Shown one piece after another: positions 1-64,000 of a stretch of 64,000 bases of DNA (position 1 is its first letter; each line of letters starts with the position of its first letter). The stretch is taken from the NCBI GenBank assembly GCA_029582155.1, contig CM055897.1, positions 7,707,161 through 7,771,160 of the forward strand, written 5' to 3'. The notes under the pieces were generated by a model that was given only the letters and a program-made list of their open reading frames with translations, was not told the DNA's origin and searched no databases. A program made the position numbers and the translations under genes. Origin of the DNA: Panopea generosa (Eukaryota > Mollusca > Bivalvia > Adapedonta > Hiatellidae).

Positions 1-1920
1 GGTGATGACTTCCATTCTATTTAAGAATAAAGAGTTAATTAATCGTTCTACTGATTAGCCGCCTAAACAACTAAATTAACGTACATGTACTAAACTTCGA
101 TATCAAACCATATGAAAGTCTTATTGCACGAACATACAAATCGTGTACATGTATCAAATTGAATTTCGTTATTCATTCTCTGAATATCTTGAGTCACATG
201 ACATTTTTTTTATTGTGTAGTTTTCCCAAGGAAATATGCTTAATTATAATTATTCAACGGCAAAACTATCACATATACCTTTATCTTTACCATTAACATA
301 CAAGTCCTATGACAATGGTTACTGCATTATTAATAGCAAATATAAATCGAGGTACAGATAAACTATGATTTATGCAAATATGTTTTGTTGTTAATTGTGT
401 GTTTATGCTTACATATGCGTTTTATTACATTAATTAAATATATCTATCCCAGATATAATTTATATTAAATCAGTATATTTCAATTTTAATTATAAGAAAT
501 GACGGTTTTAAAATCACATTATCGCAAATTGAGACATTATTTTAAGCTTGTCTTTTTTTCCATCAAATAGCAGACATTGAATATATGAAGGAAATTAATA
601 CTTTTATTCCCGAGCAGGACAGAATGAACTCCACGATTCAAAGGAAGCAGAAATGATAACTCATTGGTGTCGGAGGAAGTAATGTATGAAGCCATATTAA
701 AGGGGCACATGGCATTTTTCAATACAAGCGTTTTATCAAATCTGAGAACTATAACTATATCTACATACTGTACATGGAATATCAAAGTATCATTTGCATT
801 GTTTATAACAGAACCTTACATTTTGACCGGGACTGGCTAGCCTAGTTGATAACAGATTTAACTGTCGTTAGAATACAATGGTCGAGTGTACTTATTATAT
901 ATTTTGTGCACTTTGTTCTTTAAGTTGAGGCAACGTATTGATTCAAGAGTAGACACGGTTATTTTAAGTTTTTAATCACAAAGTATTAATAGTCACAATG
1001 TTTTTGTTAATTGTGCTTCTCTTAGTGCGTCCCATACTCCGTGCAGTTCCACAAACATAAAATGCATTCCTTATTCGCTCTCCGCCTTCGTTTTAGCTCG
1101 ATCTTTGACAAAAAAGGATATGTACTCGGCATCGTCATCGGCGTTGCTTTTTCTGTTCCATTTTTTATGCATGCTCACATACTTCATCAACGTAACTTCA
1201 TAAAGTGAACTTTGGGGCAACCTTATTTTGATTTAGGGATAAGCATGGTTCCTTTTATACTTTGTCCAAGTATTATTATAAGATCATGTCTCAGTAACAC
1301 TAGTCACACATCAGTGAAAGTCACATACATGTAAACGTGTTTGGTATTTAATCAGTGTTTCGTCCTTTGGCCAACTAATCAAATGGTAACAGTAGTTTCT
1401 CGAAAAGTATTTTAAAGTGATATGACTCTTAGGGGGAAAAAAACTTAAAACTGACTGTTTGGACAGTTAGTCGTATTGCTATACATTAGAAAGTCATTTA
1501 GATTATATAATCATTTTGTTCGTCGTGCTGTCCATGTTCATGTTCTTTAGAAAAAACTCAATCGATTTGATTATCGCAAACCAACAATTATTTCCATTAT
1601 GACTGGTGTTATACAATCGCTTACATGCCAATCTAACTGCTGTTTTTTACTTAATTGATTTGTTCCATATAAAATAAAATTTTGAATAGCTGTTTAAATT
1701 GCTTCGTTCATGTTTAGTTTTTGTCTCAACTTTTGCCACATAATTATACAATATCATTTTGATTTAGATTAGTATAAAAATTGATTTATAGTTTGAAATC
1801 AAATCATTCTTAAATAAAAAGTGTTTTCCATTCTAACTTTATTTTCCATTCACTTATTCTTTTGAACTGATATTTTGTTAAATACAAAACCACAACTTAA
1901 TATACATCTACATCTATCAA
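1..1920. other. AT-rich stretch without recognised gene
   Basis: Only short chance reading frames are present. I see no exon with convincing splice sites, no domain signature and no tandem array. The stretch ends at the sharp outer edge of the large inverted repeat. Confidence 0.5.
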
Positions 1921-2867
1921 TCGTTTCAAATTTACCGATCCGACTGAAACATTTTCGTTGACAGTAAGATGCTTTTTTATCCATTTTAAATTTTTTTATC
2001 ATTTTTCGTGATATATTCGCTTTAAATGTAGCAAAATATCACATTGTTCGTTGATGATTTCAGGCATATGTCTTAAAACAAACAATTATGTTCATTCATC
2101 ATTAACATATTTATAATAAAATATAAGATACATGGGCATGTACGAATATGTTGAACCATACTGTCAGTAAATGTTGAGTGTCCTTATTATCTTCAATATA
2201 TAGCAGCTCTTTTCATAACTACTAAAAACATTCACATCGTCTTTCTCTCACACAATTGCACTTTCTTCCACACAATAATTCTTATAATTATTTTACTCTT
2301 CGTGAAACTTCGTCTTATTATAATACAGATATTTATATCTGCCAGGCATAATTATGATGGATATGATGATTATATATCTATTGACGCATTGTTCGTTAAG
2401 ATATATAAGTACTAGTTGTCTTGTACTCGTATATACACACATCACGAGTAAATGAGGTTATTGGACATGGTTATAGTAAGGTAAAATATGTACTCAATGC
2501 AGACTTAACTAACTGCTGTTGCACTAATAATGTAAGCAACATGAATAGAGTTCGCTGTTGTGTACTTATATGTAGGAATATGTTTGTATTGCAATGTTTT
2601 ATTTATCGATCATAAGGAAATATGTATGTTTACACTGGTATATATACATAATATGAAATGGTTCTATGAGTTTTCAATAATCATATCTATTTTCTACTTA
2701 AAAAAACATATTATAAATATATTTAATATTGCACGTTTACGAAGAGAGTTAAATTTAGTGATATAATTAAATAGATTATAAAACACTGCAATGCCTTTTC
2801 ATATTATTTTTTAAACCACCAGCTTTTACTGCCAGGGTAGTACATATTTTTAAGAGAAGACTTTCAA

Positions 2868-2995
2868 ATTACAACCCTACACTAGGCTATCTGCCGATTG
2901 TGAATTAATATTACAACACTACAATAGGCTATCTGCCGATGGTGAATTAATATTACAACACTGCACTAGGCTATCTGCCGATGGTGAATTATAAC
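2868..2995 (+). repeat. Three-copy 55-bp tandem repeat (left arm)
   Basis: Three units share the core TAGGCTATCTGCCGATGGTG followed by a TTAATATTACAACACT segment. The last unit is shortened. Confidence 0.85.
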
Positions 2996-4108
2996 AAAAT
3001 CAATGCATTGGGGACTGTGAAATTTTGAAAAAGGGTCATTTACTGAATTATATAAAAAAAAACCTGCCCCAGACCCATCTTGCAGCTTTTATGTGGCAGC
3101 AAGGGTTTTAAGGTCGGGATTGTACAGAGTTCGACAAGTTAAACACGCTAGAGATTGCAACATCCTGAAGACTGATGATTACGAACAAGTTATGAACATC
3201 AAAATTAGACAATTAGTATGGTAAACTCAGAAATCATCCAGAATGGTTAAACCAAACAGCGATTAGTATGATATAACTGGATGTTAAATTGGTTATGGTG
3301 TGATTTGTTTTTTTTTTGGCAGAAACTAGGTGTCCTTTAAAATATATTCCGTTATTAGCGTAACTTTAACTGGGATCGGCTATCTACAGAAAAATGTACT
3401 TAACCAGCAATTTTGTGTCGGACATACGAATATATCAACTGTCTGTCATTGACTTATATGTCGTTTGCTATTACTCCCAAGTATTACTACAGTATATTGT
3501 AGTAAATAAGCCAGATTCGCCCAGATTCTCTCACCTGATGTAAAACTTAATTGATATAATATGCTTAAATAAACTCGGCTTCCATTGAGACATATAGGCG
3601 CGTGCAAGTGTACTTATAAACTCTATATTATAACATTCCAATAGGTTTTTACCGACAAACCAATGATGACCCAGATAGGATGTACAACACATGCTCTATG
3701 TAAGTGACCAGCAAACTAGTATGTGAATTATGCAATAAAATATGTTTAAACCACCAGCAAATGCAAATTCTGAAATCTTACACATGAATAACAATCCGAT
3801 TCATTGAAAGATACAATAATGCAAACAACAAAAAAAATATAAACAAGTTTGCACGATTATCCCTAGTTGGCAATATGTCCTCTGGAACGTGCGACAAAGT
3901 CTTCATCATTTGATCCAGTGTACTCAAGGGCGATAATAGTCGTTCGCGCCATTTACAAAATATTTCGTGTTTCAAGATTTGTCGTCCAATTATGATCGTT
4001 GCTGATATTTTATTTAATGATCCATGCTTGTCGAAATTATTGATTTTAAGGCAAAATATGTCATAGTTGCTTGTGCAAACAAGCATAACGTGCACTTAAA
4101 CACATAAG

Positions 4109-4295
4109 TTTAAATATATATAATTTACTTCGATTACAAAACAAGTTATAATAACTTATACAGATCACCCACGAAGTATTCCTGGGTAGAACCAGTACTA
4201 GGCACATGCGTAAAACAGTGCTCAAGGACACAACACATAGCAATGGGAGATCTTGATTTCGGTGCTCCACTACTGAACCACGCGCTAACCCTAAA
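4109..4295 (-). mobile_element. tRNA-derived SINE, family A, left arm
   Basis: On the minus strand it starts GCGCGTGGTTCAGTAGTGGAGC, a box A-like head. It then runs through GTGTCCTTGAGCA and CCCAGGAATACTTCG to an AAGTAAATTATATATATTTAAAC tail. The same family is intact at 38,890-39,098. The box B part is eroded here. Confidence 0.75.
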
Positions 4296-4725
4296 ACAAA
4301 TATGCAAAAAGGGGTTTAACTTTGGCATTATTTAACGTTCCATTACCTTATACGGTCAGGTCAATTGAATTAAGAATGACCCATGCATAAATATTTTAGA
4401 TATATGTTATATTCTTCAACCAAAATCAAATTAAGATGTTATTGAAACAAATCACAACATTTTTAGATGCATGTACCCTCAGACAACATAACAACGAGAC
4501 ATGGCATAACTTATCCACCATATAAATACACCCGGATGTTTTAAAAGAAATATTTCTATTTTTAAATCTGATCAATAAATCCAACCAATAGCGTGTTTTC
4601 TTTGAGACGACGCTTAATCAATACTGTTTATTGTACTTGTGTAATTTGAGCTAGGCGTTTAGGCTAAACAAGTTTAAAGCTATAAGGTTGTTTGAAAAAT
4701 ATTCAATAATAAATAACTGTAAATA

Positions 4726-4774
4726 ATGGAAGTTACAATATTCGCGACAATCGCATTTTTCTCGATAGAATTAG
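4726..4774 (+). pseudogene. Exon 1 (signal peptide) of truncated D8C-gene paralog, left arm
   Basis: An ATG opens MEVTIFATIAFFSIEL plus one base, followed by a GTAAGT donor. The 16 residues are hydrophobic like a signal peptide. Exon phase (ends phase 1) and position relative to the next 30-bp exon match exons 1-2 of the intact minus-strand gene at 19,000-19,687. No later exons were found, so this is called a truncated paralog rather than a working gene. A 5' exon fused to something outside the window is not excluded. Confidence 0.55.
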
Positions 4775-5147
4775 GTAAGTTTCTTTTCTTATAATGAAAT
4801 AAATTGTTCGATGCATAGTAAATGGACAGGCCTAACTAAAATATAATTATTATTCTGTTTTGAACAATGCATTGTGATAAATCTTGTATAAATACAAGCA
4901 ATGTGGAAAGAATGAAAAACACTATCGTATCATCTACGTAGAATTTTTCAATAACAATAATACTTGACGGCAGGTAACATATAAATATAATAATGTGTTT
5001 TGTTTATCGCCGGAAACATATAAATATTGAAGTTATCTTTATCACATAGAGTACGCTACGCTACTTGCAAACCTTTTCCTGTTACCAAACACGTCTTCTC
5101 AGAGTGAAAATAAATATATATACAATTATGTAAATGCACGAAAGGAC

Positions 5148-5150
<3 letters not shown>

Positions 5151-5189
<39 letters not shown>
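5151..5189 (+). repeat. GA microsatellite (left arm)
   Basis: Nearly pure GA dinucleotide run between the two exon copies. Confidence 0.95.
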
Positions 5190-5190
<1 letters not shown>

Positions 5191-5547
5191 TATACCTCAT
5201 CCCATTATACACGCCTAGACTGCGTGTATCTTAATTAATTCACTATGTCAAAATACTACAGATTTGATAGTATGAATGAAGTCGGCATTGTCAAACAGTT
5301 TTACTTTAAAAACAGCAATTACAAATTGATCACGGTTAAGTATATCGTACTTAAACGGGTTCGTCATATTGTATATTTATTCTTCTCTTTATCTAGTTTG
5401 AAATCATGTCTATACTCGAAATATGTCGAACATGTAAATAGAAACTCTAGGAATTGCGAATTTGCAACACTTGATGCTACACACAGTATATATGTAATAT
5501 CATTTCAACGAATTCATTGACACCTTTAAATTGTTCGTACTTTGCAG

Positions 5548-5577
5548 GTTTCTTATGGGCATGTCCAACACATATAA
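5548..5577 (+). pseudogene. 30-bp exon 2 of truncated D8C-gene paralog, left arm
   Basis: Acceptor TTTGCAG and donor GTGAGT bracket exactly 30 bp, in frame with the signal exon: G-FLWACPTHI. The paralogous 30-bp exon of the intact gene reads G-LIQACSTIA. Length, phase 1/1 and the central A-C dipeptide agree. The intron between the two exons contains the GA microsatellite. Confidence 0.55.
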
Positions 5578-5715
5578 GTGAGTATTTTAATGATATTTGC
5601 ACGCATCAATTGATATGTAAAAAGTGTCGTATTTAGGCTAGATACAAAGCTAGTGCATATCTGAATAAATAAGTATAGATGTATTTAATATATTTGGTAT
5701 TAAAATAGAGTTTTT

Positions 5716-6778
5716 ATTGTAGAGTCGAATCCCCCGCCCGGCAACAATCTCCGTAATGATTGATAAACGACATTGTGTATCATTATCATTCGTCTCTCAC
5801 CACTGATTTAAGTGAAACAGTTATCAGTTACTTGCGGAGATGGGGTGTGCTCGAGTACTGGTTAATCCTAGGAAACAGTGGTTAGGATAACTGATCGTCT
5901 GTTAGCCCTCGATGGCATAAAAATGACACTAAATATTCAATCAATCAATCAATCAATCTGACACCGAGGCAGATATGAAAAATATCATTACCTTTTTGAA
6001 CAATACTTTCTCAACATGAAATGGACTTCGAATACTAGTACACTGCTTATCACTGTTTATCAGCACGTGTTAATGTACTAAACAATACAAGATTACGCAT
6101 CAGTCTGCCAGTTAATCTGACATTGTAGGTTTTTGTCATTATCTCGTTACATTACCATGACCTTGAACCGACTGTAAAGTATGTAGCTTGCAGAAAGAGA
6201 GTAAGTGTTCATGGTTATTAGTTATTAAACTGATTCTGTCACCGTGAATATACTGAAATGTGCAAATTGTCCTTCCTAGTGGTCCAATCCAATGTTTCGT
6301 TTAAACTTAATCAAATTATTAGGAAACTACTGCTTTTATCGAGATCGGGGTCATTCCTATAGTTACATTGGACTTTCATTATCCAAGTCGCATATGTCGT
6401 ATGATTGGTGCAGTGTTTTGCACACAAAACTTTTCTTTTTCTAAGGAAACATTTCTTTTGAGATTGTGTGACTTCACATAAGCTTGAATTTTGTATCGAC
6501 TCTAAATGGCTCGAATCTTTAAAATGGAATGAAAATGCCAATATCATGAAGAATATTTATAGTTACAGATGTAGATAGTAATCACAAGAATACATAGTTG
6601 TCATTTTACATTCACACTCAACGAATTTTATTTAGAGGTAAATTTATGTAATATACATATTTTGTTATTATATAAATTTGAAAACACAAAGCATGCATTA
6701 TGTTTTCAAGAAAATAGTGTCATATTTATTACGAATAATAATATATTATGTATATGTAATAGGAGACAAATTCAAATC
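5716..6778. other. Spacer of the inverted repeat
   Basis: This 1,063-bp single-copy spacer lies between the arms. Its left part is a SINE-like insertion with a CAAT-repeat tail. The remainder has no recognisable exon on either strand. In particular, no D8C-type exon follows the signal-peptide exons that point into it from both sides. Confidence 0.8.
5720..5960 (+). mobile_element. SINE-like retroposon with CAAT tail
   Basis: It begins with a box B-like GAGTCGAATCCCC, has a G+C-richer body containing TTGCGGAGATGGGGTGTGCT, and ends in ATTCAATCAATCAATCAATC. A short-repeat 3' tail and a tRNA-like 5' remnant are typical of retroposed SINEs. The 5' end (box A) is missing. Confidence 0.6.
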
Positions 6779-6916
6779 AAAAACTCTATTTTAATACCAA
6801 ATATATTAAATACATCTATACTTATTTATTCAGATATGCACTAGCTTTGTATCTAGCCTAAATACGACACTTTTTACATATCAATTGATGCGTGCAAATA
6901 TCATTAAAATACTCAC

Positions 6917-6946
6917 TTATATGTGTTGGACATGCCCATAAGAAAC
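6917..6946 (-). pseudogene. 30-bp exon 2 of truncated D8C-gene paralog, right arm
   Basis: Mirror copy of 5,548-5,577, with the same acceptor, donor and peptide. Only 138 bp separate it from the inner edge of the arm, so the next exon would have to lie in the spacer or the opposite arm. None is seen there. Confidence 0.55.
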
Positions 6947-7305
6947 CTGCAAAGTACGAACAATTTAAAGGTGTCAATGAATTCGTTGAAATGATATTAC
7001 ATATATACTGTGTGTAGCATCAAGTGTTGCAAATTCGCAATTCCTAGAGTTTCTATTTACATGTTCGACATATTTCGAGTATAGACATGATTTCAAACTA
7101 GATAAAGAGAAGAATAAATATACAATATGACGAACCCGTTTAAGTACGATATACTTAACCGTGATCAATTTGTAATTGCTGTTTTTAAAGTAAAACTGTT
7201 TGACAATGCCGACTTCATTCATACTATCAAATCTGTAGTATTTTGACATAGTGAATTAATTAAGATACACGCAGTCTAGGCGTGTATAATGGGATTAGGT
7301 ATACT

Positions 7306-7343
7306 CCCTCCCTCTCTCTCTCTCTCTCTCTCCCTCTCTCTCT

Positions 7344-7379
<36 letters not shown>
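7306..7379 (+). repeat. CT microsatellite (right arm)
   Basis: CT dinucleotide run pairing with the shorter GA run of the left arm. Interruptions CCC and CATT suggest expansion with imperfect units. Confidence 0.95.
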
Positions 7380-7382
<3 letters not shown>

Positions 7383-7755
7383 GTCCTTTCGTGCATTTAC
7401 ATAATTGTATATATATTTATTTTCACTCTGAGAAGACGTGTTTGGTAACAGGAAAAGGTTTGCAAGTAGCGTAGCGTACTCTATGTGATAAAGATAACTT
7501 CAATATTTATATGTTTCCGGCGATAAACAAAACACATTATTATATTTATATGTTACCTGCCGTCAAGTATTATTGTTATTGAAAAATTCTACGTAGATGA
7601 TACGATAGTGTTTTTCATTCTTTCCACATTGCTTGTATTTATACAAGATTTATCACAATGCATTGTTCAAAACAGAATAATAATTATATTTTAGTTAGGC
7701 CTGTCCATTTACTATGCATCGAACAATTTATTTCATTATAAGAAAAGAAACTTAC

Positions 7756-7804
7756 CTAATTCTATCGAGAAAAATGCGATTGTCGCGAATATTGTAACTT
7801 CCAT
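7756..7804 (-). pseudogene. Exon 1 (signal peptide) of truncated D8C-gene paralog, right arm
   Basis: Mirror copy of 4,726-4,774 with identical start, peptide and GTAAG donor, read toward the spacer. The two truncated paralogs are therefore convergent. Confidence 0.55.
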
Positions 7805-8234
7805 TATTTACAGTTATTTATTATTGAATATTTTTCAAACAACCTTATAGCTTTAAACTTGTTTAGCCTAAACGCCTAGCTCAAATTACACAAGTACAAT
7901 AAACAGTATTGATTGAGCGTCGTCTCAAAGAAAACACGCTATTGGTTGGATTTATTGATCAGATTTAAAAATAGAAATATTTCTTTTAAAACATCCGGGT
8001 GTATTTGTATGGTGGATAAGTTATGCCATGTCGCGTTGTTATGTTGTCTGAGGGTACATGCATCTAAAAATGTTGTGATTTGTTTCAATAACATCTTAAT
8101 TTGATTTTGGTTGAAGAATATAACATATATCTAAAATATTTATGCATGGGTCATTCTTAATTCAATTGACCTGACCGTATAAGGTAATGGAACGTTAAAT
8201 AATGCCAAAGTTAAACCCCTTTTTGCATATTTGT

Positions 8235-8421
8235 TTTAGGGTTAGCGCGTGGTTCAGTAGTGGAGCACCGAAATCAAGATCTCCCATTGCTATGTGTTGT
8301 GTCCTTGAGCACTGTTTTACGCATGTGCCTAGTACTGGTTCTACCCAGGAATACTTCGTGGGTGATCTGTATAAGTTATTATAACTTGTTTTGTAATCGA
8401 AGTAAATTATATATATTTAAA
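8235..8421 (+). mobile_element. tRNA-derived SINE, family A, right arm
   Basis: Mirror copy of the SINE at 4,109-4,295. Its presence at the same place in both arms shows that it inserted before the inverted duplication. Confidence 0.75.
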
Positions 8422-9534
8422 CTTATGTGTTTAAGTGCACGTTATGCTTGTTTGCACAAGCAACTATGACATATTTTGCCTTAAAATCAATAATTTCGAC
8501 AAGCATGGATCATTAAATAAAATATCAGCAACGATCATAATTGGACGACAAATCTTGAAACACGAAATATTTTGTAAATGGCGCGAACGACTATTATCGC
8601 CCTTGAGTACACTGGATCAAATGATGAAGACTTTGTCGCACGTTCCAGAGGACATATTGCCAACTAGGGATAATCGTGCAAACTTGTTTATATTTTTTTT
8701 GTTGTTTGCATTATTGTATCTTTCAATGAATCGGATTGTTATTCATGTGTAAGATTTCAGAATTTGCATTTGCTGGTGGTTTAAACATATTTTATTGCAT
8801 AATTCACATACTAGTTTGCTGGTCACTTACATAGAGCATGTGTTGTACATCCTATCTGGGTCATCATTGGTTTGTCGGTAAAAACCTATTGGAATGTTAT
8901 AATATAGAGTTTATAAGTACACTTGCACGCGCCTATATGTCTCAATGGAAGCCGAGTTTATTTAAGCATATTATATCAATTAAGTTTTACATCAGGTGAG
9001 AGAATCTGGGCGAATCTGGCTTATTTACTACAATATACTGTAGTAATACTTGGGAGTAATAGCAAACGACATATAAGTCAATGACAGACAGTTGATATAT
9101 TCGTATGTCCGACACAAAATTGCTGGTTAAGTACATTTTTCTGTAGATAGCCGATCCCAGTTAAAGTTACGCTAATAACGGAATATATTTTAAAGGACAC
9201 CTAGTTTCTGCCAAAAAAAAAACAAATCACACCATAACCAATTTAACATCCAGTTATATCATACTAATCGCTGTTTGGTTTAACCATTCTGGATGATTTC
9301 TGAGTTTACCATACTAATTGTCTAATTTTGATGTTCATAACTTGTTCGTAATCATCAGTCTTCAGGATGTTGCAATCTCTAGCGTGTTTAACTTGTCGAA
9401 CTCTGTACAATCCCGACCTTAAAACCCTTGCTGCCACATAAAAGCTGCAAGATGGGTCTGGGGCAGGTTTTTTTATATAATTCAGTAAATGACCCTTTTT
9501 CAAAATTTCACTGTCCCCAATGCATTGATTTTGT

Positions 9535-9660
9535 TATAATTCACCATCGGCAGATAGCCTAGTGCAGTGTTGTAATATTAATTCACCATCGGCAGATAGC
9601 CTATTGTAGTGTTGTAATATTAATTCACAATCGGCAGATAGCCTAGTGTAGGGTTGTAAT
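9535..9660 (-). repeat. Three-copy 55-bp tandem repeat (right arm)
   Basis: Mirror of 2,868-2,995, with the same three units in opposite orientation. Confidence 0.85.
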
Positions 9661-10719
9661 TTGAAAGTCTTCTCTTAAAAATATGTACTACCCTGGCAGT
9701 AAAAGCTGGTGGTTTAAAAAATAATATGAAAAGGCATTGCAGTGTTTTATAATCTATTTAATTATATCACTAAATTTAACTCTCTTCGTAAACGTGCAAT
9801 ATTAAATATATTTATAATATGTTTTTTTAAGTAGAAAATAGATATGATTATTGAAAACTCATAGAACCATTTCATATTATGTATATATACCAGTGTAAAC
9901 ATACATATTTCCTTATGATCGATAAATAAAACATTGCAATACAAACATATTCCTACATATAAGTACACAACAGCGAACTCTATTCATGTTGCATACATTA
10001 TTAGTGCAACAGCAGTTAGTTAAGTCTGCATTGAGTACATATTTTACCTTACTATAACCATGTCCAATAACCTCATTTACTCGTGATGTGTGTATATACG
10101 AGTACAAGACAACTAGTACTTATATATCTTAACGAACAATGCGTCAATAGATATATAATCATCATATCCATCATAATTATGCCTGGCAGATATAAATATC
10201 TGTATTATAATAAGACGAAGTTTCACGAAGAGTAAAATAATTATAAGAATTATTGTGTGGAAGGAAGTGAAATTGTGTGAGAGAAAGACGATGTGAATGT
10301 TTTTAGTAGTTATGAAAAGAGCTGCTATATATTGAAGATAATAAGGACACTCAACATTTACTGACAGTATGGTTCAACATATTCGTACATGCCCATGTAT
10401 CTTATATTTTATTATAAATATGTTAATGATGAATGAACATAATTGTTTGTTTTAAGACATATGCCTGAAATCATCAACGAACAATGTGATATTTTGCTAC
10501 ATTTAAAGCGAATATATCACGAAAAATGATAAAAAAATTTAAAATGGATAAAAAAGCATCTTACTGTCAACGAAAATGTTTCAGTCGGATCGGTAAATTT
10601 GAAACGAATTCCCCAATAGACCGTATTTAGATACAATTTTACGAACTTCATATAATCATTCGAACTCTTTCTAAGATGAAACCCATTTTACAACATGTAA
10701 GCATGTATAAATGATGAAA

Positions 10720-10830
10720 TTGAAATCAAAATGAAATCCCGTGACCCATTTAGTACCAATATTTTATACCCATTTTAAGCGGGAAATATAATTTAGTCTA
10801 ACCTAGGCGCGTAGCTCAAGTTAGGAAATC
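10720..10830 (+). repeat. Dispersed repeat, copy 1
   Basis: Shares AGCGGGAAATATA, the TAGGCG-x-GTAGC motif and CAAGTTAGGAAAT with the reverse complement of 15,240-15,365, at roughly 70 percent by eye. Family unknown. Confidence 0.5.
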
Positions 10831-11207
10831 CTTTTTCAATATATTATTTCGGCATGTTTAAATATATATCATATTAGCAATACGGGGCCAATGAGTATAT
10901 ATAGGCATGATATGTTTGAAAAATTGTTTTTTGTCAATTAAAATATTTGAAAAATTCTGATATATTCCTTTTAAATGAAAAATAAGCGTTCATTAAAATA
11001 TATTTTATTGTCAAGAGTTTGGAATATATGTTGATATTCGTTTATCTACACAATTTTAACACAGTTATGTAGATACATTCATGAAATGGCAGAATAATCA
11101 ACATTATGTCATTATAAGATGAAACGTTGTTACTCAAAACGACATAATTACAATAACAGCAAATAAAAACAAAATGATTTTACTCTGCCTGTGCAATTGG
11201 TAATCTG

Positions 11208-11213
11208 CATATA

Positions 11214-11258
<45 letters not shown>
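11208..11258. repeat. AT microsatellite
   Basis: About 25 AT dinucleotides preceded by GCATATATGC. Confidence 0.95.
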
Positions 11259-11263
<5 letters not shown>

Positions 11264-12471
11264 GTTCCTATATAAAGCACTTCTTCATTATAACAATTTT
11301 TAGTTGCTCCTAATTTTCAACATTGCCCTTTGAAGCATATTTGACAAAAAACACTTTATAATAAAACACATGCTGGTGCGGTCTTCCTTTTTCTCATTAT
11401 AATTGAGTTTAGTGTTTATTGAGTCCAGCCAATAAAATACATTTCTTGAAGCACAGGAACACTTTTATTTATTTCTTCAAGTCTTGAAATGGTTTTACAT
11501 CCACTTCTAAGATGTCCATCTTTTGTTTCGATTTGTACCTAAAGTAATATCAAAATAATTAGTTTCAAAACAATTCTCTACTTTATAAATGGTATGAGCG
11601 TTAATAAAATCCTCCCATCCTAATGTCGCCCTCTTCCCTAATGTGTATTCAACATATTACATTCCATCATTTTCCTTTTTTTTTAGTTTCGTTTTCTTTC
11701 ACATTCATCTTTACATTTCATATTTATTATACATGTTGCTATCTTGTATACTATACTAAGAATCCACAATTTTCATCAACTTTTGTGTAATCATGTTGTA
11801 TTACACAGAAAAATTGTATAAACGTGTCAAAACTAAAGTGACGTTTGCAGTTTATAAAACAATTACTGTTACCCAATTTACACTTACAACCATCACGTTT
11901 AATTATTTGTAGAACCATGACTTTATCATTATGAGAAAATATAGTCTGATTGGCTTGTGTGTAACTTTAATAGCTATTGAAAGGAAAGTTATATTCAGAA
12001 TATATAATCAAAATGATTAAAAAAGAGTATATGTATTGCGTTACGCATACTGGGGAGGTATTCATCAACAATTCATAAAAATGTTATTAGACTTGAACTC
12101 AAGAATCAATTTTGAAAAACACAGTTTGGGATCAATTTTGAAGCCAAAATGTGCAAGCATCTAATATTCAGTCAAATAAACTCTCACATGTATTATACCT
12201 GTCATGTTAAACTTGATATCTAAGGTTGAAATTTGAATTTTCAAGCCCAAGTCTAAAAATATTCTCAAGAAGTCATGTATTCATCATTATCATTCATGTA
12301 AGATCAAACATCTATATTACTTGACGTGATACAATTAATAGCTTGATTTCGCTATTGTTTCAAGAAATATTCAAACTAGAAAATATAATCAATATTCCGG
12401 AGAGAATATCACAAAAGCAAATGGTTAAGCAAAATAACTGAAAAACGTCACAGTTATTTTGATATGGACAC

Positions 12472-12562
12472 TTACACTGTTGTAAAATCCGTTGTAGTGT
12501 GTGCATATGTAGGCTTACTGTCAAACACGGGTTGGCTTGAAGTACCGGATTTTATGAAACTC
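12472..12562 (-). CDS. D8C gene exon 7: cytoplasmic tail and stop
   Basis: 91 bp, phase 2 start, acceptor ATTTAG. Encodes a Ser/Thr-rich tail with VFDSKPTYAH and the C-terminal DFTTV, then TAA at 12,474-12,472. Confidence 0.8.
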
Positions 12563-15500
12563 CTAAATAACAAAATAACAATAAAACAACATTTCAGTAA
12601 CTTACAAGTCCATGTATTTATTACCTGTTTGTCCAGTAGCTAACCATCACCATTTACTTTCATAAACAATACGTTAATTATTAGTTAGAATATAGGGCAT
12701 AGGTAGTGATTTGAATTTTATTTCATTTCTCAATTTTTAGTTTTACATATTAGATACTTACCAGTAACTAATGATATGTATCTGCTTGTAACGACAATTC
12801 CAAAGTTAATTATAGTTTTAAGAACGGTTATTGGCATGTCAAGTATATATTCGTAAGCAGTAACAATTTCGGGAATTAGAGAATTTTTTATCATAATTAT
12901 GTACATTTTTGCCTAAATGCTTTAAACTTTAAAGTCATTTAGTTGTATACTTGTATAAAATTTCTATGGCCATAGTGTATGTAAATATCGTTTTGGTAGG
13001 AACGACGGAAATGTAAGTACGGCTTGGACTTATGTGTACGACATCAGTTTATAAATAGCGCCAAATGTTGTTAATGTATTGTATTATATGTAAATTACCT
13101 CCTGAAATACCGTGTGACAACAATAAGCACGATAGCAAAGATAACAGTACAAATCGAAACTGCAGTAATGACGGCCGCCATTTTTTTCTTCGAACAGTTT
13201 TTCTCCCTCCTTGGTATATCTGGAACATCTGGAATTTAATTATGAGACTTTGTAAAGCAGATAATCAATAAATATAAACGTAATGTATGTAAACACACAT
13301 GATTGTTTGTAAGCCAGAAGCTCAGCACCCGCTGCCAAGCCCCGACATCACAAAATTAGTACATACATCCGTTATGTTGTTTTAGTATACAATTGAGCAA
13401 ACTACCGAGTATAAGTAAAATGACGTACCTAAGTTTATTTGTGAAGCTGAACCAGGTTTTTTTCTAAAAATGGTATAAAAATATTTCACTTGTTATCGTT
13501 TTATCATGTGTCGTCAGGAGGTATACCGACCTTGTGTGAGCCCGTAAACCAGGGACCCGTTTTACCAACCTTTGTATGTCTTAAGAATTTCCAACGAACA
13601 AATTGTGACATCTACGAACGTTTCATGTGTACAGTACATTTGAAAATGGTAGAAAGACTTTTTTATAAGGCTTAAAAATATCGTAAAATATAAATAAGTG
13701 ACACACTAAATGAATTTCCCGACAATTTTCATAACTTCAAACTTACGAACACATTTAGTTAAACGGTCACATGGTTTACACTCGCTTGTGACGATCTTAA
13801 TACTTACCGTTTTAAGACGGTGACCGTGTTGTCAGTGCTGCTGTATGCGTCAATGTATTGTGTGTTTTATGATTATTTTGTATAGTGTCTATGTTAAAAT
13901 GTTATTCTACATTATTGGATATGTGTTTTATATCCCACGTCGCCTGATGAACATTTATTTGATTAGTTTGCGACTTTATATGATAAAGGCTTTACCTATG
14001 CATGGGGAAACATTACAGAACTTGAAGACAATTAGAGACTCATATGATTTAGGCACTGCCTACACACGGACAAACATTACAGAACTTGAAGATATTTTAA
14101 GACTTCATATGATTTAGGCATTGCCTATACACGGGGAAACATTACAGAACGTGAAGACAATTTGTGACTCGTATGATTTAGGCACTGCCTATCCATGGTG
14201 ACACATTACAAAACGTGAAGACAATTTGAGAGTCATATGACTAAATCACTGCCTATACAATAGGTACACATTACATAACTTTTTCATTTGATAGTTTGTT
14301 AAATTTTCTCTTTTTTGACTTCTTTATTCAGACGTAGACGTTATTTGCAGAAGGCGGTAAAAATTTGACCAGATCTCCTAAGAAGACTTTCACTAACATA
14401 ACTTAACCGCGTTTAAACACAAATGGCTGTACATCAAATAGAAGGTCTTTATTTCATAGTATATTGTACATGATAAGTATATATACCCATGTTGTCATCT
14501 ACGTGATCTGATTCTCCCGATTCAGCCTCGGTTGTAGTTGGTGCAGTGGTAGTTAGTGGTGGACTCTCTGTAGGAGACAATGTGTACATAATTGATGATA
14601 CTTATAATCGTCCCATTACAGAAATAAGGTACCAAGTGTATATGAAATAAGAAGGCACTTAGTACCTTTTGCACCAATGGGGCGATATGTTAGTTTGACA
14701 GTCTTGTTGACAATTACGATAAACAGCAACCAATAACTGTAGCATAAAATAATGTGACTCAGACCGATAATCTTAATCAATAACCACATAAACTCAAGTA
14801 CACTGATGCGTACAGGAACTGTTCAATATTTGCATAGTATTGCACAGTAGATCTATATAATATGAACATTTAAAGTTGCAATGTATCTTGTCATGATTAT
14901 TAAAAATGAAACGTGTACATAATTGATACGTAAATGTTAGTTCATACATCAGGAATGTATTTGCCAGTAAGTTTACAAGTAAGACAAAGAGCAATAACTG
15001 GTGAACAATGTTACTCAGTTTGCTTTTATTCAGTAACCACGTACACGATATCACACATGCTTACAGTAAAATGTTGAATATTTACATAATGAGTATTTCA
15101 AAGGAGATTTACCAGGAATATTCAGACTTTTAAAATTGGTTAAAAACATTTCACCCAATATATAATGCCTTTATATACTCATTGATACCGTATTGCCAAA
15201 AGTATATCTATTTAAACATGCACATATAATATATCAAAAATGAATTTCCTAACTTGGGCTACACGCCTATGAATATATAAATATATTTCCCGCTCAAAAG
15301 TGCAACATAGTTTGTGACGTATTAAATGAGTCACATGACTTCATTTTGATCCGTTATACACAGAAACGGCTCACGTATTTCAGTTTAGAGAGGCGCAATT
15401 CAAAATCTGAACGTGCACACTTTTTTCAGTAGAAATATAGTGAATTTTAATAAAGTACACGAATTTATGAGGTGTGTCTATGTGGTTGGGGAGGGGGGGG

Positions 15501-18500
15501 GAGGGGGGAAACAGTGCGTACGCCAGTATTTTAAAGAGTAGAACCACCATTGATACAGGCTTACACATAGTAAAAATTGTTTCATATTTGAAAGAGTCCG
15601 AATGACGTCACCAGTATTTAATTGCTGTTTTTTTTAGAATAAGAAATTTGTTTCAAGTTTACCACTCCAATTTAAATATCAATTTTCTCACGTTTAGGTG
15701 GATTTGACATGCCAAACCATTCGGATTATATTCTATTAATAATAATGAGATGCTTTTTATGAATTTCAATGATTATTTTTAAGACATTTATAGCGGTTTT
15801 TCCTGGCATACTCGTTTTAAGCTGCAATGTATTGGACAATAATGCATAATATTTAAATAATAAAAAAGAAATTTAACTGATATAACCTTGGTCATATATC
15901 TTACTACATCTCAAATACATAATCAAAATGCAAGAAACATGTTATTTGTTTATTATATCTTTTTAAAAGGGACAGCAATCGTGTAAATACTCTTGCTAAC
16001 GTTTAGCACACTTGATAAAGTGATACCCTTCCTGATGTACAAGAGATGTCGGGCATGTTGCTGCAGTAGGGCTTTGTTGAGATAAACGATAAAAAATATA
16101 AATTCAAATTTGGCTTATTGAAAATCACATCGTCAAGTATTTAACATACAAGAAGACAGAACCAGTGACATGGTATTAATTGTTTACACGCACTGTGTGT
16201 GTATTGGTATAATTAACATTACATCGTAACAAGAATGCCAATACATAAAGTTAATTAAACTATCAATCAAGTAAATAGCAAATGACGTTGAGTGATTATG
16301 ACAGTGATTGTGACGGTCGTCCACCACGAAAGGCGACAGACGTGACCCTGGCGATGTTTTGCATACACATTGCAACTGACCTAGTGTATATTTTCGATTA
16401 AGTATAAATATTTACACAAAAAAGTATAAAAATATATTTAACTAACCAAAACAGAATCTTTGTGCACAGCCCGTAGGTAATTGGTCCCAACAATACACAT
16501 AATGGGATGCGCAGGTTTTCATCTTCATGTTAAATGTTTTCTGGCACAAATCAGTAAAGGTTACCAAACAAGCTGATCTGGCAACAACTCCGTCAGATTC
16601 TCCAGGGAGTGTTCCTAGTAATTAAACAACATTTGTATGAATTGTATTCCATTAAGTGAAATACAACACTACGCTAACACGGGAAATCCTTAAACAATTG
16701 AATAAAATAAATAATTTACTTGTACTCTAACGGTATCGCTAGCGATATTGTTTTACTTTTATCAAATAACCATGTAAAACCCATTTGAAGAAAAACTATT
16801 TATAAGTAGTGGATTTTATTAAAAAAATTGTATTTGTTTATAAGTGTTGTGTTATTATAAACAATTGCAAACAATCGAACAAGTATTTTCAAACAAAGTT
16901 AAAATGTATAGTTTTTGGTTTTATTTGTTTTTATATGTGCCAGGGCTAATTATACCAGGGAAGTAGGTTTATGTCAGAATAATACCATTCATCCATATTG
17001 GATAGATTGTCCCGCATGATTCAGTTTCCACGATGGTTGTTGTTATGGCGTAGTCAAACCCATACCACGTGTTGTCCTGCATGTTAAACTTGTCACAGTT
17101 GTCTCCACTGCCGCATGCTGGACATCGATTTATTTGTTCAGGAAGTGGCGTGTAGTTATTAGCCAGACATGGGTCTGTAATATCAATCACATATTAACTG
17201 CAACATATATATTTATATTTACAACATATGAACGAACTGTTATCCTGTATATAAACACATGAACCAATAACATGTATATCATATAATAGCTATATCATTA
17301 AAGTATGGACCGGTAACACATAAACCGATATGTAACTTAAACACATAGATCCTTAACATATATATATATATATATATAATAGGTACCACTAACTGTTGGA
17401 CGGATTACACATGAATCAATGTGCACCATTCACACATAGACAGATGAAACAGTTACCAATAAGTGGCATGGGTACATGGAACGCTGACACATATGTCAAT
17501 ATGTACCGCTAACACATGGACAGTTAACATATACATCACCATGATCCGTTAAAGCATACACCAATATATTCTGTTAGCACCTGAGCCGTTAACACAAATA
17601 TCACTTTGTACCATATATCACAATGAAACATATATCACTAAGTACCGTTTACACATGAATTGTATACACATATTTTAATATGTACCGTTGACATATATAC
17701 CATTACACATATATCAGTATGCTCGTCGAGACATTAAACATTAACACATATATCAGGATCGTCAATACATACAAAGGTATGTATTGTTTGCACATGTAAT
17801 ACATGTATAAATATACAACGTTAACGCATGAACCGTTAATACATACTTACATGCGCCATTAACATTATCATTCAGGGGACACATCTTTCTGGTTGAACTT
17901 TGTTTAACTGTACATAATAATTGCCAATAATGATAGGATTACAAAGTTTAATTCTTTATATTATATAAACCCTAAGGGTATCTCATTTCTACCATTTGTT
18001 CCCCTAATCAGGTCATACTATATTGTACCATTGCCAGCTTATTTTATTTTGTTATTTTCACCAGAACAAATCAACATTTGTGTTTTTAATTTAAGTATTG
18101 TTTGTTAACACATGTTGAAACCGTGCCAATTCAAAACGGTATCTGTTTGCAAATATTGATTTTTATGTTAAGGGTCGTGTTATAGAGAGGTAATACTGAG
18201 TTCTAACGTACTGATTACCTATCATTGATATTCACTGTTTTTGAAATTGTATTACATTTTTGCAATCAACAAATGTTCTCAACGGTTAAGTTTGTAAGTG
18301 ACTGTCAGCATCAGGCTATGAACATGTACATGCTTACTATAATATATAGAAAGATAATAATTTGTGAACAACCAAGATATTAATGTACAAACCAGACTAC
18401 GGCTAGTGCGCCTAGCTACAATGCAAACCATATATACAATATCTAGGCCTCTGCCAAATCAATAAATTTGGTGTCGACTATGACTTATATACTATGGAAT

Positions 18501-19687
18501 TACATGCAACACATCTGGACAGGGTGGATAAATTTACATATATGAACTGATAGCTTTATGTGAGTGGGATCCAGTTAAGGATTCATGACTACTCACATGC
18601 TATATAAAGGACATATTTATAAACCCGTTGGATCATATAGATACAGTGAATTCATATGTTTAATTTCATAAAGGGAGATAATTATATATATATATAATGG
18701 GGTTTGGTGCCAATTTCAACACTGTTCAGATCATATATGGCATATCCAGTTACATTGGCAGAGGACGATCTCAGAATGAATCTGAGTAAAACCACTGTCC
18801 TTATGCAAGTAACAGGCAAATTTTTGAAGCGAGTCCCGACATGACCATTTGTAGTATTCTCAATCATGACACATCCGGGTACGATTTGTACTAATTCTGC
18901 CAAGGAAGATATCCAGTGGTATGTCTGAGTTGTAAGAACTTGTTTAACAATCAATGGAAAACGAAAAGATTTAAATAAAACCCTATAATGTACACTTACC
19001 AGCTATCGTTGAGCAAGCCTGTATAAGACCTGAAATATAAACCATGCGTTATTGCGCAAAGATTATTTGAGATAGGTCATTTATATTAATACAATTATTT
19101 GTTAATTGGTACTATTATAACTTATATGAATTTCTAATCTGATATACGATTTGTAACAACTTTTTTTACTTAAAAAATGATTGTCAAAATAAATACTGAC
19201 TAACAATATAACATATAAATTCCATTTTTTACATCTTCATTTTCGAATCCTTGAATATAATGAGTTGTAAATCTTTTATTGTATAATTTATTCTCAATAA
19301 AAGGGAGAAATAATTTATCAATGTGTATAAAGATATGTATTGAATCAGTTGATGATCATTCACTTCATAACGTAATAGTATTACTACAAAATCGACAAAT
19401 ATTTATCCAGTTGTATGGGATAGGAAGACGACCTCAGACTGAATCTGAGTAGAACCACTGTCCTACCGTATGTAACTGGCCAACTTTCTCACATAAAGTT
19501 TTTTGAACGAGCGGGACTCGAACTTACGACATTAGCGGTGATAGGTTAGTGATCTTGAGACGGAACCTTAGATCATACGGCCGCGCTAGACCCTTTATAG
19601 ATTTTCTATTTTTACAATAGTCGACTTACCAAAGTGAACGATGAAAATTCCTAATAAGAAAATACAATATCCCAAGCTAAACGCCAT
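12472..19687 (-). CDS. D8C-domain single-pass membrane protein (7 exons)
   Basis: Rebuilt from seven GT-AG exons: 19,687-19,630, 19,029-19,000, 17,174-16,986, 16,614-16,447, 14,567-14,487, 13,219-13,099 and 12,562-12,472. Together they give 738 bp, an unbroken frame and 245 residues. Order: signal peptide (1-20); D8C domain (about 30-148) with the family signatures DPC..NY, NTWYGF, CGTIYPIWMNG, DGVVARSAC and HYVYCWD; a Thr/Pro/Glu-rich linker (149-175); helix 190-210 preceded by KKK and followed by RYFRR; and a 30-residue tail ending FTTV, which fits a class I PDZ ligand (S/T-x-hydrophobic). D8C is the eight-cysteine module of uromodulin, GP2 and VWDE proteins, extracellular and linked to carbohydrate or microbe binding in known members. 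Function here is inferred. The domain has about two cysteines more than the usual eight. Introns carry SINEs and tandem repeats. Truncated paralogs of exons 1-2 lie in the palindrome. Confidence 0.82.
13099..13219 (-). CDS. D8C gene exon 6: transmembrane helix
   Basis: 121 bp, starts phase 1 and ends phase 2. IPRREKNCSKKK precedes a 20-plus residue hydrophobic segment (AAVITAVSICTVIFAIVLIV) followed by TRYFR. Acceptor TTCCAG, donor GTAATT. Confidence 0.85.
13429..13463 (-). other. Cryptic 35-bp exon-like segment
   Basis: Acceptor ATTTTTAG and donor GTACGT bracket 35 bp between exons 5 and 6. Included, it shifts frame: read from phase 1 it hits TAA after nine codons. It is left out of the model. 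It could be a poison exon or chance. Confidence 0.3.
13975..14275 (+). repeat. Intron tandem repeat, ~62-bp unit
   Basis: About four to five diverged units of the pattern ACATTACAGAAC-TGAAGACAATT-GACTCATATGATTTAGGCACTGCCTA, in the intron between exons 5 and 6 of the D8C gene. Confidence 0.85.
14487..14567 (-). CDS. D8C gene exon 5: Thr/Pro/Glu linker
   Basis: 81 bp, phase 1/1, peptide SPPLTTTAPTTTEAESGESD and onward to DDNM. Low-complexity Thr/Pro suggests an O-glycosylated stalk. Donor GTATAT. Confidence 0.75.
15240..15365 (-). repeat. Dispersed repeat, copy 2 (inverted)
   Basis: Inverted relative to 10,720-10,830 and inside a D8C-gene intron. It has the same core blocks GAGCGGGAAATATA and CCCAAGTTAGGAAAT. 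Confidence 0.5.
15488..15511 (+). other. G-rich tract
   Basis: Runs of four to ten G separated by single A bases inside otherwise AT-rich intron DNA. The pattern is compatible with a G-quadruplex. Confidence 0.6.
16447..16614 (-). CDS. D8C gene exon 4: second half of D8C domain
   Basis: 168 bp, phase 1/1. Contains DGVVARSACLVTF, MKTCASHYVYCWD and the closing C-x5-C pair. It completes the domain across the intron at the W-x-NG-x-x-P-x-x-x-DG joint. Confidence 0.9.
16986..17174 (-). CDS. D8C gene exon 3: first half of D8C domain
   Basis: 189 bp, phase 1/1. Starts DPCLANNYTPLPEQINRC and ends with the CGTIYPIWMNG signature. Acceptor ATTACAG. The last G is followed by the donor GTATTA. Confidence 0.9.
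17235..17875 (+). repeat. Degenerate ACCGTTAACACATATATCA array in intron
   Basis: Many imperfect copies of a roughly 20-25-bp motif (TGTACCGTTAACACAT, ATATATCA) between exons 2 and 3 of the D8C gene. Strong divergence suggests an old array. Confidence 0.7.
18750..18860 (-). mobile_element. SINE family B remnant
   Basis: Shares GACGATCTCAGAATGAATCTGAGTAAAACCACTGTCC with the fuller copy at 19,418-19,600. A 90-residue open frame across it is therefore not treated as an exon. Confidence 0.6.
19000..19029 (-). CDS. D8C gene exon 2: 30-bp exon
   Basis: Acceptor TTTCAG, donor GTAAGT, phase 1/1, encodes G-LIQACSTIA. Same length and phase as the 30-bp exons in the palindrome arms. Confidence 0.8.
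19418..19600 (-). mobile_element. tRNA-derived SINE, family B
   Basis: On the minus strand the head reads GGTCTAGCGCGGCCGTATGA (box A-like) with box B-like AGTTCGAGTCCC. The body ends near ACTCAGATTCAGTCTGAGGTCG. Located in intron 1 of the D8C gene. Confidence 0.75.
19630..19687 (-). CDS. D8C gene exon 1: start and signal peptide
   Basis: ATG then MAFSLGYCIFLLGIFIVHF and one base, donor GTAAGT. The strongly hydrophobic core fits a secretory signal. Ends phase 1. Confidence 0.85.
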
Positions 19688-20366
19688 TTTACAAACAGTG
19701 TTAAGGTTACACGACGATTAATCTATGACTGAGATGATTAGATATCTATTTTAACCTAATAAACTATTCCACTTCCGCATTCAAATTGTAAAATTACGCA
19801 TTTATTCTCCGTCCAATCAAATTTGTCATTATAATTAACAATCATCTGTGGTTCGACATTACTACCGCATTGGGAAATATGAAGAATAATCAATAAACAC
19901 GACAAGGACTTATTATAATGATTGAATGGTGTACGTCTATTTGAAATGAAATTCTATTCAATACAATGACATTATGTACTCTTGTCGCGTTATGACATAG
20001 TGATTCAAATGATAAATATGTTTGTAAATATCTGTTTGAAGGTGTAACATGGAAAATGAATCATGATCAATAGTCCTTTTAAAATCGTCTAATGTTTTGA
20101 TATATTTAAAACTGTATAAAATCAAATAAAATATATTGTAAATGATAATTGTTATAATAATGTATTTTGGCTTGAATTTTGAATATAAATTAGAACAGAA
20201 CAGAATATAAATTTATTCAGACATATATTATACAGTTTTTAGTGTCTATTTAACAAATTCACAAACGTTAGATACATTCAAACAATGAGATTATGAATCA
20301 AAATCAATTTTGCTATTCTTTATGTTAAGAGCATTAAATATCTATTATGATCAATCATTTATAACA

Positions 20367-20582
20367 TTACTGTTGATTGACTGCAGTAGCTGGATTCAGT
20401 TCAAAACTGATCGATTTCGCAAATAATAGCTTCGTAACTATATAAAGTATACACATTTTCTTAATATCTTTAAACTTATAACATATCAATATAAAATAGA
20501 ACTCATCTTTATACTGTCTTTCGTTTCTCTTTGTACGGTTTATATAATATCTTCTAGTTTCAATACGAAGTCTATGAACCAC
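20367..20582 (-). mobile_element. LINE 3' remnant (C-terminal RT region)
   Basis: The frame begins HRLRIETRRYYINRTKRNER and continues KDEFYFILICYKF. This matches the pattern of the C-terminal zinc-knuckle region of non-LTR reverse transcriptases (H-x-LRIE-x-GRY ... DE-x-HF-x-L-x-C). The Cys-x2-Cys is lost. The same family style is better preserved at 48,955-49,560. Confidence 0.6.
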
Positions 20583-20769
20583 TTACATAGTATCTATACT
20601 TAACAATATCTGGATATAGCTCATATTTAAACTTTAGCTTCATGTTTTTATATAAAGTTCACACGCGCCTTTATCGACATTTTACACCCCTTTGATTGTT
20701 TTGACTTTTCCCGTCATATTTCGCTTTTCTAAACAATTGGTATTGTTCTTACATTAAGTATCTTTGGTG

Positions 20770-21300
20770 TATTCTCGACGACGTTTAATTTACGCTTTCT
20801 CTCGTTTTAATCTCGTCTCTTTAAACACAATAAAGACTTTCCGTGATTGATTTGGTATTTTACATTCTATAAAACTTAATTTAATCAATTTTCCTTGTAG
20901 AATTTTAAGTGGATATTTGGATACTTTTTTCACTACTGTTTTTTTTTGTAGTCGCCTCCGTTTCATTATAGTGTCCATCAATGACACCGATTGTCAAATT
21001 ATCTATCATGGTCTTTGAATGAATATCTGTAAAAGTTTCATTGATAGCTTGACTTTGTGATTTCAGTGCTGATGATTTTTCTTGTGTTCATGTGAATTCA
21101 ACATCGGTTGTTTCGGTCCCCATCTCTAGCTGATTTATGTTTCCAATGTTTATTTATACTCGCACATCAAGATCCGATCGCAGTTTACGTCGAAGTCATT
21201 TACCCGCATTTCTATTATATCCTGTTTCTCTAATCGCTTATTTACCTCATTAAACTTTGTTTTAGAAATTGCATAAGTTCTGAGTTACTGCTACTACCAG
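20770..21300 (-). mobile_element. Possible LINE ORF1-like remnant
   Basis: Broken minus-strand frames read KFNEVNKRLEKQDIIEMRVN and, downstream, a Lys/Arg-rich segment MKRRRLQKKTVVKKVSKYPL. A coiled-coil followed by a basic segment recalls LINE ORF1 proteins and it neighbours another LINE remnant. Assignment is tentative. Confidence 0.35.
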
Positions 21301-24300
21301 GTATTGTAGCTTGTGACGAAAATGTATATGCATACTATGCATATTTGGGTTCGAGCACCAGTGTGAATCATAATTGCACCGTTTGGACTACATTTGTAGA
21401 ATATTGTGGCAAACGTTATATAATACTGCCGTAAATGTATTTCAAGTGTACAACAATTACGTTATTATAAAGACAATGTATAATATTGTAAATGAAAATA
21501 TTCCCTTTGTTGATTTTTTAAGTCTGAAGTGAAAAGGTATGTATTGTTGGTGGCCATTTATTATATCTATTGTGATGAATAAAATTGTATATATTAGACC
21601 AAAAACAGTACTAAAGACGAAACAAATATAAAACAATAAATAAAACCAAATTTTGTTTGTTCTTTGAAGGCTATGTCTCTTGCTGATTATATATTTCGTT
21701 TTACCTTTATAATTGTATAACAACTGATAAATTGTAATCAATGATAGTAATACTAACTTTAATCAAAAGTGAAATATGACAATTTTTGTACGGTTAGTGT
21801 ATAACTAAATTCTTGTTAGAAACCAAATGCTTTGTTTATTTATTTGATTATTTGTTTTTTGAATTACTTGTATAAATGCCATTGCAATCACTGATGAAAT
21901 CATTTGAATATTTAAACATGTTATTTGAGATATACGGTATCTAAGGCATCAGTTATTGTGCTATATCATGTATGTGGAAACGTTTTATTTTACCTAATAT
22001 CTAATGTATTACATGGAGTAGTTCCAAAGTGCAGTGTTGCACCATTCATGACTACTTCACGTACTTTTACTATGGACAGGCATTTAGTTATAGCATGGAG
22101 TAATAAAAATAAAAAATATACAAATTCGCATAAGGAGTAAAACATTGCTTAACCAGATGGTTTATCAAACCATATTTTACTAATTATTGCAAGCTGTTTA
22201 TATTTACTCGGTGCGCATTTCCATACCACCGTTGGTTCTATTTCATTCCACACAAAGGCCATTCTTAGGAATGCATTGTCTGTTTTATTATATTCACCCA
22301 CAATTGAACACCAGGCTACCGATAGCTATTCTTAAATGTGGTTTATCATATTTGTTTCGATGGGAACGTACCTTGATAACTAAATATCGCTTTTATTTCA
22401 ATTAGATATCAATTAGAGTCGTTTTATAATGTTGGCACACACATTTATTTCTTACATGTTAGTTGATATGGATTCGGTCCATTTTATAACATGGATAAAA
22501 ATAGAGATGGTACATGTAATGATGATTTTATCTTCATTGTTCTGGGGTTGTTTTTCATTCAGAAATAATTTTCAACACGTTCACTTGTTATATTTCAATT
22601 GTATTGCTATTAATAGATTTTTTTAAAGTTTTTTTTCAAAAGATTATAATACTATTTGTAATAGGTTAATTATATATTTCGAGCAAATTTGCACATTTTG
22701 GGTGATAAACACGAAAGTCGTAAACTACATGTAGTACAGAGTTATCTGCTTTTTTATCTTGAACATAAGTTTCTACGTAAATGTTTGTTAAAGCTTCTAA
22801 AAACGCATCTGCGAGTATAAAGCGGCTTAAAACCCATGTCGAGATTGTTCATCCCTGACATTACCAGGGAACCCGTTTGATCTATTTTCGCAAACATAAA
22901 ATTATATGCAGCATTTCATGTCACTGTGTACTTTATATTTTATATGCGTGAAGATGGAAAGAGGAAGTCATTGATCCGAAATGCTGTTTATATGCACTTT
23001 GTTTCCGTTTGAATATTTTTAATAATTCATATATTATATATGTAATAAAGGTATCGGTCTATAGTTTGTTTGCCAGATTTATTTTTACTATTTCGTATAT
23101 ATACATTGATATATTACACCGTGTTTGCAGCTTTCGGGGTCTTTCCTCTTACTATTATTCGATTGGAAAAGATCAGAGAGTACACCTATTTAAAAGTGAC
23201 CCCATAGTTTTATAAGTTGTCAAATGCCTCACAAACTCAGCGCACATAGAATGCCTATATCAGATTATTTTTTTTTGGAACAGTTAGATGATTTCTCATA
23301 TATCTGGCCAAAACAGTAGTCTTCTTATAATATTTTTCCGTAGAGGGGTACTGTTAGTTTCACTACTATGCCGCCAGTTTTATTTTCGAACATTGATGGT
23401 AGGAGTTATTCCCCTTTCCCCTTTCAACTAGAACTCAGATTCGAGTTGTGCTAGAGGGGATCTATATCACGTATATAATAAAATAAGTATGACATATATG
23501 ATTAAATTAGTCTGTTCTTATAACTGAGTATATACCTAAATTGACCTTCCAGTTTAACAAATGATTTATTTATATTTATTTCTTCATAACGTATTGCTGT
23601 GTCAACTCTAGTTCCGATTGTTATTATGAACATTATCAGTGGCGATAACTGTGATAATCTTGTCTTCTGTACTGTGACATTTAGCACTTTCGCGCGCGAG
23701 AGAGAGTGAGAGTTTCGGTTGGTGATTTATGTTGACTTTTCAGTGAAGTTAATCCAGAAATTAAATAATTTGAATATTGATGGATTCGTCTAGATTTATG
23801 TCTCTCCAAAGATTGTTTTCAAGTATACTTTTCTACTTTTCGTTCTTTAACTACGCACACATCTTCATAAATTCACACTTAAAACAAATATTCAAAACTT
23901 AAGCTTTTGATCTTAAGCTCGAAACAAGTAAGAAACACCTCAGTATGTTGATTTTAATATTTAACTATTAATTAATACGTTAATTTTATAAAATGTTTTT
24001 GCTTTGGCCGGTATTTAAGTCAGGTTAATGCAGTTGTGCAAATACTTTAAATGACATGACATTATATCAGATAACGTACTTGACATCAGCATGATAGCTA
24101 AATGATCTTTACAAACAGTTTCAAAAGAACTCCAGGTTATTCATTAAACTTGAAATAGTATTCAATTACACACTTTACACCGTTTATAATAAACAAATCA
24201 ATACATTTAAATTACACACTTTTCACTGTTTATAATAAACAATATATTTAATGTAGTAAGGTCAACCATGCGAAAGGTCGTAAAACAATAGCAAAACAAG

Positions 24301-25357
24301 GTGGATTATATGGAAGTTAAGACGTGAAACATAATATTTTATTTTGTGGTATGACTTTAATATGCATATATTCGATAAGTAAATATTTCATCATATAGAT
24401 AAAGACATGTTTATGTTGAATATCGTATTTTTGTTGGATTACGTAATGTTTGTGATAAATCAGGCGTGAGGAGTCAATTCACTATAGGGGATCATTTTAC
24501 TATTGCGGTAAAATTACCCCGGGGTCGTGTTACTACATGGTAAGTTGACTCCGGAGTGATTTCAAAGAGGGGTCAAAATACTATATAACACCAGGTCACT
24601 GTAGTTATACAGGTCTCTTTAACAAGACTTTGTCAACAACAACGACAACAGCAACATAAAATGTTCATTTACCTGCTCAGGTACTACATGAGAATTATAT
24701 AAAGAATGAAAACATATGCTAACCAATATAATTACTTATGGTTTAGAGTATGTTACAGTTATTAAGTAAAGAAGTACTTGAGTTGGGACAGTGCAAACAT
24801 AATTAAATGTAGCTGTAGAAACATGTTTGGTGTCAAATAATGAGTTAACATTTTATATAGCGATTATATCTATACATATATTTCAGACATATAAATATAT
24901 GAAAGTCAAATATAATAGCATAAAATATAATGGATTATAATAGAATAAGTTATAAAAGAATAGAACAAATATATAAAATTAGTAAACCGTTTTTTAACAA
25001 TACCCCATCGAAGTGAAGTTGAACATTTACGAATTACATATTTAAAATCATATTTTACAGGAAGCCAACATTCAGGAAATTTAAACAGATAATGACCTGA
25101 CCTTCAAGGCGAAACATTATTTATCTAGCGAAGTATATTTACTATGCTCCAACTAGCGTAGTAATCATTGATAAGGCAAACATGTTTAGCGTTTAAATAT
25201 AGACAATTGAAAAGTAGTTGTATGTATATAACTATTTATAATTGTATTCTTTGAACTTTATTTTCTGAAAGTTAACATTACATGTATTTTATGTTGTGAC
25301 TATTACTTTTAGATTGTCACTTTGAGATAGACTGATCACGCCCTTCACAGTAAATCA

Positions 25358-25975
25358 TGTCGATGATGATTATGAAACGTGTCTTCCGTGATGACGTAGT
25401 TATGACGTAGTAATGATGTCGATGGTGATTATAAAAACGTTTCTTGCGTGCTGACGTAGTAATGATGTCAATGATGATTATAAAACGTGTCGTGCGTGAT
25501 GACGTAGTAATGATGTCGATGATGATTATAAAACGTGTCTTGCGTGATGACGTAGTAATGATGTCGTTTATAAAATGTATCTTGCGTGATGACGTAGTAA
25601 TGATGTCGATGATGATTATACAACGTGTCTTGCGTGATGACGTAGTAATGATGTCGATTATGATTATAAAACATTTCTTGCGTGCTGACGTAGTAATAAC
25701 GTAGTAATGATGTCGATGATGATTATAAAACGTGTATTGCGTGATGACGTAGTAATGACGTAGAAATTATGTCGATGATGATTATAAAACGTGTCTTGCG
25801 TAATGACGTATGAATGATGTCGGTGTTGATTATAAAACGTGTCTTGCGTGATGACGTAGTAATGATGTTGATGATGATTATACAACGTGTATTGCGTGAT
25901 GACGTAGTAATGACGTAGTAATGATGTCGATGATGATTATAAAACGTGTCTTGCGTGATGACGTAGTAATGATGT
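25358..25975 (+). repeat. Minisatellite with TGACGTAG in each unit
   Basis: About 13 units of roughly 47 bp: GATGATTATAAAACGTGTCTTGCG followed by TGATGACGTAGTAATGATGTC. I count about 14 TGACGTAG sites plus one TGACGTAT. Some units have the TGACGTAGTAA block doubled. The core resembles a CRE/ATF half-site. Confidence 0.95.
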
Positions 25976-26957
25976 TGGGTTGTATAAACGATAGCTGTGT
26001 TACGTCAGTGACGATTCCTAGACCAAATGTGTGATTAGACAGTATTGATACCATTTTTTGCATTTGTAATACGCTTATCTATTATCTGAAAAATTTTCAG
26101 AAACATAGCCCCAGTAATAAAGATTTACTTTAGTGTAAACAATATTTTATTCACATCAGTACATAAATTTGATATACATTTAACAATGAAGCAATGAAGT
26201 CATACATTAACACATTATGTGGAAAGGATACAGACAAAAGTGTTTGATGCTGTATGAATCTGCTTCCGTAAATATATATGGTTAATAAAGATTTCAGAGC
26301 ACCTTTCCCGGTGTTTTCGTAGCCCTCGTATATTACAATGGTTCTTGTCAGTCATTGTGGAGAAGACAAAATCAACTGGTATATTGTTTGTTTTAAGTCG
26401 GTAAAATAACTATCATACAACATATTGCAGTATATATATTGATATATCATTGACTTGGGAAATACTGTTATATATCACAGCTGTGATAGAGTTTACTAGG
26501 TCATAAAGTGCCAGAAGATCTAATATAACAACGTTTCTATGGAAATACACACATATATAGATATTGAAAAACATGAAAGTACAAGCTTGATACAAATATC
26601 TCGTTTTGTTGAAACAAAATTACAGCCTTTCTTAAAGAAATGATTAGGTCACACAAAAAAACTTGACAAAGTAAATTAATGCAAATAGTATAACACTTTT
26701 TTCTAGAAGGAAATAAAATGATTCATAACAGATATAATCTTAACTACATATATACAAAGTGATAATGTATACTAGTTATATACAGTTTCTTAAATACACA
26801 CTTGTGTTTATATATAAAACCGAGTAATTACATCCTTAGCTTTAGTCCACGAGGTATCGGTTGTGATCACAGAATTCATTATCCATATCAATACTTTTCT
26901 TTCTAAACCAAATCATTTGTCTTTTTGATGAATATAACAGTATCAATACAATCATTG

Positions 26958-26963
26958 TTTATT
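26958..26963 (-). promoter_or_regulatory. Possible polyadenylation signal of VWDE-like gene
   Basis: Minus-strand AATAAA about 80 bp past the TAA at 27,044. If the longer alternative tail is used, it would lie inside the coding end instead. Confidence 0.3.
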
Positions 26964-27043
26964 ATTCAAGCAACTTGTATTAAATATAACCTTAGAATTT
27001 TCATCCCAGGCGTTTTTTAATTTAGGACATCCTTCAACATTGT

Positions 27044-27063
27044 TTAATACGATTCCGACCGAG
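27044..27063 (-). CDS. VWDE-like gene exon 23: stop (tentative)
   Basis: Acceptor TATTGCAG. Joined in phase 1 it ends ARSESY and TAA. Joined in phase 2 (alternative donor of exon 22) it reads RSVGIVLNNVEGCPKLKNAW and onward to a TGA at 26,952. Which is used cannot be decided from sequence alone. Confidence 0.45.
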
Positions 27064-30000
27064 CTGCAATAAACAACAAATTAACTTTAGCATGTTGTAT
27101 ATTTTTAACACAAGTTACAAGCTATTTTGACAAACTGTGATTAAAGTTCAACATATCGTATATTGTACATCATAATTTGAAATAGGTATTTATGACCCGT
27201 GATCAAACATTTCAGAATATAGTTATTACAAATATGAATTAAATGACGGATATAATTAGTGGTTTCTAACACTGATATGGGTTGTAATATATATGGCATA
27301 TCAATATTTAATAGAATTACTGTAAACTAAACAAAATATATGTCGTTGAATCCCTACTAACTATTAAAGAAGCAGATTGGCTGTTAATAATCAGTTGACT
27401 ATTTAAGAATCAGCTTTATTATCAATGATTCAGCTCTGAGCTAACTTTTAATTAATGTAATCTTATATAGTCAGCCTACTCTTTTATAATAAGCTTATTC
27501 TTATAATTGCTGGATCAGATTAGAATCATTTAATAAGCATACCCTTATCAGCTTGCTTTTCTGAATCAGTAATGGAAAAGTGGTTAACTATATCATTCGT
27601 GGTAAGATTGAAAAACTTACAAGCAACCATCTATCGGACATAATGAATAACATTGAGTTAATAAGATACAAGTATTTCACTGACATATATTATGTAGTTT
27701 ATATGTGCACACATACAATTATACAAACAAACAAATGAAACACATTTAATTATGACTAACAGAATACTGAAATTATAGAAATATGCAATCAGTCTCAATA
27801 TACCGTTTTGGTTTACCAAATTTCGTCTTGATAAACAGCAACACCGCAATGACGATAATAATCAGAAGTGCTGCTGATACCGATACTGCTACTGCTACAA
27901 CAGTGACATCTGGCGAGTTATCCGGGGTATCTGTAGCACAATCTATAGCAGAGGATTTATATATTTATTATATACTTGCTGGTATCCAACAGGCTAAAAT
28001 GCACTAAGTAGTTCAAGAATGCTTTATTGTCATTCAATAGAACTATAAGAGATTATGACCTGTTCTCTTAGATTATTTGAAAATCATATACTTTCATTGT
28101 TTACACATGTATTGTAGTTATTTTTACGCCTCAACATTGTGTATATATTGGTGACATTTTAGTAACCGTTAATGATGATATCAATATATTATCATTAGTT
28201 TGCATGCTTGGTAGACCAGTCTTTTATTATTTATATTTGTAATGCGTCTACCGTGTTTTAACGTACATCATGTCTCCATTGTGGTGATACCCACTACATA
28301 TTCGACAGCAAACTTCTACTTGTATGCTTATATTTAATCGATAAATAATAATAATATGTTTAATGTGATTCTGTTTTTAATGTCACCAATACAGTGAAGA
28401 TTTAAAGCTATGACCATAATTGTAAGTACTTTTGTGGACCTGGATATTCATGTAAAACTCACTACACCTAGCAGTATTGTTATTTTACCTGAAGTCCACG
28501 CAAACGCGTTTATCTGTGGCACGCATTTGTTACACCCATTACTTGCAAATTCAGTAACGCACATCCCACCAAGGAAACAATAACCCGACTGTAAGCAAAA
28601 TAGCGTTAGTTTTATGTAGGTATGTGCAATTGAATTAAAAACATTATAGTTATTGTAAACGATATTCGAAAACAGTCAAATAGATTTAATGTTTATTTCT
28701 AATTGTTTATTCTGCATATACATACATACAGACATGCATGCATACATACATACATACATACATACATACATACATACATACATACATACATACATACATA
28801 CATACATACATACATACATACATACATACATACATACTAAAACAAGTTGGTATACATGTACTATTTTAAGATTATATATGAAAAAGGAAATGGAATATGG
28901 TAAAAGCAGTTTCTTAAATTTTCTTTTAATTAAAAGGCGCCGCATATTCTGATATTAGAAGTTACAGATAACAGACGGTATTAATTAACAAAAGCAATCC
29001 ATAGTTTGTTTTTACTTTTTCTTTGTTTATATTTACAAAAGAAATTGTAGTTTACAGTCTAAGCGGCTAACATTTCATAAATTTACCTTAAGACTGAACG
29101 TGACGGTCCCGTTGTTGTCGATATATTCTTGACACGTAGAATCATACACGTAAACTGTCAAACTTTTTCCGAAATGTATACCATCGTTACTGATACTTAT
29201 GTCATATTCTGTGATAAAGACACCGGCTGTTCCAGCATCGTTTCCAGCTGAACGTTTAGATCTTTCTTCTGGAGCACAGCATAATCCATTGAAGGCATCA
29301 ACGAATTCGCCTAGTGAACTCGCATCTTCAGTAGTATAAGTTTCATTTGTCATCCTCTGTAGAAGAAGTAATGAGTAATCGAATATTTGTTTAAAAATAG
29401 GAACATATCTGTAGAGCGGGAAACGTAACATGTGGAGGAATCCACCACAACAGCATAAATATAATTTATACAAAATTGTTTTATCAAAACGTTATTTAAA
29501 TTAACAAGATTTGTCATGTTGTTTTACTTTAAATAATGTAGCTTGGCAGTTTATTATATTATTTGCTTAAGTTAATAGATAATTATATAAACTTGAGCGG
29601 TTGTTGTTAATTAGGTGATTGCAAATCTGATTTGTATTGATAAATCATTTGAAATATTTGACAATGCGTTTATAATTACACCATGGTGCATTTTTCTTAC
29701 TTCGGTTTTTGATCCTATCATTATTTAAGTACACTTTTACGAGCAGAATGTGTTATATATAACCGGCTGGAGTAAAAAGTCAAGATAAACAGCGAACCCC
29801 ACTTCTGAATCAGTTTGTTAATATTATTTTGTTATTGTTATGTTAAACTGTAAATCTTTTCTACTTTCCGCTTTTTTATTTGCAATATAATTATCATTAT
29901 TCTTATACTACACTTTAATAACTTTAGGAAATGTCATTAATTTGGTAATCGCATATATTTACATATATTACCCTTCTAGTTTTCGTTCCACAATAAAAAT

Positions 30001-33000
30001 CACCAAATAAATCATAAGTCTGAACGTTGAAGCAAGAACAGTCATCGACTTCTAAATCACAAAATCCGGCATAAGATATGTCCACAGCATCGGGTCCTAC
30101 TGATGTATCTATACTACAATCCGCGCCACTGTATCCACTAAAGCAAGTGCACCCATCTATTTGATACATAACAATATATTTAAATTCACAACAAGAACAA
30201 TAAATAAGGACAATAAACATGAGTTTTATTCTATCACTTGCTATCGCTTTTAAAATAAAACTGCAATAAGTAGCACCAGGAGCCGGTTTCTATAGTTTAA
30301 CAGTTCATACAGGTATAACAGATTGTCGATGAATACAAATCAAAGTAACCTTATCGTAACATTAGCTTTTATAAAGTGATTGAATGAACATTTAACTTTC
30401 ATTTTGAAATTTATAGACTCAAATATGTAAACATAAAAAATGTAATGATTTTACCAGATTGGCAAATACCGTTGCCGTAACAGTTGCCAAAGCAGGAATT
30501 CTTGTTAAATTCAGCAACCTTCTCTGGATTTGATTTTGCACTTTCATCAAGATGATTATATTGTTTCACAACCGCATTTAACACGTCGCTGTGCACAACT
30601 TTGAATACTTTGTCTCCAGTTGCCTATAGGTTAGAAAGGAAAGGTAGGTGAAATAGTTGTGCAACTTCTAGCCAGTCTAGATATAAAATATTATACTATA
30701 AAGTTGAATGAACATTGAAAATACCATTTGCATATAGTCCTTTGGCAGGCATCATCATAGCATATTTTAATTAATTTGATTAATTTAGTTTGACATATAA
30801 ATGAGTGTACGTGCAATTGTGTAACGATGCAATTTATCGGTGTAAACAACACTTACAGTGAGGTCATAAGCACACATGTTAATTGCTGCATCCACATCTA
30901 TATGCTCGCTGGCATTGACAGCAACGTAGGTGTCCTGAAGATAATTGGAACATTCGTCGATGGCATCTTTTGTTGGCATTACCGTGTTGTCATCATCAGA
31001 GCGCTAACATATAATATGCAAACAATTAGAAATCAGAGAAAGGCTGACGAAACTTTGTACATATACAATAACTAACAAGTACTTATTTGAAGACAATTCG
31101 ATAAGATACAATACATTGCTGTAGTGCAATTATTATAAATAAACATAGGAATATTTTTTAAAGTGAATATGCTTTATTGCATCCGTACTTTACATAAAAT
31201 GACATAAACAGAAAGAACATACATGTATATTATCATGATAACAAATAATTAACATACCTTGTGGTAATTATTGTAATCTGTCGTTTCACCCAGGTTTATT
31301 CGTCTCCAGAGCTCTTTAAGATGCGACGATGTTGAGCGCTTTTTACCGATATTACATTTCTTAGCAATGCTATTACCGCCGAAGTTTAAATTCCTTGAAC
31401 ATAATTGACCTTCCGACTTTGAACAAATGGCTGTCTTAGTGAGGTTATTTTGTTTGTTACCTTCTATTGCCGCCTCGCACACACAAAATATGAAATCCTC
31501 ATCGTATAGCTCTGGATCAGTATTGCCCGCGATTAAGTAGCTCTCTGAATTATCTATTCTGCAATATTCAGCACGATTGTTTATAGCATTTTAAGACTAA
31601 TGATCTGGTTAACTTTATACAAACTCATATTCATATAATGTTAATATTGAAATGTAGTCAGTTATTGGATACAGTAACTTTGTAATGTGATATAAATGTA
31701 TTAGTGATAAAGATAATCAAATTGGGTGTACATAGTGTCTCTTTAATAACAGTATATGTTCATCAGGGGGTTGAGCGTAATAATGACAAGGCTAACACAA
31801 GAGTACATACGAATACACAGTATACAGTAATATTAATAACACAATTCAAAATGAAATATGATACCAATGGCCGCTTTAGTCAAAGGTCATTTGCATAGTT
31901 ATTATAATATAATACTTGAATGGAGCTTATCCGCTTGTTTTGTGCTTACTTCCAGGATCTTGTAAATTCCTTTCTGTGAGAATGATGTATCTCTTCAGAG
32001 GTAACTATTGGGTCGTTTGTATTTGATCTACGATGTACAAGATCACTGGTAGAATCATTACCATCGAAACTTCCACACAGTCCTTCGACATTACCAATGT
32101 CTTTTGGTGACATATACACGTAAACATTCAGGAAGTTTCTGTAGTAAGGGTGTGGATGTGGTCTCATTCTGATTTCAACGTATGTCCCAATCGGTGTGTG
32201 TACCTGACATCATGAGTATTAATTGATAAAGAGCTAAAACATTCAACATTAATGAAGTCAATCAATTGATAGTTGCTTTACATTGTGTCTATCAATATAC
32301 TCGCACGTTACAATAATAATGAAAATGCAGACAGCTTCTTTATCCAAATAATTTTATACAAATTTGTGTTATTTTGTTTTTAATATAACAAAATTATAAT
32401 TGACTTCACAATTTTAAGTAGTTATATCATATAGGTATGACTATTATATCTAATTAATACATCGATATCCCAAATATATCTGGTATAATAAACACTTTTA
32501 CAAAGTAGAATAAACTTATCGAAACAAACCTGGTATGTGAGTCTATCCTCCATTAGACGAACGTCCAAAATGTTCTCTTTACAAGACAGAAAGTCTATCA
32601 CCTTCGACCCCGAGCATATGTTGACGGTGAAAATATCGCCGCCAGCACGGACAGATACTGCACATGTACAGTATGCTCTATTGGCATTACACGACGCAGT
32701 CCTTTCTTGGACCTATTGAAATATACATAAAGAATAAATAAACTCAGCAATTATCTTTCCAAAATGTTTTATCTATTTATTCTCGGTGTGCAATATCTCA
32801 AATATGAAAACATTGGATTGGTATATTACATGTAATACCAACAATTTATTATTAATTCAGTGTTTTAAGGCATTTACTAATACTGTAAATAAATTTTGGA
32901 TAGAAATTACAGTAATGTTACCTGTATTTTGTATTTGGTGTTGATGTATAATATGAAATCGCCCCTTTCTTGATTCTCGTAAGGGCTGTCAAATACACAG

Positions 33001-36000
33001 ATATCGAATATAACATGTTTCCAGTACAATGTCATTGATAAATAGCAGGATCTATAATTGATATACACTTGAAGTTTTCTTATTGCTAGTTCTTATGTTG
33101 TACACAGTGAAGGAAATATATAACATAATTATGTCACCTAGTTACACTTATACTGAAAAACAAAGTCAATGTTTTATTAAAAAATAGCAACACGGTATTG
33201 TGCGTAGTATAAATTTGTCAAAAGGTTGTGTGAGTATATTGAACTTAAAGAGGGATCTTCTGTAAGGCGACTGTGTCTCCACTAGATTAAGCTGTGAAAC
33301 AGCATAGCTCAAAACTATGTTAAACAATTTTGATCAAACTATATAATCTATAAATTTTCCTCGAGCTTCTTGCATCATGATTAGTGAACTTCAAACAAAA
33401 CAATAAAATAATTCTTATATTTAGAAATCATACAGAAAATGATCATACGAATCAACTATATACAGTATAAGGTTTCAAACCCTCTAGTGTTGAACTAACT
33501 GTTGCTAAACACTATTTTAGATGATGAGACCAGCTGTTCAGACAACGTGTCTGAACAGAATATGTTTGAGACTTTTTACAAACCTAAAGCCCAAACTGTA
33601 TGTCTGGAACACTGCTCAGTTCCAGCATAAAAACACACCTATATGTTTGAAGACTGTTTCAAACCTAAGTCTTCAAACAAACCTAGTGCACATGAAACAA
33701 AAGCAAGTTTCAGCATGAAATTTACCTTAAATGTTTGAGAACGGTTTCAAACTAAAAGCATTTGACGAAATAAATGTGCATGAAACAATCCCCAGTTCCA
33801 GCACACAATTATTTCTATGAGTTTCAAACACAAACCTTCCCAAAGCCTATCGCTAGAAATAATCTTTGTCGCAGTACTCTTATATTCAGGAAAACACCTA
33901 TTTAAAAATGGTGTCCAATTCATAATTTATGATTGATATTTCAATCATTGATTATAATTGTATCATTCATCCTTTTATGAAGAATTATCTTTTAGGACTT
34001 ATATTTGGTATAACATTGTATAAAAATAGTGAAAGAAATAGAGTTTATTACCTCTCCTTATAATAATTGCTATATACAGAAAACTATGCTATAAAACAAC
34101 GACATTATTTTGACAAAATAGCGTAGGAGGCAAAGAAAATAATCCATACGAAACCAACGTATCTATATCTATATAAATCGCATGTATCAGCAATGTATCT
34201 ATAATGATTTATTTTTGTTATTTAATTATATATTTACATAGAGGTATTGTTTTATAGAAATGAATCTTGTGACAGAATCGCAGGGCTGTTAAAAATAACA
34301 TAGATGAAAAGTAGAATCGCAGACAAATAGCATTGTGTGTAGAAGATATATGTATGTCTACATTCATTATAAACATAATGTTATGTATGTCACAGCTTTT
34401 GTAAATAAGTGTTATTACAACTTGTTTGTACCGTTAATGAAACGACAAACTGCTCTGAAAACTGCTATTATGTTCTATTGATAAGTTCATGTTTACACGA
34501 TAAGTAGTAATAAAGTCTTGTCATATTACACTTTAACGTTTTATTCCATTCATAGTTTTGGTTTAATATTCAGTTTATAATAAATGTCGGCGTACAAATG
34601 ACTTTTTAAATGTTTAAATTGTAGCTTTGATATAGTGGTATATCATAATTTGACAAATGTGATTTTCTCGAGGAATTGATGAATAAAATTGGCATACATA
34701 GGTTACGTTTGTTATAACAAACATCATACATACAGGCCACTAAATGTTGTCATGTGAGGATCCACAACTGAGCTACACCTTTTATATTGCCATGCCTTTG
34801 TGTCGTCTATGTATATCTGTAAGAAACAAACGTTGGTATATTGATTAACTTGTAAAACTTATATCAGAAGTGCTCTTAATTTGATATACAATTGCATAAA
34901 CGAAACAGATACACTCTATCTCTAATTGGAAATATGGAGTAATAGATCAGCACAAATATATCATTATGAATCTTGTTGTTAATAACCACATCGATCTGAC
35001 ATGTATTACCACATGGACCTTACTTGTATAACCACAAAGATCTAATTTGTATTATCACATATATCTGACTTGTATTACCACATAGATCTTACTTGTATTA
35101 CCACAAGGATCTAACTTGTATTATCATATATATCTGACTTGTATTATCACATGGATCTTACTTGTATTACCGCAAGGATATAACTTGTATTATCACATAT
35201 ATCTGACTTGTATTACCACATGGATCTTACTTGTATTACCACAAGGATTTAACTTGTATTATCACATGTATCTGACTTGTATTACCACATCGATCAAACT
35301 TGTATTACCACATATATCTAACTTGTATTACCACATATATCTAACTTGTATTACCACATGGATCTTACATGTATTACCACATGGATCTAGCTTGTATTAC
35401 CACATCGATCTAACTTATATTACCACATCGATCTAACTTGTATTACCACATAGATCTAACTTGTACTACCACATCGATCTAACTTAATGATCTATTAAAG
35501 AAGAGGAGTTGACCCTTATTCTTTTCATTCATTATTATCACATGGATCTAACTTGTTCTACCACATAGTTCTTACTTGTATTTCCACATATATCTAACTT
35601 GCATTACCAAATAAACTAACTTGTATTACCACATAGTTCTTACTTGTATTACCACATATATCTAACTTGCATTACTACATGGATCTACATTATATTATCA
35701 CCCAGTTCTTACTTGTATTAACACATAGATCAAACTTGTATTACCACATCGATCTAACTTGTATTACCACATAGATCTAACTTGCGTTACCACATCGATC
35801 TAACTTGTATTACCACATATATCTAACTTATATTACCACATATGTCTAACTTGTATTACCACAACGATCTAACTTGCATTACCACATCGATCTAACTTGT
35901 ATTACCACATATATCTAACTTGTTTTACCACATATATCTAACTTGTATTACCACATACATCTAACTTATATAACCACATAGATCAAACTTGTATTACCAC

Positions 36001-39000
36001 ACCGATCTAACTTGTTTTACCACATTTATCTAACTTATATAACCACATAGATCAAACTTGTATTACCACATCGATCTAACTTGTATTACCACATATATCT
36101 AACTTATATTACTACCCAGTTCTTACTTGTATTACCACATAGATCAAACTTGTATTACCAAATCGATCTAACTTGTATTACCACATCGATCTAACATCGA
36201 TCTAACTTGCATTACCACATCGATCTAACTTGTATTACCACATATATCTAACTTATATTACCACATAGATCAAATTTGTATTACCATATCGATCTAACTT
36301 GTATTACCACATAGATCTAACTTATATTACCACAGAGATCAAACTTGTATTACCACATCGATCTAACTTGTATTACCACATATATCTAACTTATATTACC
36401 ACCCAGTTCTTACTTGTATTACCACATAGATCAAACTTGTATTACCACATCGATCTAACTTATATTACCACATAGATCAAACTTGTATTACCACATCGAT
36501 CTAACTTGTATTACCACATAGATCTAACTTGCATTACCACATCGATCTAACTGGTATTACCACATAGATCTAACTGGTATTACCACATCGATCTAACATA
36601 TATTACCACATAGATCTAATTTGTATTACCTCATCAATCTAACTTAATGATCTATTAAAGAAGAGGACTTGACCCTTATACTTTTAATTCATTACTCTAC
36701 CCATTGTACTAATAACGGTAGTTTTTTGCATTTTCTTTTCGTCCGAGCGTTTTAGCCTCTAAATTAGTTTTTATATTTGTTTTTATTAAGTTTACATTCA
36801 GAAAGAACTTACGGTTGCAACATCCGTTTCATAATTCTTCCATATCGCATGTTCATTTGCAAGACCCATGCTTAGGAGTAAATGAAAAACAGCTTTGTCG
36901 TTGTATGTGGAAGACGTCGCCTTTATCTCCATTGAATAATTCTGGCTGACCCAGTTATCATATTTTATATCGTTGAATGATCCCTGAAATGACATTCATG
37001 TAACATTAACATCTTTTTTTTTATGAATTAAAGGGCTTCTCAAGTGATATAGAATATTGTCTGAAACAATGAGGTATTGTAAAATATATTAAGATGATGA
37101 AATTAAAAATGTCCGTGGTGATCTAATAGTACGTGTTGTGTTAAATATTTGAAGACTAAGGAATTCACAGTAGAGTTTTTAACAGAAAAGACAGCCAGTA
37201 AATAACTATGACAGGCCAAACGTTGCAATTTTGTACAGCTTTGTATTTTGTTTGTTGTTTTTGTATTCAAGTCCATTGACATATTGTACAGTTTTAATCT
37301 ATATTGTGTTTTTATTTACATGTTTTAATTTGTATTCTTATTGTTTAAATCAATTTGTGTTCGTTAGTTTTAAATATTTGTTGTAAGGATTTGTTTTTGA
37401 TTTTTTTGTTCTTCGTTTAACAATGTAAAACGATAAACATAAATTCGCAAATCAACACCAAATATGTAACGTTTAACATTCAAATGTAACGTTTCGACAA
37501 GAAAAAGAGTTATACAATATTGCAACGGTTGGCCTGCCATAAATAACAGCTGAAAACACAAAGCACTGAAAGACAAAATGTGTTTGTTTTGATGATATAT
37601 GGTGTATAGATATCAATAATCGCCACTTACATCTATATCGTTTCCACACCAACTATTTCTTTTAACGGCTATTTCAGACCTACTACATGTGTAGGTGTCG
37701 GATTTCTCGATGTCAATCATCGTCAGTTGTGGCTTACATTTTGATCTTCTGCTAGTATCTTTATACGCACATCCGATAGGAACAGTAGGTTCGTATATAA
37801 TGGTACCCGTCCCAGATTTTATCATGTTCATAACTTTTGTATGAATCTGTCAAAATTTAGTATCAGTTTACATCACCGAATATAAAATACTTAATATATA
37901 GCCTCTTCACTAGACATGTAAACTATTTCAAATAAAGTGAATTTTACAGAAATTAAACAAGGCCGTAATATGTAAAGGATCTTACATGAGTACCCATTTG
38001 TTATTGAATTTATTAAACGAGTTGACAAAGATATATTATGCGAGGGTCTGCTGAGCATTATATTAGTTTTGCTAACGAAATTAATAAATTCAATAATAAA
38101 TAAGCACAATTGTAAAATTTTATTTATCATATCTACCATTCATTTAACAAATTATTCCTACAAAATAAGGAGAAAAAATCGGACATATTAGTTTCCGTAA
38201 GTCATCATATGATAGGGCTTGTCAAATATTGTCATTTATCATGACAAATCGACGTCATTTATATTTGGACTAGTAGGAAAGTAGTTCGGCATTTTACGTA
38301 CGAGAGCCGAGTTATATGGAAAACGCCGAGCAAGGGATCGCAACTGATATAACACTTGGTTAATATAAAAAAAATGCCATGGTGTCCTACACCGTAAATT
38401 ATGTGATACAAGCAAACATAAGCATTTCAATTAGCATAAAAACCGACTTAGTGTTTATGCATATCTATTACAAGCCATAAAACCCAGGTACTATCGCTTA
38501 AATATAAGATTTGACTGAAACATTAGCATTGAAGACAGCTGATAAATAGTTTACAATTTCACCCTTGTATGCAAAGTATTAGCTTCATGTATATCTACCT
38601 TGATACCAGCATAGAACCCTTCACTAACGACAGGACCTTTCGCACTTTCCGCAGCTCTTAACTGGCATTGAATCTGCAAATGCAATAATCATCGATATGT
38701 AGTATTTCATGATATTTTTTTCAAAGATAGGAATCCAGGAATATTCCTTGTCAAATAATAATCACAAGTAATCTAATAAAGTCTGTATAAATGTTTGTTT
38801 AATCAGCATATATTTTAAGTTTGTTTGACAACAACATAAAATACATACATTTATTCAAAGAAAGGATTATCTTCTAAAAAAATGCTTAATGTGGAGCGCG
38901 TGGTCCAGTGGTAGAGCACCGAACCCAAGACCGGAGAGTCGTGGGTTCAATCCTCCGCCACGGCTATGTGTGGTGTCCTTGAGCAAGACACTTTTTCCAT

Positions 39001-42000
39001 ATGCTTAGTAATGTTCTAACCAGGAAAACTTCGAGCGTGATTTGCCAAAGTTGAAAGAACTTGTTTCACAATCGAAGTAAAATAGATAAGTTTAAACTAA
39101 TGCTTAAAACAATTTGTATTTTACGATATCAATGTGCCAATGATTTGTATTGATATGTTACACCATACAGCAAGCATCTTCTTAATATATGTCGATACTA
39201 GTAAATTCGTTTTCCTTTCATACGATCCTTCATATCGAACTTACTGTAATTCCGAGACCATAACCTTTGTCTATGACATCGTTTTCATGTAAGATTAGTT
39301 GTGACATTTGTCCAGACGGCCCAGTGGTAAGGACGTATACACCATTTATATACCTGTAAACAAGAACCGAGGTAAATATGTATAATATGTTGTTTTTTTT
39401 GTGGTATAATACAGAATTGAAATAAAATTTGAGTATGAAGAAGTATATAATTTTTTATGTGTTAATTTATAATATGGTTATTATAATAGAATGCTTGCTT
39501 TCCATGCTTGCTTTCCATTTTGTTTATGTATGTTGAGACAAAAAACTTTTCAAAATGTTCTAACAAAATATGTATGTTTTAACAGGAAACAAAAATATGT
39601 TTTTGATCGCATGTAGCTTTTAATAATAAGTAATAATAATTTAGATATAATAATAATTTAAATATTAATATTACGTATAATTGAAAATATTCTGTCCCGA
39701 AGCAATACTTTAAAAGTCCTAAGCAATATTTTAAAATATTTATGAGTTCGTTTAAATATTTGAAAAAAAAAATATTTTAGATTCAATCAGTTATTTTTTT
39801 TCTATTGAATGTGCTATTCAGTATTCAATGTCTGTGATAATGGTTAATCAATCAATGACACATGCTTTGATCTTGTATAGATTTTATTGCCTAAAAATGT
39901 ATCATACACTGTCAATAAATGGTTGTTTAAACGTCTGACTATGTTTTCAAACAATTTTTGCCTACTTTAAAAGTCAGACATACTCAAGGGCGGTTTTAAG
40001 GTTGTTCACGTACTGCACGAGACAATCCGTTATAATATACCTTTATCAACAAAACAATAGATTTATAGTACAGCTATAGCACATGTATTCTGAAAGCAAA
40101 CATAAGCTACATAAAACACTTCTCTGCTGTAATTATGCCGATACTAAATGCAAATCAAACTCTCATCAATTCGGTGCGCATTCGATGCACTGCAGTAAAG
40201 AGCACCATTTAACACATTCCCGAACTTAATAGTTCCGCCATATCATATAATCATCCAATTATCAACACGTTTATAGGACACTAAAGAATATAATTCAGTT
40301 TCCACGATGTCACAAACACCACATTTTCAAAATTTAAATCAAAATATTTTAAATTGCCACCGACAATAAACGGATATACAATTGATTTCATGCATCGTTA
40401 ATTGTTTGGTTCGGTATAAATAAATTACCAGTATACATAATAGTTGTAATCATCTACATCTACCGGGCTGATAAAGTCACATCGAAATATCAGATTAGGT
40501 TTGTTATATGGTCCGCCATTACCGTTTGCTTTACTGTAGACAAGATCTGCCTTAACTTCAACTGTCTCTGGCAGTATATCTATTGCAGCTTCATCTGGAA
40601 ATATTAATTAATCAATTAAAACGTATATTTTTATTAATGCGTCAGTTCTAATAGTTATGTAGCATTTGCAATGGAATACGTTATATAATATTTAATGTAA
40701 ATATTTTGATAGATATTTGTATTACTAATAATAAATAGACAACATATACACATTACATAAAGCATATTTTAAGGCTTCAGTCTTTAATTAAGTTTAATAT
40801 TAATTTATCTTAGCGCGATTGTGAAGAAAGCTCAAAACTTGTATTAACCGCTCTCGAGCTCACTTCCTGGGTCGAACCAGTATTGTGTGATATTTTTGAA
40901 AGGTATTGCGTCGAGCTCGAATTTTGACAATACATGTGTATTAATCATATATATCAAATGGTTAGTTCCAACAGTTGTACTTACTTTGTCTATCCAGAAG
41001 AAATTCTGAAATATATATAACATTGATTGTATAGGTTAGTAATAAAAGTGATATATAACTATTAAGTTTACATTTCTATGGTGGTAATCTTATTAACACG
41101 ACATCTTATTAAATATGTTGTTTTTTTTTTGTTTACCCATAAGTTGAAGAGCTTGCTAAAAATGATATATTTGCCACTGGGAAACATCCGATTGGAATGT
41201 TTTTGCGTAATGAAATTACTCCACGGTAAAACCTTGTCTATATACTCAGATTTACGTCATCTCCTTCTATATAATTTTCTTCAACTGGAAGACACTTATA
41301 AAAAAGAAAAATCTCCTATTACATTTATTGTCAGTTAAGAAGAAATTGATTACATTTATAATATGCATACGTAACTCGTACAATTTACTGTAAATAACGA
41401 TATGTATTTTGGGCCGGATGCCTTTGTTTACGAATTAAAACAGTGTATTGTATCGTCTACCTGAAAAAGCTATATAATGATTCGATGCAATATTAACTTT
41501 ACCTTGTTCACACATGATCCCTTGGAATCCTTCTGCGCATGTGCAGTTAAATGAGCCAGGAATATTAGTGCAGTTACCACCATTCAGACATGGAGTACTG
41601 GTGCATGACTTGTCGTCTGTAATAAACGGCCAATGTCAATATTGATAAAGTAAGCAGTACCGAAACATTACTGACAGTTCTACATGTTGCTTATTTGACC
41701 TATATAAGTAAAAATATTGTGGTTGGTATTTACAAAATAAAGAAGAAGATTAATAATGAGAAGGTTCAGTAAAACCGAATATACGTATTTTTTGCTTAGG
41801 TTGTGTTTAACACGATAATAATCAATCTCATACTATGATCTCGAACGAATACAGGTGTTTTAAAATGACTGTAAAGTAAGTAGGTAGTTCGCAGTTGGTA
41901 GTTGGGGATTCGAATAACCAACTACCGACCAGCTGCCAGTTGGGGATTCAGATTTTATATTAGTTTACATACATTTATTATTGATTATATTTTTAAACAT

Positions 42001-45000
42001 ATTAACACAAGTAAAATATGTAAATGAAGTAGTAATTATAATAACGAATCCGAATCCCAAACTGGCAGCTGGTCGGTAGTTGGTTATTCGAATCCCCAAC
42101 TACCAACTGCGAACTACCTACTAACTTTACAGTCATTGTTTTAAAAGTTTGACAATTTTGGCGATGGGGTTTCTTTCTCGCTCATATAAGTTCTTATGTT
42201 AATGCGTAGGTGAATCATAAACGTAATGACTTTATTAACAGTCATACGGTAGGAATCAATGACACATAGCGCATGTCACATATGTGTTGTTCCAATTGTT
42301 TGATGCGTGTTGTATTTTATATTAAAACCTTTATACTATCTCTCATTCACAGACTCAATAAAACACAATTCCCTCTTATATATTCATGGTTTTGTCCCCT
42401 AATTCCAAAGCATATTTTACCCGATATAAATCACTTACATGAACATGTAGGCTCAGTCCCGGACCATACTCCATTCGGCTGACAAATCCTTGTCAGACTA
42501 CCGTCGTTATGTGTGTAGTCAGTTATACATACGTATGTTGCGTTTCCTCCTTCTGTGGTTTTTGTAACGTCAACGTCTGATGTCGGTAAATTCTCAGGGT
42601 TGCCACACTCAGCTGTTAATATACATTAGGGCATAAGTTATTATTTATAATTAAATTCCACATTTTTACACATGTTCAAGTATATGTATAATTGATTATT
42701 GAAATAGTATGTTGAGTTATCTAGTTCATGTACTCCGTTTATCAATTGAACTGTTAAAACTGTTATTATGTATTTTATATTATTTCAAATATAAATGCAT
42801 TTAGAAAAAAATGTTATTACAATGTCTTTAACAATGTCAGATGTTTTATTATCGTGCACACCTGAACAAGTACAGAACCGGACATACAATCACGAGGTCC
42901 CTACAAGTATTACTCATTAAAGTAATAGTTAAGATATGCATTATTCAACTATATCAATGTCTATATCAATGTCTATTATATCAATGTCTATATCAATATC
43001 TATATATATGTCTATATCAATATCTATATCAATGTCTATTATATCAATGTATATATCAATATCTATGTCTATTATATCAATGTTTATATCAATGTCTGTT
43101 ATATCAATGTATATATCAATGTCTATATCTATGTCAATTATATCAATGTCTATATCAATGTGTATATCAATGTATATTATATCAATGTATATATCAATGT
43201 CTTAATCAATGTCTATATCAATATCTATATCAATTTCTATTATATCAATGTCTTTATTAATGTCTATATCAATGTCAATAGCGATGACTATTATATCACT
43301 GTCTACAGCAATGTCTATTATATCAATGTTTATATCAATTTCTATTCTATCAATGTCTATATCAATGTTTATTATATCAATGTCTATATAAATGTTTATA
43401 TCTATGTTTATTTATCAATGTTTATATCAATGTCTATTATAGCAATGTCTATATAAATGTATATATCTATGTCTATTATATCAATGTTTATATCAATGTC
43501 TATATATATGTCTATTATATCAATGCCTATATCAATGCCTATATCAATGCCTATTATATTAATGTCTATATCAATGTATATTTTATCAATGTCTATAACA
43601 ATGTTTATTTTATAAATGAATATAGCTATGTCTTTTATATCAATCTCTGTTATATCAATGACTATACTAATGTCTATAGCAATGTCTATATCAATGTCTA
43701 TAGCATCGTTATTATATCAATGTATGTTATCAATGTTTATTATATCATTGTCTATATCAATGTCTATAATAACAATGTCACTACCAATGCCTATGTTTTC
43801 ATTGTTTATCCAAATTTCTAATATATCAATGTCTATAACAATGTATATTTTATCAATATCTATAGCAATGTCTATTATATCAATGTCTATAGCAATGTAT
43901 ATTATATCAATGTCTATTATATCAATGTCTTTATCAATGTATATAATATAAATGTCAATACCAATGCCTATTTTTTCATTGTTTATAGCAATGTCTATTA
44001 TATCAATGTCTATTTTATCAATGTCTTTATCAATGTCTATAATATAAATGTCAATACCAATGCCTATTTTTTCATTGTTTATAGCAATGTCTATTATATC
44101 AATGTCTATTGTATCAATGTCTTTTATATCAATGTCTATATCAATGTCTATAATATCAATGTCAATACCAATGCCTATTTTCTCATTGTTTAAAGCAATG
44201 TCTGTTATATCAATGTCTATATCAATGTATATTTTATCAATGTCTATAACAATGTCTATTATATCAATGTATATAACAATGTATGTTATATAAATGTATA
44301 TAGCTATGTCTATTATATATATGTCTGTTATATCAATGTCTATACCAATGTCTATACCAATGTTTATAGCAGCGTCTATTATATCAATGTCTATAACAAT
44401 GCCTATTATATCAATGTCTATATCAATGACTATTATATCAATGTCTATATCAATGTATATTTTATCAATGTCTATAACAATGCCTATTTTATAAATGTAT
44501 ATAGCTATGTCTATTATATCAAGGATTATAGCAATGTCTATACCAATGTCTATGCAGCGTCTATTATATCAATGTCTATTATCAATGTATATTATATTAA
44601 TGTCTATATCAATGTCTATAATATCAATGTCAATACGAATGCCTATGTTTTTCATTGTTTATAGCACTGTCTTATACATGTATATCAAATGTCTATAACA
44701 ATGCCTATTACATCAATGTCTATAACAATGTTTATTATGTCAATGTCTATATCAATGTCTATTATATCAATGTTTATATCAATGTATATTTTATCAATGT
44801 CTATAACAATGCCTACTTTATAAATGTATATAGTTATGTCTGTTATAGCAATGTCTATAGCAATGTCTATAGTATCAATGATTATATCAATGTTTATTTT
44901 ATCAATCTCTAAATCAATGTTAAATGTTAAAGCAGTAAATATAATTACAAGATGATTTCATTACACTGCATACCTGCACACGTGGGAGCTGTACCAGACC

Positions 45001-48000
45001 ATCCTGAAGAAAGAGTACACGTCCTCAAGAGATCTCCGCCAGTATGAGAGTATCCTGGTTGACAGGTATATGTTGCTGTTCCGCCTGTTACTATGACTGA
45101 AGCTGTTGGTGGAACATCAGGCGAGACACACCAATCTATTACTGATAAAACGAATCAGCAACACGAAATATCAAACTAATAGAAGTATTTAACAACTTTA
45201 CTAATTCAAGAAGCAACATTTGTCCAATAATGGGACAAATATGCAAAGAAAATTGTGCTGGGCATCACCAATCTAGCACTATCGTTGTCATTGAAATAAC
45301 GGTTCACTACATGAAAGTACCCATGACTACTGCATTTATAAACTTTAAGTAAACATTTATTACAGGAGACAAAGTATATACGCCACATAGCCAATAATCA
45401 ATACGTAAAATAATCATAACAGTTTCAACCGCTTTATTTTACAATTGTGAAACAAGTTTTGACAACTTAAGCAAATCGCGCTCGAAATCTTCCTGGGTAG
45501 AATCAGTACTAAGCATCTCTCGCAAAATAATAGAAAGCGTGCTTCAAACAAGGCAAGTTTAAACACTTTTTTATCTTTATGTCATCGCATTGATGGAAAG
45601 ATGTTGTAATTCATTTTATTTTGTTCTTGTTGTTTTGTTAAATAATTCATGTACGTTTCTTTATTTTTGTGTTGAAATAATTACAATTTGATAAAATAGT
45701 GACTGATAAGCCTTATTAGGCTGGGTATTTCTTAACTTTTATTAACATTATTGCTAATGTTATCAATCTTATCATGTATTGTACCTGTCACTTTAATAAA
45801 TTAATATATAGGTAAACATATGCAGATAAAGTGTCATGCGTAAGTACACCATGCATAGCAGTGGCGGAGGATCGAACACACGACTCTCCGATCCTTGGAC
45901 AGATGATCTACCACTAGACACACAAACAAACACACGCACACACGTCACAAATAGTTTCTGTTTTATTGCTACCTTTGTATATTAGATAATTCAATCCATA
46001 AATATATAAATATATATTTTAATTTACATACTATCATTAAAATTCCAAAACGTAAATCTTTTCTTCCTCCTCAACTTTGGTCTTTGAAGACGACGTATTA
46101 TAACTGTAACAACAAAATTATAAACATAAAACTATAAACAAATTTATACAATTACAATATCTCTAATTAAAACATCAATTAAAAAACTATATTTCATTTG
46201 TATATGCATACTATCATATAATTGATCCTTTGAACACACATAATATGTATTAAACTAAACGTTGAAAATATCTGACTCGGTTTTATCGAGTCTGGCCATG
46301 AATGGTCATAAATATGTAACACTCTTCGTGACCTATTTCACCGCCTTCAGCTGTTCTCGTGGACAGATTCAGTGAAATCAAAACTGCAACTTTCATTTGT
46401 GATAACTAACTTTTTAAAAATGTTATTTAGAAAATAAGAAAAGTTTGTGTTCATTAAGTAAAAAAAAACAATTAAGAAACCACGATCGCTCTCTTTGGGT
46501 TTCCTAATTGTTAATTGTTTACTTAATGAACACTAACTGGCTTAGTGTTAAACGTCACTTGACTAACAGTTTGACGTCATTTGAATGACTAATGGCAGAG
46601 CTACGATAAAAGCAAAGATGACTGACGTTTGAAAATTGATGTTTGCTAACGCCGTTTCTAAGCATAGCTCGCGCGGTTTTGAAGTCAATTAAGGTAGGAG
46701 TCTGTGCTATGTCATTCATGCGTGCGCTAGACGACGAACCTCTTATTTATTAAAACTGAACTTAATGATTAAATTATTTATTTTGTAGGCTATTTTAACA
46801 ACTGTGAAAATTTAAGCGATTTCATTGTTTGTCAAATGAGGTTAAACACCAAAGTACATAAATGACACCATATTGGTACCGTACCTGATCTCTCTTGATT
46901 AGTAGAATATTATGTTGTGCAATCATAATATGTGTCCGTTCTTTCTGATAAGTGTTGTATCAATGTTTTAAATACGTGCATGTGAATATAACTTTAAGGA
47001 AATTAATTAGAGCAGTTTTATTTTAGCGTATTTCACTAAATGGAACCTATTGAAATATGTTATTATGTTAATAAAAAACATTTCAAACTATATAAAGGGA
47101 TTATTACACATTAAAGTTGCAAATGGAGACTTTTACTATATGTTATGCACATAAAACAGTGTCGGTACTCCCTCAATGCCATAAATACTTTATCACGGGA
47201 CGCGAAAAACTACTGTCAATATTTACATCTCTGTAAACATTCCGACTATAGCTTCTCAATTCCAAAAATATCCGTGCGTGCACCTGATCATGTGTAAACT
47301 ACGCATCTGTACACAAATATTCACACAACCGATTTAACACTTGAGTTGAAAATATAATGAATTAAATAGATATGAGCACGCCCTAACCATAACATACATA
47401 CACACTTGTTTGCCAAAAGGTCAGCCATTAGTGTTGAACGTTTGTTAAAAATGTTTGGTGTTGTTTTATATGTAGAACAGTATCATGTCCATAATCGATA
47501 TTAGTATTTGATTTACTGTGCCTCATGACAGTGTCATGTCCATAATCGATATTAGTATTTGATATAACGTGCCTCATGACAGTATCATGTCCATAATCGA
47601 TAAAAGTATTAGATTTGCCGTGTCTAATGATGATCTTAACCACCACCAAAATAATAATTAGAATTATATACCAGTTTGTTCTGTAAAGTTGTCACTTTCA
47701 TCAATCTTCACAACCCATTGTCCTGATGCTGAACATTCCATCCGTCTTACAGTTCCACCACCTTCATACACACATACAGTGCCGACCTCAACCACAGATC
47801 CATCAGGATCAATTATGTTCGACCTATTGTCATAACATACCTCAGGATATGCATCGTTGTACATGTACATGCTACATGTTTCCGCTGTTGTGTATTCTAC
47901 TGTCTGTTTGATAAAGAAACAAACTAAGGCATGTGTGCAAAATAAGTAATTGCTTACAATGTCATATATGTATATCTAAGACAAAGAATTCATTTGTATT

Positions 48001-51000
48001 AGTCTCCATTTTATATTTTCATAAATGTTCCAGTTATATACAACGTGGAGTTATGCTTTTTTCCCATTTGTCTTGTTTGAATGAAAAAAAGAAACATTAG
48101 TCAAACAGGAGACACAGAAACCAATAAACACGTCCATCAAAATTTTAAATATAAATAGTAACTACATAACCCAATGACATGTTAAAATAGCACAGGACAT
48201 GTATAATAAAATTATTTAATTTACAACAATGAAATGATAATGATAACAGTGATAATAATAATAATAATGAAAATATAATAATTATTATAATGATAAATAA
48301 TACTGATAATAATAATAATAGTAATTATAATAGTAATAATAATAAATATTTTGACGAGGACGAGTGAGTTAAATTTGAGAACGAAATAAGTCAGTTATGT
48401 ACAGATAATAAATATTGTCTGTTGATTGGCGATGTCAATGCTCGCACTTCTCAACTGCTCGATTTTTTAAACGCCGATAGTTTTCTTACCGACTATTTTA
48501 ACTTTGATGACGAAACCATTGCGCAATTCCAAACATCACACATTATAGAGGGAATGGGGTTCCTTTTAAATCGCCACTCACAAGATACTAAAATAAATAC
48601 GCACGGGCTTATCGAGTTATATAGAAATAGTAACCTATCTATATTGAATGGTTGATTAGGTAGTGATAAATCCCACGGTCTTTTTACAGATAACAGAAAT
48701 CAGATTTTATTGAGACGTAAACTATACATTTTTTTGTCTAACACATGTTATTAACATTCAAAATGTCTCATGAAAGATACATTATATAACACATGGAATA
48801 GAATATACATACAATTCTTAGCATTTCGAGATCTATCATACAAATCATAAGTTATTTTAGCATTTATAAATTTTATCAAAATGTAGCCAATTCAAACTAT
48901 AATTATAAACTTTCTAATGAGTTTAAACTTAACGATTAATATTTTTATGCTAGTCTATATTTGTATTATATGTTGATTAAATAAATTTTTGTGTAGGGCA
49001 AAAGATTCGTAAGCATAGTTACCTAAGTTTCTGAGATCCTTGACTTTATTTGTTTGCATCAATATGATATATTTATAAACACTTGGTTTCTTAAACAAAA
49101 ATGAACTGGCGTATTGTTTACAGATTTGCATATATACAGAACAAACAAGTACAAAATGATACTCATCATCAATATCTGAACAATTACATAAAGTACAATA
49201 TCTCATATCTCTGTCGACCCTATTTGGCATGTAGCGCCCCGTTTCGATGCGCAGCTGATGTGAGGACAATCTTAACCTCTTTAAAGGTATTCTGAATTTA
49301 CAAGGTAATACATTAAGGTAAATTTCGAATTCAAACGACTGTTTAAAATGTTTGTATAAAATAAGTTTGCCGCTGGTAGATATGTCATTACACCAGCTTT
49401 GCTTGAATACATCAATAACTCTTTGCTTAAACATTAAGTGAAAACGTTTTAATTCAACCGCTGCTGGATTAATCCATACATAAGAAAATCCGTAGTTATC
49501 TAAGAGTGATTGGACACCGTGAGCCCAATTTTGAATACCTGTTTTGCAATCCTCTAACAAGGAGTTATATAAGTGAACAATTAATATATTATTACAACAA
49601 ATTATTTTACTCCAAAACTTTATGATCCGTGTATATCGTGTAACAAATAAAGGATATCTTCCAAGTTCCCCGTAAATACCAACAATACAAGTAAAAGATT
49701 TAACATTTAATAATGATTTGCAAAATTTAAGATGAATTCTCCATGTGGGACTATTTCAGGCATCCCACTGGCTTATCGAGAGATGTTACCCCCCCCCCCC
49801 CCCCCCCTCCCTTGATATCGGCGGTTTTTACTACTTACCTGGCTAAACCATCATATTTGGTTTACATAGAAACATAACGGAGAAATTTAATTTTATCGTT
49901 ATAACTTTTTCATTATTAAATTGCCAACCTATTACAACGTCTAGCCATTAAGTTAAAAATATAACCTTTATCATGATAAAATAAAAGTTAAAATAAGTTT
50001 ACGCCTTCTTGCTGCCTTTTTTGATTTTATAACAGCATATATGCTCCTTATATGTTCTATATAAAAAATACTCAAAACACGTTTTCGGCCACTTATAATG
50101 TCTTATAAACCTTAGTTGTGATTTTTTGCCAACCTATTACAACGTATACGTTCATTGCAAATAAAAGTCTCTTTACGATGATATTTTGATATAGAAAATA
50201 TGATAATTGCATCTTGCTTCCATTTTGATTTGAAAATGAGACAAAATGTAATTCTGATTTATTTTCTGTATGTTCAATAGAGCGTACTATTGAACCCAAT
50301 ACAGCATATTACAGTACCCAATTAAATACAGCATGTATGTCGCTATATCAGCCGGCAGATGTTGGTCAGAACTGACATGTTTATATACACATGGTGATAT
50401 TGCAAGTTATGTGTAGTTTAAAGTGTTGTTTTTATTTATGTATTTTACTTATATTGTAAAGAATAGATTTATATTAATTTCATATTTTAACTAAAGAACC
50501 TTCAAAAAACTTCCAATTCAAGTACATTTCTTTTGTAAACCAAAACATTATTTAATGGTTTATTTTTTTGCACAAATATATGTTTTAATGTCTATGTTAT
50601 GAAATAATTCAGTGGACATAGAAAGAAAATCAATAAAGATCAAAACCAGTGACTAAATAACAACAATACTTTACGCGAGGCATATTAATTGAACAAAGAG
50701 ATTTGATGTAATTGGTTGATACGTATGTTAATACAGCATAATTAGCATATCATTGTTTTGAATTACTCAATTTAATGATCTTTTTAAGATAATTTTAAAA
50801 ATGCGCAAGAGCGCTCTTTTTCTTAATCAGCTTTTAATTCAAAACTTGGTTGATTGCAGCTTTTAGTATAAAGATTTGCAATATTTTACAAATAACTTTA
50901 TCGTGTAAAATAATTGTTCTTTACATTGATGTGCATAAAGAATGAATGAATCAATCAATCAATCTTATAATACCTTTAGAATGGCTTTGTACAAGTTTAA

Positions 51001-52913
51001 ACGTTCATATAGCTGTTTTGTTATATGACGTGTATATAGCTTAGACAAAAATAAAGATAATAACTATGCAATGAATGGCGGAATGAAAATAAAATTATTT
51101 AAAGAAATATAAAGGTACTGAGATTACTTCATTAAGTTAAGTAATCCGAAATAGATATTCTAACTGCAAACATGTTTTATTTTGTGTATTATTATGTTTG
51201 TTTTATAGACATCGCATTGATATCGTGTAATTAACTAAATACAAGTTCGTTATGATAAACCAATACAAAATGTTTATAAATATTACAGCACAACTATATA
51301 CAGTTTCTCGTCATCATATACATATATATACATATATATTAACAAATATTTCATTACATAACAGGTATGTTTTTTACTTTAAATTGATAATGTATATATA
51401 GATCCGTCAAACGGACACTAATTGACCAGTACACGCAATCACGGAATGCAGAACATTGAATTTCAAGAGACCAATTTGCTTTGAAAACTACTTGAAAATC
51501 CTCCAACGTAACCTTAGTCATTACCTATTTAAACTGCGTACATCTAACCATAGATACCCTATGGAAACGGAGATAGGCAAATACCTCCATAGAAAATAGA
51601 GTATGCTTAAAATGTAACGAAGTGGGTTCAGAAATACACTACATTGTATTTATTTAGATGCTTGAAATTTCAACGAGAACGCGAAATTTCTATTAAAAAG
51701 AAACCATTATTTAACCACACATGATATACAAGCGCTGCATAATTTGCTGTCCTCGCAAAACGAAACAGAACTGATCAACTTATGCAAATTTGCACGCATA
51801 CTTATGAAAGAGTGTAATTAATTCCGTACAAACATGCTAAACACCGGCTTCTTGGTACACCGTCAAATATATCAATAACATGGTTGTAACTGATAGTAAA
51901 TAATAGTATCCCACACTGTCGATTATATTCTTGCCGCAAGTGCACATGGCAGGATTTTCCCCAACGTAGCCAAATAATGTAATTTCATTCACGGCGAAAC
52001 GGCCATATTTTATTGATTATGCAACCCGACAGACAACGTACTAACATGTACTTCACACTTCCTCCCTGATTAAAGACGCTTAAATTCAAGAATATAACGA
52101 TAAAATCCGAAGCTACCTCACTGTGACTTCTGACAGTGTGAGTCCAGATCGGCGTATGTACGGTTTAAGCTGGAGACAACAGCGGTATTAGTTCCTGACT
52201 ACACGCCAGAGTCTAATGACGATGGTCACTGACAGCCGTGTGGTATACACTGGATGTGACAGGAGAGGACTAGCACAATTAATACTACCTATTATAAAAT
52301 TTGTATGTTTTCCTCATTTTTACATGTAAATGTTATGAGAGAATAAATGTCATTGTTGTTGTTGAATAAATAATAACAATAATAGTAATAATTATGATAA
52401 TAATGATATCAGTAATAAAATAATAATAATGATATGATAATAATGGTATGATTAATAATAATACGGATAGAAAAAAGCAACAATAGTTATTATAATAATA
52501 ATAATAATAAAATAATAATAATAATAAAGATAATAATCATAATCACATAAATGATAATAATAATGCTATGACAAGATGGAAGCCGTACCCAGTGCCTTCG
52601 TCAGTTACAGGCTTACAGAGGAATTCGACCATCAAACAGACACGGGCACGCATATACATATAGATATGTAAAGTATAACCATATCGCAATACATAAGCAC
52701 TAACATAATATCCTTGACAATTTATCAATGAATAGCATTCAATGTGACTGGTCTCATTTGCATAATATGCTAAACGGGTCGTAAAACCCAGTCCACTACC
52801 AGTTGATCTATCACAGTTACATACAACAATATAAAATAGTTAATAAATATACTTACCTGAATCTTGGAAAGAAGAGAGACTGTCAATAACACAGTTGTTA
52901 AAAGTTCCAACAT
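27044..52913 (-). CDS. VWDE-like sushi/EGF/vWD membrane protein (23 exons)
   Basis: Twenty-three GT-AG exons join in frame to 3,399 bp, 1,132 residues. Order: signal peptide (1-19); atypical sushi (20-96); two sushi modules (97-150, 151-208); EGF (209-246); a 21-bp exon; a VWDE-type region (254-499); vWD domain (about 513-670, with CTCAVSVRAGGD and GLCGSFDG); a long Cys-containing region; EGF (about 885-915, CFGNCYGNGIC then CTCFSGYSGADC); a furin-like RSKR-S at 993-997; a short Cys-rich stretch; and helix about 1,097-1,120 followed by KTKF and a very short tail. The EGF-to-vWD order and the CTCAV..GGD segment are those of von Willebrand factor D and EGF domain-containing proteins. The sushi front end and the membrane anchor are variations. 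It likely acts at the cell surface or is shed; ligand unknown. The last exon is uncertain: a donor 13 bp downstream would give a longer tail ending at 26,952. Two introns hold kilobase minisatellites. Confidence 0.85.
27817..27942 (-). CDS. VWDE-like gene exon 22: transmembrane helix
   Basis: 126 bp, phase 1/1. DCATDTPDNSPD then a hydrophobic run (VSAALLIIIVIAVLLFI) ended by KTKF. Donor GTAAAC; an alternative donor GTATAT at 27,804 would add KPK and change phase. Confidence 0.82.
28489..28588 (-). CDS. VWDE-like gene exon 21: juxtamembrane Cys-rich
   Basis: 100 bp, phase 0 to 1. Six cysteines lie in or near SGYCFLGGMC, NGCNKCVPQ and the start of the next exon. Acceptor TTACAG, donor GTAAAA. 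Confidence 0.8.
28722..28838 (+). repeat. CATA tetranucleotide microsatellite
   Basis: Nearly pure (CATA)n run, interrupted only near its left end, in the intron between exons 20 and 21 of the VWDE-like gene. Confidence 0.97.
29087..29356 (-). CDS. VWDE-like gene exon 20: with furin-like site
   Basis: 270 bp, phase 0. Contains NGLCCAPEERSKRSAGNDAG; RSKR-S matches the furin consensus R-x-K/R-R. This suggests possible cleavage about 100 residues before the membrane helix. Confidence 0.85.
29972..30156 (-). CDS. VWDE-like gene exon 19: second half of second EGF
   Basis: 185 bp, phase 1 to 0. Starts DGCTCFSGYSGADC, completing the EGF, then a cysteine-rich stretch (GFCDLEVDDCSCFN, FYCGTKTRR). 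Confidence 0.88.
30455..30623 (-). CDS. VWDE-like gene exon 18: first half of second EGF
   Basis: 169 bp, phase 0 to 1. Ends NSCFGNCYGNGICQS, the first three cysteines of an EGF module. Confidence 0.88.
30857..31003 (-). CDS. VWDE-like gene exon 17
   Basis: 147 bp, phase 0. Contains DAIDECSNYLQDTYVAVNAS and AAINMCAYDLT; helix-like with two cysteines. Confidence 0.85.
31258..31558 (-). CDS. VWDE-like gene exon 16
   Basis: 301 bp, phase 2 to 0. Post-vWD region with several cysteines (FCVCEAAIEG, AICSKSEGQLCS) and a basic GKKRSTSS. Confidence 0.85.
31950..32203 (-). CDS. VWDE-like gene exon 15: end of vWD domain
   Basis: 254 bp, phase 0 to 2. Contains FLNVYVYMSPKDIGNVEGLC followed by GSFDGND, the conserved GLCG-x-x-DG vWD close. 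Confidence 0.9.
32530..32712 (-). CDS. VWDE-like gene exon 14: vWD domain
   Basis: 183 bp, phase 0. Contains TASCNANRAYCTCAVSVRAG and DIFTVNICSGSKVI, characteristic of VWDE-type vWD domains. Confidence 0.88.
32922..32985 (-). CDS. VWDE-like gene exon 13: vWD domain
   Basis: 64 bp, phase 2 to 0. PYENQERGDFILYINTKYKI, matching the vWD Y-x-x-x-x-x-G-x-F-x-LY segment. Confidence 0.88.
33550..33835 (+). repeat. Diverged ~110-bp tandem repeat in intron
   Basis: About three units sharing ATGTTTGAGAC-GTTTCAAAC, CATGAAACAA and CAGTTCCAGCA-AAA, between vWD exons 12 and 13. Confidence 0.6.
34734..34816 (-). CDS. VWDE-like gene exon 12: start of vWD domain
   Basis: 83 bp, phase 0 to 2. RCSSVVDPHMTTFSGL is the vWD opening (C-x-x-x-x-DPH-x-x-TF-x-G). 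Donor GTATGT. Confidence 0.85.
34984..36645 (+). repeat. 23-bp intron minisatellite
   Basis: About 70 units of ACTTGTATTACCACATNGATCTA, where N is mostly A or C. It is interrupted once at 35,485-35,535 by a unique segment (AATGATCTATTAAAGAAGAGG) that recurs at 36,645-36,695 as the right border. In the intron between exons 11 and 12 of the VWDE-like gene. Confidence 0.97.
36813..36983 (-). CDS. VWDE-like gene exon 11
   Basis: 171 bp, phase 0. Includes DNWVSQNYSMEIKATSSTYN and HAIWKNYETDVAT. The next intron holds the 23-bp minisatellite. Confidence 0.85.
37631..37846 (-). CDS. VWDE-like gene exon 10
   Basis: 216 bp, phase 0. Contains VPIGCAYKD, SKCKPQLTMI, YTCSRSE and SWCGNDID. Ends at GTAAGT. 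Confidence 0.85.
38599..38673 (-). CDS. VWDE-like gene exon 9
   Basis: 75 bp, phase 0. IQCQLRAAESAKGPVVSEGF; its cysteine probably pairs with FRCDF of exon 7. Confidence 0.85.
38889..39098 (+). mobile_element. tRNA-derived SINE, family A, full copy
   Basis: Head GTGGAGCGCGTGGTCCAGTG with box A, then box B GGGTTCAATCC. Body TGTGGTGTCCTTGAGCAAGA and tail AATCGAAGTAAAATAGATAA. It is flanked by a 9-bp direct repeat AATGCTTAA (38,881 and 39,099), consistent with target-site duplication. Lies in the intron between exons 8 and 9. Confidence 0.88.
39245..39353 (-). CDS. VWDE-like gene exon 8
   Basis: 109 bp, phase 2 to 0. Continues YINGVYVLTTGPSGQMSQLI. Donor GTAAGT. Confidence 0.85.
40429..40594 (-). 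CDS. VWDE-like gene exon 7: VWDE-type region
   Basis: 166 bp, phase 1 to 2. Peptide includes LPETVEVKADLVYSK and FRCDFISPVDVDDYNYYVYW, an Ig-like C...W pattern. Confidence 0.85.
40806..40905 (-). mobile_element. SINE family A tail remnant
   Basis: Contains CTCAAAACTTGTATTAACCG and TTCCTGGGTCGAACCAGTAT, the reverse complement of the 3' half of family A. No tRNA-like head. Confidence 0.5.
40985..41005 (-). CDS. VWDE-like gene exon 6: 21-bp microexon
   Basis: Acceptor ATTTCAG and donor GTAAGT bracket 21 bp, phase 1/1, encoding FLLDRQ with split codons at both ends. Skipping it keeps frame, so it may be alternative. Evidence is splice sites and phase only. Confidence 0.55.
41503..41616 (-). CDS. 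VWDE-like gene exon 5: EGF domain
   Basis: 114 bp, phase 1/1. Six-cysteine EGF: SCTSTPCLNGGNC, FNCTCAEGFQGIMC. Confidence 0.93.
41857..42146. mobile_element. Hairpin element (MITE/foldback-like)
   Basis: Arms 41,857-41,954 and 42,047-42,146 are reverse complements with about three mismatches and a 2-base indel, around a 92-bp AT-rich loop. The arms are clearly more GC-rich than the surroundings and contain a smaller inverted repeat (GGTAGTTGG...CCAACTACC). Lies in the intron between EGF exon 5 and sushi exon 4. Confidence 0.88.
42439..42612 (-). CDS. VWDE-like gene exon 4: sushi domain
   Basis: 174 bp, phase 1/1. Pattern ECGNPENLP, ATYVCITDYTHNDGS, RICQPNGVWSGTEPTC. A paralogous module to exon 3. 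Confidence 0.92.
42949..44920 (+). repeat. 12/15-bp intron minisatellite
   Basis: About 2 kb of TCTATATCAATG and TCTATTATATCAATG units, with higher-order patterns such as AATGCCTATTTTTTCATTGTTTATAGC recurring near 43,960, 44,050 and 44,170. It fills the intron between sushi exons 3 and 4 and ends about 50 bp from exon 3. Confidence 0.97.
44974..45135 (-). CDS. VWDE-like gene exon 3: sushi domain
   Basis: 162 bp, phase 1/1. Four-cysteine sushi: WCVSPDVPPTASV, ATYTCQPGYSHTGGD, RTCTLSSGWSGTAPTC. Its downstream donor is only about 50 bp from the edge of a 2-kb minisatellite. Confidence 0.92.
45418..45550 (-). mobile_element. SINE family A, 3' part
   Basis: Reverse complement of the family A tail: AATTGTGAAACAAGTTTTGA and CTTCCTGGGTAGAATCAGTA. 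The matching head lies at 45,848-45,922, so the copy may be split by about 300 bp of inserted DNA. Confidence 0.6.
45848..45922 (-). mobile_element. SINE family A, tRNA-like head
   Basis: GTGGCGGAGGATCGAACACA, then ACGACTCTCCG and GATCTACCACTAGAC are the reverse complement of box B and box A of family A. Confidence 0.65.
46447..46533. repeat. Short hairpin inverted repeat
   Basis: GTGTTCATTAAGTAAA...AACAATTAAGAAACC pairs with GGTTTCCTAATTGTT...TTTACTTAATGAACAC, with one mismatch and a small insertion. Arms are about 36 bp, loop about 15 bp. Confidence 0.8.
47468..47632 (+). repeat. Three-copy ~60-bp tandem repeat
   Basis: Units share CATGTCCATAATCGATATTA then GTATTTGAT and GTGCCTCATGACAGT. 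It lies about 40 bp downstream of exon 2 of the VWDE-like gene. Confidence 0.9.
47672..47903 (-). CDS. VWDE-like gene exon 2: atypical sushi-like module
   Basis: 232 bp, phase 0 to 1. Contains VVEVGTVCVYEGGGTVRRME and C-SASGQW, the sushi G-x-x-V-x-x-x-C ... C-x-x-x-G-x-W pattern. The expected last cysteine is absent. Confidence 0.8.
48357..48652 (+). mobile_element. LINE endonuclease fragment
   Basis: The frame reads LIGDVNARTSQLLDF and, further on, NTHGLIELYRNSNLSILNG, fitting the GD-x-NAR and N-x-x-G-x-x-L-x-x-L motifs of apurinic-type endonucleases of non-LTR elements. The catalytic SDH end is missing. In intron 1 of the VWDE-like gene. Confidence 0.65.
48955..49560 (-). mobile_element. 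LINE reverse transcriptase C-terminal fragment
   Basis: An open 201-residue frame ends with LRLSSHQLRIETGRYMPNRV, the zinc-knuckle-like CTLCNCSDIDDEYHFVLVC and a Tyr-rich end. This is the C-terminal region downstream of the RT domain in Jockey/CR1-type non-LTR elements. No YADD-type catalytic core remains. Opposite orientation to the neighbouring endonuclease fragment. Confidence 0.8.
49789..49807 (+). repeat. Poly-C run
   Basis: Nineteen consecutive C bases followed by TCCC in an otherwise AT-rich intron. Confidence 0.95.
51430..51830 (+). mobile_element. Degraded LINE 3' remnant
   Basis: Broken frames read FKLRTSNHRYPMETEIGKY and LKCNEVGSEIHYIVFI. This is the same C-terminal LINE signature as 48,955-49,560 but with stop codons, on the plus strand. 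Confidence 0.55.
52370..52565. repeat. AAT/ATA-rich simple repeat
   Basis: Interrupted AATAAT trinucleotide runs. A similar weaker stretch lies at 48,240-48,345. Confidence 0.85.
52857..52913 (-). CDS. VWDE-like gene exon 1: signal peptide
   Basis: MLELLTTVLLTVSLLSKIQ then donor GTAAGT, phase 0. Intron 1 is about 5 kb and carries LINE remnants. A GTA-repeat tract begins about 520 bp upstream of this ATG. Confidence 0.8.
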
Positions 52914-53375
52914 TTCATCCAACTATATAGTATATAGACTACAGTAATATGTTCATTCGACAGTGTGCATAGCTTATATGTTTCAAATTTGGCTAGCAAA
53001 CCAGTCATTATTAGTCACGTTTAATATGCATGAGGCATAACTTCCTTGTTAATATATAAGATATTGGATCTTATTATTAACTTCCTCTTTCTTTCTTTTT
53101 ATGGCATTTCTTCAATATATCGAAATTATAAAAAAGAATATTGTAAAGTGAAATATATATATATATAAATTTGTAATTTTCCAATGTAAAGTTCCGCTGG
53201 GCGTTTTAAAAACGATTAATTAAAACTGAATAAAAAGCTTATTTCGGCACCTTCATTTCACACATTTTAGAAATGTCGTTCCACAGTGAATGTAATACCT
53301 GCAGTTTTGTAGTACATGTAGTAGCTGGAGTATATAATGAATGTGTTATATGATGTTTTTCGCCGCTTTCAACAA

Positions 53376-53422
53376 GTGTTCAGCATCTTGAGACTGTATC
53401 CTTAGCAGTGCCATAATGAACT
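53376..53422 (+). repeat. Dispersed segment, copy 1, left of GTA tract
   Basis: TCTTGAGACTGTATCC-TAGCAGTGCCATAATGAAC together with an upstream TTCAACAAGTGTT recurs at 63,700-63,752. Confidence 0.8.
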
Positions 53423-53430
53423 ATCAGGCT

Positions 53431-53714
53431 GATAGTAGTAGTAGTAGTAGATATAGTAGTGGTAGTAGTAGTAGTAGTTGTAGTAGTAGTAGTAGTAGTA
53501 GCAGTAACAGTAGCAGTAGCAGTAAAAGAAGCAGAAACAGCAGCAGCAGCAGTAGCAGTAGTAAAAGTAATAGTAGTTGTTGCTGATGAAGTAATAGTAA
53601 TAATTGCAGAAGTAATAGTTGTTGCAATTTTTGTAGTAGTAGTAGTAGTAGTAGTAATACAAGAAATAGTAGTAGTAGTAGTAGATGATGTAGTTGAAGA
53701 TGAAGTAAAAGTAA

Positions 53715-53759
<45 letters not shown>

Positions 53760-53896
53760 AAGTAGTTGTAGTTGTTGTTGTAGTAGCTGTAATAGTAGTT
53801 GTAGTACTACTAGTTGTTGCAATAAAAGTATTAATCATAGTAATAGTTGTAGTAGTAGTAGTTATAGCAGCAGTAGTAGTAGTAGTAGTAGAAATT

Positions 53897-53944
<48 letters not shown>

Positions 53945-54335
53945 ATAGTTGTTGTAGTAGTAGTAGTAGTAGTAGTAATAATAGTAGTAGCAGTTGTAGT
54001 AGTAATAGTAAGAGTAGTTGTTGCTGTTGAAGTTATAATAATAATAACAGTAGAATTAGTTGTTGTAGTTGTGGACGAGGAAGAAATAGTAGTAGTATTA
54101 GTAAATGTAGATGATGTAGTTGTAGATGCAGTAGAAGTAGTTGTTGTAGTTGTAGTTGTGGAAGAAATAATTGTAGTAGTGAAGTAATAGTATATGATGT
54201 TGTTGTAGATCCAGTAGTAGTAGAAGTAGTAGTAGTAGTAGTTGTAGTAGTAGTAGTAGTAGTAGATGCTGTAGAAATAGTAGAAGTAGAAGTAGTAGTA
54301 ATAGTAGTAGTAGTATAAGTAGAAGTAGTAGTAGC

Positions 54336-54371
<36 letters not shown>

Positions 54372-54386
54372 TGTAGTAGAAGTAGC

Positions 54387-54439
<53 letters not shown>

Positions 54440-54533
54440 AAGTAGTAGTAGTAGTAGTAGATGCTGTAGAAATAGTAGAAGTAGTAGCAGTTGTAATAGT
54501 AGTAGAAGTATTAGTGGAAGTAGTTTTAGCAGC

Positions 54534-54583
<50 letters not shown>

Positions 54584-55001
54584 CGGTAGTAGTGGTAGTA
54601 GTTGTTGCTGTTGAAGTAATAATAATAATTGCAGTTGAAGAAGTAGAAGTATTAGTATTAGTATTAGTAGTTGAAGAAGTTGGTGTTGTTGTAGTAGAAA
54701 TAGTAGTAGTAGCAGTAGTAGTAGTAGTAGTAGTAGAAGTAATAGTAGTGGTAGTAGTTAAAATAGTAGTTGTAGTAGTAGAAGAAGTTGTAGTTGTAGT
54801 TGTAAAAGTAGTTGTAATAGTAGCAATAGTAGTAGTTGTTTTTGTTGAAGTAGTAGTTTATAAAGTACTGATATTAATTGTAATAATAAAAAGTATATAG
54901 TGGTGATAGTAGTGTTGTTAGTAATAGTACTAGTAGTAGATGTAATAGTAGAAGTAGTAGTAGTAGCAGTAGTAGTAGTAGAAGAAGTTGTTGTTATAGT
55001 A

Positions 55002-55034
<33 letters not shown>

Positions 55035-55203
55035 ATATTAGTAGTAGTGGTAGTTGTAGTAGTAGTACTATTAGAAGTAGTGGTAGTAGTTGTAGTACTA
55101 GTAGTAGTAATAGTAGTATTTGTAATAGTAGTTGTTGCTGTTTAAGTATTAGTTGTAAATGTAGTACATGCAGTTGTTATTGTTGTTGTTGTTGTTGTTG
55201 TTT

Positions 55204-55255
<52 letters not shown>

Positions 55256-55383
55256 AGCAGTATATAAAGTAATGATATTGACAGTATCTAAAAAAATATA
55301 TTGTTGTAGTATTAGTATTAGTAGTAGTAGAAGTAGTATTAGTAGTAGTAGTAGTTGTTGTAGTAGTAGTAGTTGTAATATAA
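53431..55383 (+). repeat. 2-kb imperfect GTA trinucleotide tract
   Basis: Mostly GTA (TAC on the other strand) with GTT, GAA and GCA variants in the same three-base register. Interruptions lie near 54,858-54,897 and 55,260-55,310. The open valine-rich frames across it are by-products of the repeat. The tract starts about 520 bp upstream of the VWDE-like start codon. Confidence 0.97.
55166..55256 (+). repeat. TTG trinucleotide run
   Basis: Nearly pure (TTG)n inside the larger GTA tract. Confidence 0.95.
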
Positions 55384-55765
55384 GTAATTTACAAAACTTT
55401 AACTGTAATAAAAACAGTAACATATCAAATTGACTAATCAATAAATATAAAAACAGTTTGGTCATGTTAACTTCGACATAGCGAATCACAGTGCAGTTCG
55501 TTTAGATATATATGATATGAGTTTGGAACATAACCAAACTTCCTCATGGGTAATTGTGATTTTTCATATTGATATAAATGATAACCAATTAAATACAAAT
55601 TACCACTTTTGTCTAACTAGTGGTATTTGGTCACTATTCTGCTAATGATTGCTTTCTTTTGAAATTAAAATAGCTCAGTTAATATCTACAACTAAAATAG
55701 TGCCATTTAAAATGCTGCAGAATATAAACTATGTTTAACATTGTCAATGTGGTGTTTTATTTACC

Positions 55766-55927
55766 GGGCCGACCAAACCTGGCACTCTCCTTTAAATGCT
55801 GAGCGTCAAGCGAGGAAACCTCTAGTATCATTTTTTAAAGTCTTTGGAATTACATGGTCGGGGATCGAACCCATGACCTTCTGCATGCGAGGCGAACGCT
55901 ATAGCACTAGACCACGCTCTGCGGTAG
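55766..55927 (-). mobile_element. tRNA-derived SINE, family C
   Basis: The reverse complement has head GTGGTCTAGTGCTATAGCGT and box B GGGTTCGATCCC. The plus-strand left part reads CCGGGCCGACCAAACCTGGC. Related copy at 63,806-63,950. Confidence 0.75.
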
Positions 55928-56059
55928 GCCATATTGTGAAATAAGATGTAATTTAACATCACAACCATCGACCCACTCTTTTTGACTATTCTTGTCCCAC
56001 AGCTAAGGGTTGTTTATTTATTTTTTACGTCCAAAAGATTTTAGACCTCTTTCAAGTGG

Positions 56060-56265
56060 TAAAAAAGCGGGGTGCTAGTCTAATGGGTGGAGTGTTGGTC
56101 GCTCATGCCAGAGATTGAGAGTTCCGATCCCCAGCTCGACCCAAATGCCTGCCAGAAAACAACACTCTACTGGTTTTACCCAGGAAGCGGATTCGAGAGC
56201 GGTCCATATAAGCCCTGAGCTTTCATCGAAATCGAGCTCAGGTATACACTAAGTGGTGAAATTTA
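56060..56265 (+). mobile_element. tRNA-derived SINE, family D
   Basis: GGGGTGCTAGTCTAATGGGT (box A-like) and GAGTTCCGATCCCC (box B-like), then a body with CTACTGGTTTTACCCAGGAA and CGAGCTCAGGTATACACTAA. Confidence 0.7.
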
Positions 56266-57800
56266 TGAATACTCCGAAAATGTTATTTCTTATTTGCTTA
56301 TGTTGGGATGTTTTGTCACAAATCCAATATGACAATATGTCGTCCTATATGGTTTAGGGTATAATAAAACACTATCACTACAGACAAAAATGTTACTGCA
56401 GTATTTTTTGATTATATATCATAACCAAGTTTTGCGCAATCAAGCGTGAAATTTTAAAAATCGTTGTTTTTAAACCTTCGTTTTTATCAACCCCGGCGTA
56501 ATTATTAGATGTAAAGGTAACATAAATTGAGATATATTTTGTTGGTTTGATGCGAAGTTGACTGAGTGATGCAAGTAGTACAAAAAGTCACCAGGGAATA
56601 GAAATGATATGTAGAGAAACCAAAAGAGTGATGCATATGGAAAATCAACAAACAATAATTATTTTTGTTTAATTATGACTTCGTTACGGAGAGGTTTGTT
56701 GAGATTACGACTTATATTAGTCATATGTATATTTGTTTGGTTTATATAAATTTTGATTTGGAAGATGTACTGATTAAATGCTGAAAATACTTAAAATATG
56801 GTAAGCAAATATGGTATGTTATAGCTCTAATTATTTGTTTTTATATTATCCGTATATCATTCTTCAATCAAGTATTTAACAGTTACTGTATATATTCTTT
56901 ATCACACAAAACCTGCCACCTTAAACTATAACGCTAGTATAAATATAATATAATTGGTTGATCAAGCCAATGTGCAAACATAAGCAATATATAACCAGCC
57001 TGCTGATAAAGACGTGTCATAGTCAACATGGGAATTGAATCTTTGTTATACAGACGTTTTCAATACAAATTTATATGTTACGCAATTTGTTGTTATTTTA
57101 TATGATTGAGTTGATTCAAAAGGCACAAGCGTGCACTCGCTTTATTTTATTATGTAAACGAAAAAACGTATAACATGTATATTGGAATGGTTATATAATG
57201 TAAATCAACAACATGAATATACAACATTACATATAAAGGCATTACTTATCAACCCTTTTCGTGAACTCTAATGACTTTCGATGCATTCACAAGAGCCAGC
57301 CGACACCTCTGTTAATCTTTAAATGTGAAAACATCGTTTTTTAAATTACGGAAATTATCGTTAAAGATCCAATTCAATCGTATATACTCAGTAAATTCCA
57401 TCATCCAGCAGTTTTAGAACGGTCGCTAGATATGTGCAAAAATATAAATGCAGAAATAATATATAGAAAATATAATACGAACTATACTACTTGGATCGCA
57501 GTTACTAAAGTGGTTGTTTATACGCCGTATATGAACAAAGTGTGTGAAGTTTGGAATAAATGCAGAAGGCAAGTCGGTGATATTAACATCTATATATTAT
57601 TTCTGTAAGCAGCCGTCTGTAAATTGACGTATCTCCTCCGAAACCGCTTGAAGGAACGTGCTAATTTTTCGTATGTGGGGCTTTATAAATGTGGCGAAGA
57701 AGATAAGCTATGTGGCAAAGTGGATAATGTATCAACGTAGCTTCAGGAAAGATTTTCAATCACCACGATCGCAGATTCAGTCACTATCGCCATGGAACTT
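56266..57800. other. AT-rich stretch without recognised feature
   Basis: I see no exon, domain or tandem array, only short chance frames. Confidence 0.45.
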
Positions 57801-57802
57801 GC

Positions 57803-57955
57803 CGGTATTTGCTGCCACCTGTGAATGGTGAAACACACCAATAGGGTGCCGGTATTTGCTGCCACCTGTCAATGGTGAAACACACTACGTAGGGAGCAAT
57901 CGGTATTTGCTGCCACCTGTCAATGGTGAAACACACTACGTAGGGAGCAATCGTT
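57803..57955 (+). repeat. Three-copy ~50-bp tandem repeat
   Basis: Units begin CGGTATTTGCTGCCACCTGT and continue AATGGTGAAACACAC. Two of the three end ACTACGTAGGGAGCAAT. Confidence 0.92.
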
Positions 57956-57977
57956 GCATTGCAACAAAAAAATTGTG

Positions 57978-58440
57978 ATAATAATAAGTGTGATGCGTAA
58001 AGATTAAGTAATAAAGCTAAGTTAGGAAGAATTTTTGTATTTTATTGAACAGAACTGGAACCTGATGAAAATGTTCTTGCTTCTCCCGCCTGCTACCGTA
58101 TGCTCCCGGTGCCATGCAATGCATGCTCCCCATGCAAGCCAGTAGTTCGACAATCTGCCGCTATCACGTGCTGCCACACAACGAAGGGAGCAATCATTGC
58201 ACTACAACTGAATGATAACACATGAAAATTGTGATGATAAAAAGTATGATGCGTAAGGATTAAGTAATAAAGCTATGTTAGGAAGAATATTTGTATTTTA
58301 TGGGACAGAAGTGGTACGTGATGAAAGTGCACTTGCTTCTCCCGCCTGCTACTGTATGCTCCCGGTACCATGCAATGAATGCTCCCCTCGCTCGCCAGCA
58401 TTTCGACATTCAGCCGCTATCATTATTTCTATCAGACAGT
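57978..58440 (+). repeat. Two-copy ~256-bp tandem duplication
   Basis: Landmarks GATGCGTAANGATTAAGTAA, TTGCTTCTCCCGCCTGCTAC and CCATGCAATGNATGCTCCCC each occur twice, about 256 bp apart. The second copy is followed by three short GGGAAACGCAA-type repeats near 58,490-58,540. Confidence 0.85.
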
Positions 58441-59759
58441 TTTCGACGTTTTTCATGTTTTTTATAGAGTTCACATCACTTATTAAGGTAAGGGGAACGC
58501 GGAAAAGGTTAGGGAAACGCAATTTAGGGAAACGCAATAACAGTTACACCCTACCGTCAATATGTTTATGCGGTTTATAAAGCTTGATTGAATGTGCGGG
58601 TCATTGCTTGAGAATAATTTTGCCACAGTCAACCAAACCATGCTCCACCAAACACCTGCCTCAACTCCGTGCGCAGCACGGGTAATAGCTAGTAATTATA
58701 TAATAATTTAATTTCGTTTTTCACCAAATTTCACGAATGCAAGATTAACGATATATATTCTAGGCATTAAGTTAAGAAATATATAATAATAGATTGCCGA
58801 ATTTATATCATACTATTTCTTGATATGAAAGTAGGTAATTACAATAATTGTGCACCGCATTCATTTTTTTTCCAACTGATAGTTTATTTAAATAATACAT
58901 CTTTTATTTCTTATGGGCTTTATACATTATTCAACTGTTCAAACGTGCGTTCTTTTTGCAACAAATTAAATAACATTCCACATATCTACATGTAAATTTG
59001 GTTTGAAAAACATACACGATAAATATGATCAAACGGACATGAAAATTTTTATTCTGCCAGCAGAATAACAGAACAGCAGAACGAGTTGCCAGCAGAATAG
59101 CAGAGCATCAGAATGAAATATTTTCATTCTGCCAGCAGAACAGCAGAATAGCAGAATGAAAATTGGACAGAAATGAAAGTTGTTTTTATTACTTATTTTA
59201 GTACAGTTGCCTGCATGAACACACCGTTAGTCGTTTTCTTACAAACAATCACAATCCAGAAGTTAAAGGGGAATCGTTTTTCTCATTTCACCAAAAGTAA
59301 TATTCACATTTTTTTCACCGGATTAACGTTCAAACTAACAATTATTAGCCGGGTTCACCTCCATGTACCATGTTCATAAAAGTTTCAGCGAAAGTTTCAA
59401 ACGAAACCCGTTCCGGTGAAATGAAAGCATGATTTTTTTCATCGTTTCACCGTGGATTTGCATTGTAAAACATTATGCCTGACGTATATCGCTAACGAAT
59501 TATTTTATATCACTTTTTTATTCTTGATTTTAGTTCGCTTTCATGCATGAACATGCAGGAAGGCTTAAGAAGAGTCACTACCCGAAAGTTAAAGGGGAAC
59601 TTTATCTCATTTCACCAAATGGAACATTCTCATTTTTTAACCTAATTTACGTTCAAACTACCATTTATTAGCCGGGTCCACGTCTGTAAATCATTTAACA
59701 CATGCACCACACTTTGCTTGTTTATAACAATGCAATACGATGTACTGCATCTAGTTATG

Positions 59760-60800
59760 TATCATAAGTATAGCTATCATACGGTAACACGCTCTGCCAG
59801 AATAAGCAATATACCAGATATAGTCATGTACAAAGTGTGTTAGATATAGCAACGTTTGACAGGATGATAAATATAGCAATGTAACACAGTATGCTAGACA
59901 TATGAACATACATGTAATACAGTGTACTTGATATATCCATGTAACAAAGTATGCTAGATATAACAATGTAACAGTGTACCAGATGTAAAACAGTGTGCTA
60001 AATATAGCAATGTAACACAGAATGCTACAATAGCAAAGTAACACAATGTACTAGATATAACCATGTAACACAATGTGCTAGATAAAACAGTGAAACATAC
60101 TGTATCATATGTAATACAATGTGCTGGATTAAGCTTTGTAACACAGTGTGCTACAACTAGCAATGTAACACAGTATGCTACAATAGCAATATAACATGGT
60201 CTGATAGATATATCCGCGTAACGCGGTGTGTCAGATATAGCTATGTACCACAGTGTTTTAGATATAACAATGCAACACAGTCTGCCACACTGTTAATATA
60301 ACGCAATGTACTAGATATATCCGTGTAACGCGGTGTCGCAGATATAGCACTGTAACAACACAGTGTGCTAGCAATATAACACCCTATGCTACAAAAGCAA
60401 GCAATGTAACAATGTCTGCTAGATATATCCGCATAACACGGTCTGCCAGATATAGCTATGTAACACAGTGTTCTAGATGTCACAATGTTACCCAGTATGC
60501 TACACTATCAATATAACGCAATGTACTAGATATATCCGTGATATTGAGCTGGATATAGCCATAAAATACAGTTTGCTAGTTGTAACGATGTAACACAGTG
60601 TATTAGATGAATCCAATGTGCTAGTTATGGCAATGTAAATCAGTGAGCAAGATATATAAATGTAATAATAAAATGTGATATATATAGCAATGTAACACTG
60701 TATGCCTCATTAGTAGTAACACAGAATGCTGCAATAGCAATATAACAAGGTGTGCTGGAGTATAGCCATGTAAAACGGTGTGCCAGATATACCAGTGACT
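59760..60800 (+). repeat. Minisatellite core, ~27-37-bp units
   Basis: Dozens of diverged units of TGTAACACAGTGTGCTAGATATAGCAA type, with variants ATATCCGTGTAACGCGGTGT. Minus-strand Cys/Tyr/Leu-rich frames are repeat by-products. Confidence 0.9.
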
Positions 60801-60964
60801 TAATTACTTAATTGTTTATCTATCTCTGGTGTGTTTTTTCCTGCATAATTATGTTTTGTCAAATGTTATCGTGTTATTTTTATTTATTTTTTTGTAAATA
60901 ACATACATCACGATTCGTAGACTTTATTTGATTTTGCGTCCCGTCTTTAACTATAGAATTGTAT

Positions 60965-61240
60965 TAATGAATGAAAAGTTGTTCGTGAATAACTTTTAAG
61001 CGGTTTATTTCCACTTATAAAATAATTAACAAAAAGGTTAGATCAATAATAAGTTAATAAATACGTCGGACCAAATGTTTTAAAATGCGAATCCGTTCGC
61101 GGAATGAGCAGTCTGGTAAAATAAATCGTTTTCGTGAATAACTTGTAAGCGAATCATTTCCGCTGATCAAGTAATGAACAAAAAAGTTAGATAAAGTAAT
61201 TGGTAAGCGAAATACGTCAGGCAAAAATGTTTTACAATGC
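60965..61240 (+). repeat. Two-copy ~150-bp tandem duplication in right flank
   Basis: TTCGTGAATAACTTNTAAGCG, AACAAAAAGGTTAGAT and AATACGTC-x-AAATGTTTTA-AATGCGAATCC each occur twice. A 93-residue minus frame spans both and is not a gene. Confidence 0.8.
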
Positions 61241-62609
61241 GAATCCAAGCCGAAATGATGAACAAATCTCATTTTCAATTTGTTGGAAAGGCTTGTGAAC
61301 ATGTACAAGCTTCGATTGTAATTTTTGCTGAACACAGTATGAACAAAAATGTGTAAAATGGTACATGGAGTTGAAATCGGCTAATAATTGTTAGTTATAA
61401 CGTTAATTCGGTGATAAAATGAGTATTTTCCCTTTGGTGAAATGAGAAAAAGTTCCCCTTTAACCTTCAGGTAGTGATTATTTGTAAAAAAGCATTTCTT
61501 AAGACTTTCGGTATGTTCATGTATGTAACTGTACTAAATAAGTGATAAAAAACAACTTTCATTTTAGTCTAATTTATATTCTGCTATTCTGCTGGAAATA
61601 TGAAAATATTCTTTTTAGTATATTGCTACTTTGCTTAAGACACTGATCAAAAAGGTGGACAATGGTGCAGAGAGATGAATCCGGCTTATAATTGCTAGTT
61701 TGAACGTAAATTCGGTGGAAAAAAAATGAAAATTTTCCATTCGGCGAAATGAGAAAAAGTTCCCCTTTAACTTCCGGTTAGTGATTGTTTGTAATAAAAC
61801 AGTTTTTAAGCCTTCCTGCATGTTCATGCATGAAAACGAACAAAAATCAAAGCTGAAAAAAAATATTTAAAGTTCCCCTTTAACCTTCGGTTTTTGATTG
61901 TTGGTAAAAAAAAACATTTATTAAGACTGACTGCATGTTCATGAACGTACATATACTAAAATAAGCGATAAAAAAGACATCAATTTTCATTCTGCCATTT
62001 TGCTGGCAGAATGAAAATATTTTATTCTGCTGTTCTGCTATTCTGCTGGCAGAATGAAAATATTTCATTCTGCTGTCTGGTATTCTGCTGGCAGAATGAG
62101 AATATTTCTTTCTGCTGTTCTGCTGAAAGCATTTCTTAAGACTGACTGCATGTTCATGAACGTACATATACTAAAATAAGTGATAAAAAAGACATCAATT
62201 TTCATTCTGCCAATCTGCTGGCAGAATGAAAATATTTTATTCTGCTGTTCTGCTATTCTGCTGGCAGAATGAAAATATTTCATTCTGCTGTTCTGCCATT
62301 CTGCAAACTTGACCGACTTTTCATGTGAATACTAATGGAGTATTATATATTCAAAGATTACGATTATCAAATATATTTAAATTCAACCCAATCATATATG
62401 ACACACAACAATTGTTAGTGTATTCAACTTATTTATTTTGCATATATCTACATAGTTTGTATATCACACTTCGTGTCTTCCTGGTTAGAAAAATCAGTAT
62501 GCCCTTCTACAGAAATGTGAATGAAGGCCGCAGACACATTTTAAGAATCCAGCTCATTGATCTGTACTTGTAATATATGCTTACTTATGCAAATAATCTG
62601 GTGTTACTT

Positions 62610-62765
62610 GTAGATGTTGTCCTACTTTCTCAACCAATAGAATCGATCTGATTTTTCAAAGTAGAACATTCTATTTTACATGGCATGTCACGACCGTCAG
62701 TAGATGTTGACCTACTTCCTCACCAATGAAATCGCTCCAGGAACGAGAAAGTAGATCCACACCTA
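62610..62765 (+). repeat. Two-copy ~90-bp direct repeat
   Basis: GTAGATGTTG-CCTACTT-CTCA-CCAAT-AATCG occurs at 62,610 and 62,700. Nothing else recognised from 62,310 to 63,690. Confidence 0.6.
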
Positions 62766-63699
62766 GTAAGAAAATCCCATGTAACGTCTAACCTATACGT
62801 TAAGCATCGTTGGGTCGTGTCATGTGTCCCTAAAGGTTTGTTTTAACAAGGAATCATTGAGCGAGATGGGCCAGAGTAGAAATAACTTGTTTCATCGTGG
62901 TGACTAGTATAAATATGTATGTTGGTGATTGTGCATACTACATTGCATTCCTTATTGCTTTCATTATTCCTGCTTGTTTAGCCTACTTACACTACCACAT
63001 TGGCCGTGAATACTTATTTGTATCATAATTCGTTTGAAATATGATATATATTATACACTGTGTAAGAAAAGTAAGAGTTTCTGTATAGTTCTAATGTCAG
63101 TATATTTCAGAAATACAGTATATTACTTTTTTTTCAAAAACATGTTTTCAAAAAAAAAAGCAACGAAACATTTTAGTTGCTCTCATAAACTGTACATTTA
63201 TGGAAATCACCCTGGATTAGAACGTACTTTAATAATTGGAAACCCCCCGTTATTGTGAAACTAAACTGTATTAATAATGGCAACATGAAGAAAGTATTTA
63301 AATTGGCAACGGCACAGATCAATGATTGAAATCAAATAGTCGTAATACGTGGTAGTGACGGTCTATCATATTGTTTTATTAACATGGTGGTAGAGAAATT
63401 GTACACCGAAGTAAGCGCTGATTCATACTTTGTATCGGGTTTAATATGTAATGATCACACACGGAACTGATCTTATTAGACCTATTCGGCGAATGAATGT
63501 CTAGATTTTTCTATAAAAAAAAACTAGAACACAGCCAGTTTTATAGTCATTAACAGTTTATTAATCCCATTAAATTAATTATCACACATACAATGTCAGA
63601 ATTACTTTTTGTAAATTAAAGATTATAAGATTATTTTGGGCATTACTTTGGTATGTTTAAAAACTATTTTCTACTAAAGTATCATTTATAATTAAGTGT

Positions 63700-63752
63700 T
63701 CAACAAGTGTTAGTTATATCTTGAGACTGTATCCTAAGCAGTGCCATAATGA
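63700..63752 (+). repeat. Dispersed segment, copy 2
   Basis: Nearly the same sequence as 53,370-53,422 (TTGAGACTGTATCCTAAGCAGTGCCATAATGAAC). Here it lies only about 55 bp from a family C SINE. Confidence 0.8.
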
Positions 63753-63805
63753 ACGCTGAAGACACATGTTATGATATCTCACCCAATCACATTATTCTGA
63801 CATCG

Positions 63806-63950
63806 GGCCGACCAGATCCAATACAATCCTCTAAATGAAGAGAACCAATCCAGCAGGATTCAATCCTTCAATATGACCCGGTCTAGGATTGAACCCATGG
63901 CATTCCGCATGAAAGTCGGACGCTCTACCACTAAATCCACCGACGCGTTG
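63806..63950 (-). mobile_element. tRNA-derived SINE, family C, second copy
   Basis: ATCGGGCCGACCAGATCC at left and CTAGGATTGAACCCATGG with CTCTACCACTAAATCC at right. The reverse complement shows box A and box B. Confidence 0.75.
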
Positions 63951-64000
63951 GTTAATAATGAAAAAAATTGAAGAAGAATTACATATAAAAATACAAGACT

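What the first reader, a model, noticed from the sequence alone, without database searches (positions are those of the whole stretch)
1921..10607. Giant near-perfect palindrome (3.8-kb arms, 1.06-kb spacer)
The arms are almost identical over 3.8 kb with crisp ends, and differ mainly in microsatellite length. Such structures are unstable unless recent or maintained by arm-to-arm gene conversion. It sits beside a gene whose 5' exons are copied in both arms.
Basis: seen in the sequence. Interest (0 to 1): 0.75.

Follow-up and report, generated by a model that had tools for sequence, protein, structure and literature searches.

The report
Young interrupted palindrome that beheads gene
In an animal chromosome, a 3.8-kb stretch that seems to hold the start of a gene was copied backwards beside itself, most likely while a broken chromosome was being repaired, and the join cut away the next part of that gene; the two copies are still almost identical because the event looks young.

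Summary
The palindrome is in the assembly at the stated coordinates: left arm 1921-5715, spacer 5716-6778, right arm 6779-10607. The arms differ by 9 substitutions in 3793 aligned bases, a 2-base indel and a 36-base AG-run difference. Only the two arms match the arm core at full length among the 40 scored of 3,074 candidates.

Relatives show the order of events. 39 of 45 matches of a MITE-like element run through the right arm's outer end, and a C4 paralog links distal right arm and right flank. A C1 relative joins spacer to right arm and keeps a SINE whole, with a D8C-like exon about 0.3 kb beyond; in the window that SINE loses its head where the left arm begins. So the right arm is original, the left arm a later inverted copy, and the far side of the SINE was lost.

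Best reading: a break-repair (fold-back) inverted duplication with deletion, beheading a putative D8C-family gene fragment. Three of three polarisable differences are new in the left arm, so gene conversion is not needed. Inner-junction microhomology is not seen, and an assembly chimera is not excluded without reads.

The parts
1921..5715 (-). Left arm: derivative inverted copy of the right arm
   Evidence: its outer end stops inside a MITE-like element and its inner end abuts a broken SINE
5716..6778 (.). Spacer (single copy between the arms), 1,063 nt; begins with the broken SINE
6779..10607 (+). Right arm: the original sequence
   Evidence: first 215 bases contiguous with the spacer in the C1 relative; outer end continuous in the MITE-like family; distal part and flank linked in a C4 paralog
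5717..5958 (+). SINE remnant (tRNA-type head missing at the left-arm junction); 3' target-site copy TGACACCGAGGC at 5959-5970
   Evidence: the same insertion is whole, with both TGACACCGAGGC copies, at about C1:79256060-79256370
10508..10968 (.). MITE-like element (termini GCGAATATATCA / TGATATATTCC, flanked by TTTAAA) spanning the right arm's outer end; absent from the C4 paralog
   Evidence: classification by termini is inference
1921..2020 (.). First 100 bases of the same element, cut short at the left arm's outer end
7756..7804 (-). Putative exon 1 (MEVTIFATIAFFSIEL, signal-peptide-like) in the right arm, donor GTAAGT, phase 1
   Evidence: no transcript evidence
6917..6946 (-). Putative 30-nt exon 2 in the right arm, phase 1 to phase 1; compatible with the D8C-like exon on C1
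   Evidence: sequence
4726..4774 (+). Copy of putative exon 1 in the left arm
5548..5577 (+). Copy of putative exon 2 in the left arm
   Evidence: sequence
10969..11417 (.). Right flank, collinear with the distal right arm in the C4 paralog (up to 7627026)
1..1920 (.). Left flank: no relative found that shows its ancestral neighbour
16986..17174 (-). D8C-like exon of putative gene A, whose putative first exon is 19630-19687 (-) and whose likely VWD/EGF exons lie 50-67 kb left of the window
   Evidence: the gene model is inference

Best explanation
The palindrome is a young inverted duplication with an accompanying deletion. Shown by comparison: the right arm with its spacer and right flank is the ancestral arrangement, and the left arm is a later inverted copy joined to a SINE that lost its head. 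Inferred mechanism: the chromosome broke within the SINE. The exposed end to the right of the break was resected and folded back with a loop of about 1.06 kb. Repair synthesis copied 3.8 kb of the right arm outwards, stopping inside a MITE-like element, and the new end was then joined to the left flank. Sequence between the SINE head and the left flank, including a D8C-like exon, was lost from this place. Inferred consequence: a 5' fragment of a D8C-family gene (signal-peptide-like exon plus a 30-nt exon) now stands twice, the copies facing each other, with its D8C exon gone. The arms stay alike because the event is recent, not because something maintains them.
For: Right arm is original: of 45 matches to the outer-boundary query (40 scored of 7,684 candidates), 39 run through 10607/10608 unbroken, most of them entering the arm by 15-37 bases, 1 is the locus itself, 1 is the left arm and stops there, 4 do not cover the point. 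The C4 paralog at 7625914-7627026 keeps 9834-10501 of the right arm and the right flank linked, without the MITE-like insert. The C1 relative joins spacer 5725-6778 to right arm 6779-6993 at about 90-95% identity. Left arm is the copy: the same SINE insertion on C1 has its head and both TGACACCGAGGC copies, while the window SINE is cut at 5716/5717. Deletion: the C1 sequence left of the SINE, D8C-like exon included, gave 2 matches, C1 itself and gene B's D8C-like exon; of 9 protein matches to that exon genome-wide, none lies at the left side of the palindrome. Young: 9 substitutions in 3793, and 3 of 3 polarisable ones are derived in the left arm. The spacer of 1,063 bp is inside the 766-70,466 bp range (median 3,428) of sequenced human fold-back inverted duplications (PMC3907307, passages).
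Against: No exact inverted microhomology is visible at the inner junction, whereas of 21 sequenced human junctions in PMC3907307 13 show 2-8 bp, 3 lie in longer repeats and 5 have insertions; here one base (5716) may be filler. The break-side ancestral sequence is known only through a relative 5-10% diverged. The outer junction cannot be read because the ancestral left flank is unknown. The C4 paralog covers only about 0.7 kb of the arm and the C1 relative only 0.2 kb; nothing outside tests the middle 2.8 kb. The human and yeast cases are far larger and mostly involve chromosome ends. No reads, no second haplotype, no transcript.
Confidence: 0.6

Rival explanations
1. Replication template switching (microhomology-mediated break-induced replication, or an ODIRA-type inverted triplication later reduced) made the inverted copy, without a fold-back at a free end.
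For: Gives the same end product: an inverted segment with a spacer and a deletion. PMC10766186 argues that inverted duplications with deletions derive from inverted triplications by secondary rearrangement (passages). The lack of visible microhomology at the inner junction does not favour fold-back.
Against: No third, direct copy of the arm was found (two full-length matches among 40 scored), so a triplication step would have left no trace. Sequence alone hardly separates the two.
Confidence: 0.23
2. Assembly or library artefact: a chimeric or fold-back read, or a haplotype misjoin, produced the left arm.
For: Inverted chimeras are common in amplified long-read libraries, and missed adapters also make palindromic reads (PMC6218980, passages). 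Arms are 99.76% alike. The assembly has gaps of 500 and 5000 N near by.
Against: A read folded directly on itself would not give a 1.06-kb single-copy spacer with two different outer flanks. The arms differ by 9 substitutions and two length differences, three of the substitutions polarised as new in the left arm. The two left-arm ends cut a SINE and a MITE-like element at unrelated points, and the stretch is 152 kb without a gap. None of this replaces reads.
Confidence: 0.12
3. An old palindrome whose arms are kept alike by gene conversion, as on mammalian sex chromosomes.
For: Nine differences fall in loose clusters, but not beyond chance (p = 0.09-0.12 on three measures). Conversion can hide age.
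Against: All 3 polarisable new changes are in the left arm, so these stretches have not been homogenised since. The C1 relative, 5-10% diverged, shows the unbroken site, which puts the event after that split or on another allele.
Confidence: 0.04
4. A large transposon with 3.8-kb terminal inverted repeats.
For: Long inverted ends around a unique centre.
Against: Only two full-length copies of the arm core among the scored matches, no target-site duplication at 1920/10608, and the right boundary is no boundary in 39 of 45 matches.
Confidence: 0.01

Closest known systems
Fold-back inverted duplications with a disomic spacer in people (PMC3907307, passages read, abstract included)
   Same: Inverted copy separated from the original by a short single-copy spacer, with loss of the sequence beyond the break; spacer length in the same range
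   Different: Here 3.8 kb and interstitial, healed to a local flank; no visible inverted microhomology; found in a reference genome and not as a patient's rearrangement
Break-induced inverted duplications in yeast (PMC10622511, passages read)
   Same: Break followed by foldback priming is the proposed route
   Different: There the duplications are much larger, through dicentric intermediates, with short inverted repeats at the centre
Inverted copy number variants explained by ODIRA (PMC10766186, passages read)
   Same: Interrupted palindrome with a secondary deletion
   Different: No trace of a triplication
Sex-chromosome palindromes kept by gene conversion (PMC6790999, search listing with start of abstract only)
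   Same: Near-identical arms with gene sequence in them
   Different: Three of three polarised changes lie in one arm here; no sign of maintenance
Hairpin RNA loci that make endogenous siRNA (PMC10317233, search listing with start of abstract only)
   Same: Inverted gene copies could be transcribed into a hairpin
   Different: No transcript or small-RNA evidence here, and no further full-length copy of the arm core as a target

Membership tests
Fold-back inverted duplication with spacer and deletion | One arm original and one an inverted copy, with a single-copy spacer between | tested here: met
Fold-back inverted duplication with spacer and deletion | Loss of sequence on the far side of the break | tested here: met
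   SINE head, 5' target-site copy and D8C-like exon missing from this place
Fold-back inverted duplication with spacer and deletion | Inverted microhomology at the spacer/inverted-copy junction | tested here: inconclusive
   0 bp exact at 5715/5716 against 6778/6779, one possible filler base; break-side sequence known only from a diverged relative
Fold-back inverted duplication with spacer and deletion | Arises after a double-strand break | not testable with these tools
   history only; no pedigree or reads
Gene-conversion-maintained palindrome | Arm-to-arm identity far above what the age of the duplication allows | tested here: inconclusive
   age is bounded only from above by the C1 split; 3 of 3 polarisable changes sit in one arm
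Gene-conversion-maintained palindrome | Palindrome shared by related species | not testable with these tools
   the tool states that this genome has no relatives here (note)
Transposon with long terminal inverted repeats | Target-site duplication at the outer ends | tested here: not met
   flanks ...ctatcaa and attcccc...
Transposon with long terminal inverted repeats | Further copies with the same ends | tested here: not met
Read or assembly palindrome artefact | No or minimal spacer and no independent differences between arms (feature recalled) | tested here: not met
   1,063-nt spacer, 9 substitutions
Read or assembly palindrome artefact | Abnormal read support at the junctions | not testable with these tools
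   no reads

The most novel reading that the evidence does not exclude
The inverted copy is a young, possibly still segregating structural allele. It places two copies of the same gene start facing each other, about 3 kb apart, inside an intron of a related gene. Transcription from either start would run through the spacer into the other copy and make a hairpin RNA with a stem of about 1 kb, while the original start, in compatible phase and in the host gene's direction, could act as an alternative first exon that skips the D8C domain. The palindrome would then be a natural gene-control switch born in one repair event.
Probability: 0.08. Interest if true: 0.65.

Novelty: new member of a known kind. 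Interest (0 to 1): 0.36.

Why it matters
Long interrupted palindromes are mostly discussed as disease or cancer rearrangements or as sex-chromosome structures. Here a small one in a reference genome can be read step by step, because two repeats lie across its ends and two relatives keep the ancestral junctions. It gives a worked example of how an inverted duplication with deletion can enter an animal genome and break a gene fragment, and a site where persistence of a palindrome could be tested in a population. Gene presence-absence variation is reported as massive in a mussel (PMC7653742, search listing only); if this animal is a bivalve, as I suspect, events like this one are a plausible source.

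Tried and rejected
Transposon with giant terminal repeats: rejected. Gene-conversion clustering test on the 9 differences: not significant. First gene idea, that the arm exons are the start of the VWD gene whose 3' half lies at C4:7639788-7657395: dropped, because a better-placed start (SP-like exon 19630-19687 with D8C-like exon 16986-17174) fits that gene, and the C1 relative points to a D8C-like exon of the gene-B type for the arm exons. A scan for signal-peptide-like starts with a donor gave 7 rows in 29 kb, so exon 1 alone is weak evidence. Domain names: single-exon Pfam scans put EGF and Sushi of the window's gene B above the curated cut-off; VWD is below it (19.7 of 22.9 bits), and 4 of the 10 exons scanned gave no family. 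D8C is only hinted at: window exon 16972-17193 gave nothing at E 5, gene B's exon gave PF23283 at E 0.034 below cut-off and an unrelated zinc finger at E 0.017; against solved structures ribosomal uS4 scored best (E 0.0068) and GP2 second (E 0.11). So 'D8C-like' rests on weak matches and on my recall of the family. Rfam and tRNA scans of the window found nothing; the tRNA-type SINE head is read by eye from copies. A 74% match of window 8145-8280 to C4:7622450-7622583 is in the other orientation and was taken as a repeat. Species not named; a bivalve is inferred from repeats and composition only, from memory. Papers: PMC3907307, PMC10622511, PMC10766186 and PMC6218980 were read as passages; the others cited were seen in search listings only. 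Searches for bivalve or mollusc palindromes showed none like this by title and start of abstract among the 20 of 124 and 12 of 177 papers listed; that is not proof of absence.
Full report
OBSERVATION. Inverted-repeat search gives blocks 1921-3060, 3051-5190 and 5151-5715 pairing with 9468-10607, 7340-9479 and 6779-7343; blastn and MAFFT agree. Arms are 3795 and 3829 bases long. In a global alignment 3793 bases pair, with 9 mismatches, a 2-base gap in an A run and a 36-base gap in the AG run. The arm core (window 3100-5100) has 40 scored matches (of 3,074 first-look candidates) in the window's own genome: two are full length, the two arms, and the other 38 are pieces of about 130-190 bases of a dispersed repeat. 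In the 284 kb of this genome I could hold, the only inverted pairs of at least 500 bp above 90% identity are two pieces of this palindrome (63 rows of at least 200 bp for C4, the 25 longest printed, 0 rows for C1).

WHICH ARM IS THE ORIGINAL. Outer end: a query of window 10400-12600 found 45 matches (40 scored of 7,684 candidates). Thirty-nine run across 10607/10608 without a break, most entering the arm side by 15-37 bases; two of the 39 lie side by side on C16 and may be one element. One match is the locus itself, one is the left arm and stops there, and four do not cover the point. The sequence there is a repeated element, 10508-10968, with termini GCGAATATATCA and TGATATATTCC, flanked by TTTAAA. 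A paralog at C4:7625914-7627026 has the distal right arm (9834-10501) joined directly to the right flank (from 10970) through a single TTTAAA, so the element was inserted in this locus and the link between right arm and right flank is ancestral. The left arm carries just the first 100 bases of the element and then stops.

INNER END. The spacer and the first 215 bases of the right arm (5725-6993) have a relative at C1:79256131-79257861. It is about 90-95% alike and interrupted once by an insertion of about 470 bases there. So the spacer/right-arm link is ancestral too. On C1 the SINE at the far side of the spacer is whole: TGACACCGAGGC, tRNA-type head, body, CAATCAATC tail, TGACACCGAGGC. In the window only the body, the tail and the second TGACACCGAGGC (5959-5970) remain; the SINE homology stops at about 5717 and the left arm's homology at 5715. 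A missing head alone would prove little: of nine other copies printed, five or six show a head, and L034, 94% alike, shows only its last bases. The shared insertion site on C1 is what counts.

WHAT WAS LOST. About 0.3 kb beyond the SINE, C1 has an open exon, DPCLVGYYKELPNQSNRCPGCGVGSQCDKFG..., with an AG acceptor and a GT donor. It is 83% identical in protein to an exon of gene B at C4:7789345-7789542 and 63% identical to the window exon at 16986-17174. Resemblance to the D8C domain of uromodulin and GP2 is weak by score (Pfam PF23283 E 0.034, below cut-off; GP2 structure E 0.11, with unrelated uS4 scoring better) and is partly my recall. The C1 sequence from this exon up to the SINE gave 2 matches, itself and gene B's exon. 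A protein search gives 9 matches: one on C1, three on C4 (7724144, 7789345, 7833776), and five weak ones on C6 and C11. None lies on the left side of the palindrome. So the ancestral continuation is absent from this place in the assembly. The size of the deletion is unknown.

GENE CONTENT. In the right arm, on the minus strand, ATG...TTAG (7756-7804, MEVTIFATIAFFSIEL) is followed by GTAAGT, and 6917-6946 is a 30-base exon between AG and GTGAGT. Both junctions are phase 1, as is the D8C-like exon on C1. Exon 2 and its splice sites are kept on C1. There is no transcript evidence, and starts like exon 1 turn up by chance (7 rows in 29 kb). No substitution between the arms falls in either exon. 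The neighbouring genes form a minus-strand cluster. Gene B has Sushi and EGF exons above Pfam cut-off and a VWD match below it. Gene A has its likely start at 16986-19687; nine of the 17 window exon queries have a relative at C4:7639788-7657395, seven at 40-50% and two at 32-36% identity, and I assign these to gene A. If gene A is one gene, the palindrome lies in one of its introns; this is inference.

AGE AND MAINTENANCE. Nine substitutions in 3793 are 0.24%, against roughly 5-10% to the C1 relative and about 15-16% to the C4 paralog. Three differences can be polarised with the C4 paralog, and all three are new in the left arm. Spacing of the nine is not more clustered than chance. A recent event explains this without gene conversion; three sites are few, and conversion in the other stretches cannot be excluded.

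MECHANISM. The human fold-back class has a single-copy spacer (766-70,466 bp, median 3,428) and loss beyond the break (PMC3907307, passages). Yeast work supports foldback priming after a break (PMC10622511, passages). Spacer, deletion and one-sided copy fit. The inner junction shows no exact inverted microhomology, which weakens the case for fold-back over template switching or a reduced ODIRA product (PMC10766186, passages). I put the order of events near 0.9 if the structure is real, and fold-back with that order at 0.6 overall. On re-checking I moved 0.02 from this to reflect how little of the arm the relatives cover.

ARTEFACT. Amplified or adapter-missed reads make palindromes (PMC6218980, passages). 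Against this here: the long single-copy spacer, two unrelated cut elements, differences between the arms, and a 152-kb gap-free context. Reads would decide.

VERDICT. A real-looking, young, interrupted palindrome of a known kind, with an unusually readable history and one broken gene fragment. Moderate interest.

Noticed in passing
C4:7589991-7618794 (88-117 kb left of the window; loci L023-L026): Array of mostly 1,023-1,026-bp units, 26 matches of a 460-bp core in a row, running into a 500-N assembly gap at 7618795; the core's relative is at C1:79259659.
   Followed up: no
window 53433-55377, 42949-44920, 34985-36645, 25402-25975: Very long imperfect tandem arrays (3-bp TAG/GTT over 1.9 kb, 12/27-bp, 23-bp and 48-bp units); the first three would lie in introns of putative gene B.
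   Followed up: no
window 27776-48000 (-), 16986-19687 (-), C4:7639788-7657395 (-), C4:7833776: Tandem cluster of D8C-like/Sushi/EGF/VWD genes on the minus strand, with a dispersed 5' fragment on C1.
   Followed up: partly
C4:7771795-7776794: 5,000-N gap starting 635 bases after the window's end.
   Followed up: no
window 48958-49755 (-): 266-residue open frame that reads like the tail of a retroelement protein (recall); no Pfam match at E 5.
   Followed up: partly
C1:79256567-79257036 (L036): Insertion of about 470 bases splitting the C1 relative of the spacer; possibly a mobile element.
   Followed up: no
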